DNA of 64,000 bases. Origin: Coptis chinensis (lineage: Eukaryota; Streptophyta; Magnoliopsida; Ranunculales; Ranunculaceae). Both the position numbers and the translations under genes were made by a program. Location: assembly GCA_015680905.1 (NCBI GenBank), contig JADFTS010000110.1, positions 88,371 through 152,370 of the forward strand, written 5' to 3'. Below the pieces are notes generated by a model that had not been told where the DNA came from, did not search any database, and was given only the letters and a program-made list of their open reading frames with translations. Shown here piece after piece: positions 1-64,000 of this stretch. How positions within the stretch are numbered: the stretch's first letter is position 1; each line of letters opens with the position of its first letter.

Positions 1-183
1 ATGGAAATATTATGATTTTCAGTTTTGGACACAAAATTATGGACAGAGGCAGGGCAATTAGCCATATGATCAGAAGCCCCTGAATCAATTATCTATGAGT
101 TACTATTTTACGCACGGTAAAATAGGCATGTAAATTACGACACATGAGTTGAGGCAAACCGACCTTTGCTAGAAGACATGGAC

Positions 184-1010
184 TTAGTGAGTTGTTGGAG
201 AATTTGACTCAACCCGATGACTAATATCACGAGTTGGACATTGATGTCTCAAAGCAATGACATGCTCTTTCTTGGACAGTTCTTTTTCCTTCTTAAGATG
301 TGGATATAATTCCCAACAATGATCCTTGGTGTGCCAGTTCTTTCCACAATGATCACAGTGAGACGGTTCCCTTTTTCCCTTACCCTTTTCAAATCCCTGT
401 GACTTCTTTCTAAAATCGTTTTCTGCAAAGTATCTGATGGAGATCGAGAGATTGAGGATTTTACCTTGGAGTTCATGGTTTTCTTCTTTGTTTCCTCCCT
501 CTAAATACTTGCACAAACAGCAGCAAGTGATGAAAGAGTGCTTTCCATTAGAATGTTGTTTTCCATATTTTCATATTCTGGTTTAAGATTACGAAATACT
601 GTGAAGATTTTATCCTCTTCAGCCCGTTTCAACAGAGTCTTCACATCAGTGGTGTGTGGATGATATATGTTTAACTCATCCCACAATTTCTTCAAATTCC
701 CAAGGTGTTTTGTAAAAGTTTTCTCACCTTGTTGCAAAGCACCAATTGCGAGTTGAAGTTCAAACACACGGGCAGAATTGTTCTGGTTTCCGTATAAATC
801 TTAAATTGAATCTCATACCTCCTTCGCAGAATCAAAGAAAGTATAAATCCCAGCAATAGTAGACTCCATAGAATTGAGTAACCAAGATTAAACAAGCTGA
901 TCATTGGAAACCCAATTCTCATATTCGACATCATCAATGGCAAGACACACCTTTGCACCATTAATGAACCCTAATTTCCTCTTTCCACCAAGCGATAGCG
1001 AAACCGCCCT
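184..1010 (-). pseudogene. copia gag pseudogene (capsid-like domain and CCHC zinc knuckle)
   Basis: Several minus-strand frames together give a copia-type Gag. The N-terminal part (about 800-1000) contains a stretch reading AIDDVEYENWVSNDQLVQSW. The middle (501-767) carries ELQLAIGALQQGEKTFTKHL and KKLWDELNIY. The C-terminal part (about 330-380) has a zinc knuckle, CDHCGKNWHTKDHCWELYP, of the CX2CX4HX4C type. These are hallmarks of the UBN2-type Gag of plant copia elements. The reading frame changes at least twice and an in-frame stop follows the middle block, so the gene is dead. Gag would coat the element RNA in cytoplasmic particles. Confidence 0.8.
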
Positions 1011-1171
1011 AGACCAAGGTATATAGTTCGTTCCATTCAAAGAGAGGCCGATGGCGACTTCCAACGGGGATTAGAATCAGTCTCTGTTGTAACAGCAGAC
1101 TTTGGGTTTGGTTTTGGATCTGACTTAGTGTATTGTGTTCATCTAGATTGTGTTTAGAGATTAAGCGCAAT

Positions 1172-1183
1172 GCTCTGATACCA
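1172..1183 (-). other. Primer-binding site (tRNA-iMet type)
   Basis: Read on the minus strand this is TGGTATCAGAGC, the complement of the 3' end of plant initiator methionine tRNA used to prime copia reverse transcription. It abuts the inner end of the LTR, as expected. Confidence 0.85.
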
Positions 1184-1540
1184 TGTAGAATTAAACACCT
1201 AATTAAACAGACAAAACACAATGATTTATAGTGGTTCGGTGCCAATGCGGCGACCTACGTCCACGGGAGAAGAAAGGTTTTATATTGCTTGGTTTGTTTT
1301 GTTTTTGTATTACATAGGTGTTTATATAGCACAACATGAGTGCATATTCGTGTCTATAATTTCCAAAAGGATTGGAGACTTTTTATAGAAAACATACAAA
1401 TCAGACAAATCTCTGTCAAAACTGACTAGGGCGCGACCCGCACTCTTGCCTTGGGTCGACCTCCAGTACCTTCAGTGCGACCCGCGCTCGACTTGGCCTT
1501 GCCCAATGCGCGACCCGCACCTTCTCTTTCTTCTCCCACA
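1184..1540 (-). repeat. copia 5' LTR, about 357 bp
   Basis: On the minus strand the block starts TGTGGGAG and ends TTCTACA directly before the primer-binding site, giving the usual TG...CA termini. It contains a TGGTTCGG motif and a CCTACGTCCACGGG block, both common in plant copia LTRs. A mate LTR would lie left of the window. Confidence 0.7.
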
Positions 1541-1694
1541 ATTGTAGATGGAAATGAGTGAATGATGATATTGTTAAGTCGCTTTTCATATTACTGATGT
1601 AGAAGTGTATTGAGCTTCCAGTTGTGATTCCCTTGGGAACATGTTCTGTATTTCCTCACACTATAATTTTCCTAACAATTAGAGCAGTGTCCTT
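1541..1694 (+). repeat. Dispersed repeat, copy A (inverted partner at 9659-9830)
   Basis: This block, starting TTGTAGATGGAAA and containing AGTGTATTGAGCTTCCAGTTGTG and CAATGTCCTTT-like segments, reappears reverse-complemented at about 9659-9830 with small indels. Similarity stops abruptly at the copia LTR edge in copy A, so copia jumped into this repeat. The nature of the repeat is unknown; no ORF or terminal structure was recognised. Confidence 0.7.
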
Positions 1695-1904
1695 TAGTTA
1701 GTTTATGTGTAAACTCAAGAGCACTTTTTATTTGAAGGCACAATCTATTCTATTGTTCCAATATGCACCCACTTTATAAACATTAATTATTTTCCTCCAA
1801 AATTCTCATACTAACACTTCGTTAAATTACAATAATCGTCGGGGATCACAAGAAGTGAAGATGATAAACAAAGGTCAAGGTTTAAGCTACATAATCATGG
1901 AGAC

Positions 1905-2879
1905 TCAACAAGGGCAACTGTGGATACGTACTCTACCATACACAATGTCCTCATCATCATCTACTTGTTCGCCATGGCTTTCTTTACGCTCAAAGTAGAA
2001 CAGTGTGTACGCCATCACACTCAGTACCTTCACCAACAGCTTGATGTCTATTGCATACATGAATAATAACTGGAGTTTTGATGTTTGGTGATTGTCGTTT
2101 ACCATAATAGAAACAAGAAAACTGGCACCATAAAGAATCATAACAACAAAGGTTAAAGCAATTCCTACAACCTTTTTCCCCTTGATAAGTTTTTCAGCTT
2201 TGCCAAGTGCTTGCAATCCATGACAATCTTCAAGTACTGAAACCACCATACTACATATCCAAATTAAAGCTAGATAGAGATGCAAGAACATAGCAAGGCA
2301 AAATAGAACAATCATACCAACCGCTGCTATAATGAGAGAACCCCGACTATTACCAAGTACAACGACAAAAGATACTGGGAGAACCAAAACAAGGAAACTT
2401 GCATATAAAAGAGAAACATAGAACCAGGTGATCACTGACCTTGTCCATACGTTTCTGATTCTCAAAAACAGGTCCTTGAGTGTCAAGTCTTTTCCCAAAT
2501 AAGACATGGCAGACACATATACTATAGCAACCATGGAAACTATTGAGAGGGCAGTCGCGAGGAACAAGTCCACTAACATAAAAAGCGGGAAACCTTTTTG
2601 AGTTTCCAAGAATAGTTTGAGAGATTCTAGGCTTGTAGGAGTCATATTAAACGAGGCAGGGTTTGTAGCGTTCATCGAGAAATCATTGGAGTATGATTTT
2701 GTCGACAAATCATTGTTGTTGACGTAGTATGATTTTATCGATAAATCAATAAAGGCGTAAGAGACCACGGTGAAAAGGATGATAAACAGGATGATTTTCT
2801 TATTTCTGTGAAAAAGCTTGGGGACACCCTTTAGAATATGAATCACACCCAGAGGCTCAGAAGTGTAGTTCTTGGCCAT
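1905..2879 (-). CDS. Plant multi-pass membrane protein of unknown function
   Basis: An intact single-exon ORF of 324 residues starting at a true ATG. Hydrophobic segments suggest six transmembrane helices at about residues 28-46, 98-125, 147-177, 182-213, 236-260 and 270-295. A polar, Asn/Ser-rich loop lies between the first two. Between helices 4 and 5 there is a loop with EDCHGLQALGKAEKLIKGKK, a pattern seen in a plant-specific family usually annotated only as transmembrane protein. The C-terminus is short and acidic (DDDEDIV). There is no cleavable signal peptide; the first helix probably acts as a signal anchor. Function is not known, and the membrane is not identified by the sequence. 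A TATA-like element lies about 62-70 bp upstream of the ATG. The gene sits alone between a copia/repeat block and a LINE, and codon frames are undamaged, which suggests a functional gene. Confidence 0.75.
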   Translation of the reverse strand: MAKNYTSEPLGVIHILKGVPKLFHRNKKIILFIILFTVVSYAFIDLSIKSYYVNNNDLSTKSYSNDFSMNATNPASFNMTPTSLESLKLFLETQKGFPLFMLVDLFLATALSIVSMVAIVYVSAMSYLGKDLTLKDLFLRIRNVWTRSVITWFYVSLLYASFLVLVLPVSFVVVLGNSRGSLIIAAVGMIVLFCLAMFLHLYLALIWICSMVVSVLEDCHGLQALGKAEKLIKGKKVVGIALTFVVMILYGASFLVSIMVNDNHQTSKLQLLFMYAIDIKLLVKVLSVMAYTLFYFERKESHGEQVDDDEDIVYGRVRIHSCPC

Positions 2880-2940
2880 TGTTCTTGATATGTCTCTGGC
2901 TGACTTGAGCTAGTGTTTGGCTCTGAATGCTGCCCATGGG

Positions 2941-2948
2941 GTATATAT
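2941..2948 (-). promoter_or_regulatory. TATA-like box for the membrane protein gene
   Basis: The minus strand reads CCATATATAC, ending about 62 bp before the start codon at 2879. That allows a short 5' leader. An ACGTG core (about 2985-2989) lies further upstream. Inferred from position only. Confidence 0.45.
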
Positions 2949-3240
2949 GGCTGTTTGTGCTCACGAAGACCAATAATATGAGTATACGTGTCTCATATCT
3001 TAATCACGGTTAACTTAAGAAATATAAAACTCCGACTTTTTTACATTTAACGCGTTGCCTCCTCTGTTTCTCCAAAGAAAAAGAAAATAAACAAAACCAT
3101 AGACGGCAATGACCCGCAACTCTGCGCCCAGGTCAAACGCTAGGCCCTACATCTTAATGAAAGTTGCCACTGTTTGATTGCGATTTTTAGCTGTTGGCAA
3201 ATATATTATATAATTTTTCCAATATGAACCATTCATCCAC

Positions 3241-3255
3241 AGGTCCACAACTATT
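3241..3255. repeat. LINE target-site duplication, left copy
   Basis: AGGTCCACAACTATT is repeated exactly at 6824-6838. The T-run that follows is the element's poly(A) tail seen from the plus strand. Confidence 0.9.
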
Positions 3256-3286
3256 TTTTTTTCGTTAAAAACATGTCTTATAGATA

Positions 3287-3742
3287 TCATAGCAAAAGGG
3301 GTACAGTACTGCTGTTTAGCAAAAAGTCAGGGAGAGAGTTCTGGTCTTGACGTCTAGAAGCCCACTTGGCTAGCTCATGCGCTTCAACATTTACTTGCCT
3401 ACTGATCCAACTAAAGCTACAGAAAGTAAAAGAGTGGCATAACCCCTGAATATTACATCTGATGGAATCAAGCTTCCAATTTGTCGACTGTTGCTCCCTC
3501 AAGTTTTGTGCGGCCAAAATAACTTGATGGCAGTCTCCTTCAAACAGTACTGACGTGCTTTCCGTGGTCCTTGCTAGTTTTACAGCTATTTCTAGAGCCA
3601 CCATCTCTGCCTCTTCTGCAGAACCAGCTTCAAAAAGCCTTGTAGCTGCTCCCAATATGATACCTTCCCTATTCCAAGCCAAAGTTCTGCTTTGTTTTTG
3701 CCACCCTTGTTTCCCTTGAAAGCGCGTCAAACGATTAGCCAC
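3287..3742 (-). pseudogene. LINE ORF2 RNase H domain (RVT_3 type)
   Basis: The minus-strand reading frame carries the plant LINE RNase H pattern: GIILGAATRLFEAGSAEEAE with a conserved glutamate, LFEGDCHQVI with an aspartate, and VNVEAHELAKWA near the C-terminus with a histidine. These blocks correspond to the acidic active-site residues of RNase H-fold domains. In the element it would remove RNA from the RNA:DNA hybrid. It is separated from the RT frame by disruptions, so it is not made as part of a full ORF2. Confidence 0.8.
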
Positions 3743-3960
3743 GGTATTTTACTTCTACAATAGGAAAAATAGGATTTTTGTTCTTATCAAGCCAATTCGT
3801 AGTAAAATAAGATTTTGAAGAGACTACTCCCTGAGGTTCTCTATATGCTTCCAGACTCCTGTTCCACTGTGCATAGGTCCTTCTCAGCATGCTATCTCTG
3901 TTGGGCACCTTTCCCTCAAACTTGGCTCTATTCCTTGTTTCCCAAATAGCTTGTAGGATA

Positions 3961-4542
3961 TTAGGCGCAAAGCGATCCTTTTCTACAAGTCCTTGGTGGA
4001 GTTGTTTGTGTCCACCCCAGGAAGACATCTAGCCAGTCTCTTATAGTGTGTTCTGCATGTTCTTCAACTCTGGCCCCTAACTCCGAAGCGAACCAAACCA
4101 GTTTTGTCCACTCACATTGGAAGAAAAGATGGATTGGTTCTTCTGGGGCCAGCCAACATAATGGGCACTTATGCTCCCCCTGAATGTTTCTGCTTTCCAG
4201 CACATCTCCTGTGGGAAGCAAATTCATATACAGCTTCCATAGGAACAGCTGTGTGCTAGCTGACAGCTGCAAGCCCCACAGAGTTTTTATACTCTTAGTA
4301 TTGAAGGAGGAGGGGCCTCCTTGCCAATAAGATCTAGTGACAAACCTATAGGCAGATCTGACTGTGAGAAGACCATTATGTGTGTGCGCCCATCTAATCT
4401 CATCCTTGGCACTGCTGTTAGGTCTAATTACCAGTTGAGTAATCATGGTCACTATCTCAGGTGGAAAAAGAGACTCCACCTTTTGATAGTCCCAGCCTGA
4501 CCCATCCCTTAGCATCAGGTCTCTTACTCTTAGATCCTCCAT
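3961..4542 (-). pseudogene. LINE ORF2 zf-RVT domain
   Basis: The frame contains LWGLQLSASTQLFLWKLYMN, then HKCPLCWLAPEEPIHLFFQC, the CX2C...HX4C arrangement of the zf-RVT domain that lies between RT and RNase H in plant LINEs. It is out of frame with the RT block ending at 4758. Confidence 0.8.
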
Positions 4543-4757
4543 TTCAGTGCGTTGGGCAACACTTCTTGCAGAGTTATAGGAGCATTGTTATGGAGAAGCC
4601 AAGGTTGTTTCATAGCTTCCACTTTGTCCCCTTTCCCAATACTCCAAATCAGCCCTGGAAGACATTCCCGAGCAGTTCTATGCACCCCTTTCCAGAACCA
4701 GGAGGCCCAGGGTGGGGGTTCCTCTTTAGTATCAAACCTTTGCTTGCCATACCGCGG

Positions 4758-6823
4758 CTATAAAGTCTTCGCCCATATAGATGTAGTGTCCTTTACAGCT
4801 TTCCAAGCCAACTTAGAGAGCATAGCCTTGTTCATATCCCCCGATTTCCTCAAACCTAAGCCTCCCAAGGCTTTAGGCTTACATATGCCATCCCACCCAA
4901 TGGTGTGGAGGCTTTTGTTGTCCTCCGTACCATGCCACCAGAATTGTCTGTAAGCTTTATCTAACTTATTGCAAGTGGATTTAGGTACTTTGTATGTGGC
5001 CATAGCATAGAGAGGAGTAGCTTGAGCCACAGCTTGGATAAGAGTATTTCTCCCAGCTTGGCTCAAGACTTTAGCTCGCCAACCTTTTATTTTCCCATGT
5101 ACTTTATCAACCAGGTAATCAAAGTCATCTTTTTTACTCTGAGATATGACAATGGGTACACCCAAGTATTTATCTCTTTTATCAAAAGTTCTCATCTTCC
5201 AGAATCTCTTAAGAATCTTTTGATGCATTCTATGAACATTTTTACTACAGTGGATGCTAGATTTGTCATAATTTATCCTCTGACCAGAGGCAGCACAATA
5301 CTTTTCCAAGATGGTCTTTACCTTTCCACTCTCGACCAAGCTGGCCTTAGTGAACAAGATAAGGTCATCAGCATAAAGGAGATGTGTGATAGCGGGAGCA
5401 TTTCTCCTGATTTTTATGCCATGGATATCCCCATTACTTTCAGCCTTTGCTATCATACGAGATAGCGCTTCAGAGACAATGATAAACAGGTAAGGGGAGA
5501 GAGGGTCTCCCTGTCGAAGCCCCCTGTCAGGACTGAAGCTCTCTAGGGGAGAGCCATTCAACAAGACTTTGTATGAGACAGTAGATATGCATTGGGAGAT
5601 GAGCTGTCTCCACTTCGCATTGAAGCCCAACCTATTAAAGATTTTGTCCAGAAACGACCATTCAACCCTATCGTAGGCTTTGGCCATATCCATTTTCAAG
5701 GCCACAAAACCATGTTTTTTTTTCATACTCTTCATATTATGAAAGATTTCACTGGCCAGCCCTATATTGTCACCTATGTTCCTCCCCTTTATGAAAGCTC
5801 CTTGGAACGGGGAGACTATCTTACTAATATGTGTCTTAAGCCTATTAGCTAAGATCTTCGCAATAATTTTGTAACAGAAGTTACATAAACTAATAGGTCT
5901 GAATTTAGACATATGATCCGGATTTGAGACTTTTGGAATTAAAGCTAGAAAAGTTTCATTAAATCTAGGGTTCATACAACCTTTCATAAAGAAATCTCTA
6001 ACACAATCAATAATATCTTTGCCAATCACCTCCCAGCAATTTTGGTAGAAAGTTCCTTGGAAGCCATCTGGGCCAGGGGCTTTCAAGGCCCCCATCTTCC
6101 TTGCCACCTGCCAGATGTCCTCCTCAGAGGGGCAGGCATTAAGGATCTCATTTTCTCTATCAGTGATGCAGGGGGAAAACAGGTCTAGGATCTGATCATC
6201 ATTACAAGGCATATCCGAAGCAAAAAGCTCATCGAAATAATCTTTTACAGCACTCCCCACCCCTTGCCTACCTTCTCTCCACACCCCTTCACTATCTTTA
6301 ATCCTATCAATATTATTCTTTCTTCTCCTATACACTGTAGATAGATGGAAGAACTTTGTATTTCTACCCCCCTCTTTAATCCAATGTTGACTAGATTTCT
6401 GTTTCCAGAAAACTTCCTCTTTGTCATACCAGTCGAAGAGCCTTGCCTTGAGCAGTTTTGCTTTTTCATGGTTTTGGCAAGAGAAAGGTTTCTGGAGCAC
6501 TCTATCCAGATCTTTTTGAGTTTTCTTTATATTATAAAAGATATTACCAAAAGATTTTTTATTCCAAGTTTTCAGTCCTTGTTCAACACTCTTGAGCTTA
6601 TGGACCACTTTCCAGTCAGGGAGAGCATGAGTGACTGCCTTCCAAGCCTGTTCAATAACAGGCTTACAAGACTCATCCCTTAACCACATATCATAAAACC
6701 TGAAGGGCCTTTCAGTAACCTCCATACTGGGCATAAGATTTATCATTAAGGACAAGTGGTCGGAGGTGGCATTCACCACATTATTAACTAGCATATTGGG
6801 AAAAAGATCCAACCAATCTGCTG
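4758..6823 (-). pseudogene. LINE ORF2 reverse transcriptase domain
   Basis: A minus-strand open frame of about 690 codons. Counting from 6833, the first residues are the end of the endonuclease region (SDHLSLM near 24-30). The RT motifs follow: GPDGF (254-258), FRPISLCN (311-318), MDMAKAYDRVEW with the first catalytic Asp (381-392), LRQGDPLSPYLF (439-450) and the YADD box (487-490). The catalytic triad is therefore visible. The open frame begins in truncated sequence and has no genuine ATG, and it ends at a stop where a full ORF2 would continue, so it is a remnant. RT would nick-prime and copy the element RNA at a new site. Confidence 0.9.
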
Positions 6824-6838
6824 AGGTCCACAACTATT
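6824..6838. repeat. LINE target-site duplication, right copy
   Basis: Exact 15-bp match to 3241-3255; it marks the truncated 5' end of the LINE. Confidence 0.9.
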
Positions 6839-6863
6839 GTTTATCTATTCTATCTACACTATA

Positions 6864-7806
6864 TAGGGGTAGGGGGTAGGGGTGTCTCTTTTTACCGAAT
6901 TTCCGATTTTTCCGAAACCCGACCCGAAATTGGTCTGGCTCTGGGTGTAGTTTTCATGGGCCGATTTTCCGATTTCCAAAAATTCCGAAAAAAAATTGGA
7001 TCGGATTTGGATATAATTCTAAAATCCGATCCGATCCGAAATTTCGATATTATTGCCAATTTATTCGAAAATATATACTTCTCTCACTATCCACTTGATT
7101 AGATCTCGACCCGTTCATTCATTTTCTAGTTTTTACTTCCAAAAACAAAACAAAAACATAACCTAGCCGCTACTTCCCCACTTGAATTGGATCACTCTCT
7201 TGTCATTACACGTCGCCATAACAACAATGATATGAAAAAAATGTCATTGAGTCATACAATGACTTCCAAACCAATCAAAAGCCAAATTCAATAGATAGAA
7301 TATTATGTAAAGCTACTTAGAGTCCAAGACCATAATCCATTATTTATGCGGACACTTCACACTTCAATTTCCCACACTAAAAAAAAAATTGAAACATTAC
7401 AAATACCCGGACCTCAGCGAGAATGCAATGCTTGTTATTGGTGGCTGCGGGTTCTTTTTCGCTTTTTTTCTTGGATCACTTGTTTGAATGAAAATGGGTT
7501 TTCTCGGTAAACAAGTCGCGTATTGTTGTTGGTACATTGGTGTTGTGGACATGGTTTTCTCTCCCTCCTACAATGAACATTGGTATGATATTCCAAAATA
7601 ATTGAAAGTAAAAGATTTTTGAAAATTTACCAAGTATTCGAAATTTCGAGTTATTACGAAATTTCCGAAAGTTCCGAAATTGGAAATATATTTTGAATCC
7701 GAAAAAAAATTGGATCGGATTTGGCTAGCATATTAAGTTCCGAAAAAAATTTGGAAAAATTCCGAAGGAGGTTAATCCGATCCGATCCGATCCGAAGTCA
7801 CCCCTA
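6864..7806. mobile_element. Non-autonomous hAT-type element A (943 bp)
   Basis: Termini are TAGGGGT...ACCCCTA, flanked by a perfect 8-bp duplication ACACTATA at 6856-6863 and 7807-7814. An 8-bp duplication with a TAGGG-type inverted terminus is characteristic of hAT transposons. Subterminal regions are packed with CCGAT/CCGAA repeats in opposite orientation at the two ends, which could serve as transposase-binding sites. No coding sequence was found inside, so it would depend on a transposase in trans. The left end carries three tandem TAGGGG units. Confidence 0.85.
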
Positions 7807-7823
7807 ACACTATAAAGAGGCGT

Positions 7824-8488
7824 AGGCGAGTGAGCCGAATGAGCTGTGGAAAATACCGCACAAAACGACAAAAATGTTTTGTTGAACTCAAACCCTTCGC
7901 ACCACTTTTAGGGCAGGGAATCGGGTCGGGTAGACCCGAATCCAACCCGACCCGATTACCAAATATATCGGGTTCGGGTTGATTTTTGTATCCGTTTATG
8001 TATTTGGGTCGGATTCGGATTTGGGTATGTCGGGTTCGGGTTCGGATTCGGATATAATTTTTGGGTTTTTTAGTGTTATCCGATCGGGTTAGTCGGATTC
8101 AGTCGGGTTCGGATATTAAATTTTTGATATAATCGAGTTCGGGTTCGAATTCGAATACTGTGAAATTATTCGGATTCGGATTCGGATATAACCATATCCA
8201 ACCCGAACCCGACCCGATCCATGCCCTAACCACTTTCCTTGTTTTGTTTTAAAAAAAAATGTGCAGTGGGCACGTGTCAAAGTACTAGTTGGGTTAAGGA
8301 TTAATTAGTGTTACCCCCAATAACCTGGTGAGTGAACCGGATGCGCCGTGGAAAATACCGTTAGCACAAAACGACAATAACGATTTTTTAGTTTTTTTTT
8401 TTTTTTTTTGTTAAAGTCAAACCCTTTGCCCCACTATTTCGATGTTTTTTGTTTTGAACGTGTTGTGGGCACGTACTAGAGTACTAGT
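7824..8488. repeat. Tandem duplication of host DNA, copy 1 split by hAT element B
   Basis: Copy 1 (7824-8289 without the transposon) and copy 2 (8325-8488) share GTGGAAAATACCG, CACAAAACGACAA, a TCAAACCCTT(C/T)GC block and GTACTAGT in the same order. Copy 1 is interrupted by the hAT element at 7909-8228 and copy 2 is not. The duplication therefore preceded that insertion, and copy 2 preserves the empty site. Confidence 0.8.
7909..8228. mobile_element. Non-autonomous hAT-type element B (320 bp MITE)
   Basis: Termini TAGGGCA...TGCCCTA with a perfect 8-bp duplication ACCACTTT (7901-7908 and 8229-8236). The interior is mostly repeats of CGGGTT(C)GGGT and the complement, so each half can fold on the other. 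No ORF. It has the same general architecture as elements A and C but a different spacer sequence. Confidence 0.85.
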
Positions 8489-8543
8489 ATTATATTGTTA
8501 TGGAAAAACACCCCCACCTTGTTAAACTTGTTTCCTTCTCTGG

Positions 8544-9452
8544 TAGGAGTGTAAAAAAAACCGTTGACCCATCATCTAGTAGGGTACCCGGTCTTCACCC
8601 GCCACCCAAATCCACACTGACCCGAAAACAGACCTGCCCCGCCCCGCCACCGTTTTTACGCGGTCGGGCTATGGGTGTAGGTTCTATGCTCAAACCCGAC
8701 CCGTCAAGCCACCAGACCCACACCGTGTCAAAAGTCGTTGACCCAACCTCATTGACTCGCACAATTTCAAGACTCTAACTCTAATATTTTTGTATTTTCT
8801 TTTAACTTTTGTAGGAATTTGAGAGATATGACCACAAACTTATGAGTTCAACATCAATTTCAAATATTCAAGTTTGAACATTTGGCAAATATATATCAAA
8901 AATTCAAATTCAACTTTCGAATTTTGGAGAAGATGAATCATTCATCCTTGTATTAATTTCGAATTCTTTTAGTTTATATTTTATTGTTTTGTACTATAGA
9001 TCCTCGCTCCCATCTTTATTTTATCATGTTATGGAAAATAATCAATTTACAAATGGTAAATCACGAGAAAAAAGTTTCAAATTTACAGATATGGTTTTGG
9101 CTTCAAGTTCAAGTTTTTTTTTTTTTATTTTTGTTTATTTTTTATTGATTGATTCCATTTTTTTTCTCTATGTTGTGAATTGGAAATATATTACTTGCTG
9201 AATTAGAAAGTTTTTTTTTTTTTTTTTGGTGAAATTGGGTTAAAATAATAATTTCCACCTGACCTGAATGACTCACCCAAAACCCGCCCCGTAAGCTGAC
9301 CCAACAAGCCGGGTGATGGTACTAAGACATGACACTTCAACCCACCCCGCCCTATCGGGGACCACTGGATTTGAATCCCCTAGACCCGCCCCGACCCGCC
9401 CCATCACTATTTGTCCCGCGGTTGACCCAGCCCGCCCCGTATTACACCCCTA
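8544..9452. mobile_element. Non-autonomous hAT-type element C (909 bp)
   Basis: Termini TAGGAGTGTAA...TTACACCCCTA with a perfect 8-bp duplication TTCTCTGG (8536-8543 and 9453-9460). GC-rich subterminal arrays of GACCCGCCCC-like units lie at both ends and an AT-rich core lies between. A short open frame at the left end (8500-8778) is only the subterminal repeat array read as codons and is not a gene. Confidence 0.85.
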
Positions 9453-9658
9453 TTCTCTGGTGCGTGGAAATACAAATTAAAGAAAAAAATAATTGTGGAG
9501 AAAAAAATGAAAAGATTTGGAAAGAGAATAAAATAAATGTTTGGTTAGATTTCAAATACTATAGTTAATCATTAGTTAAAAAGATGGTAGATGTATGATA
9601 GATGGGTGCTTAGGAGACTTTTCACTCCTAAGCGTGTAGGAGCGAATTTTTTCTCACA

Positions 9659-9830
9659 AAGGACATTGCCTTAATTGTTAGGAAAGTTTTAGTGTGAGGA
9701 AATACAAAACATGATGTTCCCAAGACTAGCACAAGTGCACAACTGGAAGCTCAATACACTTTTATATCAGTAATATGAAAAGTGAATTAACAATATCAAT
9801 CGTCCAATCGTTTCCATCTACAACCATGTC
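9659..9830 (-). repeat. Dispersed repeat, copy B (inverted relative to 1541-1694)
   Basis: The reverse complement matches copy A over about 160 bp, including the CTTTTCATATTACTGAT and AAGTGTATTGAGCTTCCAG segments. It extends past the point where copy A is cut by the copia LTR, so it shows the pre-insertion sequence. Confidence 0.7.
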
Positions 9831-9951
9831 TTTTACATTTGGATGATCACAATAATAGGGAAAAACAACTTGCCATGGGAGCTACAATCTAGGTGGAACA
9901 AATGCAAGGAGAAGTTGCAAGCCATTTGGATGACAAGATACTACATAGAAG

Positions 9952-10354
9952 CCTTGTTAGCAATTCGCGAATCGAATTTTTTAAGGGAAAAACGTATAAT
10001 ACTTCCGAATGTTTGAAAGATTCGCAATAATTCGCAATTTTTTGCCTTGAAACGAATAATATGGAGGTACTTATATGAACCATTAAATTGGTTTCAATGT
10101 TTTTGTAGCTAAATTGTTTAGATATGTTTGTTATGTTGCAAAGAATGACAACTATTATTAATATTTACTAACATAATATCACGAATTTTTGACTTCTGAA
10201 TTTTTGCAACCAAACGTTTAAAACGCGTATTAATTAAACACCGCATAATTGTCATATTGCAAATTTTTGGCCGTACCATTTTTTTTGAATCACCGAATAA
10301 TTCTCGAATTATTCCCGTACCAAATTTTTGTCGTATCCCGATTTGCTAACAAGG
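9952..10354. mobile_element. Non-autonomous hAT-like MITE D (403 bp)
   Basis: Inverted termini CCTTGTTAGCAATTCG / CGATTTGCTAACAAGG and a perfect 8-bp duplication CATAGAAG (9944-9951 and 10355-10362). Subterminal AATTCG/CGAATT motifs recur in opposite orientations. The terminus differs from the TAGGG type of elements A-C, so it belongs to another family. Assignment to hAT rests mainly on the 8-bp duplication. No ORF. Confidence 0.8.
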
Positions 10355-10737
10355 CATAGAAGTAAATCTAGTAGCAGATAATTAGATAAATCTGCTAAGT
10401 TTGGAGCAAATCTAGATAACAATGACACATTAGTTGTAATAGGAAAACCTACATGGTGAACAGATGGGAGATACCCTATCTGACCTATTACAGGTTTACG
10501 TACTTACATGTAATATATTGTGTTGCCTTGAGGTCTGATTTGTTATTGTGGAATGTACCTATAAACATTACCCAGTAGGTGAGTTTTGTGTCAATAGCTC
10601 AGTGTATATCCTTCTATCTTATAAAAAGCCAGTAATAAAGCGAATCAACATTAGCAAGCAATGTCCACTGAGTTGCAAAACCTATAGTCCGTGGCCATGG
10701 AGAGAGAGAGACCTAATTGCAGAATAAAATTTGTGGC

Positions 10738-10740
<3 letters not shown>

Positions 10741-10769
<29 letters not shown>
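10741..10769. repeat. (GA)n microsatellite
   Basis: An uninterrupted GA tract. A shorter GA run with the same preceding motif (GTGGC(C/A)ATGG) lies about 40 bp upstream, so the locus also has a small local duplication. Confidence 0.9.
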
Positions 10770-10770
<1 letters not shown>

Positions 10771-11244
10771 GTGCTTGGGGAATTATTCACGACCTATTGT
10801 TTGCAGATCAGAGCTGATACTATATCCTGGAAATACAAATGCATCACCAGTGATCGATCCAATCAAACTTGGAAGCAAACTTGACGACATTTAGAAATAT
10901 AAAAAAAAAAAAAAAAAAATAGGACGCATACATGGAAAGGGCAGGGCGATAATGGTGCTGTTAGCAAGCATTGATTGGATGCATAGAATTTGTTAATGAG
11001 AGTGCAAGACCAATTCTGAAAAAAATTAAGCTTTGACGGATTGTTTAAATGTTAAATTGCTATGAAGGTTCGTAGCTCAACCAAGTCTTTGAAGTCTTTA
11101 CCAAAAAAAAAGTCTTTGACAGTTTCAATATAGTCTTTGATAGTTTCAAAAAGTCTTTACCAAATAATAGACCAATTATACATTTCAATATGGTCAACAT
11201 TGAGATGATCTGTGTCACACCTCAAATTTTTAGAATATTTAAAA

Positions 11245-11671
11245 GGCTTAAATACAAAAATATGCAACGTACTTAGGTCCTATTAACACTTGTATCAACA
11301 TAGAATTTTTTTTCACAAACGTATCAATGTACTATGCCCGATTTCACAAAAATAGCAATCCGTTAAGCTCCGTCAGTTAAGTGATGATGTGTCATTATTT
11401 TTTCAATTTCGTTTTATTTGTATTTTCCACTTGGCATGCCACATCAGCATTGCCAACTCAGCATTTTTGTTTTTTTAAGGGACTTAAAAATAAATTAATA
11501 ATTTTTTTTAAATTAATAAATATATAAAAAAGAATAAATTAATAATTATATAATAATAAAATAATTATATACAAAATAAAGAAATATATAAATAATATAT
11601 TATTTTATTTATTATATATATTTGAAAATTATAAAAAAAAAACTATAAATAAAAAAATAAAAAAAAAATTA

Positions 11672-11711
<40 letters not shown>

Positions 11712-12349
11712 CCATTTCATATTACTTCTTTTATTTTTTTATTATATATATTATATATTTTTTTCTTTTATAGTTAAGTGACTTAAAAATAAATTAATAA
11801 TTTTTTTTGAATTAGTAATTATATAATAATAAAATTATTATATAAAAATAAAGAAATATATAAATAATATATTATTTTATTTATTATATATATTTGAAAA
11901 TTATAAAAAAAACTATAAATTATAAAAAAAAAAGATTATAATATAAAAAAATATATAAATAATATATTATTTATATATTTCTTTATTTTTTATATAATTA
12001 TTTTATTATTATATAATTATTAATTTATTCTTTTTTATATATTTATTAATTCAAAAAAAATTTATTAATTTATTTTTAAGTCCCTTAAAAAACGAAAATG
12101 CTGAGTTGGCAACGCTGAGGTGGAAATGCTGATGTGGCAGAAAATGCTGATGTGGCATGCCAAGTGGAAAATACAAATAAAACGAAATTGAAAAAATAAT
12201 AACACATCATCACTTAACTGACAGAGCTTAACGGATTGCTATTTTTGTGAAATCGGGCATAGTACATTGATACGTTTGTGAAAAAAAATTCTATGTTGAT
12301 ACAAGTGTTAATAGGACCTAAGTACGTTGCATATTTCTGTATTTAAACC
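11245..12349. mobile_element. Palindromic MULE-type non-autonomous element (1105 bp)
   Basis: Perfect 9-bp duplication TATTTAAAA at 11236-11244 and 12350-12358, the Mutator signature. The ends GGCTTAAATAC and GTATTTAAACC begin terminal inverted repeats that continue for about 270 bp with high identity (TATGCAACGTACTTAGGTCC and so on). They go on as weaker AT-rich symmetry to about 11600 and 11940, so most of the element can form one long hairpin. The core contains an internal direct repeat (about 11480-11650 against 11774-11930) and a (TA)n run. No transposase coding sequence was seen. Confidence 0.88.
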
Positions 12350-12359
12350 TATTTAAAAT

Positions 12360-13720
12360 AGAGAATTATCTTATCCAAGATATAATTATCTCAATCGTCA
12401 CCATATTCAATCATCTGAAAACCCATGATGAAACGAAACCCTAATAACATATTATCAACCACGATATTAAATCTGAGATCAAATTTAAACCCAAAAAGAA
12501 CAATCCTTCAATCACATTATTAAACTACAAAGAAACTAACCAACTCTATTACATCTATCTCAAAAACAAAACCGTACACTTCAGAAAAACTTAAACCAGA
12601 AGACTCCAAAAGCAAATCCAAATCACGTGTCCTCATCCACTGCACTCCACCATCTATGTTTCCAAGAACACACCCACGTTGCAAAAGAAAGCAAACATGG
12701 GTCAGCAAATTGAATTTGCTGGTATGATGAGTAAGACTAAAAAAACAACATGTTCAATATTTCAAATAAAGGAATATACTATTACAATCATTTCAACTTG
12801 GAAGACAAGTTAGTTCCGTTTTCTCAAAACGGCATGTAGTTTTTTCCCAAGTAATATTTCACCCCCAATATACAATTCCAAAAATCTCATATAACAGTAC
12901 TCATCATTCTCACTTTTCAAAATAACTCACAATATAAATACCACTTACATTCCACTTATTAAATGCACATATGATAACCTAATTAAATATGAGTTTGATA
13001 CACCTTACCTTTAAGCCAACACGTTGTCTTAGGATAGGATATTTACGTCCCAGCATAAAAGATTAATAGATCCTACCCTCCTACAAAACAGAGTTAGACA
13101 TCACAATAAAATGATTTATCATAGCCAATCAAATTTCCATTCATAATCAAACCTCATTTAAGACATTTAAATATAATTGATACAACCTGGTTCGTCCCGC
13201 ATATTCAGAGAATACCATTTATCATAATACATATACCAAGGGTAGTCATTCACATGGCATCATTACGTCATAAAGTTTCTGTATGCATAACCATAGATCT
13301 CAGACTATCACAAGTCCTTAATATTTTCATAATAACATATCAAATTATAGTCATTTCGCAATCACATAAAAGATCATAAGCATTCACTAATATTATTCAC
13401 AATCACACTTCACATCCATAACATTACACAAATTCACATACTTTTTGTTAATTCAATTCCACAATGTATCTTGTTTATTAATCACTTATTTATTGACCTC
13501 ACCTTTAGTTCCTACTCCATGATTTGCACTTCACACATTTGTCAAATCACACATACCCGTGTGCCTCTCTCACACCGAGTACCACTACAAGACATATGTC
13601 CCAAGCAGGGATATCGCCTCCAGGAACATATTTACATCTTGCAAACTTGTAACTTGTGAGTCACAGCCATCTCTGGGCTTTCCATTCGCATAATAACATC
13701 CTCTTATTGGCATTCAATAT
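12360..13720. other. Noncoding AT-rich stretch, nothing recognised
   Basis: Short ORFs only, with no domain-like sequence on either strand. No terminal repeats were identified that would define a transposon here. Confidence 0.5.
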
Positions 13721-13724
13721 CTTA

Positions 13725-13986
13725 GGTCATTCATGGCACATTCAATGAATACCTTGGGTCATTCCCGCCATATTCAAGGAATACCCATCATACAGTAATA
13801 GGTCATTCATGGCACATTCAATGAATACCTTGGGTCATTCCTGCCACATTCAAGGAATACCCATCATAACACTAACAGGTCATTCATGGCACATTCAGTG
13901 AATACCTTGGGTCATTCCCGCCACATTGAAGGAATACCCATCATAACACTAACAGGTCATTCATGGCAGATTCAATGAATACCTTC
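13725..13986 (+). repeat. Minisatellite, period 76-77 bp, about 3.4 copies
   Basis: Units start GGTCATTCATGGCACATTCA and contain a GAATACC(C/T) half-repeat, so each unit is itself built from two diverged half units (ATTCATGGCACATTCAATGAATACC and a CATTCC-GCCACATTCAAGGAATACCC form). Copies begin at 13725, 13801, 13878 and 13955 (partial) and differ by a few substitutions. Confidence 0.85.
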
Positions 13987-14315
13987 CTATCACATGACAT
14001 CTCAAGTCATAATATATCATTACCAAATCCTGAGGCATGGAGCGTTCTAAAAGTGTGGTCGACTTGTTGAAAATACTATTCTCAGCTCACTTATCATTGT
14101 ACTAGCATTAATCATGCATAACAATTGATCACACATGCAGAAAGTTATTTTCACGCATTTAAATATCATTAAACGTAACACGAATAGTCATCAATCAAAT
14201 ACAATTCAAACAGCCACAATCACATACACAATTAAACACTAACATTATACACATATATATATATTTATCACAAAAACTAATATATAATATATATATAATA
14301 TAGTGGTTGCACCTG

Positions 14316-14370
14316 TACATAAGGCTGCCTACGTATCCAATCTTTCAAGATTAGAATCAAGCCTTATGTA
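14316..14370. other. Nested hairpin (11-bp inverted repeat)
   Basis: TACATAAGGCT (14316-14326) and AGCCTTATGTA (14360-14370) are perfect inverted repeats. The 33-base loop itself contains the palindrome AATCTT-TC-AAGATT. It lies beside a GGCTGCCTACGTATCC motif. Function unknown; it could be a transposon end. Confidence 0.6.
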
Positions 14371-14668
14371 GCATTTAACCAATCATTGTGTATGTATGTA
14401 CCTATCTTGAGATCTTCTGTTAGTAAAGTAACTTTCTTCATTACATCTTCATCTTCATCTTCGTTTTGATGACTACTCATTTCTCTGTTTGAGGAAAAAA
14501 AAAAACAGAGAAGGTGGTGTGAACAAAAGAGGTTTTTTTCACTGGATTTCTGTTTAAGAAGCCCACTAAGTATTACGGGCACCCAAACACAAGGCCCAAA
14601 ACAAAAATATATATCCATATCCAGTATTACTTTTTTTCGCTGTAAACCACATATATATATATATATAA

Positions 14669-14698
14669 CTAGTTTTCGAACCCGTCCTACGAACGGGT
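14669..14698 (-). mobile_element. Helitron 3' terminus (minus strand)
   Basis: On the minus strand the sequence reads ACCCGT-loop-ACGGGT, then seven bases, then CTAG followed by T in the flank. A short hairpin just before CTRR, with insertion before T, is the diagnostic Helitron 3' end. The element body would extend to higher coordinates; its 5' TC end was not located. A (TA)n tract lies immediately outside. Confidence 0.6.
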
Positions 14699-15361
14699 GC
14701 CGTTATATTAAATTATTCTAAAAAAATATTAGCAACTATGCATAGCTATGAGATATTAAAATTATTTTAATCACTCATTCAAATTAAAAAGGAAGCAGCA
14801 GACATTGAGGTTAGTTTAATGCAGTTGCATCCAATTCCCGATTTTATGTTAATTATTCTTTGTGGTGAATTCAATGCATTTGCATTAAGTTTCCGATTTA
14901 GTTAATTGCATTTGCATCCTGTTTTTTATTTCCCGTTGAATTTTTTTCTAAGTTAGTTTGATAGTTTTTATTTTCTATTCAGTTTTCATACATATAAGAG
15001 TATGTTTTTATAAACTCACTTTCGTTTTGGGTTTCTAATTACTCGTAATTACTTATGTGAGAATTATGATTGGGAACTCCTTGCTATTCAAGTAGCTGTA
15101 CTTGAAGAAATGTTTACTCTTGTAAGTCTAGTTTACTTCTAAAGTACATTATCTGCAATTTTAGAACCCCTTTATGCATCTATACAGCGCGTGGCATGCT
15201 CCTTCAATTCTATGCTTTTAAATGGGTTATGATATATTGATTTGGTATCTGCTTACTTTCAATTTTGTTATGTTATACGAAACAGAAAAATGAGTTGTAA
15301 CAACACACAAAGAAAACATTGTGCGATATGCTTTCCAACTTTTGGCACTTTGCATAATTGT

Positions 15362-15437
15362 GTTAGAATTAATATTTTAAATCCAGCACTTCTGATTATG
15401 TTAGAATTAATATTTTAAACCTAACACTTATGATTAT
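15362..15437 (+). repeat. 38-bp tandem duplication
   Basis: Two adjacent copies of GTTAGAATTAATATTTTAAA...CACTT(C/A)TGATTAT (15362-15399 and 15400-15437) with a few substitutions. Confidence 0.8.
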
Positions 15438-15443
15438 GTCATA

Positions 15444-15465
15444 CTAGCAAGTGGCAACGCAACTT
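15444..15465 (-). mobile_element. Possible second Helitron 3' terminus
   Basis: The minus strand reads AAGTTGCGTTGCCACTTG then CTAG with T in the flank. A weak AAGT/ACTT stem is adjacent to CTAG. The stem is short and too close to CTAG, so this is only a candidate. Confidence 0.3.
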
Positions 15466-15823
15466 TTTATTTATTAATTTATTTTTGTAATATACATGAT
15501 TAGAGCAATATATCTGTTCAAAGAAATGATTACATTTATTACTAAAAATGATTACATGTATTACTAAAAATATGATTCCATATATGTAAAAATGTCTGAT
15601 AAGTCATCTCACCTCCAAGATCGAATAGATAATTACGTAGAGAGAATCATAACTCTACCATTCCCTCATTTGTGTCAACATGGAATTTTTCATCACTTTT
15701 TAGTTAGTTTCAAGCTTTTAGGTCGTTTATAAGCTCCAGGTTCCAAAACCGATTTTCTTGGTCATAGTGAATGGTGTAATATGTCATCTAGATATTAATT
15801 TTCTTGGTGTTTTTTTTGACGTA

Positions 15824-16275
15824 GTAATGGTAGATCTTCTTGGTCGTGCTGGACACTTGGAAGAAGCCTTAAACCTTGCAACGACAATGCCTATTGAGGC
15901 GTGTGGGGAGCACTCCTTGGTGCTTGTCGGATCCATGGAAATCCTGATTAGAGAAAAAGGACTCAAAAAGAACCCTGGCTACAGCTTGATGGAAGCAAAG
16001 GATGGGATTATACATGAGTTATTTGCTGGTGACATAACGCACCCAAAGTCAAAAGAGATCAAGGAAGCACTGGAGGAGCTTTTACAGACATCATTTGGAC
16101 TATTGACTCTATTTCTTTGGAACCCCATTAGGATTGTAAAGAACCTCAGAGTGTGTGAGGATTTCCACACTGTGATGTGTGGTGCATCTCTGATTATGAG
16201 GAGAGAGATTGTTGAGGGATAAGTGGATAACATGAGGTTTCACCATTTCATGATGGATTGTGCTCTTGTGGTAAT
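15824..16275 (+). pseudogene. PPR-DYW protein C-terminal pseudogene
   Basis: The frame shows MVDLLGRAGHLEEALNLA and MPIEACG from the last PPR/E region, then GLKKNPGYSLMEAKDG (E+ motif) and FAGDITHPKSKEI. It continues with RIVKNLRVCEDFHTVM, which matches the NLRVCGDCH block of the DYW domain with the second Cys replaced. After the stop at 16222 a shifted frame still reads MRFHHFMD, the FHHF block near the DYW end. There is thus an internal deletion (no GALLGACR block), a lost zinc-ligand cysteine and a C-terminal frameshift. DYW proteins edit organelle RNA; this copy cannot. It may lie inside the Helitron whose 3' end is at 14669. Confidence 0.8.
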
Positions 16276-16806
16276 TTGTGGTGATTTAGGAGAGTTTATA
16301 TAATGGAGTTGCAAAACTGCACCGATAATACTAAAAAAATCTAGACATCTAAGAATGTTGCTGACTGCCTAATTCTTTCGCACTCCCAATGGTGTGTTTT
16401 TTTTTAAAAGATCATCTGGTATTTGGCATTAGAATATTGAAGGAGGAACTCGCTATCTCATTAATATTTGGAAGACATTGTCCAGTATTTACATTGTAGA
16501 ATGTTCAGGGCATCCACTTATTTACATTCACTCACTTATTTTAGAAGGTCAGCAAACGAAACAATGCTATGATACGAATACCTACTCCAAAGGTGACAAA
16601 TGACTTATATTTTTTTCGATATCGAACACAATATAACTTGAAGTAGTCGAATTGGAAAAGCGAGCGTGCTAATATTATAAATTTAAACTAAAAATTAACG
16701 AACTCAATAGTGACAAACTTTCATAAATAATAAGTGTTAAACCTCGGCCATTAAAAAAATACTATGTGACCAACATAATAAAATTTTGGTATTAAAGTAC
16801 TAATCC

Positions 16807-17049
16807 TCATGGTTTTCTTTTCTTTATTATGGAACTCTCCATGCCCTTCATTCCTTTAATTTTTTCTTCGAGATAATATATTTTTTCTTTGTTGTGTTTA
16901 TCATCAACCAAACAATCTAGCATAATATTTTTGAGGATGTCGAGTTGATTCTGTTTCTCTTTAACTTCTATTCTTTTCTTCATAAGTTCTTTGAAATTGA
17001 AGTCTTCAATTTCCATATCACGTTCATCCTTTATAAAAGTGATTAGCAT
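16807..17049 (-). pseudogene. Coiled-coil gene fragment, unrecognised
   Basis: A minus-strand frame of 80 residues that is highly charged and heptad-like (FKELMKKRIEVKEKQNQLDI, EKIYYLEEKIKGMKG). The context (16.8-20.9 kb) is full of gene fragments, so it is probably another captured piece. A protein family could not be named; an XS/XH-type or similar coiled coil is possible. Confidence 0.35.
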
Positions 17050-17059
17050 TGAAAAGCTG

Positions 17060-17995
17060 CTTTGAATCCTCTGCTTTTTGCAGCTTGAGAATATGTTGGG
17101 CTTCCATCAATTTCTTTAACTATGATGTCTCACTGGTAAAGAATAAGTCTTTTGGTACCTTTAATGTTCTGATTGCTTTTGAATCGTCCGGGCTCTCTAA
17201 TTACGTGTTGTAAAACCGGATCTTGTTGAATGTTAAGTCCTGGCTTCTAGAATTTCCTTTAGCATTTTTTTTTTTTTTACATAAGCTGTAATTTTCATAC
17301 GCCATTATCTGCAATATACATAATAAAATGAAGTCAATAAATAATTGTAAATAATAGAGAAGAGGAAGAAAATAGGCTACCTGGTTTTTCGATATGTGTA
17401 GTTAAATTGTTTTTTTTAGGTTAATAGATTATGTTTTACTAAGTGATTGGAAGTTCACTTTTCGTAGGTTTTTAGTCTTGTATATCTCTTAAATTTTGAT
17501 ATTTTGGAACAGCGAGCTTCTCCTTTTTTGCAGCCTCCACTCCATTAGGAGCATGGATTATGACACGTGTCGGGTAATTTGAAATTTGGATTTTGAGTTT
17601 TATGCGTGGGCACGTGCAAAACGTGTGAAGAGTAGTTGTTGCATTTTGAAAGGGCATAACACCAGACACACCACAATAGACGGTCAAACTTGGTAAATGA
17701 ATCGTTAACTAACGATAGGGTTACCTAAAGCTAAGAAACGTAAAACTTTGGGTCCAACGCAAATACCCATATTATTGGGACTACCTAAAGCTAATCACCT
17801 TATTTTAAATTAGATTTTTTTTTTAATTAGGTTGAAGCTATTGGGTTTAGAAACCTCTAAGTATACTATTACTGTTGGGCCTGGGCCCAACAAATTATAA
17901 CATATGTTTTAAGCGGGTATTGTATCTCAAATTCAATTCAAATTTGAGTTGCTACCTCTTTTTCCCACGCAGCTTCCTTTCACACTAAATTGCTC
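17060..17995. other. No gene recognised
   Basis: AT-rich sequence with a poly-T run near 17263-17278 and short frames lacking domain features. A CACGTG-type core occurs near 17610. Confidence 0.4.
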
Positions 17996-18003
17996 CAATC
18001 TTC

Positions 18004-18183
18004 ATGGTAAGATATGTATCTGATTATGTAGATGTGTTCTCAAGAATTGTATCTTTAGCTTTTCTCTTAATTTTCTCATTCACATTTTTCAGGCGACGGG
18101 AGGCCTGTTATGGATCGAATGGGGAACCAGGTCTAAGGTTGTTGCTTGTCCAGCTCGTGGAATTGCTTATCTTCATGAGGACT
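18004..18183 (+). pseudogene. Receptor-like kinase (PERK-type) fragment with its own start and intron
   Basis: An ATG at 18004-18006 is followed at once by GTAAG; a 86-bp intron ends in TTTTTCAG at 18092. The next exon (18093-18183) ends at a GTAAGC donor. Spliced, it would encode about 31 residues ending CPARGIAYLHED, the ARGxAYLHED block of subdomain VI that precedes the catalytic loop in receptor-like kinases. The upstream lobe and the rest of the kinase are missing, so no kinase activity is possible. A short fused leader may come from another source. Confidence 0.55.
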
Positions 18184-18689
18184 GTAAGCATCGTTTTTCT
18201 GATTTATAGGTTTTAATTAGTAAACCCAGAAACTTGTGATGGTTTATACTTTATAATCCATAGGTGGAAGACTTTTAATCTCAAACAGTGGACCTTCACG
18301 TCCTGATCCTTGGACATGGTTATTTGGTGGGTTGGAGGAGAAAGTGGTTCTTGTCCGTAATTATCGGGTAACGTGGGTGCTGATGGTGCGTAGTTTTGAG
18401 AGGTGTATCTATTAAAAGAATCCAATGATTGTAAAAGTTTGATACAAATTTTTTTGGAGATGGAATCTAGGATTAGGGGGGTTTTGACTTTTGAGAGGTG
18501 GTAAAAAGCTGATGAAACCGTTTGTGAGGTGTCAGTTTCGAATGTTACCTACTTTTTTTTTTTGCTGATGATATAACTATATAAGAAACAATAGGAACAG
18601 ATTTATTGGTCCACGTAACTGTGTTGGCCGCATTATTAGCCGCGTGTACATCCTTTTTACGGCTGCTCTGGAAAGTGGAAAGAAGGAAA

Positions 18690-19022
18690 TCAAATCGGAA
18701 TAAGTATTGACTATGACGTGAACTTTGAAAGGCATAAGAACATAGTAAAGGATCAACATGAGAAAAAGAAAAGAAAGATAAAGAGTGGCACAAAGAAGTG
18801 TGATTGTCCCTTCTTGCTTAAGGGTATTTACTTGCCTGGTCGTGATGATAAGTGGAAGATGAGTGTTGAATGTGGTCGCCACAACCACCCACCGAAGACC
18901 GACTTAGTGTCATACATATGGGGGTAGGCTAACACGTGAGGAGCAAAATGTTTTGTTTCAGATGACCTTAGGTGGAGTCAAGCCAAAACATGTTCTTAAT
19001 GTCATCAAAAGAAAATTCTGAA
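18690..19022 (+). pseudogene. MULE transposase / FAR1-type N-terminal fragment
   Basis: The frame reads KSGTKKCDCPFLLKG, then KWKMSVECGRHNHPPKTDL, the CX1CPF...CGxHNHPP zinc-finger pattern of FAR1/MULE N-terminal domains. After a one-base shift at about 18925 it continues GRLTREEQNVLFQMTLGGVK, the GRLTxEE...MTxxGVKP block that follows in MULE transposases. A stop follows within about 15 residues and the DDE core is absent. It is a remnant of a Mutator-like element among captured gene pieces. Confidence 0.75.
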
Positions 19023-19149
19023 CGACTTTGTATATGTCCTAAAATAAATATTTCATTAAGTTATGATGAACTATAGATAATTCAAATTGAAAAAAACAAA
19101 AACATAAATTTGATGGATCTAACACTGTGCTAATCCTCATCCAATATAG

Positions 19150-19682
19150 AATTCAGCTTGAAAAACACTACGTTAATCCTCATCCAAATCTGATGAATTA
19201 TTTGGGATGCTTAGGTAGTCCATATCTCAATTTGGTCCTCCTATAAGCAATGCTTCATTTATTGACTTCAAATATGCATTTTCTTTTCTCAAGTTTTCAA
19301 TATATTGATGAAGTTGTTTTTCTCTAGTATTTGCTTCATGTAGCTCATCACGTTTAGTAATGACTTCTTTGTGGTTGACGTTTAAAACCTCAAATTTGTA
19401 TATTTGCTATAGAAAGCGGATAGCGTTTCCTGCAGCTGCATTTTCTGAGTCCACTTTCTTAGTTTGATACGTCCCCGGAAATGATTGGCTTATAGGATAA
19501 TTCGGATTTTTGAAGATTTCTCTCATTATCGGCAAATCTATTATGACATCTGCAGCGTATTGGTTGTTTTCAATCTTCGATATGTAAAATGGTTCTCCCT
19601 GAATTTTTGCCTTGATTAGAATTTCCCTTAACGCTGTCTTGAGTGAAATTTTGTGTTTGGTTTCATACTCCATGAACTGCAT
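19150..19682 (-). pseudogene. dsRNA-binding-domain fragment followed by a coiled coil
   Basis: A minus-strand frame (19407-19682) begins SLKTALREILIKAKIQGEPF and ends QTKKVDSENAAAGNAIRFL, the C-terminal KKxAExxAAxxAL helix pattern of a double-stranded RNA-binding motif. After the stop the sequence continues in frame as a coiled-coil-like stretch (KRDELHEANTREKQLHQYIE). An RNase III fragment on the same strand lies about 0.8 kb upstream, so both may come from one RNase-III-like gene. A PP2C piece of opposite strand sits between them, so they are not a normal gene now. Confidence 0.5.
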
Positions 19683-19873
19683 TTTAAAAATTACATTAGT
19701 TTATATTATCCAGAAATATGCAGTCTCACCATTGTCAGGGCATATAGTAATTTGGTATTTTTAGAACATGCAAATTTTAGGTTTTGTTTTATTGATGGAT
19801 TTTTTACTGTTTTGTAGGCTTTGTGGGAGGATACCAAATGTGTGTCAAAGTGGGCTATAGTGAATAGGTGCTA

Positions 19874-20005
19874 GTTCCCTACGGAACTTTTCCTAAGTTT
19901 GAGATGGAAGGAAAAGATTTTTTTGTAGCCAGTAGGAGAGGAAGGAGAAATGTCATGGAAGATGGATATGGAGTTATAACCGATATTGTGGGAGACTCTA
20001 AGCAG
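19874..20005 (+). pseudogene. PP2C protein phosphatase exon fragment
   Basis: The frame reads GTFPKFEMEGKDFFVASRRG then RRNVMEDGYGVITDIVGDSK, the start of a plant PP2C catalytic domain. RRxxMED supplies the Glu/Asp that bind the first metal in intact enzymes. The exon ends precisely at a GTATAT donor (20006), so genomic rather than cDNA sequence was copied. The metal-binding DGHGG block and everything after it are absent. No activity is expected. Confidence 0.75.
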
Positions 20006-20145
20006 GTATATATATACCACTAAACTTGGTTCCAGCATTACATAATTTTGATATAAAAACATGCATTTTTTTATACTCTAGTTACATATATATACTATAC
20101 CGTACCTTATACACACACACCTTTCCCCCTTGAAATAAATTTTAA

Positions 20146-20205
20146 AGCATATGGATGATTTGAAAGTTGATATGTTCTCCTTAGGTTTGCTCTTATATTT
20201 CATAT
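20146..20205 (+). pseudogene. Possible kinase subdomain IX snippet
   Basis: A short frame, DDLKVDMFSLGLLLYFI, resembles the DVxSxGxxLxE helix of protein kinases and ends at a stop. It is too short to prove, but it fits the fragment patchwork. Confidence 0.25.
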
Positions 20206-20449
20206 AATTTCATCAATAATTGTGGTGTTGGATTAACTGACTCAATAACTTCAACTCAAGACTTGTCTCTCCCACAGTCCCACTGATTTCCCAATATTGA
20301 GAAGAATTATAAAGAGGAGGGGTAAGAGGGGTTCCAGGAACAGTTAATAGTGAGTGGTTGTTACACTAATACAGGTCTTAAGTTCAATATAGTACAAACC
20401 CGAATATCAGAGCATGATCAAACAAAATATTTAAAGTTTAAAACCAACA

Positions 20450-20820
20450 GAATATTCTTAGCTTGTGTACCTTTGCATCAAGAGAAGGGGTATTGTGCCT
20501 AACAAAAATGAAAAAGGTCATGTCAGACTGCAACGCGAGCAAGCTTTTCAGTGTTAATATTGGAAGCACGAAGAAGCCAGAGTTGGCCCTGATCAAGATT
20601 AGGGTATGTGATATATACGAAATTTGCAAAAGCAATCCCCAAAGCAGCATCACCAACGAACTCTATACGTTGGTAAGAATGTAAGATGGCGATGAGTCAG
20701 CAAAAGAAGAGTGAGTTAATGCTTTTGCCAATAGTGACTTGTCAGAGAACCTGTAATTCATAATCTGCTCAAATGCTTCAATTGACAACATGAAGTTGTC
20801 ATCTTCTATCATATCACAAC
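20450..20820 (-). pseudogene. RNase III-like (RTL-type) fragment
   Basis: The minus strand reads EDDNFMLSIEAFEQIMNYRF then DKSLLAKALTHSSFADSSPS. After an 8-base insertion it reads QRIEFVGDAALGIAFANFVY, YPNLDQGQLWLL and INTEKLARVAV. This is the RNase III signature (RxEFxGDAxLG) with the acidic cluster, followed by the expected helix order. Later the frame resumes as RHNTPSLDAKVHKL after a stop. The family cleaves double-stranded RNA; plants have RNase-three-like proteins with an RNase III domain plus dsRBDs. The insertion and stop make this a pseudogene fragment. Confidence 0.75.
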
Positions 20821-20829
20821 CTGTAAATC

Positions 20830-22025
20830 AAATCAATAAGAAACAACATATTAAGCCCAAATAACAGAAGGAATTGAAAAGAAAAATATGTTAAATGTTT
20901 GTTATTTTTCCAAGTTGAATCTAAATGTTCAAGAAATAATTCCATATGTTGTGTCTAATGTTATGCTAATAGTTTACTGTAGTTTATGGTTTCTTAATCT
21001 TAATAAGATATTATTTGAATTGGCATCATATTTTGTTGGACAAATTAGGGTTGGGTCGAAAACTTACGATCAACTCAGCCAAGTGCTGTTATGCCTAATT
21101 TGAGAATCTCACTAAAACTCATAAATGCGAAGAAATTAGCGTACTTCAAAATTGAAGTCGTACCGTGTCGGACACTCCGCATTTTAACTGAAAATGTCGT
21201 GTCTCCGGAGTGTCCCTACCGTGTCTCAGTTGTACCCGTGCAACATAGGAGCATATGCTCAGTGGATTTTGGTTATAGGAGTTTTAAGGTATTGGGCTCT
21301 TTCTTATTGTCAAAAGTTTATTGCAAATTCTAAGGTATTGCTTATCAGAGAGCTCGAGGAACTGGTAGAGACTACCCTAGCGTTATACAAAGTTATATAG
21401 GCCTTTCTGAACAGAAATGTTTAAGTGCTTTACAAGTTGTAATTCACGCAAACCCAAATGACATTGAGCCCACAACCTTATTATCGATACACTCCGCACA
21501 CACACACACACATAGATGCCTAGAATAAACACATAAATTTTAAAAAGATGAATAAATTACAGGATTAAGTGGAGTATCTACACCCTTGCCCTCATGCCGC
21601 CCACATCTATCCAACCAGATGGGTGGATGAAAATCAGTCAGGCTAGGTAAAAGGGACACTGCGCAAGCAATCTCCCAATAATTAAGGTTTCAAATCAACC
21701 CGCGAATCTGGGATACCTCATAGAGGGAAGACACATAAAAGTGTTGGAATTCGGGATGCCAAGAATGAGGTATGATAATTAACTAACGAAATATAATAAG
21801 AGCCTAATACTGTTTAGGCAAACCAAATAAGGGGGTTCATGGATGTCATTGCGCAAGACAATTGACCTACCATAACATTTTACAGTTAGAACTGGTTATA
21901 TTATTAAACTTCATTCCCATATTGTTAAGAAAATAAAAAACCATAAATTAATTACGGGTGAAAATTATGTAGGAGAGCTGCAATTGCATTTGTGGGAAGT
22001 AAGAAAATTTGACATCCCTGACTAT
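20830..22025. other. No gene recognised; small inverted repeats
   Basis: Short frames without recognisable domains (for example 21194-21400). An inverted repeat, GGACACTCCG (21170-21179) and CGGAGTGTCC (21206-21215), lies within a cluster of GTGTC motifs that may be a transposon relic. Confidence 0.4.
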
Positions 22026-22028
22026 GAC

Positions 22029-22110
22029 AGTCCCCTCATCAATTGAGGGGGAGTTTTGAGAGTGTCCACGTGGCCAAAGCTAATTACGATAAAATAGGGA
22101 AAGCTAATTA
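22029..22110 (+). repeat. Left inverted repeat of a composite element
   Basis: TCCCCTCATCAATTGAGGG...GAGAGTGTCCACGTGG...CTAATTACGATAAA matches the reverse complement of 27300-27375. The first 20 bases are self-palindromic around CAATTG. Confidence 0.6.
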
Positions 22111-22961
22111 CATGAAATCAGGAGCCAAAAAATTAATCTACGTTTTTTGTGCCGGCCTTTCTCCACTAACTAGAAGAGGTAAACCCCAACAAAAACCCCA
22201 AACTCTCTCACAAAGTCAAAAATAAAAAATAAAAATTGTCGAACTCAATAGACCTTTGCCAATCAATTCTCCACCCGACTAATAACATATTACGAGAAAA
22301 GATGGCAATTCACATATTCCTTCTCCTTTCTCTAAAAATTGATTTCTATCTCTTCTCAATCCTTAATGTTTAACAGATTTTGAAAGGCAAAACAAAAAAG
22401 GGTTTTGCTTTAGTGTAGTTGAATCCATACAATTTCTCCAGTCGATGAATGACTAAACGAAAAAGGGTTCGGTTTATTAATACGTACAATTTCTCTGGTG
22501 ATGAAGGCATTTTTTTAAGGTTAAATTTGTTATATATTGAGTTTCAATTTGATCTCAAGTTAATTGTTACTTTTTCTTCTTCGATATGTGTTTTTAGGAC
22601 CTGGGTAATGTTTGTGTGAGTTTGGGTAGTGGATTTTTGGTATATGAAAAGATTATGTTTTTCTAACCTTTTGATATGATCTTGGCGTGGCCAAAAGTAA
22701 TTGCGTTTTAGAATCATCTAATCAGGCATCCAACGCTAGAAGGGGTTAAATGCACGCTGTCTTTGCAAGCAGCATAGTTTACAATGTGATAAGAAACCTA
22801 AAGGAAGGGGTAATTGTTTAGGTATCTAATACATGTGGATGTATGCCAGGCATGCATTGAGGAAAGCAAGCAACAGAAATCAGGTTGCAGCAGTGAAGTC
22901 TATGTTGTTACCCATCAATGTGACTTTATGGTATTCACTTAGGACTTAATAGCAGTCCCTT

Positions 22962-23377
22962 TTAGAGGTCATTGAGGGTGTCCACGTCGACAGGGACAGG
23001 GGGATTACGAGAAAGATGGAGAACAAAAATCGCGACACGACGCTGCGACGCCGCGACTGCCTGACACGCCATTACGCACACAACCACAATTTTTGTAATT
23101 CTGACGTCTTCTTTGAAGGTTGATGAACTGATGAACTGATAGACAGTTGCACCTTCAGTCGACTCAACTACAACAGACAAATATGAAGATGGAGATACTT
23201 CAGGTCAGTTCATCTTATCTATTTCCTTTGTTCGAGACTAGGTATCTCTTTCAGATGAATAAGAAGATTAAGTCCACTGTACTCGCTCATCAAGTAGGAA
23301 ATTTGCAGGCACATCTTGAATTTGGAATTGCGGTATCTTCTTTGCAACCTCAGGAATTCCCTTTCTTGAGGAGTTGA
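22962..23377. other. Unrecognised exon-like sequence
   Basis: A minus-strand frame (22962-23180) and a plus-strand frame (23147-23377) overlap here and neither resembles a known domain. The base composition is higher in GC than the surroundings, so it may be captured coding DNA. Confidence 0.3.
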
Positions 23378-23396
23378 GAAAGAGGGTCGTGTATAT

Positions 23397-24704
23397 GGAC
23401 CTAACTATGGCAGGCCAATAGTCAAAAAGAATTAGCTGAGGTTAGTTTATCTCATATATTTTGTTCTTATAACCATTACTTAAGTCCCAAGTAAATTAAT
23501 TTCACTACCAAACTGCAATGCTTTGTTTTTTCAATAGTCTTTCTTTTATGAGTTTTTGATTTGCACACGCTAAGCTATGGGTTTGAGGGAAAATCCTTCA
23601 CCCTTTTTGTTTGTTAAGTTTAATTTCATTCACTGTGTGAAGTTTTCTGTCGAGAATGGTCGTTATAAATGATATGTGTTTATATTTTTTTTCACCAGCC
23701 TAATTCAGGCTAATTGTCAACTGTCAACTGGGTTTCGGTAAAAGAGAATGTAAAGGTGTTGTGAAAGAACAAAGTACACCTTAAAGTTTTCTTCCCTCCA
23801 ATCTGAATACACGAACTTTCGTTGACTGGTGAAAGACATAGAAGCGGCTGGTCTGCATTTAAAATAAACCAAAGAGGAACACTGATTTGCCATGTGGCCC
23901 AATTTTCATTTATAGATGTCTATAGTGTATAGTCTATATTCGTTTGCGTTGCTATGTTGGAAAAATTTTCCAATCATATCGCTCATGGGTGGTCTCATTT
24001 GAATTGTTAAAAAATTATAGGATCTGAATGTAAAAAGTAAAACAAATCAAGGAATTAGCTACGGCAGGCCAATAGCCAGAAAGAATTAGCTGAGGTTAGT
24101 TTATCTCATATATTTTGTTTTTATAACCATTACTTAAGTCCCAAGTAAATTAATTTCACTACCAAACTGCAATGCTTTGTTTTTTCAACAATCTTTCTTT
24201 TATGAGTTTTTGATTTGCACACGCTAAGCTATGGGTTTGAGGGAAAATCCTTCATCCTTTTTGTTTGTTAAGTTTAATTTCATTCACTGTGTGAAGTTTT
24301 CTGTCGAGAATGGTCGTTATGAATGATATGTGTTTATATTTTTTCACCAGCCTAATTCAGGCTAATTGTCAACTGTCAACTGGGTTTAGGTAAAAGAGAA
24401 TGTAAAGGTGCTGTGAAATAACAAAGTACACCTTAAAGTTTTCTTCCCTCCAATCTGAATACACCAACTTTCGTTGACGGTGAAAGACATAGAAGCGGCT
24501 GGTTTGCATTTAAAATAAACCAAAGAGGAACACTGATTTGCCATGTGGCCCAATTTTCATTTATAGATGTCTATAGTGTATAGTCTATATTCGTTTGCGT
24601 CACTATGTTGGAAAATTCTTCCAATCATATCGCTCATGGGTGGTCTCATTTGAATTGTTAAAAAATTATAGGATCTGAATGTAAAAAGTAAAACAAATCA
24701 AGGA
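23397..24704 (+). repeat. Tandem duplication, two copies of about 654 bp
   Basis: The block beginning near CTA(A/C)(T/G)GGCAGGCCAATAG and ending AAAACAAATCAAGGAA is repeated back to back (23409 aligns with 24063). The copies differ at scattered bases and by small indels. The sequence has no convincing ORF. The high identity suggests a recent duplication. Confidence 0.88.
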
Positions 24705-24709
24705 AGGAG

Positions 24710-26715
24710 CCAGGAATCTGAGATGAGGGGGTAGGAGTACAAAGTATAAACGTTCAAAATAGGCTTAGGAGTTATATATATGCCTAGGAGGGGAGTGCAA
24801 GCTGCATACGCTTAGGAATTGGTTCCTATACCTGCGCAACACAGAATTATGCTCCTATTGCACACAAACAAATGCAGAATAAACCACTTGCTATGTTAAG
24901 ATTTCCTTCCCTTTGTCTTATGTAGAGGATTCAACCATCTCTCAAGAACAAATTTAAGTTTTTCTATGAAAATCTAAATTTTATCGACGTCCTGCTATTG
25001 GCATCAAACATATTTCAAATAAAAAACAAATATGTATGTATAAGACATTTTATCCTATGTTTCATTACAACTCTTTGACTATATAATTTGTAATGGCTGA
25101 GTCTGCCCAATATGATCTATCTAAATCTATACAATCGATTGTAATTCTTCTTTTTGTATGTTTCAACACAATCATCATGGGGGTAACACCGTGACACTGC
25201 AATACATTATAGAATGCTAATCACACTACATGAAATTAAGGATGTCAATTTGGATGATTAGACCGAAACAGTATAAAAATTCACATGCACGTCGCAGGAT
25301 GAATCCACAGGAAGTTATAAATTTAGTTTAACCAGTGAAAACACGAAGATATCAATACATGCCACAGGTCTATATAGTCAATCTGAGTTTTTAACCGGTC
25401 CAAAATTAGAGTTACCAAGTTATCAAAAAAATTGGTTGAAGTGTAAGAGACCAAGTGCAAGTTGATCACAGATTGACAACTGTTTAAGTTGTCCATTTCC
25501 CAAAAAGAGAAACAAAAAACCCCGTAAAGGGGATTTATCCAAAAAAAAATCCTAATTGTCACAAAAAGTTGATCCTTATTAGATCAATGTTCAACTTAAT
25601 ACCTTCTCAATATGAGTAATGAATATACATGCAATTTATTTTTTAACATTTCAAAGAGTTATGCAAGACATTTTTGGGTATCTACGGCTAATAAAGGTAA
25701 ATGCTGGAGCACCGAGGTCCATCATTTATTTTTCGTTTCATGTCATTTTTCAATTTACAGTTTAATTTCTATCTACGATGGAATTCCCTAAAACAACAAA
25801 ACTTCAAAACACCCCAACTATCCAACAGGAAGTCAAAACCACACCTTAATAATTTTCTTAGACAAATGAGAAAAAAGACCATACCTACCTTGACTGTTTG
25901 CTTTATTCTCTCCTATACGCAGACCACTTCACTAAGTTGGTATCGTATTCTGCACTTCCTCAACTCTGAAGTTGAGAAACCATATGTTCGTTGCCAGCTC
26001 TCAATATATTGCTATGAATCAGCATGAGTACCTAGGTGTAAGACATTTCAATATCTCCACAAATGGTGCCTTCATATTAAGATAGTGATTTGATCAAAAA
26101 TAAAATGGAAAAAAGAAGAAGCAAGCATCAAATCATCCCTGTAATACTGTTGTAGGTCCAACATAGTAGATCCCATATACGCTCTCGTAAGAGTAATGTA
26201 AAATTAACCCATCACAGAGAACTTTGAGCACCAATTTTTTTTTTTAAAAAAATAAAATAAAATCTCTACACCACCATCTTTATATATATAAAGATATCCC
26301 CTAGTTAGAGAAATCAACCATCCACTGGATGGGATAAACCCCAATTATTTATACTAATGAGGTAAGAAAAAAAAAATTGTAAAAGCAAGGAAGAACTCAT
26401 CAAGTTTATAAGAGGTTGCAAGAACTTACAATAATGAATCCGTATATATGTTGGTGTTAGCTTTGAAAAAATTAACAATGACTAACATAAAACATTCAGA
26501 CCAGATTTTACCACGTAGACCCAATTCGAACTACATTTCAAACTCTAAACACTTGAAGATGCACTTCACTTTCTAACTTGTACTATCAAAACCTACAATA
26601 CAATGGCACAACAATCTAAGATTATAAAACCAAACAAACATGCCAAGCACTCACACAGTGTAATATACAATTTAAAATTAGTACACATGACATTTAATAT
26701 TTAAAATGACGGCTA
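24710..26715. other. AT-rich, no gene recognised
   Basis: Only short frames without domain features. A small (TA)n tract lies at about 26281-26291. No terminal repeats were identified. Confidence 0.5.
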
Positions 26716-26730
26716 AGATGTGATATACCT

Positions 26731-26834
26731 TGGGTATAACCTTCCTTTTCTTGTCAAGCTTCTCCTTCTTAGCCTTAACACGCTCCGCCTCAACAAGAAG
26801 TGCCATCCTCCTAGTAGTCTTAGCATACGGGTTC
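26731..26834 (-). pseudogene. RPL4: Ribosomal protein L4 exon fragment (C-terminal part)
   Basis: The minus strand reads [20 protein letters not shown] then [15 protein letters not shown], a highly conserved stretch of eukaryotic 60S ribosomal protein L4. It ends exactly at a splice donor (AAG then GTATATC), so an exon boundary was preserved. It is cut on its 5' side by an opposite-strand PPR piece. It is not a working gene; RPL4 normally encodes a large-subunit protein lining the exit tunnel. Confidence 0.85.
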
Positions 26835-26835
26835 A

Positions 26836-26944
26836 CATGTATGCACGTGACGGAGACTGTTGGAAAGCAGAAGAGATCCTCAAGGGGCTACAAAAAGCTA
26901 AATTGAAACCAGACCTTGTATCTTACAACTCGGTGATCAAAGGA
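26836..26944 (+). pseudogene. PPR motif fragment inserted between RPL4 pieces
   Basis: The plus strand reads [20 protein letters not shown] then [16 protein letters not shown], one complete P-type pentatricopeptide repeat with the usual PDxVSYNxxI ending. It lies in opposite orientation between two RPL4 exon pieces and replaces about 20 codons of L4. It has no start or stop of its own. Confidence 0.8.
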
Positions 26945-26949
26945 CCAAT

Positions 26950-27105
26950 CCAGGAGGCCGTCTTCAATTCATTATTAATTGGTCTAACAACAGACTGAAC
27001 CTCATCAGAATTAATAATTCTTGACAAATCAGCATTAACCATCTTAGACCTTGGTAAAACATACCCCTTCTTCTTCTCAGAAGCCTTATCAAACGACCCA
27101 TAAAT
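26950..27105 (-). pseudogene. RPL4: Ribosomal protein L4 exon fragment (upstream part)
   Basis: The minus strand reads [20 protein letters not shown] then [20 protein letters not shown], followed by RPINNE. It begins directly after an AG acceptor (27106-27107), consistent with a genomic exon. In intact L4 this segment leads into the 26731-26834 segment within about 20 residues, but here the PPR piece intervenes in antisense. A clear chimera. Confidence 0.85.
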
Positions 27106-27299
27106 CTAGTTTTGTAGCTATGAAAACGACTCAGCATATGAATGAGTGAGAGGAGAAGTAAGAGGTTTTCGGGTTTTGAATGAGTTAGCGGAGAAGAAAG
27201 AGGACATGGGGTTTTCATTTTAATTTTGATTGACTCTTCTTAGTTTTTGCAGACGTAAAAGAAAGAGGTTCTGGGATTTTCGATTTAATTTCGTGTGAT

Positions 27300-27375
27300 C
27301 CTCCTGATTTATCGTAATTAGTCTGGACACGTGGACACTCTAGCTAAGCTCCCTCAATTGAGGAGGGGAGAGCTA
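27300..27375 (-). repeat. Right inverted repeat of the composite element
   Basis: The reverse complement begins CTCCCCTCCTCAATTGAGGG and continues GAGTGTCCACGTG and CTAATTACGATAAA, matching 22029-22110. The adjacent RNase H frame reads across it at 27344-27375. Confidence 0.6.
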
Positions 27376-27389
27376 TAATATTTATATAA

Positions 27390-27805
27390 AGAGAGATTAA
27401 GGGGGTACACTGAAAATCTAAGCAACATTTTGGTAGAGTACTCATGTCAGATGTTTTATAAACCCATTTAGCTAGATCATGAGCCTCACCATTAAAACAT
27501 CTTCTTAACCATCTAAAACATGAAAAATTAAATTTACTAGCAATTCTAATAATTGCCTTTGTAATGATTTGTAAAGACCAAGCAATACTGGGCTCCTGGG
27601 AGCTCAAACTATTGATAACTTTGATGTTATCACCCTCAAAAATAAATTTTCCTCCTCCTAAGTGTTTTGCCAACTGCACTGCTACTTCAGCTGCAAGAAG
27701 TTCACTATCCTCTACTGACTTTGCTGAGAATCTTCTCACTGCAGTAGCAGCAAGTAAAGTTCCTTCTTCATTCCAAGCCATAGCAGCAGCCGCTCTTGTA
27801 ATGGA
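27390..27805 (-). pseudogene. LINE RNase H (RVT_3) fragment
   Basis: The frame reads [20 protein letters not shown], then DSELLAAEVAVQLAKHLGGG, FIFEGDNIKVI and NGEAHDLAKWVYK, the same blocks as the RNase H domain of the LINE at 3287-3742 but well diverged. No RT lies upstream; instead the frame abuts a BRAHMA-like fragment at about 27828. No poly(A) tail or duplication was seen. It is either an old LINE relic or part of the captured patchwork. Confidence 0.7.
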
Positions 27806-27827
27806 GTGCCAGCAATAAGTAAATGTG

Positions 27828-28055
27828 TTGGCAGCGATATCTATCAAGATCTCGCGCTAGAACTGATTCCCTATCTTTCATTCGTTGTGCTTCGTCGATT
27901 ATGATATACTTCCAATCAATTCTTGATAGAGAAAGGCCTTCTTTGTAGTTTGACTCAAACATAGCCATTGTAGCCAAAGAACCTGAGCCCATTGTCGCAT
28001 AAGGAAGTGTATCAGTCGAACCATGAGGATAGATATTATGCAAATGAGGTTCCAT
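27828..28055 (-). pseudogene. Chimeric ORF: proteasome beta-7 fragment fused to BRAHMA-type SNF2 ATPase fragment
   Basis: One open minus-strand frame joins two unrelated conserved proteins. The upstream part (about 28055-27928) reads [20 protein letters not shown] then [20 protein letters not shown], matching 20S proteasome subunit beta type-7. After SLS it switches in frame (about 27927-27828) to [20 protein letters not shown] then [12 protein letters not shown], the DEAQ Walker-B region of plant BRAHMA chromatin-remodelling ATPases. Past that point it enters noncoding sequence antisense to the RNase H region. The surrounding 121-codon frame (27768-28133) starts without an obvious promoter. 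Neither piece has a complete active site, so an enzyme is unlikely. The in-frame join is notable. Confidence 0.82.
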
Positions 28056-28139
28056 ATCCAATATTACAAAATTGGTTGAATATAGATTCCATGTGTTTGG
28101 GATTAGAGTATTAGACTCCAAGACCTCCAACAAGAATCA

Positions 28140-29515
28140 TTAATGATAATTAAGTCTTATTATTGGTATTATAATATTATTGTTTAGACTCTATTTGCTT
28201 TTGTTTATGGTCGATTAAAAGTTTATTTGTTGTTATTTGCTAGATAGGTTTTTACCTTATTTTTTAGTTTATAAAGATGTTGACATGTTATTGTTTGATT
28301 GTAAGAAAATTTGATAGGGCAGATTCATTCTGTAATTGATCCACCACATTCCTAATTGAGAAACATGATGAGCCTGAAGACGCTACACTTGCACGTGCTT
28401 ATGATATTTTTGTAGACGTGACATCAACGCGGAATATTTTCTGAACTAAAGGTCACCCGATTTTGAGTTGAAAAAGATGAATTTACACATTTTATGATTT
28501 TGTTTTTTTTTTTGTTTTTTGTTTTTTGTTTTTTTCCTAAAGATTAAACATGAATAATGTACAAGGGTAGCAACATCTATTGTGTGACGTGACATTTATT
28601 TATTGAGATGTTAGCTATATACGAGTAGGTTCTGTTTACTATACTTTTTATACTATAGTTTATACCACACTCCTTACAAAATGAGTTAAGTGCTAATAAT
28701 TTGTGAATATGATCTACTAACCATAGATAACATCTCCACAAAAATTCATCTTATTTAGAAATATCTAACCTAATTAAAAATCGTTGTTAACTTTGAATTG
28801 TTTTTAACGACTCAAAATTTGTTTGCAATCATCTTTTGACATAGTTAAACATTATCAAATGAGTTGAAATTTTATAGAGGTGATCTTCATGGTTAGTTGA
28901 ACACATTCACAAAAAACTAAGTTAATTATAATCCACGTTGTAGGTAAAGTTGTAGAACATGATATAAACTATTGAATAAAAAATGTGGTAAACAGAATAT
29001 GCTCCTATATATATTTACTACTATACTTACCAAATTTTTATTTGAGAGATAAATATTCTCTTTCACCATTTACAAATAACGGTAAAGTTTTGATTTAACA
29101 ATTCTCTATTAACAAAGAAGATACAATAGATCAGAGAGAGAGAGAGAGAGAGATGGTTATTGGGGTTTTGAAAAGCTTAGAGATTTTGAGATGGATGGTT
29201 ATATTTGGTTTGATTGAAAATTAATAATTTATATTTCTGTTCAAGTTCTACTAATCGAATAACAAAGTTTAAAATGATAAATTGATGTGCACAATAACTT
29301 CGAACATACTAAATACAACATTTTTTTTTATATTCTTGGACAGCACCTTCCCTTATGGAATCATCACCAAATGATGTTGTACAATATACCAAATAACAGC
29401 CTGAAAACCGGTAGTAGAGAACTTAAATTTGATGTTATAACATCATTTGTATAGTATACGGAATCTAAAGTTTTGTGCAAAGAACCTTTTGCGACTTCAA
29501 TCAATATAGTATAAA
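28140..29515. other. AT-rich, no gene recognised
   Basis: A short plus-strand exon-like stretch near 28360-28440 (DEPEDATLARAYDIFVDV) is not assignable. There is a TTTTTG-rich run at about 28500-28535 and a (GA)n tract at about 29133-29152. Confidence 0.4.
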
Positions 29516-29519
29516 CTGG

Positions 29520-30115
29520 CTAAAAAATGATTGCATCCGCTTGCTGTCTATTTGAAAAATAGGAGAAAATTGAGTGCTTTTTTGCTTTTTGTTTCAAAGC
29601 AAGGTGTTTTCTAGATAAAAAACCGAGAAACTCATTAATCTCTCCCATTATTGAAGCATAACCCTTCTTCAAACCCTTTGTCATCAGTTGGGCATTTGCC
29701 AATTGTAACAACTCACACATCTGAATTCTCTACTCTAGTAATCTTCTCAGTTCTTCTATGCTACGCCCAGTTTCATATGTGAATGGAGAAAGAACAGCTA
29801 AAGCTCTTTGGCATTCAGACAATGCTAGAGCACAAGTCACACTCGTGAAATCCTCCTCATTACAAAAATTATTAAGCATAGCCGAGTACTTTTCACACAG
29901 AACAAAGCAACAACTGCTAAATAACAACGGAGTATTACAGACCTTGGGGAAGCCACAATGGACTTCTTGATATTCTCAACTCCTTGAACACCTTTGATAG
30001 CACCATGAAAAGACTTTGATAAGAGTATTATAAATGCGTTGAAGTGTGGCATCTGCAAGCTCGTCAGGAAAAACATTTCTCAATTGGGGAGGTGGCGGAG
30101 TAATAAAAGGCATAT
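29520..30115 (-). pseudogene. Broken protein-coding remnant, unrecognised
   Basis: Three minus-strand pieces look truly coding: PQLRNVFPDELADATLQRIY (about 30110-30020), TCALALSECQRALAVLSPFT then YETGRSIEELRRLLE (about 29860-29730), and GLKKGYASIMGEINEFLGFL (about 29680-29610). They are separated by stops and shifts. I do not recognise the protein. The helical, Leu-rich composition suggests a cytosolic helical-repeat protein. Confidence 0.4.
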
Positions 30116-30119
30116 CAAC

Positions 30120-31110
30120 ACCTTCATCTCCAACTGGGAATTAACATATTCCTTAAATTGGGATGAAACTCCATTATAAAAGAGCCTACATAACCAAAAT
30201 TCATGTTACGAAACCAAAATATGACGATTGGACAAATTGGATGAAAAGAAGGATCATTGTAGGTCTGATTGTTATAATCTATAAAATTCAACCCAAAGCA
30301 AATTGTGGTAAAAACATTAGAAATGGTTATCTACCAAAGCTGATCACATATGATCAGTCTATTCATAATTTCATACTAAGCGTTATATAGAGGGACTTAC
30401 ACCACTACTGCCATAGCATAAATCTTTCGAGATAAGTATCTTTTTAGCACTTCATAGAACTCATGGAACACTGAAAAAATGTTTTAGATCCACGTTAATT
30501 CAAATCTATCAAATTGTGATTTTCCAAAACAACACTAAATGGCAAGCTGAAAAGGATAATGGAGGGTATTTGTTTTTTCTTCTTTAGGAAAAAAAACAAA
30601 ACACGTGGTGAGTAGTTCAGAAGATAAACAAACTGCACTCCCTTGTCAAACACGTGTATGAATTCCCTAAGAAAAATATATACATAAAGACTTTCTAAGA
30701 ATATAGATTAGATAATTTTGCCTTGGTGAAGAGATTGGATTATCCAAGTGGAACCACAAAACTCTGCATTTTAACATCAGAACATCTATCTAATAAAAAG
30801 GCTTGGTGTGGAGGCCGCACAGCCCCATCCGGCGGCTACTATTGTATTTCACAAGTTGTGACATGACATATCCAAAATTTTATAGGATATGTGCAGTTTA
30901 CAATGTTAATTTGAAAGAGTACTGGATCATTGTAACTGTTTTTGTTTTGTTTTGTAGGGTGGACTTTTATCATTCGGTTGGTTTGGTTGGGGTTGGGCTT
31001 AATTTGAAACAGTGCCTTGGGCAGTGTATTACAAATATAATGAGGGTCACGTATGCTGAGCAAAGCGTTCACATTCAACATTGGCCTACTCAGCAAAACT
31101 CCAAATAAAA
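30120..31110. other. Upstream region of the TBCC gene
   Basis: No ORF of interest. It presumably contains the promoter and 5' UTR of the gene starting at 31111; no clear TATA box could be chosen. Confidence 0.4.
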
Positions 31111-32136
31111 ATGGAAGAAGAAAACCTCTCTCAAAAACACTCAGCAATGATTTCCCGTCTCGAAAATCTCCACCAATCACGTCTCCAACAACAAGCCATC
31201 TCACGTTCTAATAACAACTCTTCCGACTCCACGTCATCATTAGAATCCACTAAATCATTTTTACAAAATTTCACCACATCTAAAAACACAATCCAATCCC
31301 AACTCAACCACGTCACAGATCCCAATACAAAACCGTATCTCGAAAACATCTCACTCTCGATTACAAATCTCGAGAAAATGGTAGCTGAAAATTCTTACTA
31401 TTTACCCAATTACGAAATCCGTTCTTCACTCAAAACCATTTCTGACTTGAGAGCCAAGCTAGAAATTGCCAATGCAGAATTACTACCCAAGAAAAAATTC
31501 TCATTCAAAAATAAGTCCACCACTAAGAATGTAGTTCAAGAAAAGATGCTGCTGGAAAATGTAGTGGAAGAGAAGATTCGGGTGCGCGAGACGGAGGGGT
31601 TTAAGGATAAAGAAGGGGCTTTACTAGTGAAGAGTTTTGGTGATTTGGAAGAAGAGGGAGGAGGGGAATTTAGTTTAAGTAATTTGATTTCGTGCGAAAT
31701 TCGGATAACGGGGAAATGTAGAGCGGTTTTTATACATAAGTTGAAGAGTTGTCGAGTTTTTATAGGACCAATAATGGGTTCAATACATATTGAAGAAGTG
31801 GAGGATTGTTTGTTTATGTTGGCATCACATCAGATTAGAATACATTTTGCTAAGAAATGTGATTTTTATTTACGTGTTAGAAGTAGGCCGATTATTGAGG
31901 ATAGTAATGGTGTTAGGTTTGGTCCTTATTTGTTGGATTATGATGGGATTGAGAAGCATTTGAAAGAATGTAGTCTTGATGAAGATACTGGTAATTGGGA
32001 AAATGTTGATGATTTTAGGTGGTTAAGAGCGGTGCAATCTCCGAATTGGTGTGTTATACCGGAGGAAGAATGCGTTGGGGTTGTTAACATTTCGGGTTTG
32101 GAGACCCCTGCAGTGAAAAGAGTCGGGGAATTTTAA
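31111..32136 (+). CDS. TFCC: Tubulin-folding cofactor C (TBCC)
   Basis: An intact intronless ORF of 341 residues. The upstream in-frame codon at 31081 is TTG, so the first ATG (31111, context AAAAATGG) is the start. Residues 1-120 form the charged helical N-terminal spectrin-like domain typical of TBCC, with a Ser-rich linker (about 31-48). A Lys/Glu-rich linker follows (125-185), then the C-terminal cofactor-C beta-helix domain (about 186-335). The domain carries the diagnostic ASHQIRIHFAKKCDFYLRVR and SRPIIED motifs; Arg243 in QIRIH matches the arginine finger that stimulates GTP hydrolysis by beta-tubulin. The protein completes folding of the alpha/beta-tubulin dimer with cofactors D and E in the cytosol. 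The Arabidopsis counterpart is called PORCINO. No frame damage, so probably functional. It is the best-supported host gene in the window. Confidence 0.92.
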   Translation: MEEENLSQKHSAMISRLENLHQSRLQQQAISRSNNNSSDSTSSLESTKSFLQNFTTSKNTIQSQLNHVTDPNTKPYLENISLSITNLEKMVAENSYYLPNYEIRSSLKTISDLRAKLEIANAELLPKKKFSFKNKSTTKNVVQEKMLLENVVEEKIRVRETEGFKDKEGALLVKSFGDLEEEGGGEFSLSNLISCEIRITGKCRAVFIHKLKSCRVFIGPIMGSIHIEEVEDCLFMLASHQIRIHFAKKCDFYLRVRSRPIIEDSNGVRFGPYLLDYDGIEKHLKECSLDEDTGNWENVDDFRWLRAVQSPNWCVIPEEECVGVVNISGLETPAVKRVGEF

Positions 32137-35100
32137 CATTGCAGGTAAATTTTCTTCACTGTATTGGAAGTATTGATATAAATGAATTTAACATTGTATT
32201 AGTTATGTTATGTAATTGTAGTTTTGTTTAATGGAAATTTAGTGTTGAGTAGTTTCTTGTCGTTGTCAATAATGAAAGAATAATTGAATGTTATAGCTCT
32301 TTCAACTTGTTAGGCTCAAAGTTGTGGATGATGGAATGTATCTCTTTCAACTTGTTACTGTGTTGCGCTTAAACTTGAGATTTCCATCATCTACAGCTCA
32401 AGCGCAGTGAAGACAAGTGCAGATAAATGTGACAAATTGACTGTTGGAAGAACATCCATGGAATTACAGATTTGATTGATGCAATAGGGAGTTTGGAAAA
32501 CCTGATTGTATAACTTATGGATGTAGTCCCAATTTCCAGTGATTATAGGATTTGTCTCTGTAAACACATAATGCTCCGCTTGCCACATACACGAACAGAC
32601 TTCATTAGGATCTGTTTTTCGTGAGGGTCAGCGGTCAGGCTATCTGAGAGGGCATTCTCTGTCATCGTTATTTCATTCTTGGTGATGAAAAAATAGTTGT
32701 AGAGATTAAGATTTATATAGTTCTGGCTTTGCTGCAAATAATGCGCATAGTGACTGATGATTTCCAGAGCATCTGCAACTCCAGTGTCTTGTTTTATTGA
32801 TGGTCTCCTTGTTCTCCTGTGTTTGGTTATGGTTTGCTTCCCCCTTTACTTGGAGACCCGAGAGTTTTGAGTTAGGGCCTTAGCTGGTATCTTTGATATT
32901 GTTCAGACGATTTAAACTTAATGCAAGCTTAAGTCAGAATTTATAAAAGCAATATGTTTGTTTGCAAATTGCAAACGTGGCATACTTTATTTGGTTAAAT
33001 AGGAAATCAATCATTTACTCTCTAAGGAAGCCCATATGCATCCACACTCATTACAAACTGAAGCCTTAAAATCAATTATCCACCCCCTTCTTCCTCTACC
33101 TAACAATTGGGAGATCAGATTTGTTTGCTTTTCATTGATGACTCTTTCTCTTACGAAGATTCACCAGTTGTGAAGGCACTATAATCTGGAAATGGCTTTG
33201 ATAAATTTATCTATGCAGGAAGCACAGAATCTGGTGTGCGAGGTCCAGAGGAAGCAATATCATTACCTTGTGGGAAGGGGTTCAAAAAGCATGAACTCTG
33301 GGAATCAACAACATGGTGGTTGGATGTGAGTGCAAGAGTTGATGGATCCTACTTCTCAGTCTAGTACTCAGTCCGTCTCTAGCTTCTGTTTTGTCTGTGA
33401 ATTGTGATTGTCTACTTTCTTAAACACTATGTTAGGAAGTTTCAACTATTTCTCTATTATAATTCAATGTGGTAGACCTGTAGAACGTATCACATGAGCA
33501 TACCTGTTAGCACTGAAGTGTGTGAGCTACAACTTGGTCTAATGAATCTGCTAGCTGCTTACTTAGTGTGTTAATTTGTACTTCCTCTGTTATCTATTTA
33601 TCTGCTATAAATTTTGAATGAAAATACCTTTCGCTTTACATTTTTGAATGATAGTATCTTTTGCAACAAGGAAAAAGAAACATGTTTTTTCTAAAAACAA
33701 ATGGGGGACCTAGGACTATTGTAACGCCTCACCCTCTACGCACAACCTAAAATTGAACATTGAGTACTACCATCCATCACAGAGACCTTCATTCTCAAGC
33801 TTTTTTGTGAGATAAATGTCTTCAAATTTATTCTGACATTCACATGTCTTCACCTGGATCAGTCATGGAATATCAATTTAGTGGGATAACAAATTCGCAG
33901 AAGTACCAATGTCCAAGGATCAGACTTATTGGACCGAAGTCATATGGATTAAATTATCTTTCGCTAAACACTCTTTTTTGTCACTTGGCTTGCAGCTTAA
34001 GAAACAGTACTCACTTGGGATTTTGTGTGGTCGGGACCAAGGAGTTCACAGAGGAGTCAAGCACTGTACTAACACCCAAAGGCATCATAGACAAGACGAG
34101 TTTGGATCAGACCTAGCATCACTGGCCAACCAGTTTCGACTAGACCTATCCTCCAGTTCAGTAGTACAAGTTACAAGCTTATCTCCTGAAAGCGTGACTT
34201 ACCCCTTTCTTTTGAATGTGTGTATGTTCTGAGTGTAATGGCTACACATTTAGGTGTTAGACTAAAAGTTTGTTGCAGTTTCGGTAACCATGCCTAGAAG
34301 CAGCAGCAATCTAAATAGAATCACACGTAAGCTCCGTATGTTAACTAGTTAATTTAGCTCTTCCACACAGCTGGAAAAGCATTTAACACTACTCAAAGAA
34401 CAGCAGTTTTCGAACCCTCAACTCAGGCAAGCCCTTGTTCAAGCTCGTGGGATAGTAGCACTTTTGCAATTGTACAGAGTCTTTTAATGTAGCCAAGTTA
34501 CTTCATTTGTTTGCTGTCAATGCCTCTCTCTATGTTTTATTGAATGAGAGTTTTTGTCGATCTGTGTTGCTTCGTTATTTCTTTTTTCGGCAAAGTTTTG
34601 GTCGAAATTCTAAGAATCCATAAGCAGTACAGCTCAACCGTAACTGTGGTAGCAAAATTGAGATTTTGTCTTAGTGGTGTAAAAATAGACCTGATGCTTT
34701 TTAAACTCAACTTTTTGCATCATAGTGGCGAAGTTAGTTTTACCAGTGAAGAGATCATCTTTACTGAAAATCAATAAACGGAAAGTTTAACAATGTATGA
34801 GCCCACACTGGATTATAAAAAGCAACATTTGAATTTTGAAGACATTTTCTCATTCCAACAAAAATTAAACTACAACTATTGGCATCAGTGCCGTCAGAAT
34901 GGTACATATGAACTTCATTAGGAAAACAAAATCTGCTTTATTTACTAAATCTGTAATTTGGTGTACTGTTGTGGCATAATACCACCCCATGAAGTAAAAT
35001 TCTGACACTATACAACGTTTTCTGACTGAGATAAACTTCACAATTAACTTTCTTGCTCTGAAAGAGAGAAGTGTACAACATTGGCACTTGAGGGAAAGAG

Positions 35101-35250
35101 GTGAAAGAAGTGAAAGAAGTTTGCATGTATAGTTCTCTTCCGGCAACTATTTCTCAAAGGCAGAACTGAGGTATTCCTATACATGAGCTTCTGTATGTCA
35201 AGACTCAACCAATTCAAAGATCCAATTGGCAGTATTCCATAGGTTGACTG
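32137..35250. other. Intergenic, no confident gene
   Basis: The first few hundred bases are the TBCC 3' flank. Several exon-like bits (plus strand near 33215-33330; QLEKHLTLLKEQQFSNPQLR near 34370-34480; minus strand 32391-32737) could be remnants of other genes, but none could be identified. Confidence 0.4.
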
Positions 35251-35266
35251 ATGATGGCAACCACCC

Positions 35267-35595
35267 TCAGTACGCTGATTCCCCCATCTCGACACAGAAG
35301 GTGAATAGCCATCTAGAACTTGATGATGGCAAATCGGCTCTTTGTCGAGTCTTGTTTCTACTGTGAGGATGACTCTTATTTTTACCTTTCTCAGGGTTGC
35401 CTTGATTGCCTTCATCATTGTTCTTAGGACTTCTATTCCTCTCTTTACCATGACTCCGATGTCTGCTCCTTCTAGAAGAGGTTCCAACCTCTGGTGGTAG
35501 ATCACTCAAATTTTCTCTGGGATGACTAGCGTGTTCACTAGTTGGGAAAACATCCTTAATCCTCCATATAATAACTTCACCACCAACGGCCAGAA
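35267..35595 (-). CDS. Basic Ser/Arg/Asn-rich C-terminal exon, unrecognised
   Basis: A minus-strand frame reading GEVIIWRIKDVFPTSEHASH, LSDLPPEVGTSSRRSRHRSH and NKSHPHSRNKTRQRADLPSS, ending at 35267. The low-complexity basic tail resembles a nuclear or RNA-associated disordered region. The frame is open to about 35595 with no ATG in it, so it would be a terminal exon. No upstream exon could be identified. It lies just downstream of the PPR gene stop, on the same strand. Confidence 0.35.
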
Positions 35596-35888
35596 GACCT
35601 TCATCTTAACATTTCCTCAGTAACTTAACAAGATAATATCTTCTTCTCCTTGGAGAAGCCCACAAAGTCTCCTTCTTCTTCTTCTCCTTCTGTTCTATCC
35701 GGCCTCTCAGCAATGATAACAGGAATAAGTAGCATTGACGTATAGTAAACAAGCAATTTAGCTAACACATTTAACAAGAAAAGGAACCTCGCACCATCTA
35801 AAAGAAGCTTGCTTTTTCATCCTCCTAAACTCCTTTGGAAAGCTTTTCCATAGCTTAGCTATTACCCAGCACATAGCTAAGTTACCCC

Positions 35889-38000
35889 TCACCAATAGTC
35901 GTTGCATGAGCATAAACCATCCTTGAAATGATGGAATCTATTGGCATCCCTCAATATGATCTCTCGGTCTGTTATCTTTGCAATCAATTTAATTGCCGAA
36001 TGACAATCCCCACATACACGGAGGTTCTTCATTACTCGAATAGGCATTCCTTTCGGAACCTTCAACAGCCCAAATGCTACAGCCAACTTCTCGCTGTGGT
36101 GACCTAAGTTATGTACCTTCTGCTCCTCATCGACATCATGCAACACCTAAGCTACCATCAGGGGAATAGCCAGCATCTCTTAACATGCCACCCAATTTTT
36201 CCAACATTGCCATAATCATTGTCTGCTCAGGGTGGCTCTCACTATCTCCTCCTGTAAACATATGGACTTTCTTCTCAACATCAATCCAGCTATAACCAGG
36301 AAACTTTCTCACCTTCCTTATCTTCATACATGTCCTCAGCTCTTCAACATCTTCCCATCTCTTTTTCGAAGCATAAATATTAGATAGTAAGATATAATGC
36401 CCAGCATTTTGGGGCTCAAGCTGAACAAGTTTCCTAGCTGCTACTTCAGCCACCTCCATGTTCATGTGCATTCTGCATGCCCCTAACAATGCGCCCCAGA
36501 TAACATCATCTGCTTGAATGGGCATATTCTCAATCATGTTCAACGCTTTGTGGACGAGGCCCGTTCGGCCAAGCAGATCAACCACGCAAGCATAATGTTC
36601 AGCAGTTGGCTCCACTGAATACTTCAATCTCATACTCTCAAAAAATTTCATTCCATCCTCAACTCTCCCTGTATAGCTACAGGCTGAAAGAATGCCTATG
36701 AAGGTAACATCGTCGGGTAACATTCCCGCAGAACACATTTCTTGAAAAACTTGCAAGGCTTCATCCCCTAAACCATGTTGCGCATATCCTGTGATCATTG
36801 AATTCCACATCACAACATCCTTCGGAGAAAATCTTTCGAACAATCTTTTAGCCTTAACAAGATCACCACACTTAATATACATTGTGATCAAAGCTGAGGC
36901 AATAAACACCTCCAAAGCAAGCTCAGATTTGGCTACCACTGCATGAATTTGCCTACCTTGATCAAGAGTTGCCAAGCTGGAGCAAGCATTAAGAATACTA
37001 ATGAAAGAAGGAAAATTTGGTCGAACTCCTGCTCTTTGCATTAGAGTAAATAGGTTGAGTGTTTCCAGTTCAAAACCATTTCGCTCATACCCCTTTATCA
37101 TTGCACTCCACGTTCCATCATCCTTTTCTTTCATGTGATCAAAAAGTTTTATCGCTTCATCTAACTTCCCATTCTGGCCAAACCCAAGAATCATTGCATT
37201 ACAAGCAACAACCGACCTCTCAGGCATCCTCTTGAATAGCTCAAAGGCTTCATCAAGTCTTCCACTCTGTGTATAACCTGTCAGCATTGCTGTCCAAGAC
37301 ACTTCATTCCTCTCCGGCATCGCCTCAAACATCTTTCTAGCAACATCCACTTGTAAATTCTGCGTATAACCCGTTATCATCGTTGTCCAAGACACCACAT
37401 TTCTTTTTCGCATGGTTTCAAAAGCTCCCTCGCTTCACTCATACGCCCTTCTTGACAATACCCAGCAATCATATTAGTCCAAGTAACAACATCCTTCTCC
37501 GGCATACTATCAAAAAGTCGTCTAGCCTCATCGACCCTTCTCGCTCGAATAAGACCACCCAACATAACAGTCCACGAAACAATATTCCTCTCGGGCATTT
37601 GCCAAAAAAGTGACTCAGCTTCTTCAATTACACCCTCTTGAACATACCCTCTAACCATTGAAGTCCAAGAAACCACATTCTTCTCAGGCATACTATCAAA
37701 CACTCTCCTCGCTTCTTTAACCATTTTATTCTTCACATACCCAGAAACCAAACCATTCCAAGAAGCTAAGTTTCTCTCAGGCATTATATCAAATAAATTC
37801 TTAGCTTCTCGATGTCGACGACATTGGAAATACCCAGCAATAATTGCATTCCATGATATAATGCTTCTTTCAGGCATTTCATCAAATATCTTCTGTGCAC
37901 GGTCAATTTTCCCAAGTCGCCCATAGTGAGAAATACGATTATTTGCTGAAATGATAGCTTCTGTACAATGTTTTAGACATTGGGTCGACGGGAAGTTCAT
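35889..38000 (-). pseudogene. PLS-DYW pentatricopeptide protein with two frameshifts
   Basis: The locus encodes nearly the whole of a DYW-class PPR protein in three abutting frames: 38000-37377, 37413-36136 and 36146-35889. It starts at an ATG with a short N-terminus, then about a dozen tandem P/L/S repeats (many ending in MPERNVVSW-like motifs). The E/E+ region (HPEQTMIMAMLEKLGGMLRD) and a DYW domain follow, with HSEKLAVAF (zinc-binding His and catalytic Glu), RVCGDCH, and the terminal CNDYW. It resembles the Arabidopsis mitochondrial protein encoded by At1g56690, recalled from memory. Frameshift 1 is one base missing in a T-run near 37419-37423; frameshift 2 is one base extra near 36146. 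Everything else is intact, so either the gene died recently or the assembly has two indel errors. Role if intact: C-to-U editing of specific organelle transcripts. Confidence 0.85.
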
Positions 38001-38262
38001 TAATAATAAATAAATTAGAACCAGGACTTAATTTTGGCGGGAAATAGGACCTGTAATTACATAATTTGGTGAAGGGCCGAGCTAGTTGGACTTGGATTTG
38101 GGCTCGGGTCATTCTTAGTTGAGCCCAAACAAATTTTCTCTGGGTTTGTGTTGAGCCCGAATAGATTTTCAACCGTTTTTAAGCCCATACCCCATAGGCC
38201 CATACTCATACTAGTATTCAACTTCTTTTTTGTTTTGATTATACCAACACCAAGATAATAAA

Positions 38263-38400
38263 TCAAAGACTATTAATACTGAGTAGTGGGAAATGCTCGG
38301 AAATGCTCCCAGTGACCCACGTCAGCCCCTTTTTTCTCTCTGAGATTGACACATCAGATTTTTCATAAAAAAAGAAATTCTACGCCCTTTTTTGCGGATT
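38263..38400 (+). repeat. Helitron-family 5' end, copy 1
   Basis: Aligns with the reverse complement of 57355-57492, including AATGCTCCCAGTGA, CACGTCAGCCCC and TTTTTTCTCT. Two AAATGCTC units occur in this copy. Confidence 0.75.
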
Positions 38401-38651
38401 TCAATTGTTCGTAACCCAAAATAGATAAAAACATCTCTCCACGTTATTTTTTCAATTCTACATAACACTCCCAACTCTCCAAAAAAAAAATTCATCTCTT
38501 CAAACCCTCTCTCTTATTTTTCTCTTCTTCCAAAATTAAACTAAGAATGATAGAGTGATGTCAAAATTAAACGTCAGCTTCATTATCATCAACTCCCTAT
38601 TGATTAGTTCAAGCAATTTTTGAGGACAAAACTCAGTTGTACATGGATTTC

Positions 38652-38780
38652 TTGGTTCGTCCAATTCTAATCCATTTGATTCCGACTCGGACTCTGATGC
38701 TAAGAAAACCTTTACTCCTGCAAGACGTACTTCTTCAGAACCTATAATGCCGACTGGAGAGTTGGCGGTTAAGTGGTAAA
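38652..38780 (+). pseudogene. SNAP33-like (SNAP25 family) N-terminal fragment
   Basis: The plus strand reads SNSNPFDSDSDSDAKKTFTP then ARRTSSEPIMPTGELAVKW and stops. An NPFDSDSD box followed by ARRTSSEP is typical of the disordered N-terminus of plant SNAP33-type SNARE proteins. The SNARE helices are absent. Assignment is from a short motif. Confidence 0.55.
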
Positions 38781-39204
38781 AAACTAAGCATGGTACATCT
38801 TCCCTGTGGATGTGAATAGTACAGAAAATATAATCTTTCCTCTATAAAGAAAACCCCTTAGGTAACCGTTCTGGATTTTTGTTTGTCCTAATTTATCCTC
38901 ATTGATATCTTCTATTTACGACCTCCTATATTGCATCTAAGATAAAATCTGATATTTATTTAATAAGCTACAAATGTCATTAAAATATAATTATCTCAAG
39001 TCAACAATTTCAAAACCATAATTCTGAAGATGCCCAGACACAAAACTTTCAGGAAATGGACTGTTGCTGTAACTTATTGCTATTCCTTTAAAACATTGTT
39101 CTGTACATTCATTGTTTTTCTTTGTTCGTGGCAGAGAAAAATCAGATGACAGGATTGGCAATAGCTGTTGCAAGCATGAAGTCTGGTGAATGTGTTTTGC
39201 TGCA

Positions 39205-39720
39205 TGTGGGTTGGTGCTGCTATGAAGTTGTTTGAGGAGTTGAAGAATCGGAAGGATTCCAGACCTTATGTGATTACTTATAATTATATTATAAATGGAG
39301 GCACTTGAGTTGCAGAAAGATATGTTAGTTTCAGATGTAAAGCCAAATGTTGTTACATATAATGCACTGATTGAGGGGTTTTGCAAGAAGGGGATGTTGA
39401 AAGAAGCTCACGAGCTGTTTCATAGTATGGCAGGACAAGGTATTACTCCAACAATTGGTACGTATAATACCTTGATTGATGCATACTGCAAGGATAGAAA
39501 AATGGAGGAAGCGGTTCTGTTGCATAGTGCAATGTCATTAGCAAGAGATGTTTGCAGTGATGATGTTTCGACTTATAATTGTTTGATTTCCGGCTTTTGT
39601 AAGGAAGGAAACAGGGAGGGTGCAAGAATAGGAATGCTTGAAGGACTATACAAACTTCTCATGCGCCGTACTCCCGTTCACTTTCGTCCTTGTTGGCTGC
39701 TTTCCTATTATACTTGACTT
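39205..39720 (+). pseudogene. P-type PPR protein fragment
   Basis: Successive repeats are readable: KLFEELKNRKDSRPYVITYN, then after a one-base shift VKPNVVTYNALIEGFCKKGM, GITPTIGTYNTLIDAYCKDR and DVSTYNCLISGFCKEGNREG. The canonical 35-residue spacing is kept for three repeats. The frame then runs into unrelated sequence that includes a repeat duplicated 0.5 kb downstream. It is a captured or decayed piece without start or end. The frameshift near 39297 and the foreign tail exclude function. Confidence 0.8.
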
Positions 39721-39820
39721 GAATCCATCCTGCAATAGTACAATGATATATCAAGATTGCCTACTGAAGCTCGATTCATTTATGGCTCGCAAGAATGTAT
39801 TACAAGACGACCGGAGCTTG
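39690..39820 (+). repeat. 130-bp direct repeat, copy 1 (copy 2 at 40222-40352)
   Basis: GGCTGCTTTCCTATTATACT...GAATGTATTACAAGA(C/T)GACCGGAGC occurs twice, about 530 bp apart, in the same orientation with few differences. It suggests local duplication inside Helitron 1. Confidence 0.85.
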
Positions 39821-40221
39821 AACTTATTTTTCATCCCTTTTGAAAAAAACGACTCCAGCTTGAACATAGTTTTTTTTTTTTTAGATCATAGAACATAGTT
39901 ACTCTATAGTACGAATCCTAGAGTTCTTTTTAGCCAATCAATTAATTGATGTATCCATTCTATTTGCATGTAGCTGTATTGTTATAGTTTTTTGCAGAAA
40001 ATGAGATGAAATCCAACAGATGTCCTTGCATGGAATGTATAGTATTTGGCAGCGTGTCGACTGTCCAGGTAAGGTTCTCACCAAATGCTCAATTCTATAT
40101 TAAGTACAAATATGGCTGAGAAAGAAAATGAGGACTTCCTTATTGTTACATGAAAAGATTAAAGTATAGTATCATTTGCTCATTTGACTTCCTTATTTTT
40201 TAAGGAAGTGGGATATTTTTG

Positions 40222-40352
40222 TGGGGGCTGCTTTCCTATTATACTTGACTTGAATCCATCCTGCAATACTACAATGATATATCAACAGTCCCTACTGAAG
40301 TTCGATTATTTTATGGCTCGCAAGAATGTATTACAAGATGACCGGAGCCTTA
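40222..40352 (+). repeat. 130-bp direct repeat, copy 2
   Basis: See 39690-39820. The copy starts at GGCTGCTTTCC and ends at GACCGGAGCC. Confidence 0.85.
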
Positions 40353-40359
40353 AGAGAGA

Positions 40360-42960
40360 GTGATCAACATTTTTGGGGGAGAATACATTTGTGTTTATCG
40401 GAGAAAGCATGCTCTATTGCTGCTGGAATTGATTGAGGACAGCTGATTTGTGTAATGGCGAAAACATGCTAGATGACATAGCCTGATTAGAATACCGGGG
40501 AGATGAGGACATCTCTGCACTGAAGAGGTCTTACAAATTTGATGGTGCTAGAGATTTTGTACGAATGGGGCGGTTGGCAGATGTAGGAATTAGCCGTGGT
40601 TAAGAGAAACATGATAATTCATTGAGGAGCGGCTGATGTTGATGTTGTTGTTGTTGTTGTGCTTCAAATTCCGCCAACAAGCTGAAATCATCAGCTTGAA
40701 TATCTCTTGCGTTAAGGGAAGATCTGAGACGACTATACTGGAGATTGCTTCCAAGAAGATGCAAGGTAGGAACATTTGATTTGAGTGTTAGAGATTCTAT
40801 TTTTTACGTGCTGGAATTCCTAACGTTTGCTCAATCTCTTGCACCAATATCGGATGCAGTGACTTATTGCCACTTTTCTCCTTCTTCAGTCGCTCTATTG
40901 CAAGGTATGCTTTTCTTGCAATAGTTTTTCTTCAATCGCTCAACTGTTTTTTGTTTTTTTTTTTCAACGTCAATATAAGTAATACTTCTATGGTTAATTA
41001 GGCGTTCTCTTAATTTTTATTTCAGTGAGTATAACAAACGGGTTTGTGGTGTTTCCGCGATGTTCTCAAAATTTGGTTAATGCGGGCTCAATAATTAGCT
41101 TTAAATATGTACACAATGTAAATCTTTGTCTTTAGGTGATTATCTTTAGCTTTAAATCTACGCCCTTTTTGGTTTCAGTTGAATTCTACGAGTTTGTTAT
41201 ACACCGGCTCGACTTTAATCATCCTCAATAGCATCTACACGACAACATATATCGCATAGTCTTTCTCATCCAAAGAATCCAGCAGCCTTAAGGTATCATC
41301 CTTGATTTCACGTAGATGAGGCGTGCTATTTCTTTTGATAACTCTACTATGGTACCATCACCATTTGTTCTTCTCTAAACGCTCTCACATTTACATTGAT
41401 TTCCGTGTTTTTTTTTTGTCTCTGATGCTTTTTTTCTCTTACTTTATTTATACATAGATTTATATATATTATATTCCCTACACTCATTAACTTATTTACT
41501 TGAATATATATATCCTCAATTCTGATGCAAACCTATTGGTTCTTAGAGAGAGAGAGAGTGAGTTTCCTTCGTTGGCTTTATTAGAGTTTTTCTGTTTGAC
41601 CAAACTCATGACTTGGATTACATGATAACTTTCCACTTTTTTTCTCTTGGTCCATATAAGTACGCCTGTTTGAGAGCCTACTATATATATTTATTTGATT
41701 GTGTGGTTTTAATATCCTTATTTCCCTATACTTCATATTTTTACTGATTTATCTATTTATCCCAGATTATTTGGTTTATGGCTTATCATTATTAATTTCC
41801 TATTCTTTTATCCTTTTCCTCTATTTATTCACGATTTTTTGGTTTCAAACTCTCTCATATATGGTAGCTACTCACATTTTCCAAGAAATGGAGAAGAAAT
41901 GTGTCTGATGCAAAGCTTGAGAGGAAGCTTGCAGTGAGCGAGAGGAACCAGTTGTCTTGCTCACTGAACGTGTATTGTACTTGGCAATCATCATGTTTCA
42001 TTGAAAGTGAAGCAAGAATTCAAGGTTGATAAATTGCTTCCTAACAAATTATTATTGTAGAAATAGTTGTTGTTGCAGCACTATAAAACGTATCGTCAAA
42101 CCTTGAATCACTTTGCAGGTTTTCGATAAACAATGGTACCAGCTCAAAGTATCTACTTTGGCAACAATCAAAGATCGAGAGGCTCTGGAGAAATTTTCAC
42201 AGGAGGAAAGACCATCAGTTGGTAAGCTTCATAGGCTTTGTGTTGGCTCACCTTTTTCAGTTTAAGTATATGATATGCATGACTTAACATATGTATATAA
42301 ATGAGTGCTTTGTGTTGGTGATGCTGAGATTTTTCGAATGTTTATTTTTTTATGATTTTGCAATCTGCGATTAATTTGCAATCAACTCCATTAATTATAT
42401 ATGTACTATGTAGTCTTAACTTTTTTTTACTTTTGACCATAAGGAAGAATCAAGCAAAATTACATCAGTATGTCATTGCTTGCAAATTATTTACACATCT
42501 ATTTTGAAAAACAATTATTGTTTAAAAAAATACCAAGGGCAACAAAACGCAATTGTGTAAAAAAATCAGGTGCTACATTGTATATAGGAATCCGAGTCAG
42601 AAAGCTTCGTGCAACTAACCTTTTAGTGTTGTTGTACGTAGTAGTTGTCCTCTTTTTAAAGTCTTCCCATTAGTAGTTGTTAATGAGTTTGTGGTTTGTC
42701 ATGTTAATTTCTTTCATTGCAGTAAGTGCTCTAAAATTGATATCAAAATTTTTATGATTGGAAGTGGATGCCGTTTCCAGTAGTGTATTTTTTTTTACTG
42801 TCCTTTTCTCATTTTTTAGTAACACCGCTTTTGATAAATCCAATTTCTTGCCAAATACTTCCGCTTTCTTCCCCAATTTAAAGAAGGATAAAAGGGTTTC
42901 GAACACTAGAACTCATCTATATTTTTTCTTGGTGCTGCTCATCATTTTTATTTTTTTGCT
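40360..42960. other. Interior of Helitron 1, mostly unassignable
   Basis: AT-rich. An exon-like segment at 42119-42221 is bounded by AG and GTAAGC and is open in two frames, but its protein is not recognised. No other coding signal. Confidence 0.4.
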
Positions 42961-42971
42961 TTTGCAGCAAA

Positions 42972-43063
42972 AAATTGCATTACACTGATCATTGGAAGAA
43001 AGATGAAGGCTCAATACAAATTGCATTACACTGATCATTGGAAGAAAGATGAAGGCTCAATAC
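42972..43063 (+). repeat. 46-bp tandem duplication
   Basis: AAATTGCATTACACTGATCA...GATGAAGGCTCAATAC is present twice back to back (42972-43017, 43018-43063) with perfect or near-perfect identity, so it is recent. Confidence 0.9.
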
Positions 43064-43589
43064 GTGTCTACATACTCCTTTCGCAATATGATTGCTTTCA
43101 CTTTCTAACTCTAAGATCAAATGGACCATTGTAAGTTCTTCTAGCTAATACCATAAACAATCCAGTTCATGATTAATCTTATAAATAGGCAGACTGAAGC
43201 CTACATTTGATTTGCATTTGCACACACTTTTTAAATTATTATGCCAAAGCCTAGATTGGCTATCTGGCTCTGTAGATGTGACTTTGGTATGTACTTTGGA
43301 ATATTTATAATTTAAACAGAACATTATGGTGCTTATTAAGGTTTTTGCTAATGTGGTTAATGTGTTTTCTGCCTCTAACCTGTGTCTTTTAATTTTCTAT
43401 TAAATCTTATTTAGCAATGTATTGAGATGCTATCACTTACGAAGAAGCCGTATTCTACTGAAGAGTACTTAACCACCACAAAAGTGCAAGTACGAGCTCA
43501 GGTCAACATGAGACATTCAAGATCAATTTGAAAGTTAATTACATGTTAAAAGTGCGTAAATTCTATGACTTAACATGAAACCCATTTGT

Positions 43590-43960
43590 CCAAGCTTGGT
43601 TATGGTGGTGGTGGAGGTGGTGTCTATGGTAGTGGAACCAATTTTGATGGAGGTGCTACTGCTGGTGGTTATGGTGGAAGCGGTGGGGAGTATGGTGCCG
43701 CTGCTTGAGGTAGCAGTGATAATTTTTTTAGTGGTGGTGCAAGTGGCAGCGGCTATGGTATGGTCAAAATGATCTTTTAGATAATGAGCCCTCAAGAAGA
43801 TCTTTGGAGGTGGCGTTGATAATTTTTTAGTGGTGGTGCAATAAGTGGCGTGGCTATGGTACGGTCAGAATGATCATTTAGATAATGAGCATGAAGACTT
43901 TGCTGACAAGAGGGGATCAGAAATCTCTATGTATAATGTGCAAAAAATGACTTGAATGCT
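43590..43960 (+). pseudogene. Glycine-rich (RNA-binding-type) protein C-terminal fragment
   Basis: The plus strand encodes LGYGGGGGGVYGSGTNFDGG then ATAGGYGGSGGEYGAAA and a stop. Two diverged copies of a GYG-QND-LDNE segment follow (about 43740-43795 and 43845-43895), the second continuing EDFADKRGS. A Gly/Tyr-rich tail ending DNExxDFAxKRG is typical of plant mitochondrial glycine-rich RNA-binding proteins. The RRM is absent. The opposite-strand and valine-rich readings here are artefacts of GGT repeats. Confidence 0.55.
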
Positions 43961-44930
43961 CATAAGATTTGAATTTTTGTACCAAGTATAGTGAAAATAA
44001 GGATATTAGTTGGTCGCGATCCCCCTTCTTTCTTAGTTAATGGCCACTCATTATGTTTTGATATTTGTGTCGGCTTTAATGTGAGAATGTTTTGGCTAAT
44101 TGGTCATATGTTGTCATGCGTACCAGATTTGATATCTAAATATGTCAAAGCGTAGTTACTGTTGGTTAGTGTTGGCCAGCCTTCAAAGTTGCTAATAAAC
44201 CGAAGTTCATGTGTTTGATATGCTACTGGGAACTATATTTATCAAATTTGAGTAAAAAAAAAGTTACACAACTATATGAATTAGGAGTATGTTCACTCTT
44301 TCCAAATGAATTAACCAACGTTTCAATCAAATGTGTGATGTAATCTCAAAATCCAATTCCTTAATCAACATTTGTAACTTATATTATACAAAAAATATTC
44401 ACTAGCCTTTAAATTCCATACTCTAGGAAGTTAAGTGATGAACTAGGCATTTACTAAAATTTAAAGCATTCATCTCTTCCGGTCAGGGTTTGGTTATTAC
44501 AAGAGGGCTAGCAGGTTGGGCACTATTGGGGAAACTTCTTGGAAGACTATTTTCTTTGGAGGGAGGATGAAGAAGAGCCAGAGGGCGGTGTGTTTTCCAA
44601 CCACACATATAATTTTTTATAGAGTTGCATAAGAAGTGTATGATTAAATTACATACCCTTTGTATCAAGACATTATGTCTCTAAATTAAATAAGCTAATT
44701 CTTTTGAAATGATATGTAGTCTAAATTAGCTTGCTACAATATGGATTATCTCGTGTTTTGGGAGATAGCTTCAGATAAAAGTAAAGACTTCTTTGTAAGG
44801 CGATAGATGATAAAGCGATAATAGTAGGATTATTGAATAGCTTTAGATGAACTAAGTGATCGACAAACATTCAAATGCCATATGAAAGCTTATATTAAAC
44901 CTCCAAATCTGATGTTGAAGTATGTAGTGT

Positions 44931-44961
44931 CGGTCTCACACATTCTATAAGTGTGAGACCG
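44931..44961. other. Perfect 11-bp inverted repeat
   Basis: CGGTCTCACAC (44931-44941) and GTGTGAGACCG (44951-44961) with a 9-base spacer. It is followed by TATAAATATA at about 45007-45016 and a (CTT)n tract at about 45078-45096. It could be part of a decayed transposon or promoter-like sequence. Confidence 0.6.
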
Positions 44962-45400
44962 CACCTTTATTTAGCTTGTTGCTATTTAGGTTATTCCATC
45001 TCTAGTATAAATATATGCATTGTAGGTTAGGGTAAATATACTCTAAACCCTACCTTCTTCTTTGTGCCTCCATCCTTTTTCTTCTTCTTCTTCTTCTACA
45101 CACTCAATCCCTTTTAACCTAACAAGCTAACCACCATATGTATCTCCTAGCATAAATAACATCTGAGTTACATTGAAAGTTTGTATATGGTGAGTTAGAT
45201 GCGAGTGATGAACTGAAAAAGAATTCAACTAGAGTATTGTATGTTATAATCACTCACTTGAATTAGAGTCATTCTAGGGCGGTTGGATTTTACAAAATAA
45301 AACTCCACAAATACAAAATATTTACTTTTGGACGGTGTTTTTTCTATGCTTTATGATACTTTCTCTTTGCAATTGATAAGGTGAACTATCAATGTAGCAG

Positions 45401-45429
45401 GTCCGGCTGCAGGCGGACTAATTGGCTAG
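45401..45429 (+). other. Helitron 1 3' terminal hairpin and CTAG
   Basis: GTCCG-loop-CGGAC, seven-base spacer, CTAG, then T. It shares ATTGGCTAG with the Helitron 2 end. Confidence 0.75.
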
Positions 45430-45519
45430 TACGTATTAAAAATGAGAAATATGAAAGGTTGCGATATCTTGAGCGTTAGTTTTTCCAAAAGACAAAAAAT
45501 GTTCAATATGTTCAACCCA

Positions 45520-45547
45520 CTAGCCAATATGCCGGCCTGTGGCCGGC
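45520..45547 (-). other. Helitron 2 3' terminal hairpin and CTAG
   Basis: On the minus strand GCCGGCC-ACA-GGCCGGC (45547-45531), then ATATTGG, CTAG (45523-45520) and T in the flank. The stem is strong and entirely GC. Confidence 0.8.
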
Positions 45548-45549
45548 TT

Positions 45550-47200
45550 ACTACATTAATAGTTGATTTGCTCCAGACTATTATAAGTGTATATTGTGCA
45601 ATTATTCAATGTTTTAAGAGAAAAAGTGCAAGCCTATTATTCAAGTGTATTGGGCTTTAAAAACATCAACCTGTCAACAAAATATTCACTCACATAAATA
45701 AACTAAGGATACAATTTTTGCAAACTTTCTGAAGCAACAACAACTCAACCAATAATTATTGATCGCAATATCAAGTACACATATTTTGGCACTCTAAAAT
45801 AGTTGCCACTACTAACACTTACTAATATTATTTAATTTTGGTACTACAGATGTTATGGTACCTATAAACAACGACCAAGAGGATCAATAGTAGACATAAG
45901 CAAAGTTAAAGTGTCCCTCCAATCAACAACTTTTGACTATTAAAGAGTAAAGTTCCTACTAAACCTCAGTCTCTTTGTTAGATCATGACTATAAATCCGT
46001 TTTTCAACTCATTGTCTTGAAGAGCAGCATTTTGCAACAATGATACCAACAAAGAATCACAAAGGCACCAATGTGAGAAAAAAAAACACAATTGCACATT
46101 ATTGTTTATACTATGAAGTAATCTATGAATGAGAGAACAAAGCTTCATGAATGTATTCACTTGAAATCAACATTGACTATATTACCTCCTGATAAGAGAT
46201 GCAAAGTTTTTGTACTAAAAGCGTATATAATTCCATAGTTCCATAAACAAATAAATGAGGATTATGGGATTGTATCATAGGATTGAGGACTCTAGTAAAA
46301 ATTGCATTTAGGCCCGATTGGAGAACTAATTAGACGCCTCTGTCTCAATAATCTCCTTTAAAAATTGTAAAATTGCAATAAGCTAGTTTACTTAGGGATG
46401 AGTAAATCAATTTTCGTATCGTTTTCTAATAAAAGAAAGCCATACACTCATAAACAAAGGTGAAGTAGAACAACCCAATTTTTTTTTTTATATTGCGGGT
46501 AGTTTATTTGGATCCATTTAACTATGCACCATCTAAATAACATTGATTAGATAAAACTATGCAAGCCAAATGTTATAAAAAACCAAAATAGTAAGTGACA
46601 TGTCATTCTTAACATTACGTGACATATAGCATTTGAATAAGCTTGTATTCTCGAACTCCATTGTTTATGACATGCGGGCATCCACCCCTGTTTAACTCCA
46701 ATTCTCGGGCATAAATCTTCATTTTTATCAGATCTCATCTTATTCAAATGCTTCAGTGCACTTTCAGTAAGTGAAATAGCAGGTGCAAGTGTGAGGAAAA
46801 GTAAGCATACCTTTAAGCCCTACAATCAATGCCAAAGAAAGAAACTTTCATTTCCGTGTCTTCTTCAGTTCAACAATGGGCGTTTGAGTTTTTAAAAAGC
46901 GTAAGGAGCCGTGATGTCGTCGTCTTTTCAGATTGGATATTCGTTTTGTTTCCTTTGAACATGATAGTCGCTATTGAGAGATGGTGGTTTGAGAGAGGGA
47001 ATTTTTTGTTGTGGTGGTGTTAGAGAGAGAAGGGGGTGGGAATGGAAGAAAGAATGGGTTTTGAGTAAGGGAAACCATTGATTCCCCAACTGGAATTTCG
47101 TTTACCAATTGATGCTGCTAAAGTATCACCTGTGTGTTTTTTGAAACGGGTTATTGATAGATAAACACAAATCATAAGCTAATGGAAATTAAATTTATAA
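45550..47200. other. 3' part of Helitron 2, no gene recognised
   Basis: Short frames only. A possible continuation of the Helitron coding region (GDTLAASIGKRNSSWG after an AG acceptor) is visible on the minus strand near 47135-47080 and soon ends. Confidence 0.4.
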
Positions 47201-47215
47201 ATTAAATAATATTAC

Positions 47216-50200
47216 TTATATACCTGCGACCATTGCATCCATCACATTGTTGTATATATCAACCCTAATTTCTTCTTGGTGTGTCCGATACCAACGCATT
47301 TTTTGATCTTCTAGACATGTATAACCATCAACAATGACTGTTTGACGTAAACGTCCACCTATCCAGAGTAATCGACTTTCCAGTGTCCTTTTCTGTAGTC
47401 TAAAAGCCCAATATTGTCTCATAGTAATCGTATCTCTTTTATGATCATCTATACTAGAAACTCTGTCATTTTCCTCACTATTAGGAAGTTTTCTATAAGG
47501 AATCCCAAGTCTATAGCCATCTTCACCACGGGGAAACATTAAAGGATATTGCAAAGCCATGAATTTAGGATGTAATTCATTATTCTCACTACAATAGAAA
47601 GGCTCATTTGCGATTGCCATACCCGTCACTAAATGTGTGAAAAAGCATCATGAATTGATCAATTACAACGCCAAACTAGGGCATAAAAAGCGTTGCAAAA
47701 AAGTGCATCACAAAAGCTCAATTGTGACGCGCCAAGTGGCGTTGCAAAAACTTAAAAGCTTTTGCAACACCCCATTAGTGTTGGTACTACATTTTTCGTG
47801 GCTACTTCTATTTTCAAAAATAAATAAATCTCCAAACTATTTCAAACTATTTGCCACGCATGGCGGCGCAACAACTTGGATTTTCCAACACTGTGACCAT
47901 CACAAAAGGTGTGCTTATAGCTATGCCGATTAGTGTTGCAAAAGATCGAGCTATTAGCTACAACTTTAGCGTTGCAAAAGATTGAGCTTTAGCTGCCCTT
48001 TTTTTGTTGTTGCAAAAGCTAAAATTTTAGTAGCTACCTACTGTGCGCTAGTTCTTGAAATTTTAGTAGATAAATCGTCTTCCCTTTCTCGCCACAACTT
48101 TTGCATAGCAAATAGTGTAGTGATTCTTTTAAGTTTTGGACTCACGCCAAATACAATTTATGTTGACAACAATAACAGTCATATATATAAACAATTCACA
48201 AGAATCATATCAAAACAAATTTTATTAATTAAAAATCATCCATTAACCATTACAAAAGTAATTCAAGCATATCCACAAAGGTCTTTTCCAATACATCAGC
48301 TCGATAATCTTCACAACGATCCAGTTAATTTAAACAAATTTCTCAAAACTTGATTTTAGCAAAATATACAAAGCTTCAAAGTCGCCGATTTGAACAAAGA
48401 ACCCAAGTTCTCTTCATAAATCTACCAATATCCAATCAACAAACTCTGGTACAACGAATTAAAAAAAGACATAAGTAAACTTATATATCCAAGAAAACAA
48501 AGCTAAAATGCATTTAAGTAAGCAATGCATGTCAAAATCAGGTAAGCACCATTACATTTGCAAAGATCAGGAAAACTTGGAACAAAGACAAAAAAAGTCA
48601 AGATAAGATTTAATGTTGAGAAAACTTATAAATAAATTAAGAACACGAAACATATTGCAATGGGGAGAATCTCCGGTGATATAGGAATTAGCAAGAAGCT
48701 CCTCCTGTTGCATAATACAACCACATACACAATGAGATCAAAATTACAATGCCTACAATTAAAAATATATGATCGAGAAATCATTGGGGATATCTTTTGC
48801 TTTTGATAGGAGTAATAACTTAGCGGAATGCACACAAACAACTATAATCTAGCCAAGCATTAGATTTAAGATTAGTGGCACATTATGGCTGCTAATTCAG
48901 ACAATTAACAAAAAATTAGTCACTCAGTACAATACATAATACAAAGTATGAAGTAAATTTTCAAAGCTTACCTAGCTAGAAAAAAGGAACTAGATTTCCA
49001 AACCAAGATATGTCCCCCAGTAGTTATCACTTGTGCTCTTCTCCAACTTGTTTACAACAAAAACATTTTGACTTCCAAATTAAAGAAATAACCTTATCCA
49101 TGACTACAAATGCTAAGCACATAAATTTGCCATGGTCCAAGTATTTCACTCATTTATCCAAAATCTACAAAAACCAAGTACATAAAGCATAATTAACAAA
49201 TTTCTTAGTTAAACCTAGGTCATCTCATTTGGAAAATTCATATATGACATACCAACTTTCGTACTCATCAAAAAAATTTCAACTACTTTTTTACAGGATT
49301 AATATTTTTTTTTCCTTTACTAATAGGTTTTTCAGGTCTCGGTTCGGGGATTTCATAAATAGTTCCTTCACTCCTAGTCCGAACAATGTATCATGATATT
49401 CAATAAACCAATTAACTCCAAATATCCTTCCTCCGAGGCATGGCGGAAAAGTGATTAAGGGGGTCAACCTAGTTTTCAAAGACACCTATAAACCCCCAAT
49501 TTGGAGCATAATGTAGACTTGTACTCCAATATATTCTCATAGTTTGCAATTTAAACCTTAATCATTTCCTTGAAAAACTTTTAGTCTCAGACCAATTTAA
49601 AAAAAAAACAAATTAACAAATATAAATATCATAAAAGACATAAGAGAAACATGAAAATTATTACAAGTTGATAAGACGATATGTTTAGAGCTTTGCATTC
49701 TTCAATAACCGTCCTCATCTAGAAGCTCTTCCAAAGTGAATTCTTCCTTATCCAAAATTGCCTCCACTTATAAAATGGATATGATAACAAAGAATAAAAA
49801 AATAAAGCTTCAACTTGTTACATAACAGTCAATACATCAAGAAACATTAATTTATGTCTACAAGATTGTAACATAAACACCAGCTAACTAGAAATAGGTT
49901 TCTATTTCATTCAAAGTAAAAAAGAAATAGTAATTACATGGAAAGCCTATTTTGCGAAAAATCAAGAAAAACGATAACAATAGTTGGTTACAACTATTAA
50001 TTACAATTTGTGTATGAAGAATTCAATTCGAATAATAAATATATTCAATTAATTAGAATAAACCAAACAAACGAGTAAAAGAATAGAAGATTACAGGTGA
50101 GGCAGTGAGGGAGGACGTGTGCCAAAACATCTTGGAAAGGTAAAATGAGCAACATCACCTTCAAATCTCTCTCTCTCTGAGTGAATAAACCTTCAAATTT

Positions 50201-52373
50201 CTTTTGACCGCGCCGGAGGAGAGGAGGAAGAAGATTTTTTTTTGGTATGAATATGAGTTGGTGGCAGTAAAGAAAATAAGAGGGTGGGAGGGGTTTTCCA
50301 ATTTTTAGGGTTGGAATCCAATAATTAGAAAGGCTCGCGAGAAAATTTGGTTGAATTATAACATCCCTCCCCAATAAAAAGACCATCAGCGACGCCATTG
50401 TCGTAGCAACGAAGGTAAAGAGATAAAAACTTTATTTATTATTTTACCAAAATAATTAATCACGCCTATTGGTCACGCAAAAGGCATGACAATAAATAAG
50501 TTTAACTAAGGCTGATGCAGACAGAACACAAAACTATTAGGGACGCCTACATGTGTCACAATAGATATCTTTTACCAACAAATTTTGAGCGCTGCAAAAG
50601 AGTACGCTGCAACTGAACCCTTCTGTTGTAGTGTCTCTCTAAACATCCTCTAGTTTCAACAATTATGTCCCTAAAATCATTAACATTAAATCCATCTCCT
50701 TCAATTAAAGCTGCAACTTCAATTCATTGCGGTTATGGGTTGTATTAATCTTCCATCACTCTGCGAGAATTAATAAGTCTTAGGCGGACATCAATCATTT
50801 CATCTTCTTTAAATCTGCCTCTAGCCATCCTAAAAGACTGTACAACTTTACTGTGTTGATCAAACATTTTGATCAATCCATCAACAATTACAGGATTGAC
50901 AACTTCATTATCTTCTTCATTGAATATTTGCATCCTATTCTTCAGTTCATTTTGAGTATCGTATACATATAACTGGACAAATTGAGGAGGCTTATTTTCG
51001 AATGGAAGAAGAGACCCAATTTTATGATGATTTTGCCCACTTATTCTGAAAATGAAAGGACCTCCTCCATTATTGATAGTCTTATCTATCTTGCCTCTGT
51101 AGAAGTAAATTGAAACATGGAGTTGTATGTCTATATATATATCTTCTAAATTTAGTAGATCTTGTTCCTCCTTTCAAGTCCAAGAGTTTATTAAGAAACT
51201 CAGGGGCATCCTCAAATAGTGGAAGTTGAACTTTTCCTTCTCCACAACATATAGAGAACGTTAGAACAGATGATATTTCTATGTTGTTTCTTTCTTCTTC
51301 CCAAAGAATTGCTCCATAGTACATACACTCTTCAGTTGGTGGTCTAAAGTCATGAACGCCTAAAATATAAAAATTATTAGTGAACTTGGCAAACATTATG
51401 AATAAAATATTAGAACTGAAGAAAAAAAACACGTACCATCAATGTTAGTATATTTGCTTAGAGCACGATGAATTTTTCTTTGCTTTTGCAAACGTTTATT
51501 ACTTTCACTGATATTTGTGATTTGAGATATTGAAGTCATTATACGATGCATAGCATCTGTAAGATTCAAAGTACCTGTTTGGTCTGCGTAATAAAAATTA
51601 TCAAATTTCGTAAACTTTAATTTTCAAACGACTATATATTACAATTTTACCTTTATTTGAACGCAAGTTGTGTTCCTTGGATGCCAACAAACGACTACGT
51701 TTCTTTAAATCCAACAAACGACTTCGATTAAGGCGAGCTATTTTAGCTGTTTGTTCCTTTGTAGATTCAACATTGACTGTTTGAGAATTATACCAAAAAA
51801 GGGTAAAGTTAAGCCATTTCTTGTAGAAAGGAGATTATAATTGTTTTTTCATTATAAAATAAGTTAGTTAATTATTCAAAGACAATTGGTTAAATGATTG
51901 ATCTGTTGCTCATTTAATTCCTGTGTGTGTATCAATTCCTCCATAACAAAATTTGTCTCTGTATTTTCTTCCTCTGTAATTAATGCATAAAGGAAAGTAT
52001 AAGTATCAGTTTCCTACATCTACAGAATATCTTAAAATCAAATGAGAATAAAAAACATTATATTTTGATTTGGAAAGTTACATACCAGTGCGACTTTGAT
52101 ATTCCATTAGCTGTGGATGTCTTCTTCTATGCTCTTTTAGCATTTCTTCTCTATGGCTGTTGTTTGTACTTGCAGACATCATAATTCTTCTATGACGCTT
52201 AAGGTTAGACAATATATTCCCATAAGGTTAGACCCTTCAATATTTTATTTTGTTAGAATATTTATCAAGTGTGTATAATAAAAATTAAAACTTCGTACCA
52301 TTATTGTTTTTCAGTGCAAGAATACATCGACTATTGAACCGAGCAATTCTGGAGGTAGATATTTTTTCGTCAT
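47216..52373 (-). pseudogene. Helitron helicase-like N-terminal (Rep-region) protein, decayed and interrupted
   Basis: Minus-strand exons in order: MDDEKISTSRIARFNSRCIL from 52373, ending at a GT donor; basic repeat-like segments (STKEQTAKIARLNRSRLLDL, 51650-51780); TGTLNLTDAMHRIMTSISQI (51450-51590). Next comes RPPTEECMYYGAILWEEERN with CCGEGKVQLPLFEDAPEFLN (51180-51360), a conserved Helitron block. NGGGPFIFRISGQNHHKIGS and VDGLIKMFDQHSKVVQSFRM (50760-51070) follow. After the CACTA insertion it continues ELHPKFMALQYPLMFPRGED (47510-47575) and RQYWAFRLQKRTLESRLLWI, ending at a GT donor (47216). These are the Helitron_like_N region of plant Rep-helicases. The HUH Rep active site and the helicase were not found. 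Stops and the 3-kb insertion make it nonfunctional. Confidence 0.85.
47627..50633. mobile_element. CACTA-type non-autonomous element (3.0 kb) inside Helitron 2
   Basis: The left end starts CACTAAATG and the right end finishes TGTTGTAGTG (reverse complement CACTACAACAG). It splits the Helitron coding sequence between RDIIVETRGCLER and the YPLMFPRGEDGYR block. Subterminal copies of GCGTTGCAAAA/GCGACGCC-like motifs occur at both ends, as in plant CACTA families. The 3-bp flanks (CGT left, TCT right) do not match, and the termini agree only in CACTA, so the assignment is not certain. No TPase-like ORF was recognised; the AT-rich interior has only short frames. Confidence 0.6.
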
Positions 52374-52379
52374 CCATAA

Positions 52380-53405
52380 GGTAAACCTGAACAACTCTTC
52401 CTCTCTTTCGCTAAAGCTTTAACTCCTCTTATAGTTGTTGCTTATCTCTGAAGGACAGGAATCACCCACCATCTCTGTTGGTTCAACTCGAGGCTAATAT
52501 CAATCTTATTCATCGCACTGATAATGATTTAGAAATTGTCTTCTTAGACAAGACTTACTTGACTATATCAAAGAACCTTTGGGGATTTCTTAGCAACTGT
52601 GTAATCTCAAACTATAAAACAGTTTTTGTTTATCAGAAGATATGTGACACTAAAGAGGATCTTGGCATTTACAAAAAACAGTTTGCTTACAACTTTTGTT
52701 GAGAGATTTTGTTTGGTATGAACTGATGAGGAGAAGATTTATCAACACTCAGATATCTGTTAGTTATAGTAGTAATAGAGTTCTAGGACTTCTAAGACTG
52801 TCAGTGTTGTGTTAGCTTTAGACTTTTAATTGTATAAGATTTGTAATTGTGTAAGAACTGAGTTAGCTTTAGACTTTTAATTGTATAAGACTTCTTAAGT
52901 TTATCCTTGGACATTCGAGTTGAATTTCTATGCAAGTAAGATAACGTCATTTAATTTGTATTTTTTGGATAGTAAAAAAGGTTATCTAAATTTGATTGTT
53001 TCCAATTTAATCTTAGCATTTGTACTAATTTATTGGGTTATCTACTTATCTCAATAAAGAGTGTGAAACAAAATCAAATTCCTAGTTTCGTGGAAGATAA
53101 AACAGAATATTAACATAAATAGATCCTATATAATAGAAAACTTTTTATTTGTCATTAATTTTTTTATTCCATGTGTCATCATATTACATGCTAGCAAAAT
53201 ATGGGGTCTCTAAAAATTGGAGCCTTGTGCAGTTGCACCTCTCGCACTCCCTCAACACCTGCGCAGCCTCATCGTGCCAATTGATCTATCAAAGGCCGAA
53301 TCAAAACATATATGTTAATGTCATTGTTAACCGAAGTATTAGCATTATTAGCATTATGGTTATTTAGGTTGTAAATAAAGGAATTGGAAGAGGTGCGCGG
53401 TTAGG
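52380..53405. other. Noncoding stretch with a small direct repeat
   Basis: GTTAGCTTTAGACTTTTAAT with TTGTATAAGA occurs at about 52812 and 52862. A plus-strand frame (52478-52702) is of doubtful meaning. No gene recognised. Confidence 0.4.
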
Positions 53406-53409
53406 ACAT

Positions 53410-53715
53410 TCAATGCTCTTTCCCAGTCAGCTGCTGTAGAACATAGGATATTAGGATGGGGTATTTCTTTCCTTCCGCATCTTCTTTGATAATATTGCAA
53501 AGGTGTAAATTAATCTTTGAAAGATGGTCAGCAGCTTTGTTGGCTTCTTTCCATGAATGGGTTTTTCGTTGATGATTTGCATGATGTTCTTGACAATGTA
53601 TGGTGAAATTAATAGCAAGACCCTTACATGAATTGCGAAAAACAACAACTGATGGTTGCTGGCCTATCTGCTGCATAGCGGGGACAACTGGTGCACTCTG
53701 GCTTCCAGATGACAA
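53410..53715 (-). pseudogene. Possible RNase H-like (LINE-derived) fragment
   Basis: A minus-strand frame with HSWKEANKAADHLSKINLHL, which resembles the HxxREANxxADxLAK block at the end of plant LINE RNase H domains, preceded by NFTIHCQEHHANHQ. The acidic residues earlier in the domain are not clear, so this is tentative. Confidence 0.35.
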
Positions 53716-54014
53716 CTAAGGCTGGCTAGCTGAAGGAATAGCAAGTGTATGAGTTTGTGATATTGATTGGTAGTGAGTTGAAGCATTGATGTAAATTGGA
53801 GCTCACCATAAGAAGATGGTGCAAACTACATGAGTCTAATGACAATAAATGAAAGATTAGAATTCATCCAACACTCTTTAAGTAAACAACATCTTATACA
53901 TACACATTAAGACAAACTCATACAGTAAATTATTCCAGCATTTGGTATAGACGGACAGATTTCAAAAACATGAGGTCCATGGTATGTAACAAATTTCATG
54001 AGACTGCTTTGGTC

Positions 54015-54372
54015 AATCTTTTGAGTTGCTCGTCATTAACATTTTGTGATCGACTACTAATGTAGTTAGATTCTAATACATCGACCACCTCTCCAGATGA
54101 ATCCAACATCACAAAAGTGGTTGCAAGCTTTCCACGTCCCCAACAACAAGCCATGATTCTTGGTGTAGCTTCATCATCGGGGTTAGGTCATTACTCCCCT
54201 TCCACTTATATGGTGCTACAGAAACCTTTGACCAAAACTGCTTCCCATATTCCATCAGCAGAATTTTTTTGGATCTAGCAGTCAACACAGAAGGCACTTC
54301 TTTTTCCATCGAAGGAATAAGAAAATTTGAGAATGCATCCTTCAATGACAGTTCATTCTACATTATCGGCCT
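54015..54372 (-). pseudogene. SPT6-like transcription elongation factor fragment
   Basis: The minus strand reads AFSNFLIPSMEKEVPSVLTA, LLMEYGKQFWSKVSVAPYKW and, after a one-base shift near 54190, DDEATPRIMACCWGRGKLAT, TFVMLDSSGEVVDVL and SQNVNDEQLKRL. This is the central region of plant SPT6, a histone chaperone that travels with RNA polymerase II. The piece joins directly to ILP1-like sequence at its 5' side. The frameshift and missing domains exclude function. Confidence 0.78.
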
Positions 54373-54379
54373 CCCTGCA

Positions 54380-55300
54380 TTTTGCAACCGTGGTCCATTA
54401 ACCGCACTCCCACCACCCTCAATGTTCCACTTATACTTGTTCCCCTTGATTCAAATGAAGTTCGCGATCACCAACCTCACTTCCCGGCTGCCCAATTCCC
54501 AAAGAATCCTAAGATTCAGATCAACAATCGAGGGAAGTCCTAGATTCTTACTGTAGCGCCACATAAGCTACAATCCAACATAGGTGACCTAGATTCAGAT
54601 CTTGACTCAGGAAAAACTAATTTTTTCTTTCTAGTGTCTCTTTTAAGAGAAGCAGAGATAAGGGCATGTTTGATAGGTCGATAGGTCCAGGATGATGTGA
54701 AGGCCAGAGTAAGTTTGTATTCGGACCAAAGGAGCATTCGTCTCTAGCTGATTGAGCAGAGTGTTCTTCATAGTCTGGAACGTTAAGAACCCATCTTGGC
54801 TCCCATCCACACAGGCTAATCAGCTTTTGGATTGTCAATGAAAAACATTAACCAATGTAAAACGAAAAGGATGAAACTTCTACTTCGAGTAGCCAAATAA
54901 TATATGTTTATCAAGTCACCAGCATGAATAAATATTTCTACATATCTTACATGAGAATAAATGCAGAAAGTGTTATCTTGACTGATGAACTCTATTCCTT
55001 GTATGTAACCTGTTTCTCTAGCTAAAATTTCTGACTGGGCTAGAAGACGATCAATTTGTGAACTCCTAGAAAGTCGCATCTGACCAATTGCAGAGGCAGC
55101 AATAACAGAAAGGGAAACAAATTGCAACAATCCGTCGCATCGATCTTTAAAGCCCCAATTAGTGCTGAAGGTGGGGTTGGAGGAAACTGAACTAAGCTTT
55201 CCTCACAGCTATTTCCCCTCCAAGGACATGAGGTTCCATGCACAACATTAAGCTACTTGGCAAAAGCTTTACCGGCATTATTAGCTTGATGCAAAGAAGA
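54380..55300 (-). pseudogene. ILP1/NIPA-like C3HC zinc-finger protein fragment
   Basis: The minus strand carries NNAGKAFAK (stop) LNVVHGTSCPWRGNSCEESL then VQFPPTPPSALIG, and after a one-base deletion DRCDGLLQFVSLSVIAASAI with QMRLSRSSQIDRLLAQ (about 55290-55020). An intervening intron-like segment follows, then QKLISLCGWEPRWVLNVPDY, EEHSAQSARDECSFGPN (54830-54710), LLDCSLCGATVRI (about 54580-54545) and GGGSAVNGPRLQNAGRPI (about 54420-54370). These are blocks of the plant IAP-like protein 1 / NIPA family (C3HC zinc finger and following region). Internal intron remnants show genomic capture. It has one in-frame stop and at least one shift. Confidence 0.75.
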
Positions 55301-55869
55301 AGAGGGTTCTCGGTTATTTGTTCTCGGACTTGGACGAAGTAGTAGAAGTCTTGAACATCATTAATATCATCTACCCTCACATAACTGAAAATACACAAAA
55401 AAAACAATCCCAAAAATCCGAAACAACCCCATCAAGAGAATTCCTCCACCGACACAAAAACATAAGAACGGTCACCATCTTCCTTAGCCTCTTCATCCGG
55501 TCACATCCGACCTTCCACTCAAATCCCCATTATCATCACTGCCGATAAATAGAATATGTAGATTCTAGTTCTAATTGTGTATTATCTCGGGAGAGGAGTC
55601 TATTTCCAATGAGGTCTGCTCCTTTGCGGGCGATCTAAAGGTTCTTCCACGTAGATATCCTCATCGGTTCTCCATTTCTTGATACCACTACAGGTTGTTT
55701 CTAATCTATTGCTTTTAACAATTTCAATAGGCATAGACTGTGAGTCCTCATTATTTCCCATCACAACTCCCCGAATCTAATGTGTCTTGGTCTCAGGACT
55801 TTATCTCCCCATCAACATTACATTTCAATTTGAATCGGGCTTATCTAGTCATTGTAGTTCAGATTGAAT

Positions 55870-56602
55870 GTGATTCCATCTCCATCTCACTCTCTACTTT
55901 CTCCTCCTCACTATCTACTTTCTCCTCGTCAATGTTTTCATCATCATCAATATTATGAAGTTCGTTCCTCGTGTTCAAAACACCATTTTCACCTCCACGG
56001 ACTCCATATCAACAACAACATCTTCGCGGTGAAACTCCAAGGTCACGTTTCTACGATATGTCACTCTCAACCTTCTTAGAATCATCAAACTCCACAACTT
56101 CCACATCTGTCTCCTCACCCAAAGAACCCAAAATACTCACTTCTAATAAAGGATTCTTTGTAATACTATCGATGAATGAGGCTCGATTCCACTAACAAAT
56201 TCATACGACCCGCCACTTACATCACTCTTTTCCTCGGAATCCTCACCAACCTTCTCCCGATCATCACATGCCTTTGAAACATAAAGCATTATTTTCCTCA
56301 AAATCAACCTCAGTACTCTTTCTCCAATGCCAAGTATTCACCTCAGTTTCAAAACCACTCTTCTCCTCACTTTTCAACTTCCCCACCTCCAAAACTTAGG
56401 ACCTCAACTCAATGTCGAGACCATTCTTCTCCTCAAACTCAAACTCAGCCTCACTACTCTTACTCTCCAAAACTTCAACACATACCTCACTTTCTAAACC
56501 ACTCTTCACATCAATTTTCACTTCACTTGTATCCTTACTACTCTTATTCTCCATAACTTCACAACTCAACTCACTTTCTAACAAACCACTCTTCTCTTCC
56601 AT
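55870..56602 (-). pseudogene. Acidic Glu/Ser/Lys repeat protein, unrecognised, broken
   Basis: The frame starting at an ATG at 56602 reads MEEKSGLLESELSCEVMENK, VKSGLESEVCVEVLESKSSE and EEKNGLDIELRS, i.e. three or four degenerate copies of a (K)SGLxxE...EVxExKSS unit. After a stop near 56396 similar acidic sequence returns in other frames (EEKSGFETEVNTWHW; NIDDDENIDEEKVDSEEEKV to about 55870). It is probably an intrinsically disordered protein fragment. Upstream (about 56740-56660) a short frame begins MASTGTLLRNRNKTRSMFFE. Confidence 0.4.
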
Positions 56603-57354
56603 TTCAACTCCATAATATTAGATTCTAAATGCAAGTGAATAGTTTCTTAGCTCAAACAAAAAGTAAAAGTTACCAAAGGTTCAAAAAACATGCTTCTGGT
56701 CTTATTTCTGTTTCTGAGAAGCGTTCCGGTAGAAGCCATATTAACCCCTGAACAATAATTCCAAATTTACCGAGCATTAAGACTGTATGCAATGATCAAT
56801 CGCTTGTAAATTGGCCAAATAAACATTCATAGATAAATAAAACTTACTTTGGGCATGAAGTAGAATCCCATTTCACATAAAAGCATTTACATTGAAAAAG
56901 AACTACTAAAAGCTTTTAAATTGTATATAATGAAAAATCATGCCAACTATGCTAGCTTATAAAGATGGAACCTGAGAACCAAAGTCTTTTCTAACATCAA
57001 ATAAAAGTCCAAATATATACTAAATATAGTGAACACGAAACATTTTTTATTTCTTGCTTGATCATAAGGATTTGATTAAAGACGGGTAGCTGTCTCTTTG
57101 ATCTGAACAAAAAGAATAACAACCCAATTAACGATTATGAGAGATTACCTGAGAGTAGTGGAGCAACAATTGTTCGATCTATTCGGAGCACCAACGACAG
57201 CAAGTAAAACGAACATTTTGATGTATTGTTTATGAACCTAGTTTTTTTTTTCCTGGTAAAGGTCTATTTTTCGGGTAATGGTCGGGGTGGGGTTTTGAGT
57301 TTTGATGAAAGGTGTTTTGATTTTTTTTTTTATTTGACATTGTTACGCGAACAG

Positions 57355-57492
57355 TTAACAAAAGTGGGCGTGAATTTGATTTTTTTTTTCCCGAAAATAT
57401 TAGAAAAATTGACGTGTCAGTCTCAGAGAAAAAAGGGGGCTGACGTGTTTCACTGGGAGCATTCTCGACTGTTGAGTATTAATGGTCTTTGA
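57355..57492 (-). repeat. Helitron-family 5' end, copy 2
   Basis: The reverse complement aligns with 38263-38400 over about 130 bp (ATTAATACT, AATGCTCCCAGTGA, CACGTCAGCCCC, TTTTTTCTCT, GACACGTCA). It lacks one internal AAATGCTC unit present in copy 1. Confidence 0.75.
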
Positions 57493-57499
57493 TATCAAA

Positions 57500-58495
57500 G
57501 CCCTTCCACATGAAATGCTTAGATATGTTGTGAGATATATGAAATTTTTGTTCATGCATTAACTATTTTATTCTAAACCATTAAAGGCCTAGAGACACTC
57601 CAAAGACATCGAACTTGTTAGTTCTAGATGACTTTAACCTACTAGCACATATTTAATTATTGGTCCCTTTGATTCTCCTTAGGTTTAGCATTTCCCATTT
57701 TCCACCCAGATTGCAATCAAATTTATGTCCTCTTTATATAGAACTTTTCAACTAAAATTTGCATTATGGTTTTTATAAACTTGCAAGGGGAAATGAGAAA
57801 AATCTAGCATCCCGTAAATTCTTTTATCTACATTCACCATTTTTAAAATAGGGAAATTTAAAAGTGAAAAATTTAGGAACACTCAAAATCATACCGAAGT
57901 TTTTACACCCCATCAACTTTGCAAATTAGAATTCCACCCCAGTTCTTTCATTATTAGACTTCCACCCCTACTTTCACAACAAGTTACATTGATGCTTTTT
58001 CTTTGCATGTGCAAGTACACATCTACCCTCACCGTAAAATGACTAATAAGCCCTTTGACTCCTCCAATACCAAAACCCATTCAATTGCCCGCATTAAGGT
58101 CATCACAACCCATTTAATCCAACGAACCTAATTTTTTTGCCTAAATGACATCGACTACCCCTGGCCACCTAAAATACCCAAAATAACCTCACTCATGTTT
58201 TCTCAATCGCCATGTGTCATCATCCTAACTAACTTGATCGATTCGGCATGTGGCAAAAATAACCGTTTTGGTTCTAACCTTTAAGTGAAGCGTGACCATT
58301 GTTCACTTTCGAACTCCTCGCGAAAAAGGAAGAAGAAGTGGAAGAAAAAAAAGAGCCGGAAGAAAAACATAAAAATGGGAGGTGGTGGAGAATTAGTCTA
58401 AATCAAAAGCAATGTTGGAGAAGGTATTTCCACTTTGTACCTAAATCTTGTTACTTATTAGTTCTTTGTGATGAGTGGGTGAATTAGTAATTAAA
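57500..58495. other. Noncoding; possible outer end of a decayed MULE
   Basis: No gene. The block at about 57890-58290 is rich in short CACCCC- and CATGTG-type motifs and precedes MULE-related coding remnants, so it may include an old terminal repeat; its mate was not found. Confidence 0.35.
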
Positions 58496-58499
58496 TTTT

Positions 58500-58741
58500 G
58501 TTAATTTTAGGATCGTGGTTGCTTCTCATGTAGAAAGCTTGATCATTGGATTCAGAATTGTCCCTAGAACGGCTCTCCTCGCAGGAGATGCGATATTGGT
58601 CGTGTTGTGAGAACTTCACAACAACCTCATTCATTTGGTCAAAAGTTTTTGAGTTGCCCAAACCAAAAGTGCCGGAGCTTTCAATGGATGAAGCATGCTC
58701 TGAAAGAGTTAATCGAGCAACAACTTAGTAAGTTGTTATCG
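58500..58741 (+). pseudogene. CCHC zinc knuckle plus GRF-type zinc finger remnant
   Basis: The plus strand reads GCFSCRKLDHWIQNCP, a CX2CX4HX4C knuckle, then one in-frame stop (TAG). RRRCDIGRVVRTSQQPHSFG and QKFLSCPNQKCRSFQWMKHA follow, a GRF-type finger (CxxGxxxxxxTS...GxxFxxCP...CxxFQW). It ends at a stop after ALKELIEQQLSKLL. CCHC-plus-GRF combinations occur in plant transposon-related proteins. The internal stop marks it as a remnant. Confidence 0.6.
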
Positions 58742-58749
58742 TAGATGGG

Positions 58750-59630
58750 GCTCATCTAGGGAGTTCTAAGAGGAAGTGGAGAGTTTCGGGTTGAAATAGA
58801 AATGGATAATTTGTGTGATGGGTTCGAGGCAAATGTGATTGTGAAAAGGAAAGGGAAGGGTGAAGTTTGTATTTGGTTGAGTTTGGTTTTCAGTTTGGGA
58901 GTCTCAGTTTGGTATGTTTCGTTATAGTTTGTTCAGTACTCTAGTTTGTTAGAGTACTCTTTGTCTTTGTTTTATCAGTACTGTTGTTTTGTTTTGGATG
59001 TTTCGTTGTAATCTTGTAATCCTGTCAAGTTTTAGTTTTAGAGTTAGTTTTAAATGTTGAAGTTTGAAGTGAAATTTTAGTTTGGTAATGAAGTTTTAGT
59101 TTGTTAATGAAGTTTGGTAATGAAGTTTTAGTTATGTTGTAAATGTGCAGGTTTTATCAATCAGTCAATTTTAGGTGGTTCTGCTCGAATATGTTTGAAC
59201 TGTATGCAATATGAAGTGCATGTTTGAAAACAGAGAAGAGTAACAGAACAAAAAACAGTATTGCAGAGAAAACTAGCACTGACTCTAAACATTGAAACTA
59301 GAGTACTCTTGAAACTAACATAACAACACTAAACATTGAAAATAATAGGACGAAACATGCAAAACATTGGAACTAACATTGGACACTTGACACTAACTTG
59401 AACTCCTGACTTGACTCTAAACATAGATCTTCAAGCATAGAAACATAGAATGATTGAACTTCAAACATATAACACACCATGAAACAGGACAAACTTGAGA
59501 TTACTTCTTCTTGTTGCTGGATTTCTTCTTGCTCATGCAAACTCCAGCTGCTTCTAGTGCCAAGACAATTTCTTTAGCTTGACGTGCAGGTGATTGCATG
59601 TAATGGTCTTGGACCACCTACTCTTAGTGA
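58750..59630. other. No gene; short GAAGTTTTAGTTTG-type repeats
   Basis: T/G-rich sequence with several copies of GTAATGAAGTTTTAGTTTG between 59068 and 59132, then AT-rich DNA. Nothing coding was recognised. Confidence 0.5.
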
Positions 59631-59634
59631 TCGC

Positions 59635-59985
59635 CTAAGAAGAAGAGGAGGTGCTTTTGTTGGTGGTGGTGGTTATGGTGGTGCTGTTGTTTGTGGTGGT
59701 GGTGTTGGTTGTGGTTGTGCTGGGTGGTGCAAATATCAAATCAAAATCCTTGGGTGGTGGTGGAGGAGCAAAGCCTGGGTTTGGAGCAAAGCCAGGTGGA
59801 GGATATGATCCTAATTCATCTTCACATAGACCAAAATAAGAGTCCAACTGTAAATAGCACATGCAATTGTAATGCTTACAGACTTTGAGACTTAACTTGT
59901 CATCGTTCTCTATCATCTCCAAGAACACCCCTCGATTTTTTTGTCTTTGAGCAAAAAGACTTGATTTGCTCAAAAGATTGTTCAA
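59635..59985 (-). CDS. Pro/Thr/Ser-rich small ORF, doubtful
   Basis: A 116-residue minus-strand frame with an N-terminal cysteine cluster (KVCKHYNCMCYLQLDSYFGL), a Pro-rich middle (SYPPPGFAPNPGFAPPPPPK) and a Thr/Ser homopolymer tail that comes from a GGT-rich tract. It may be part of a transposon protein of the flanking MULE region. No homolog recognised. Confidence 0.25.
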   Translation of the reverse strand: MNNLLSKSSLFAQRQKNRGVFLEMIENDDKLSLKVCKHYNCMCYLQLDSYFGLCEDELGSYPPPGFAPNPGFAPPPPPKDFDLIFAPPSTTTTNTTTTNNSTTITTTTNKSTSSSS

Positions 59986-60747
59986 TTTGTTTGCTATATA
60001 TCTAATTGAAATTTTGACATTGTTCCTGCTTTCGCCATTGTTTGTTTTGTTTGCATTTTTTGTGTGAGGAGATGAGAGATGTGATTGGTGATGTGAGTTG
60101 TGCTTGGATGGGGGGTGGTTATGCCTTTATAGAACAGAGATGAACAATGTTTATTCACGAGGCATTGACTAACCACCTAGAAAAATAGATGTAAAATTTT
60201 CTCAATATTTCTATTTCCATATATGCAAAACACAATATCACAACTTTCTTTCTTAATATGCTAACTTAATTCCATAAATCCATAACTCGACAATTTTAAA
60301 AGCCAAGATAATCGCCATTAACATAATAAACTAGCCTAATAATCCAATCATTTCAGAATGATCTAATAATCCATCACCAGAATCTAATAAGAGTACTCAT
60401 CTAATAATCCAACCGATTTGAGCCATTCAAAATGAGTCCAAAATAACCAAAACAAATGCAAACATACTAACTTACAAAAGTATCATTCATCCAACTATAC
60501 ATTGATCGCATTGTTCCAAGTTCATTGTTCCAAAAGTAATAAGTCTAAATTGTGGTCATGGATTAGCTACCCGACCACCTTAAACTTTGGTCTAGGGTTG
60601 TACAAGCTTCACACGATAGCTTCTCCATTGGCTTGACAGTGGCTTCTCAACTATAGTAGCTCTAGACCTACTCACAATATTTGGTGCCTTGAAAAGAGCC
60701 CTAACACTAGACAAGATGCTCGCGGGTGCCTTCACGCCTTTATGATC

Positions 60748-60880
60748 AAAGATGTAAAACACTTGCACTATTCTTTTTCCCTCTCTCGCTTTTATGATCA
60801 AGTCACCCATAGCAAAGATGTAAAACACTTGCACTATTATTTTTGCCCCTCTTCTTTCTTCATGATCAAGTCACCCGCAG
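60748..60880 (+). repeat. 66-bp tandem duplication
   Basis: AAAGATGTAAAACACTTGCA...ATGATCAAGTCACCC is repeated (starts at 60748 and 60814) with substitutions in the pyrimidine-rich middle. Confidence 0.85.
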
Positions 60881-61239
60881 AAGATGTCCAGGTTCGGTGC
60901 TTTGAAAAAGGTAGGTCCATTGCTTTGGCTCTTCCTTGGGTGTTCATGTCTTGGTAGTGCCACTTACATGGGTGCATTACTTGGCGGTTTTGCTTGGGGG
61001 TCACTTGCGTGGAGCATCATCGCCATTTCTTAATGCCTTGTATTTGCCTTTTAATACCACTTTGAGTCTTCCACACAATTTTTCTACAAAATAAGACAAA
61101 AACAAGAGTCAATTTAAATTTGGTATCATTTTAGTAACAATGAAGTACCTAGTACAATCAGAACTTACTTTGCCCTGTCCATGACAGTGGACTCTCCTGT
61201 AACTGTTCTAAACCTTGTCCAAGGTTTAGGTTTCAGTCT

Positions 61240-61475
61240 TGGTTATGTTTTCTTTGCATTGCTTCCATTACTTCCATTGCTTGATACTTCTGATGCAGCA
61301 AGACCCTTACATGACCTTGCATTATGCCCTTCTCCTTTACATTTGTTGCAAGTTATTTTCCTCTTTTTTTGGACATGCCCATTTTCATTTTCATCCTCAG
61401 GGAGCTTTCATTCTCTCCTTTCTAGGCCTTCCAATACCCCTCACCAAATGAGGTGGTTTCAAATGTTTGGTTGGA
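61240..61475 (-). pseudogene. MULE transposase C-terminal zinc knuckle
   Basis: The minus strand reads KPPHLVRGIGRPRKERMKAP and, after a frame change, ENENGHVQKKRKITCNKCKG with EGHNARSCKG. GRPRKxR followed by a CX2CX4HX4C knuckle is the standard C-terminus of MuDR-type plant transposases. The frame change and a stop in the first frame make it a remnant. It is part of a minus-strand MULE extending to about 62400. Confidence 0.8.
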
Positions 61476-61559
61476 TCCTAAGAAAATAGAACACTTTACA
61501 AATTTGTTTGAAGAACATTAAACTTGGCAAATATATAAAACTCATATATAAATAAATAC

Positions 61560-61720
61560 TTACAGGTTTAGGCCAATCTTTGACATCTTTCATGGGTTTG
61601 ACATTACTTGTGTAAGCTAACCGGGTACCAGACCAAAAGTAAGAGCTGCAAAGATTTCCAACCCACTCAACTCTTCTTCGTAAGAGCACTCTCACAAAGA
61701 TGAATACACATAATCCCAAC
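61560..61720 (-). pseudogene. MULE transposase segment upstream of the zinc knuckle
   Basis: The frame contains LAYTSNVKPMKDVKDWPKP, resembling the Y...V.PM...WP block that precedes the GRPxK motif in MULE transposases. It ends next to a GTAAG-like donor. Confidence 0.45.
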
Positions 61721-61939
61721 CATCATTATAACCCTACATTCACAAGTGTGGTCCACAATATTGACAGCCCACCTATCACCATGGTAATTTTTCACCACAA
61801 AAGATATGATGATCATCCTAACATTTAAATGTGTAGTTTCGGAGACGCTCTAATCATCTTAACTATATGTTTATTCACTCTAGGGACCAATCCATTTTGA
61901 TCCCATTCTTTACAAGCCTGTTTCCTCTTGCACCTCAAA

Positions 61940-62400
61940 CTCATCAACAAAATGTGATATTTGTCAAGTAAATAGATAATTGGAAGGTCTCTCCCAAGAT
62001 CCAACTATTGAAAAAGACTGGAGAAATTAATGATACTTGTTCAACTTTTAAGTTCTTCATAAAAATGAGACCTAGCCCATGTTTCATATTCCTCCTTTTG
62101 CAACCACTTATGGCTTCCAATGTTTTCTTTTTATCACTTCCATCCACCTCTCAAAGTTTTCCTTTTTTTTTTATCACTTCCATCCACCTCTCAAAGTTTT
62201 CCTTTTATATGCCTTTAGAGGCGTTCATATGCCATTGTTCCATATACTCACCCTTGAACAACTTTTTGAAGTTCTTACATGTGTTTAAAATAGAACCTAT
62301 GTTGTGCTCTCTAGGAAATAGACATTTAACGGCTTGAATCAAACCCTTTTGCCTACCGGGAATAAAGGTAATAGGCCAGTGGTGTAGTTCTAGCTTCGAC
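61940..62400 (-). pseudogene. MULE transposase core remnant
   Basis: The minus strand reads HHWPITFIPGRQKGLIQAVK then CLFPREHNIGSILNTCKNFK, the xxxISDRxxGLxxAxxxxFPxAEH...C..H..NF region of the MULE catalytic domain. WMEVIKK-type segments follow, with a 38-bp duplication that repeats NFERWMEVIK. The usual Asp of SDxxxG is Pro-Gly here and the His/Cys pattern is altered, so the catalytic site is lost. Confidence 0.65.
62133..62207 (+). repeat. 38-bp tandem duplication within the MULE core
   Basis: ATCACTTCCATCCACCTCTC with AAAGTTTTCCTTTT occurs twice, separated by a T-run. Confidence 0.85.
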
Positions 62401-62409
62401 CATTTATAC

Positions 62410-63380
62410 TCAAAAACTCACTCCATGACTACTTACACTCAGACCTACAAATATATATAGCCAATGAAAATAAACCATTATTTCCATCTAAAGCAACCAT
62501 GCTAAGCACTGACCTCCATATTATTTCCCTTTTAAGGAAACAACCATCCAACCCTAACTAATGGCTTACAACCAACCTAAAAACCACGTAATACAAGCAT
62601 CAAATGAAATACACACTCTTTCAAATCAAGTTGTGTCAACATCTCTTGAGTATTTTGCAATAGTAGATAGACCATTACTCTCTATGAATCTACAAGCAAG
62701 CAACAAACATGCAATTAATCAATCACAATCAATTTGATTTGAAATCACAAGTGTAAACATTTATGAAGTGTATACCATGTTACATAAAGACTAGGATCAT
62801 GTTGTAGCTTTCCTCATAATCACCATAAATTTGTGGTAGAGACTTTAATCTTGCATTCCAAGTCAATCCAATAACTTATATTGACATGAAAAACCCTATG
62901 ATTTTTTTTTTATGAAAAAGTGAGTCATGGTTTTGAAATAAACCTTGAGAAAACAATAGAAGAGTTACTACATTAGTACAATGTAAAAAGACAAATATGA
63001 GATAATTAAACTCCACACACTTACAATTAATTAACCTTCATTTGCTCTTGAATTTTTCTTACTACCTAATTTGCATTGGCCATTAATTCAACATATCACA
63101 ATCGGTCGACAAGTATGTATTGGCCGATTAGTATTGACCTCATTGTGAATCCATCTTTATCTCTCTCTCGAAATAAGCTACACATGGACATTGTACCTTC
63201 TTTCTATCTTCTCCTAAACAAACCCCTCCTAATTCTTAGCGGGTCATTCTTGATTGTCGTGTATGAAACCTATTTCCTATACAAAAATCTTTTTATATCA
63301 TCTCAAAAACTTATCAATGTTAAGCCACTCCATTTCTACCTCCCAAATTAATGGTGTGTTTACAGACCGCTCCACTTCCA
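62410..63380. other. No gene recognised
   Basis: AT-rich sequence between the MULE core and a Pro-rich frame. It may be the upstream part of the same MULE but is too decayed to read. Confidence 0.4.
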
Positions 63381-63383
63381 TCT

Positions 63384-63704
63384 CTATATCAACATGTTTG
63401 CCCAGGTCCCTGCAATGAAGTTAACAAAGTCTACTTTATTTTGCAATGACATGGTCCTCCTCATCCTCGAAGAATGTGTGCTCCTATACCCCTCATCATC
63501 CTCAATCGCTCCTATGGGTCTTGGTGGTGGTGGTGGTGGAAATTGAAAAGGTGTTAGTGCATGTGAAATGGGTGTTGTGGAATCTGTGCTGATGGACCTA
63601 AAATGTGGTGAGTAGATCGTTTGAGTTGTATGTGGTGGTGGAGGATATATGCTCCCAAGCGAGCTAAATTGGATAGGGTGGTAGTGGGGTAATGCATCGA
63701 CCAT
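63384..63704 (-). CDS. Proline-rich ORF, doubtful, possibly transposon N-terminus
   Basis: A 106-residue frame from an ATG at 63704, Pro/His/Ser-rich (GSIYPPPPHTTQTIYSPHFR, FQFPPPPPPRPIGAIEDDEG), ending MRRTMSLQNKVDFVNFIAGT. It is on the same strand as the MULE remnants. No domain recognised; it may come from simple-sequence DNA (a GGT run near 63520-63540). Confidence 0.25.
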   Translation of the reverse strand: MVDALPHYHPIQFSSLGSIYPPPPHTTQTIYSPHFRSISTDSTTPISHALTPFQFPPPPPPRPIGAIEDDEGYRSTHSSRMRRTMSLQNKVDFVNFIAGTWANMLI

Positions 63705-64000
63705 GGACTGAACTTAGAGGTGCTATTGGTGGTAAATCCTCATTCCGTTAATCCTGTACCATCAAAATCATCCCTAATATTACCAAAGACAACTGCTGGT
63801 AAAATCATCATTATCTTTACGATACTCTATTCTTAGTGATAATTCTTCTTCCTTGTACTTTTTATGTATCTTGTTTAGTTTCCTACACTTTGAGTTGTAA
63901 TTGTGGAGTCAAGCAAATCCATAGTTTCAACTAGCCTTCTATAAGTTCCTTCAAGTTCAACAAATACATGATTCCAATCGCCTTATATCTTCCTCCCATG

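Follow-up and report, generated by a model that had tools for sequence, protein, structure and literature searches.

Among the described systems closest to the elements considered here are the canonical plant Helitrons, such as HelA and HelB of maize (named in PMC2267711), with a TC head directly after a host A, a hairpin 11 bases before a CTAG end that is followed by T, a clean A target site and a gene fragment lying along the direction of the element. The bat elements Helraiser and Helibat1 likewise have TC and CTAG termini, a hairpin stop signal and an AT target in AT-rich DNA, and Helraiser was rebuilt and experimentally tested by its authors (PMC4778049). A preference for AT-rich surroundings is described in the same text (PMC4778049), Helitrons are stated often to insert in AT-rich regions that hold other Helitrons (PMC4289320), and tandem insertions are reported from several hosts (PMC5148889). 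In a search of openly licensed literature, papers naming adjacent Helitrons came down to the maize report (PMC2267711), none was listed for RepHel elements in inverted orientation, and no priority is claimed here for tail-to-tail pairs.

Here we describe two elements of Coptis chinensis, Helitron A and Helitron B, which very probably are distinct members of a loosely defined Helitron family and reached the same copy of an older repeat by separate insertions, in opposite directions and about 90 bp apart. The features listed above for the canonical plant elements, and the termini, stop signal and target of the bat elements, are found in the Coptis family, the clean target site with the reservation given below for B. 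Unlike HelA and HelB, it has its own head, TCAAAGACYATTAATACT, and two tail subtypes, and B retains only remnants of the protein; unlike Helraiser it is known here from sequence alone.

Results

The whole stretch of 64,000 nucleotides that was analysed, referred to as the window, is C84:88371-152370, the last 64 kb of the 152,370-base contig JADFTS010000110.1, and the assembly searched comprises 935.6 Mb in 116 contigs. A tubulin cofactor C gene is also present in the window. Helitron A occupies positions 38263..45429 of the plus strand (7167 bp) and Helitron B positions 45520..57492 of the minus strand (11973 bp); both begin with TC after A and end with CTAG before T. The A head is TCAAAGACTATTAATACT at 38263 (+) and the B head is TCAAAGACCATTAATACT at 57492 (-), with a host A just before each. 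Aligned by BLAST over 102 bp, the A head (38263..38364, +) and the corresponding portion of the B head (57403..57492, -) are 77% identical (E 1.6e-16), and beyond the heads no shared sequence was found between the bodies at E 1e-3. An earlier sequence-only reading of this DNA had placed the same 5' sequence after A at both positions. Both matches are exact and they are the only two in the window, even when 3 mismatches are allowed, a level at which shuffled sequences gave 0.62 matches on average and at least two matches in 10 of 100 shuffles.

The two 3' ends converge. The ends at 45429 (+) and at 45520 (-) read ATTGGCTAG and are followed by T, with a hairpin ahead of them, as had been read from the letters; each hairpin stands 11 bases before the end, and both fold: that of A at 45401..45418 (+; fold z only -1.4) and that of B, with a 7-bp stem, at 45531..45547 (-; fold z -3.2). 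With 1 mismatch allowed, 4.28 matches to the tail 10-mer are expected by chance, so the 10-mer alone proves nothing; support for both tails comes from matches that are exact, that stand behind hairpins and that recur in tens of genomic copies. The tails of A and B belong to two subtypes. Between them lie the 90 bp of spacer (45430..45519), a piece of an older repeat with paralogs on C8, C6 and C38. No 9-bp duplication was seen at 38.26 and 57.49 kb, where it had been named as the sign that would speak against two elements.

The family was sought in the whole assembly. With the first 130 bp of A as query, 40 of 879 first-look head candidates were scored, and for the B head 40 of 1019. The tail searches gave 40 scored of 121 candidates for the A type and 40 of 73 for the B type, in the latter case as the 40 main alignments of 49, the other 9 being short secondary pieces from positions that were counted once already. 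Tail records with flanks number 78, made up of 40 of the A type (window and C6 included) and 38 of the B type (B itself on C84 and C6 left out). A T directly follows the tail in all of these except L098 (77/78), and CTAG is mutated in a few of them. An A precedes six of eight A-type heads, the window included; the other two are preceded by a T and by a G, the latter on C6 and belonging to the third element described below. One stem pair of the A-type hairpin is T-A in 31 and C-G in 7 of the 40 tails, a matched change, and the stem is mostly kept. B-type hairpins are broken more often: several stem pairs are lost in part of the 38 copies, and one pair is C-G in only 26.

Copies of the head and tail types of B are dispersed in the genome, and whole copies are known for A. 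When the 80 listed heads are compared with the 80 listed tails, same-strand pairs no more than 25 kb apart occur at 11 places. Four of these are A and B themselves, on C84 and on C6; the other seven, which include the C5 copy of A, span 6.0-23.4 kb, and the longest may be a chance pairing. Solo copies of A stand at C5:95856194-95862989 (6796 bp, 97.4% identity over 6751 aligned positions) and C1:83946300-83939311 (6990 bp, 97.4% over 6679). They have the same ends as A in unlike flanks, each preceded by A and followed by T, and neither is accompanied by a B tail; other copies with these ends at A/T sites, the check suggested for A and B, were thereby found for A. For B the searches brought up its head and tail types elsewhere but no second whole copy with the same body.

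An empty site was sought with a joined query of 100 bp of left flank, the 90-bp spacer and 100 bp of right flank. Positions 75-285 of this query align continuously, at 89% and with small gaps, to C8:11874370-11874591, where neither A nor B is present, and the A junction there reads AATAAA followed directly by TTCGTATT, exactly. The predicted joining of left flank, spacer and right flank is realized in this paralog, the only one that reaches the A junction, with homology to only 26 bp of the left flank (38237..38262). Since the spacer and both flanks form one stretch on C8, the spacer was supplied by neither element. Judged from these alignments, the spacer and the right flank are parts of the older repeat into which A and B inserted; the rest of the repeat on the right is 57493..57895, and alignments to L099, L100 and L101 end at 57895. 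Four more paralogs cross the B junction, at C6:17.51 Mb, at C8:1.63 Mb and at two places on C38. At a sixth paralogous place, C8:4.41 Mb, the alignment is in two pieces and the B junction falls outside both. In all five spanning paralogs CAACC is directly followed by TAT, and the window minus B reads CAACC-CA-TAT, 2 bp more. The excess reflects either an extra TA in the local target beforehand, together with one A to G change, or a TA that was duplicated upon insertion of B; canonical Helitrons, unlike the latter case, are said to leave no target duplication. The claim that every Helitron rule holds at all four ends thus stands for A before TC, the hairpins and CTAG before T, and is qualified by a B site that is 2 bp longer than in five paralogs.

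The A and B pair occurs twice in the assembly, on C84 and on C6. Window positions 29014-38264, the left flank of A, align with C6:98057381-98066630 at 99.3% identity, and 38299-63996 align with C6:98071020-98096760 at 96.7% with gaps counted. With gaps disregarded, 1-kb bins of the latter are mostly 97.7-100% identical, with four bins at 91.2-96.3%, and the right flank is mostly 96-99% identical, with 91% in the final kilobase. From these alignments we read the C84 contig as an alternate haplotype of C6, and the pair, present on both, would then be a single locus. Between the two aligned blocks, C6 carries a third element (C6:98066629-98070991, 4363 bp) that begins with TC, ends with CTAG and sits exactly between the host A (window 38262) and the first T of A (38263). 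In the window haplotype this site is empty, although the first ~20 bases of A differ between the alleles by small indels. The last 60 bases of the third element showed no strong hairpin by eye, and we call it Helitron-like. A joint move of the A and B pair to C6 was considered, given the different left flank there, and was ruled out: the C6 flanks are allelic, and the difference on the left is the third insertion.

The contents of the two elements differ. In A a PPR gene fragment lies at 39295..39717 (+; Pfam PF13041, E 2.2e-38). In B a Helitron_like_N remnant lies at 47216..47647 (-; Pfam PF14214, E 2.2e-6), at 28.4 bits just below the cut-off of 28.9, and it derives from the type of protein that Helitrons themselves encode rather than from a host gene picked up by the element. 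Pieces at 50559..51438 (-), without a Pfam match, look by eye like the region upstream of Helitron_like_N. Those at 53999-54357 look SPT6-like, again by eye; PDB searches with two of the pieces gave nothing usable and Pfam gave no confirmation. A single sub-threshold Pfam match of another B piece to SRCR_2 (E 0.062) was taken as chance. Captured host fragments in B are assigned by eye only, and of the statement that captured fragments follow the orientation of their half, the part concerning PPR on the plus strand of A survives, while the Pfam-matched piece of B, on the minus strand as stated, is not such a fragment. No Rep or helicase was found in 4 frames of A or in the 12 frames tested of 27 minus-strand frames of B (frames of at least 55 aa). 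From the Helitron_like_N remnant 1.7 kb are left to the B tail. The Rep-helicase part is larger than this, and B is therefore probably a decayed, non-autonomous derivative.

Discussion

The description of this locus as two related Helitrons tail to tail, separated by 90 bp, has proved exact to the base, with same-ended copies elsewhere and a paralogous empty site. What the assembly demonstrates are the ends, the dispersed copies, A without B, a paralogous site that lacks both elements, and the pair in both haplotypes. The solo copies of A, together with a C8 site that lacks both elements and has the spacer, make two insertions most likely, and not one 19-kb element. The mechanism is most likely ordinary. 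Each element would insert between A and T by rolling-circle transposition of the RepHel type, the hairpin and CTAG would terminate the transfer, and the transposase would be provided by other copies, B having remnants only. Counted against two insertions are the 2-bp excess at B, an empty site for A known from a single paralog and the lack of a whole second B, as are the improbability of two same-family tails so close under uniform insertion and the fact that the finding was chosen post hoc.

That the two inverted heads instead bound one continuous 19-kb element moving in a TIR-like manner is extremely improbable. Its outer ends do form an inverted repeat, some 100 bp long and 77% identical, and the pair is found twice in the assembly; the second occurrence, however, is the allelic C6 site, C5 and C1 carry A without B, the spacer persists between the flanks where both elements are absent, and no 9-bp duplication is seen. 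We give as little credence to a single event producing both halves, whether through template switching or through partial duplication in inverted orientation, in rolling-circle replication. The template switch had been suggested for the pair, and a common head family, opposite directions and a distance of just 90 bp could recommend a single event. The occurrence of A alone, bodies and tail subtypes that are unlike, dispersed copies for each subtype separately and a spacer that is pre-existing flank DNA all speak against one event, and we infer two events rather than one.

A bias of insertion toward DNA beside an existing family member, by which the second element was attracted to the first, has to be weighed against the distribution of neighbouring ends. 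The flanks scanned around the 78 tail records total 68,954 bp, about 0.5 or 1.5 kb apiece, and an opposing tail was found at this locus alone, once per haplotype. Genome-wide, the exact pattern ATTGGCTAGT-N75..105-ACTAGCCAAT, which covers exact tails at this spacing only, was found on C6, on C84 and in one C5 stretch (77-107 bp between tails), and its reversed control gave zero matches. The C5 match, at 71068074, was set aside as a second pair, the stretch reading as a palindrome. Same-direction neighbours are commoner: a family head lies downstream in 5 of the 78 records, four times within 25 bp (L034, L025, L060, L097) and once at 680 bp (L021), and one further record, L083, contains a second tail pointing the same way. 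The total of family ends is known only roughly, and for 200-2000 ends inserted uniformly, 0.001 to 0.1 tail pairs this close are expected and about 0.0002-0.002 heads within 25 bp downstream, compared with the four observed. This excess favours attraction, as do the third element on C6 that directly abuts the head of A and published Helitrons landing beside Helitrons, in two reports (PMC4289320, PMC2267711). Such neighbours are, however, tail-to-head, re-insertion between A and TC or rolling-circle tandems could account for them, and tail-to-tail ends occur at this locus only among the 78 records. We hold attraction to be rather unlikely. A target preference had been proposed for the pair, and a special preference for tail-to-tail insertion is not supported. 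The combined proposition that the family prefers to insert beside its own ends and that at least one insertion, that of B, left a 2-bp TA duplication is quite improbable.

A pair of unlike neighbouring Helitrons has been described before and is attributed by its authors to consecutive insertions. A and B are likewise unlike neighbours, but their tails face each other across 90 bp, and the head-to-tail counterpart at this locus is the third element on C6. For adjacent head-to-tail Helitrons the maize report leaves open whether re-insertion between A and T took place with later loss of one, or insertion between G and T (PMC2267711). The third element and its empty allele match the canonical route between A and T, one of these two possibilities. 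The C6 allele offers a natural example of Helitron-like insertion at an A|T site made of the host A and the first T of an older Helitron.

A Helitron family is hereby documented in Coptis, its ends placed to the base and backed by copies of A that stand alone and by an empty site in a paralog, and the locus is a tidy record of element pile-up. Adjoining elements such as A and B can be mistaken for one large composite element.

Insertion sites and neighbouring elements

The older repeat of about 0.5 kb under the Helitrons A (plus strand) and B (minus strand) has left remnants at 38237-38262, 45430-45519 and 57493-57895 of the window, position 57895 being where the three longest paralog alignments stop, and six other places of this repeat lie on contigs C6, C8 and C38. 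Five paralogous empty sites cross the B insertion site (45519/45520 and 57492/57493), and the filled site is 2 bp longer than every one of them.

Tail-to-head neighbours, in which a family tail is followed by a second family head in the same direction, were seen in five of the 78 tail records with flank (from the 40 scored of 121 A-type candidates and the 40 scored of 73 B-type candidates). The distance is 0 bp in L034 (C4:25.36 Mb), in L025 (C2:40.76 Mb), where the first bases of the head are eroded, and in L060 (C8:95.73 Mb), where the head is without its first 10 bp; it is 25 bp in L097 (C6:94.08 Mb) and 680 bp in L021 (C3:60.10 Mb).

The allelic site on C6 carries a haplotype-specific element of 4363 bp (C6:98066629-98070991; L040:5629-9991), with TC after A at its head and CTAG before T at its tail, inserted exactly at the head of A, opposite window 38262/38263. 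Repeats inside it resemble window 14685-15063. Beside A's head in the window is a PPR gene with an E motif (36136-38027, minus strand), split over two overlapping frames (37377-38027 and 36136-37434), possibly by a frameshift or an assembly error.

Elsewhere in the window, two 650-bp direct repeats stand head to tail at 23402-24705 (97% identity), and an open frame of 691 aa (4758-6833, minus strand) resembles, on visual inspection, a reverse transcriptase of the LINE type. A palindrome-like stretch of 101 bp at C5:71068074-71068174, with ATTGGCTAGT at both ends, is perhaps a small inverted-repeat element.
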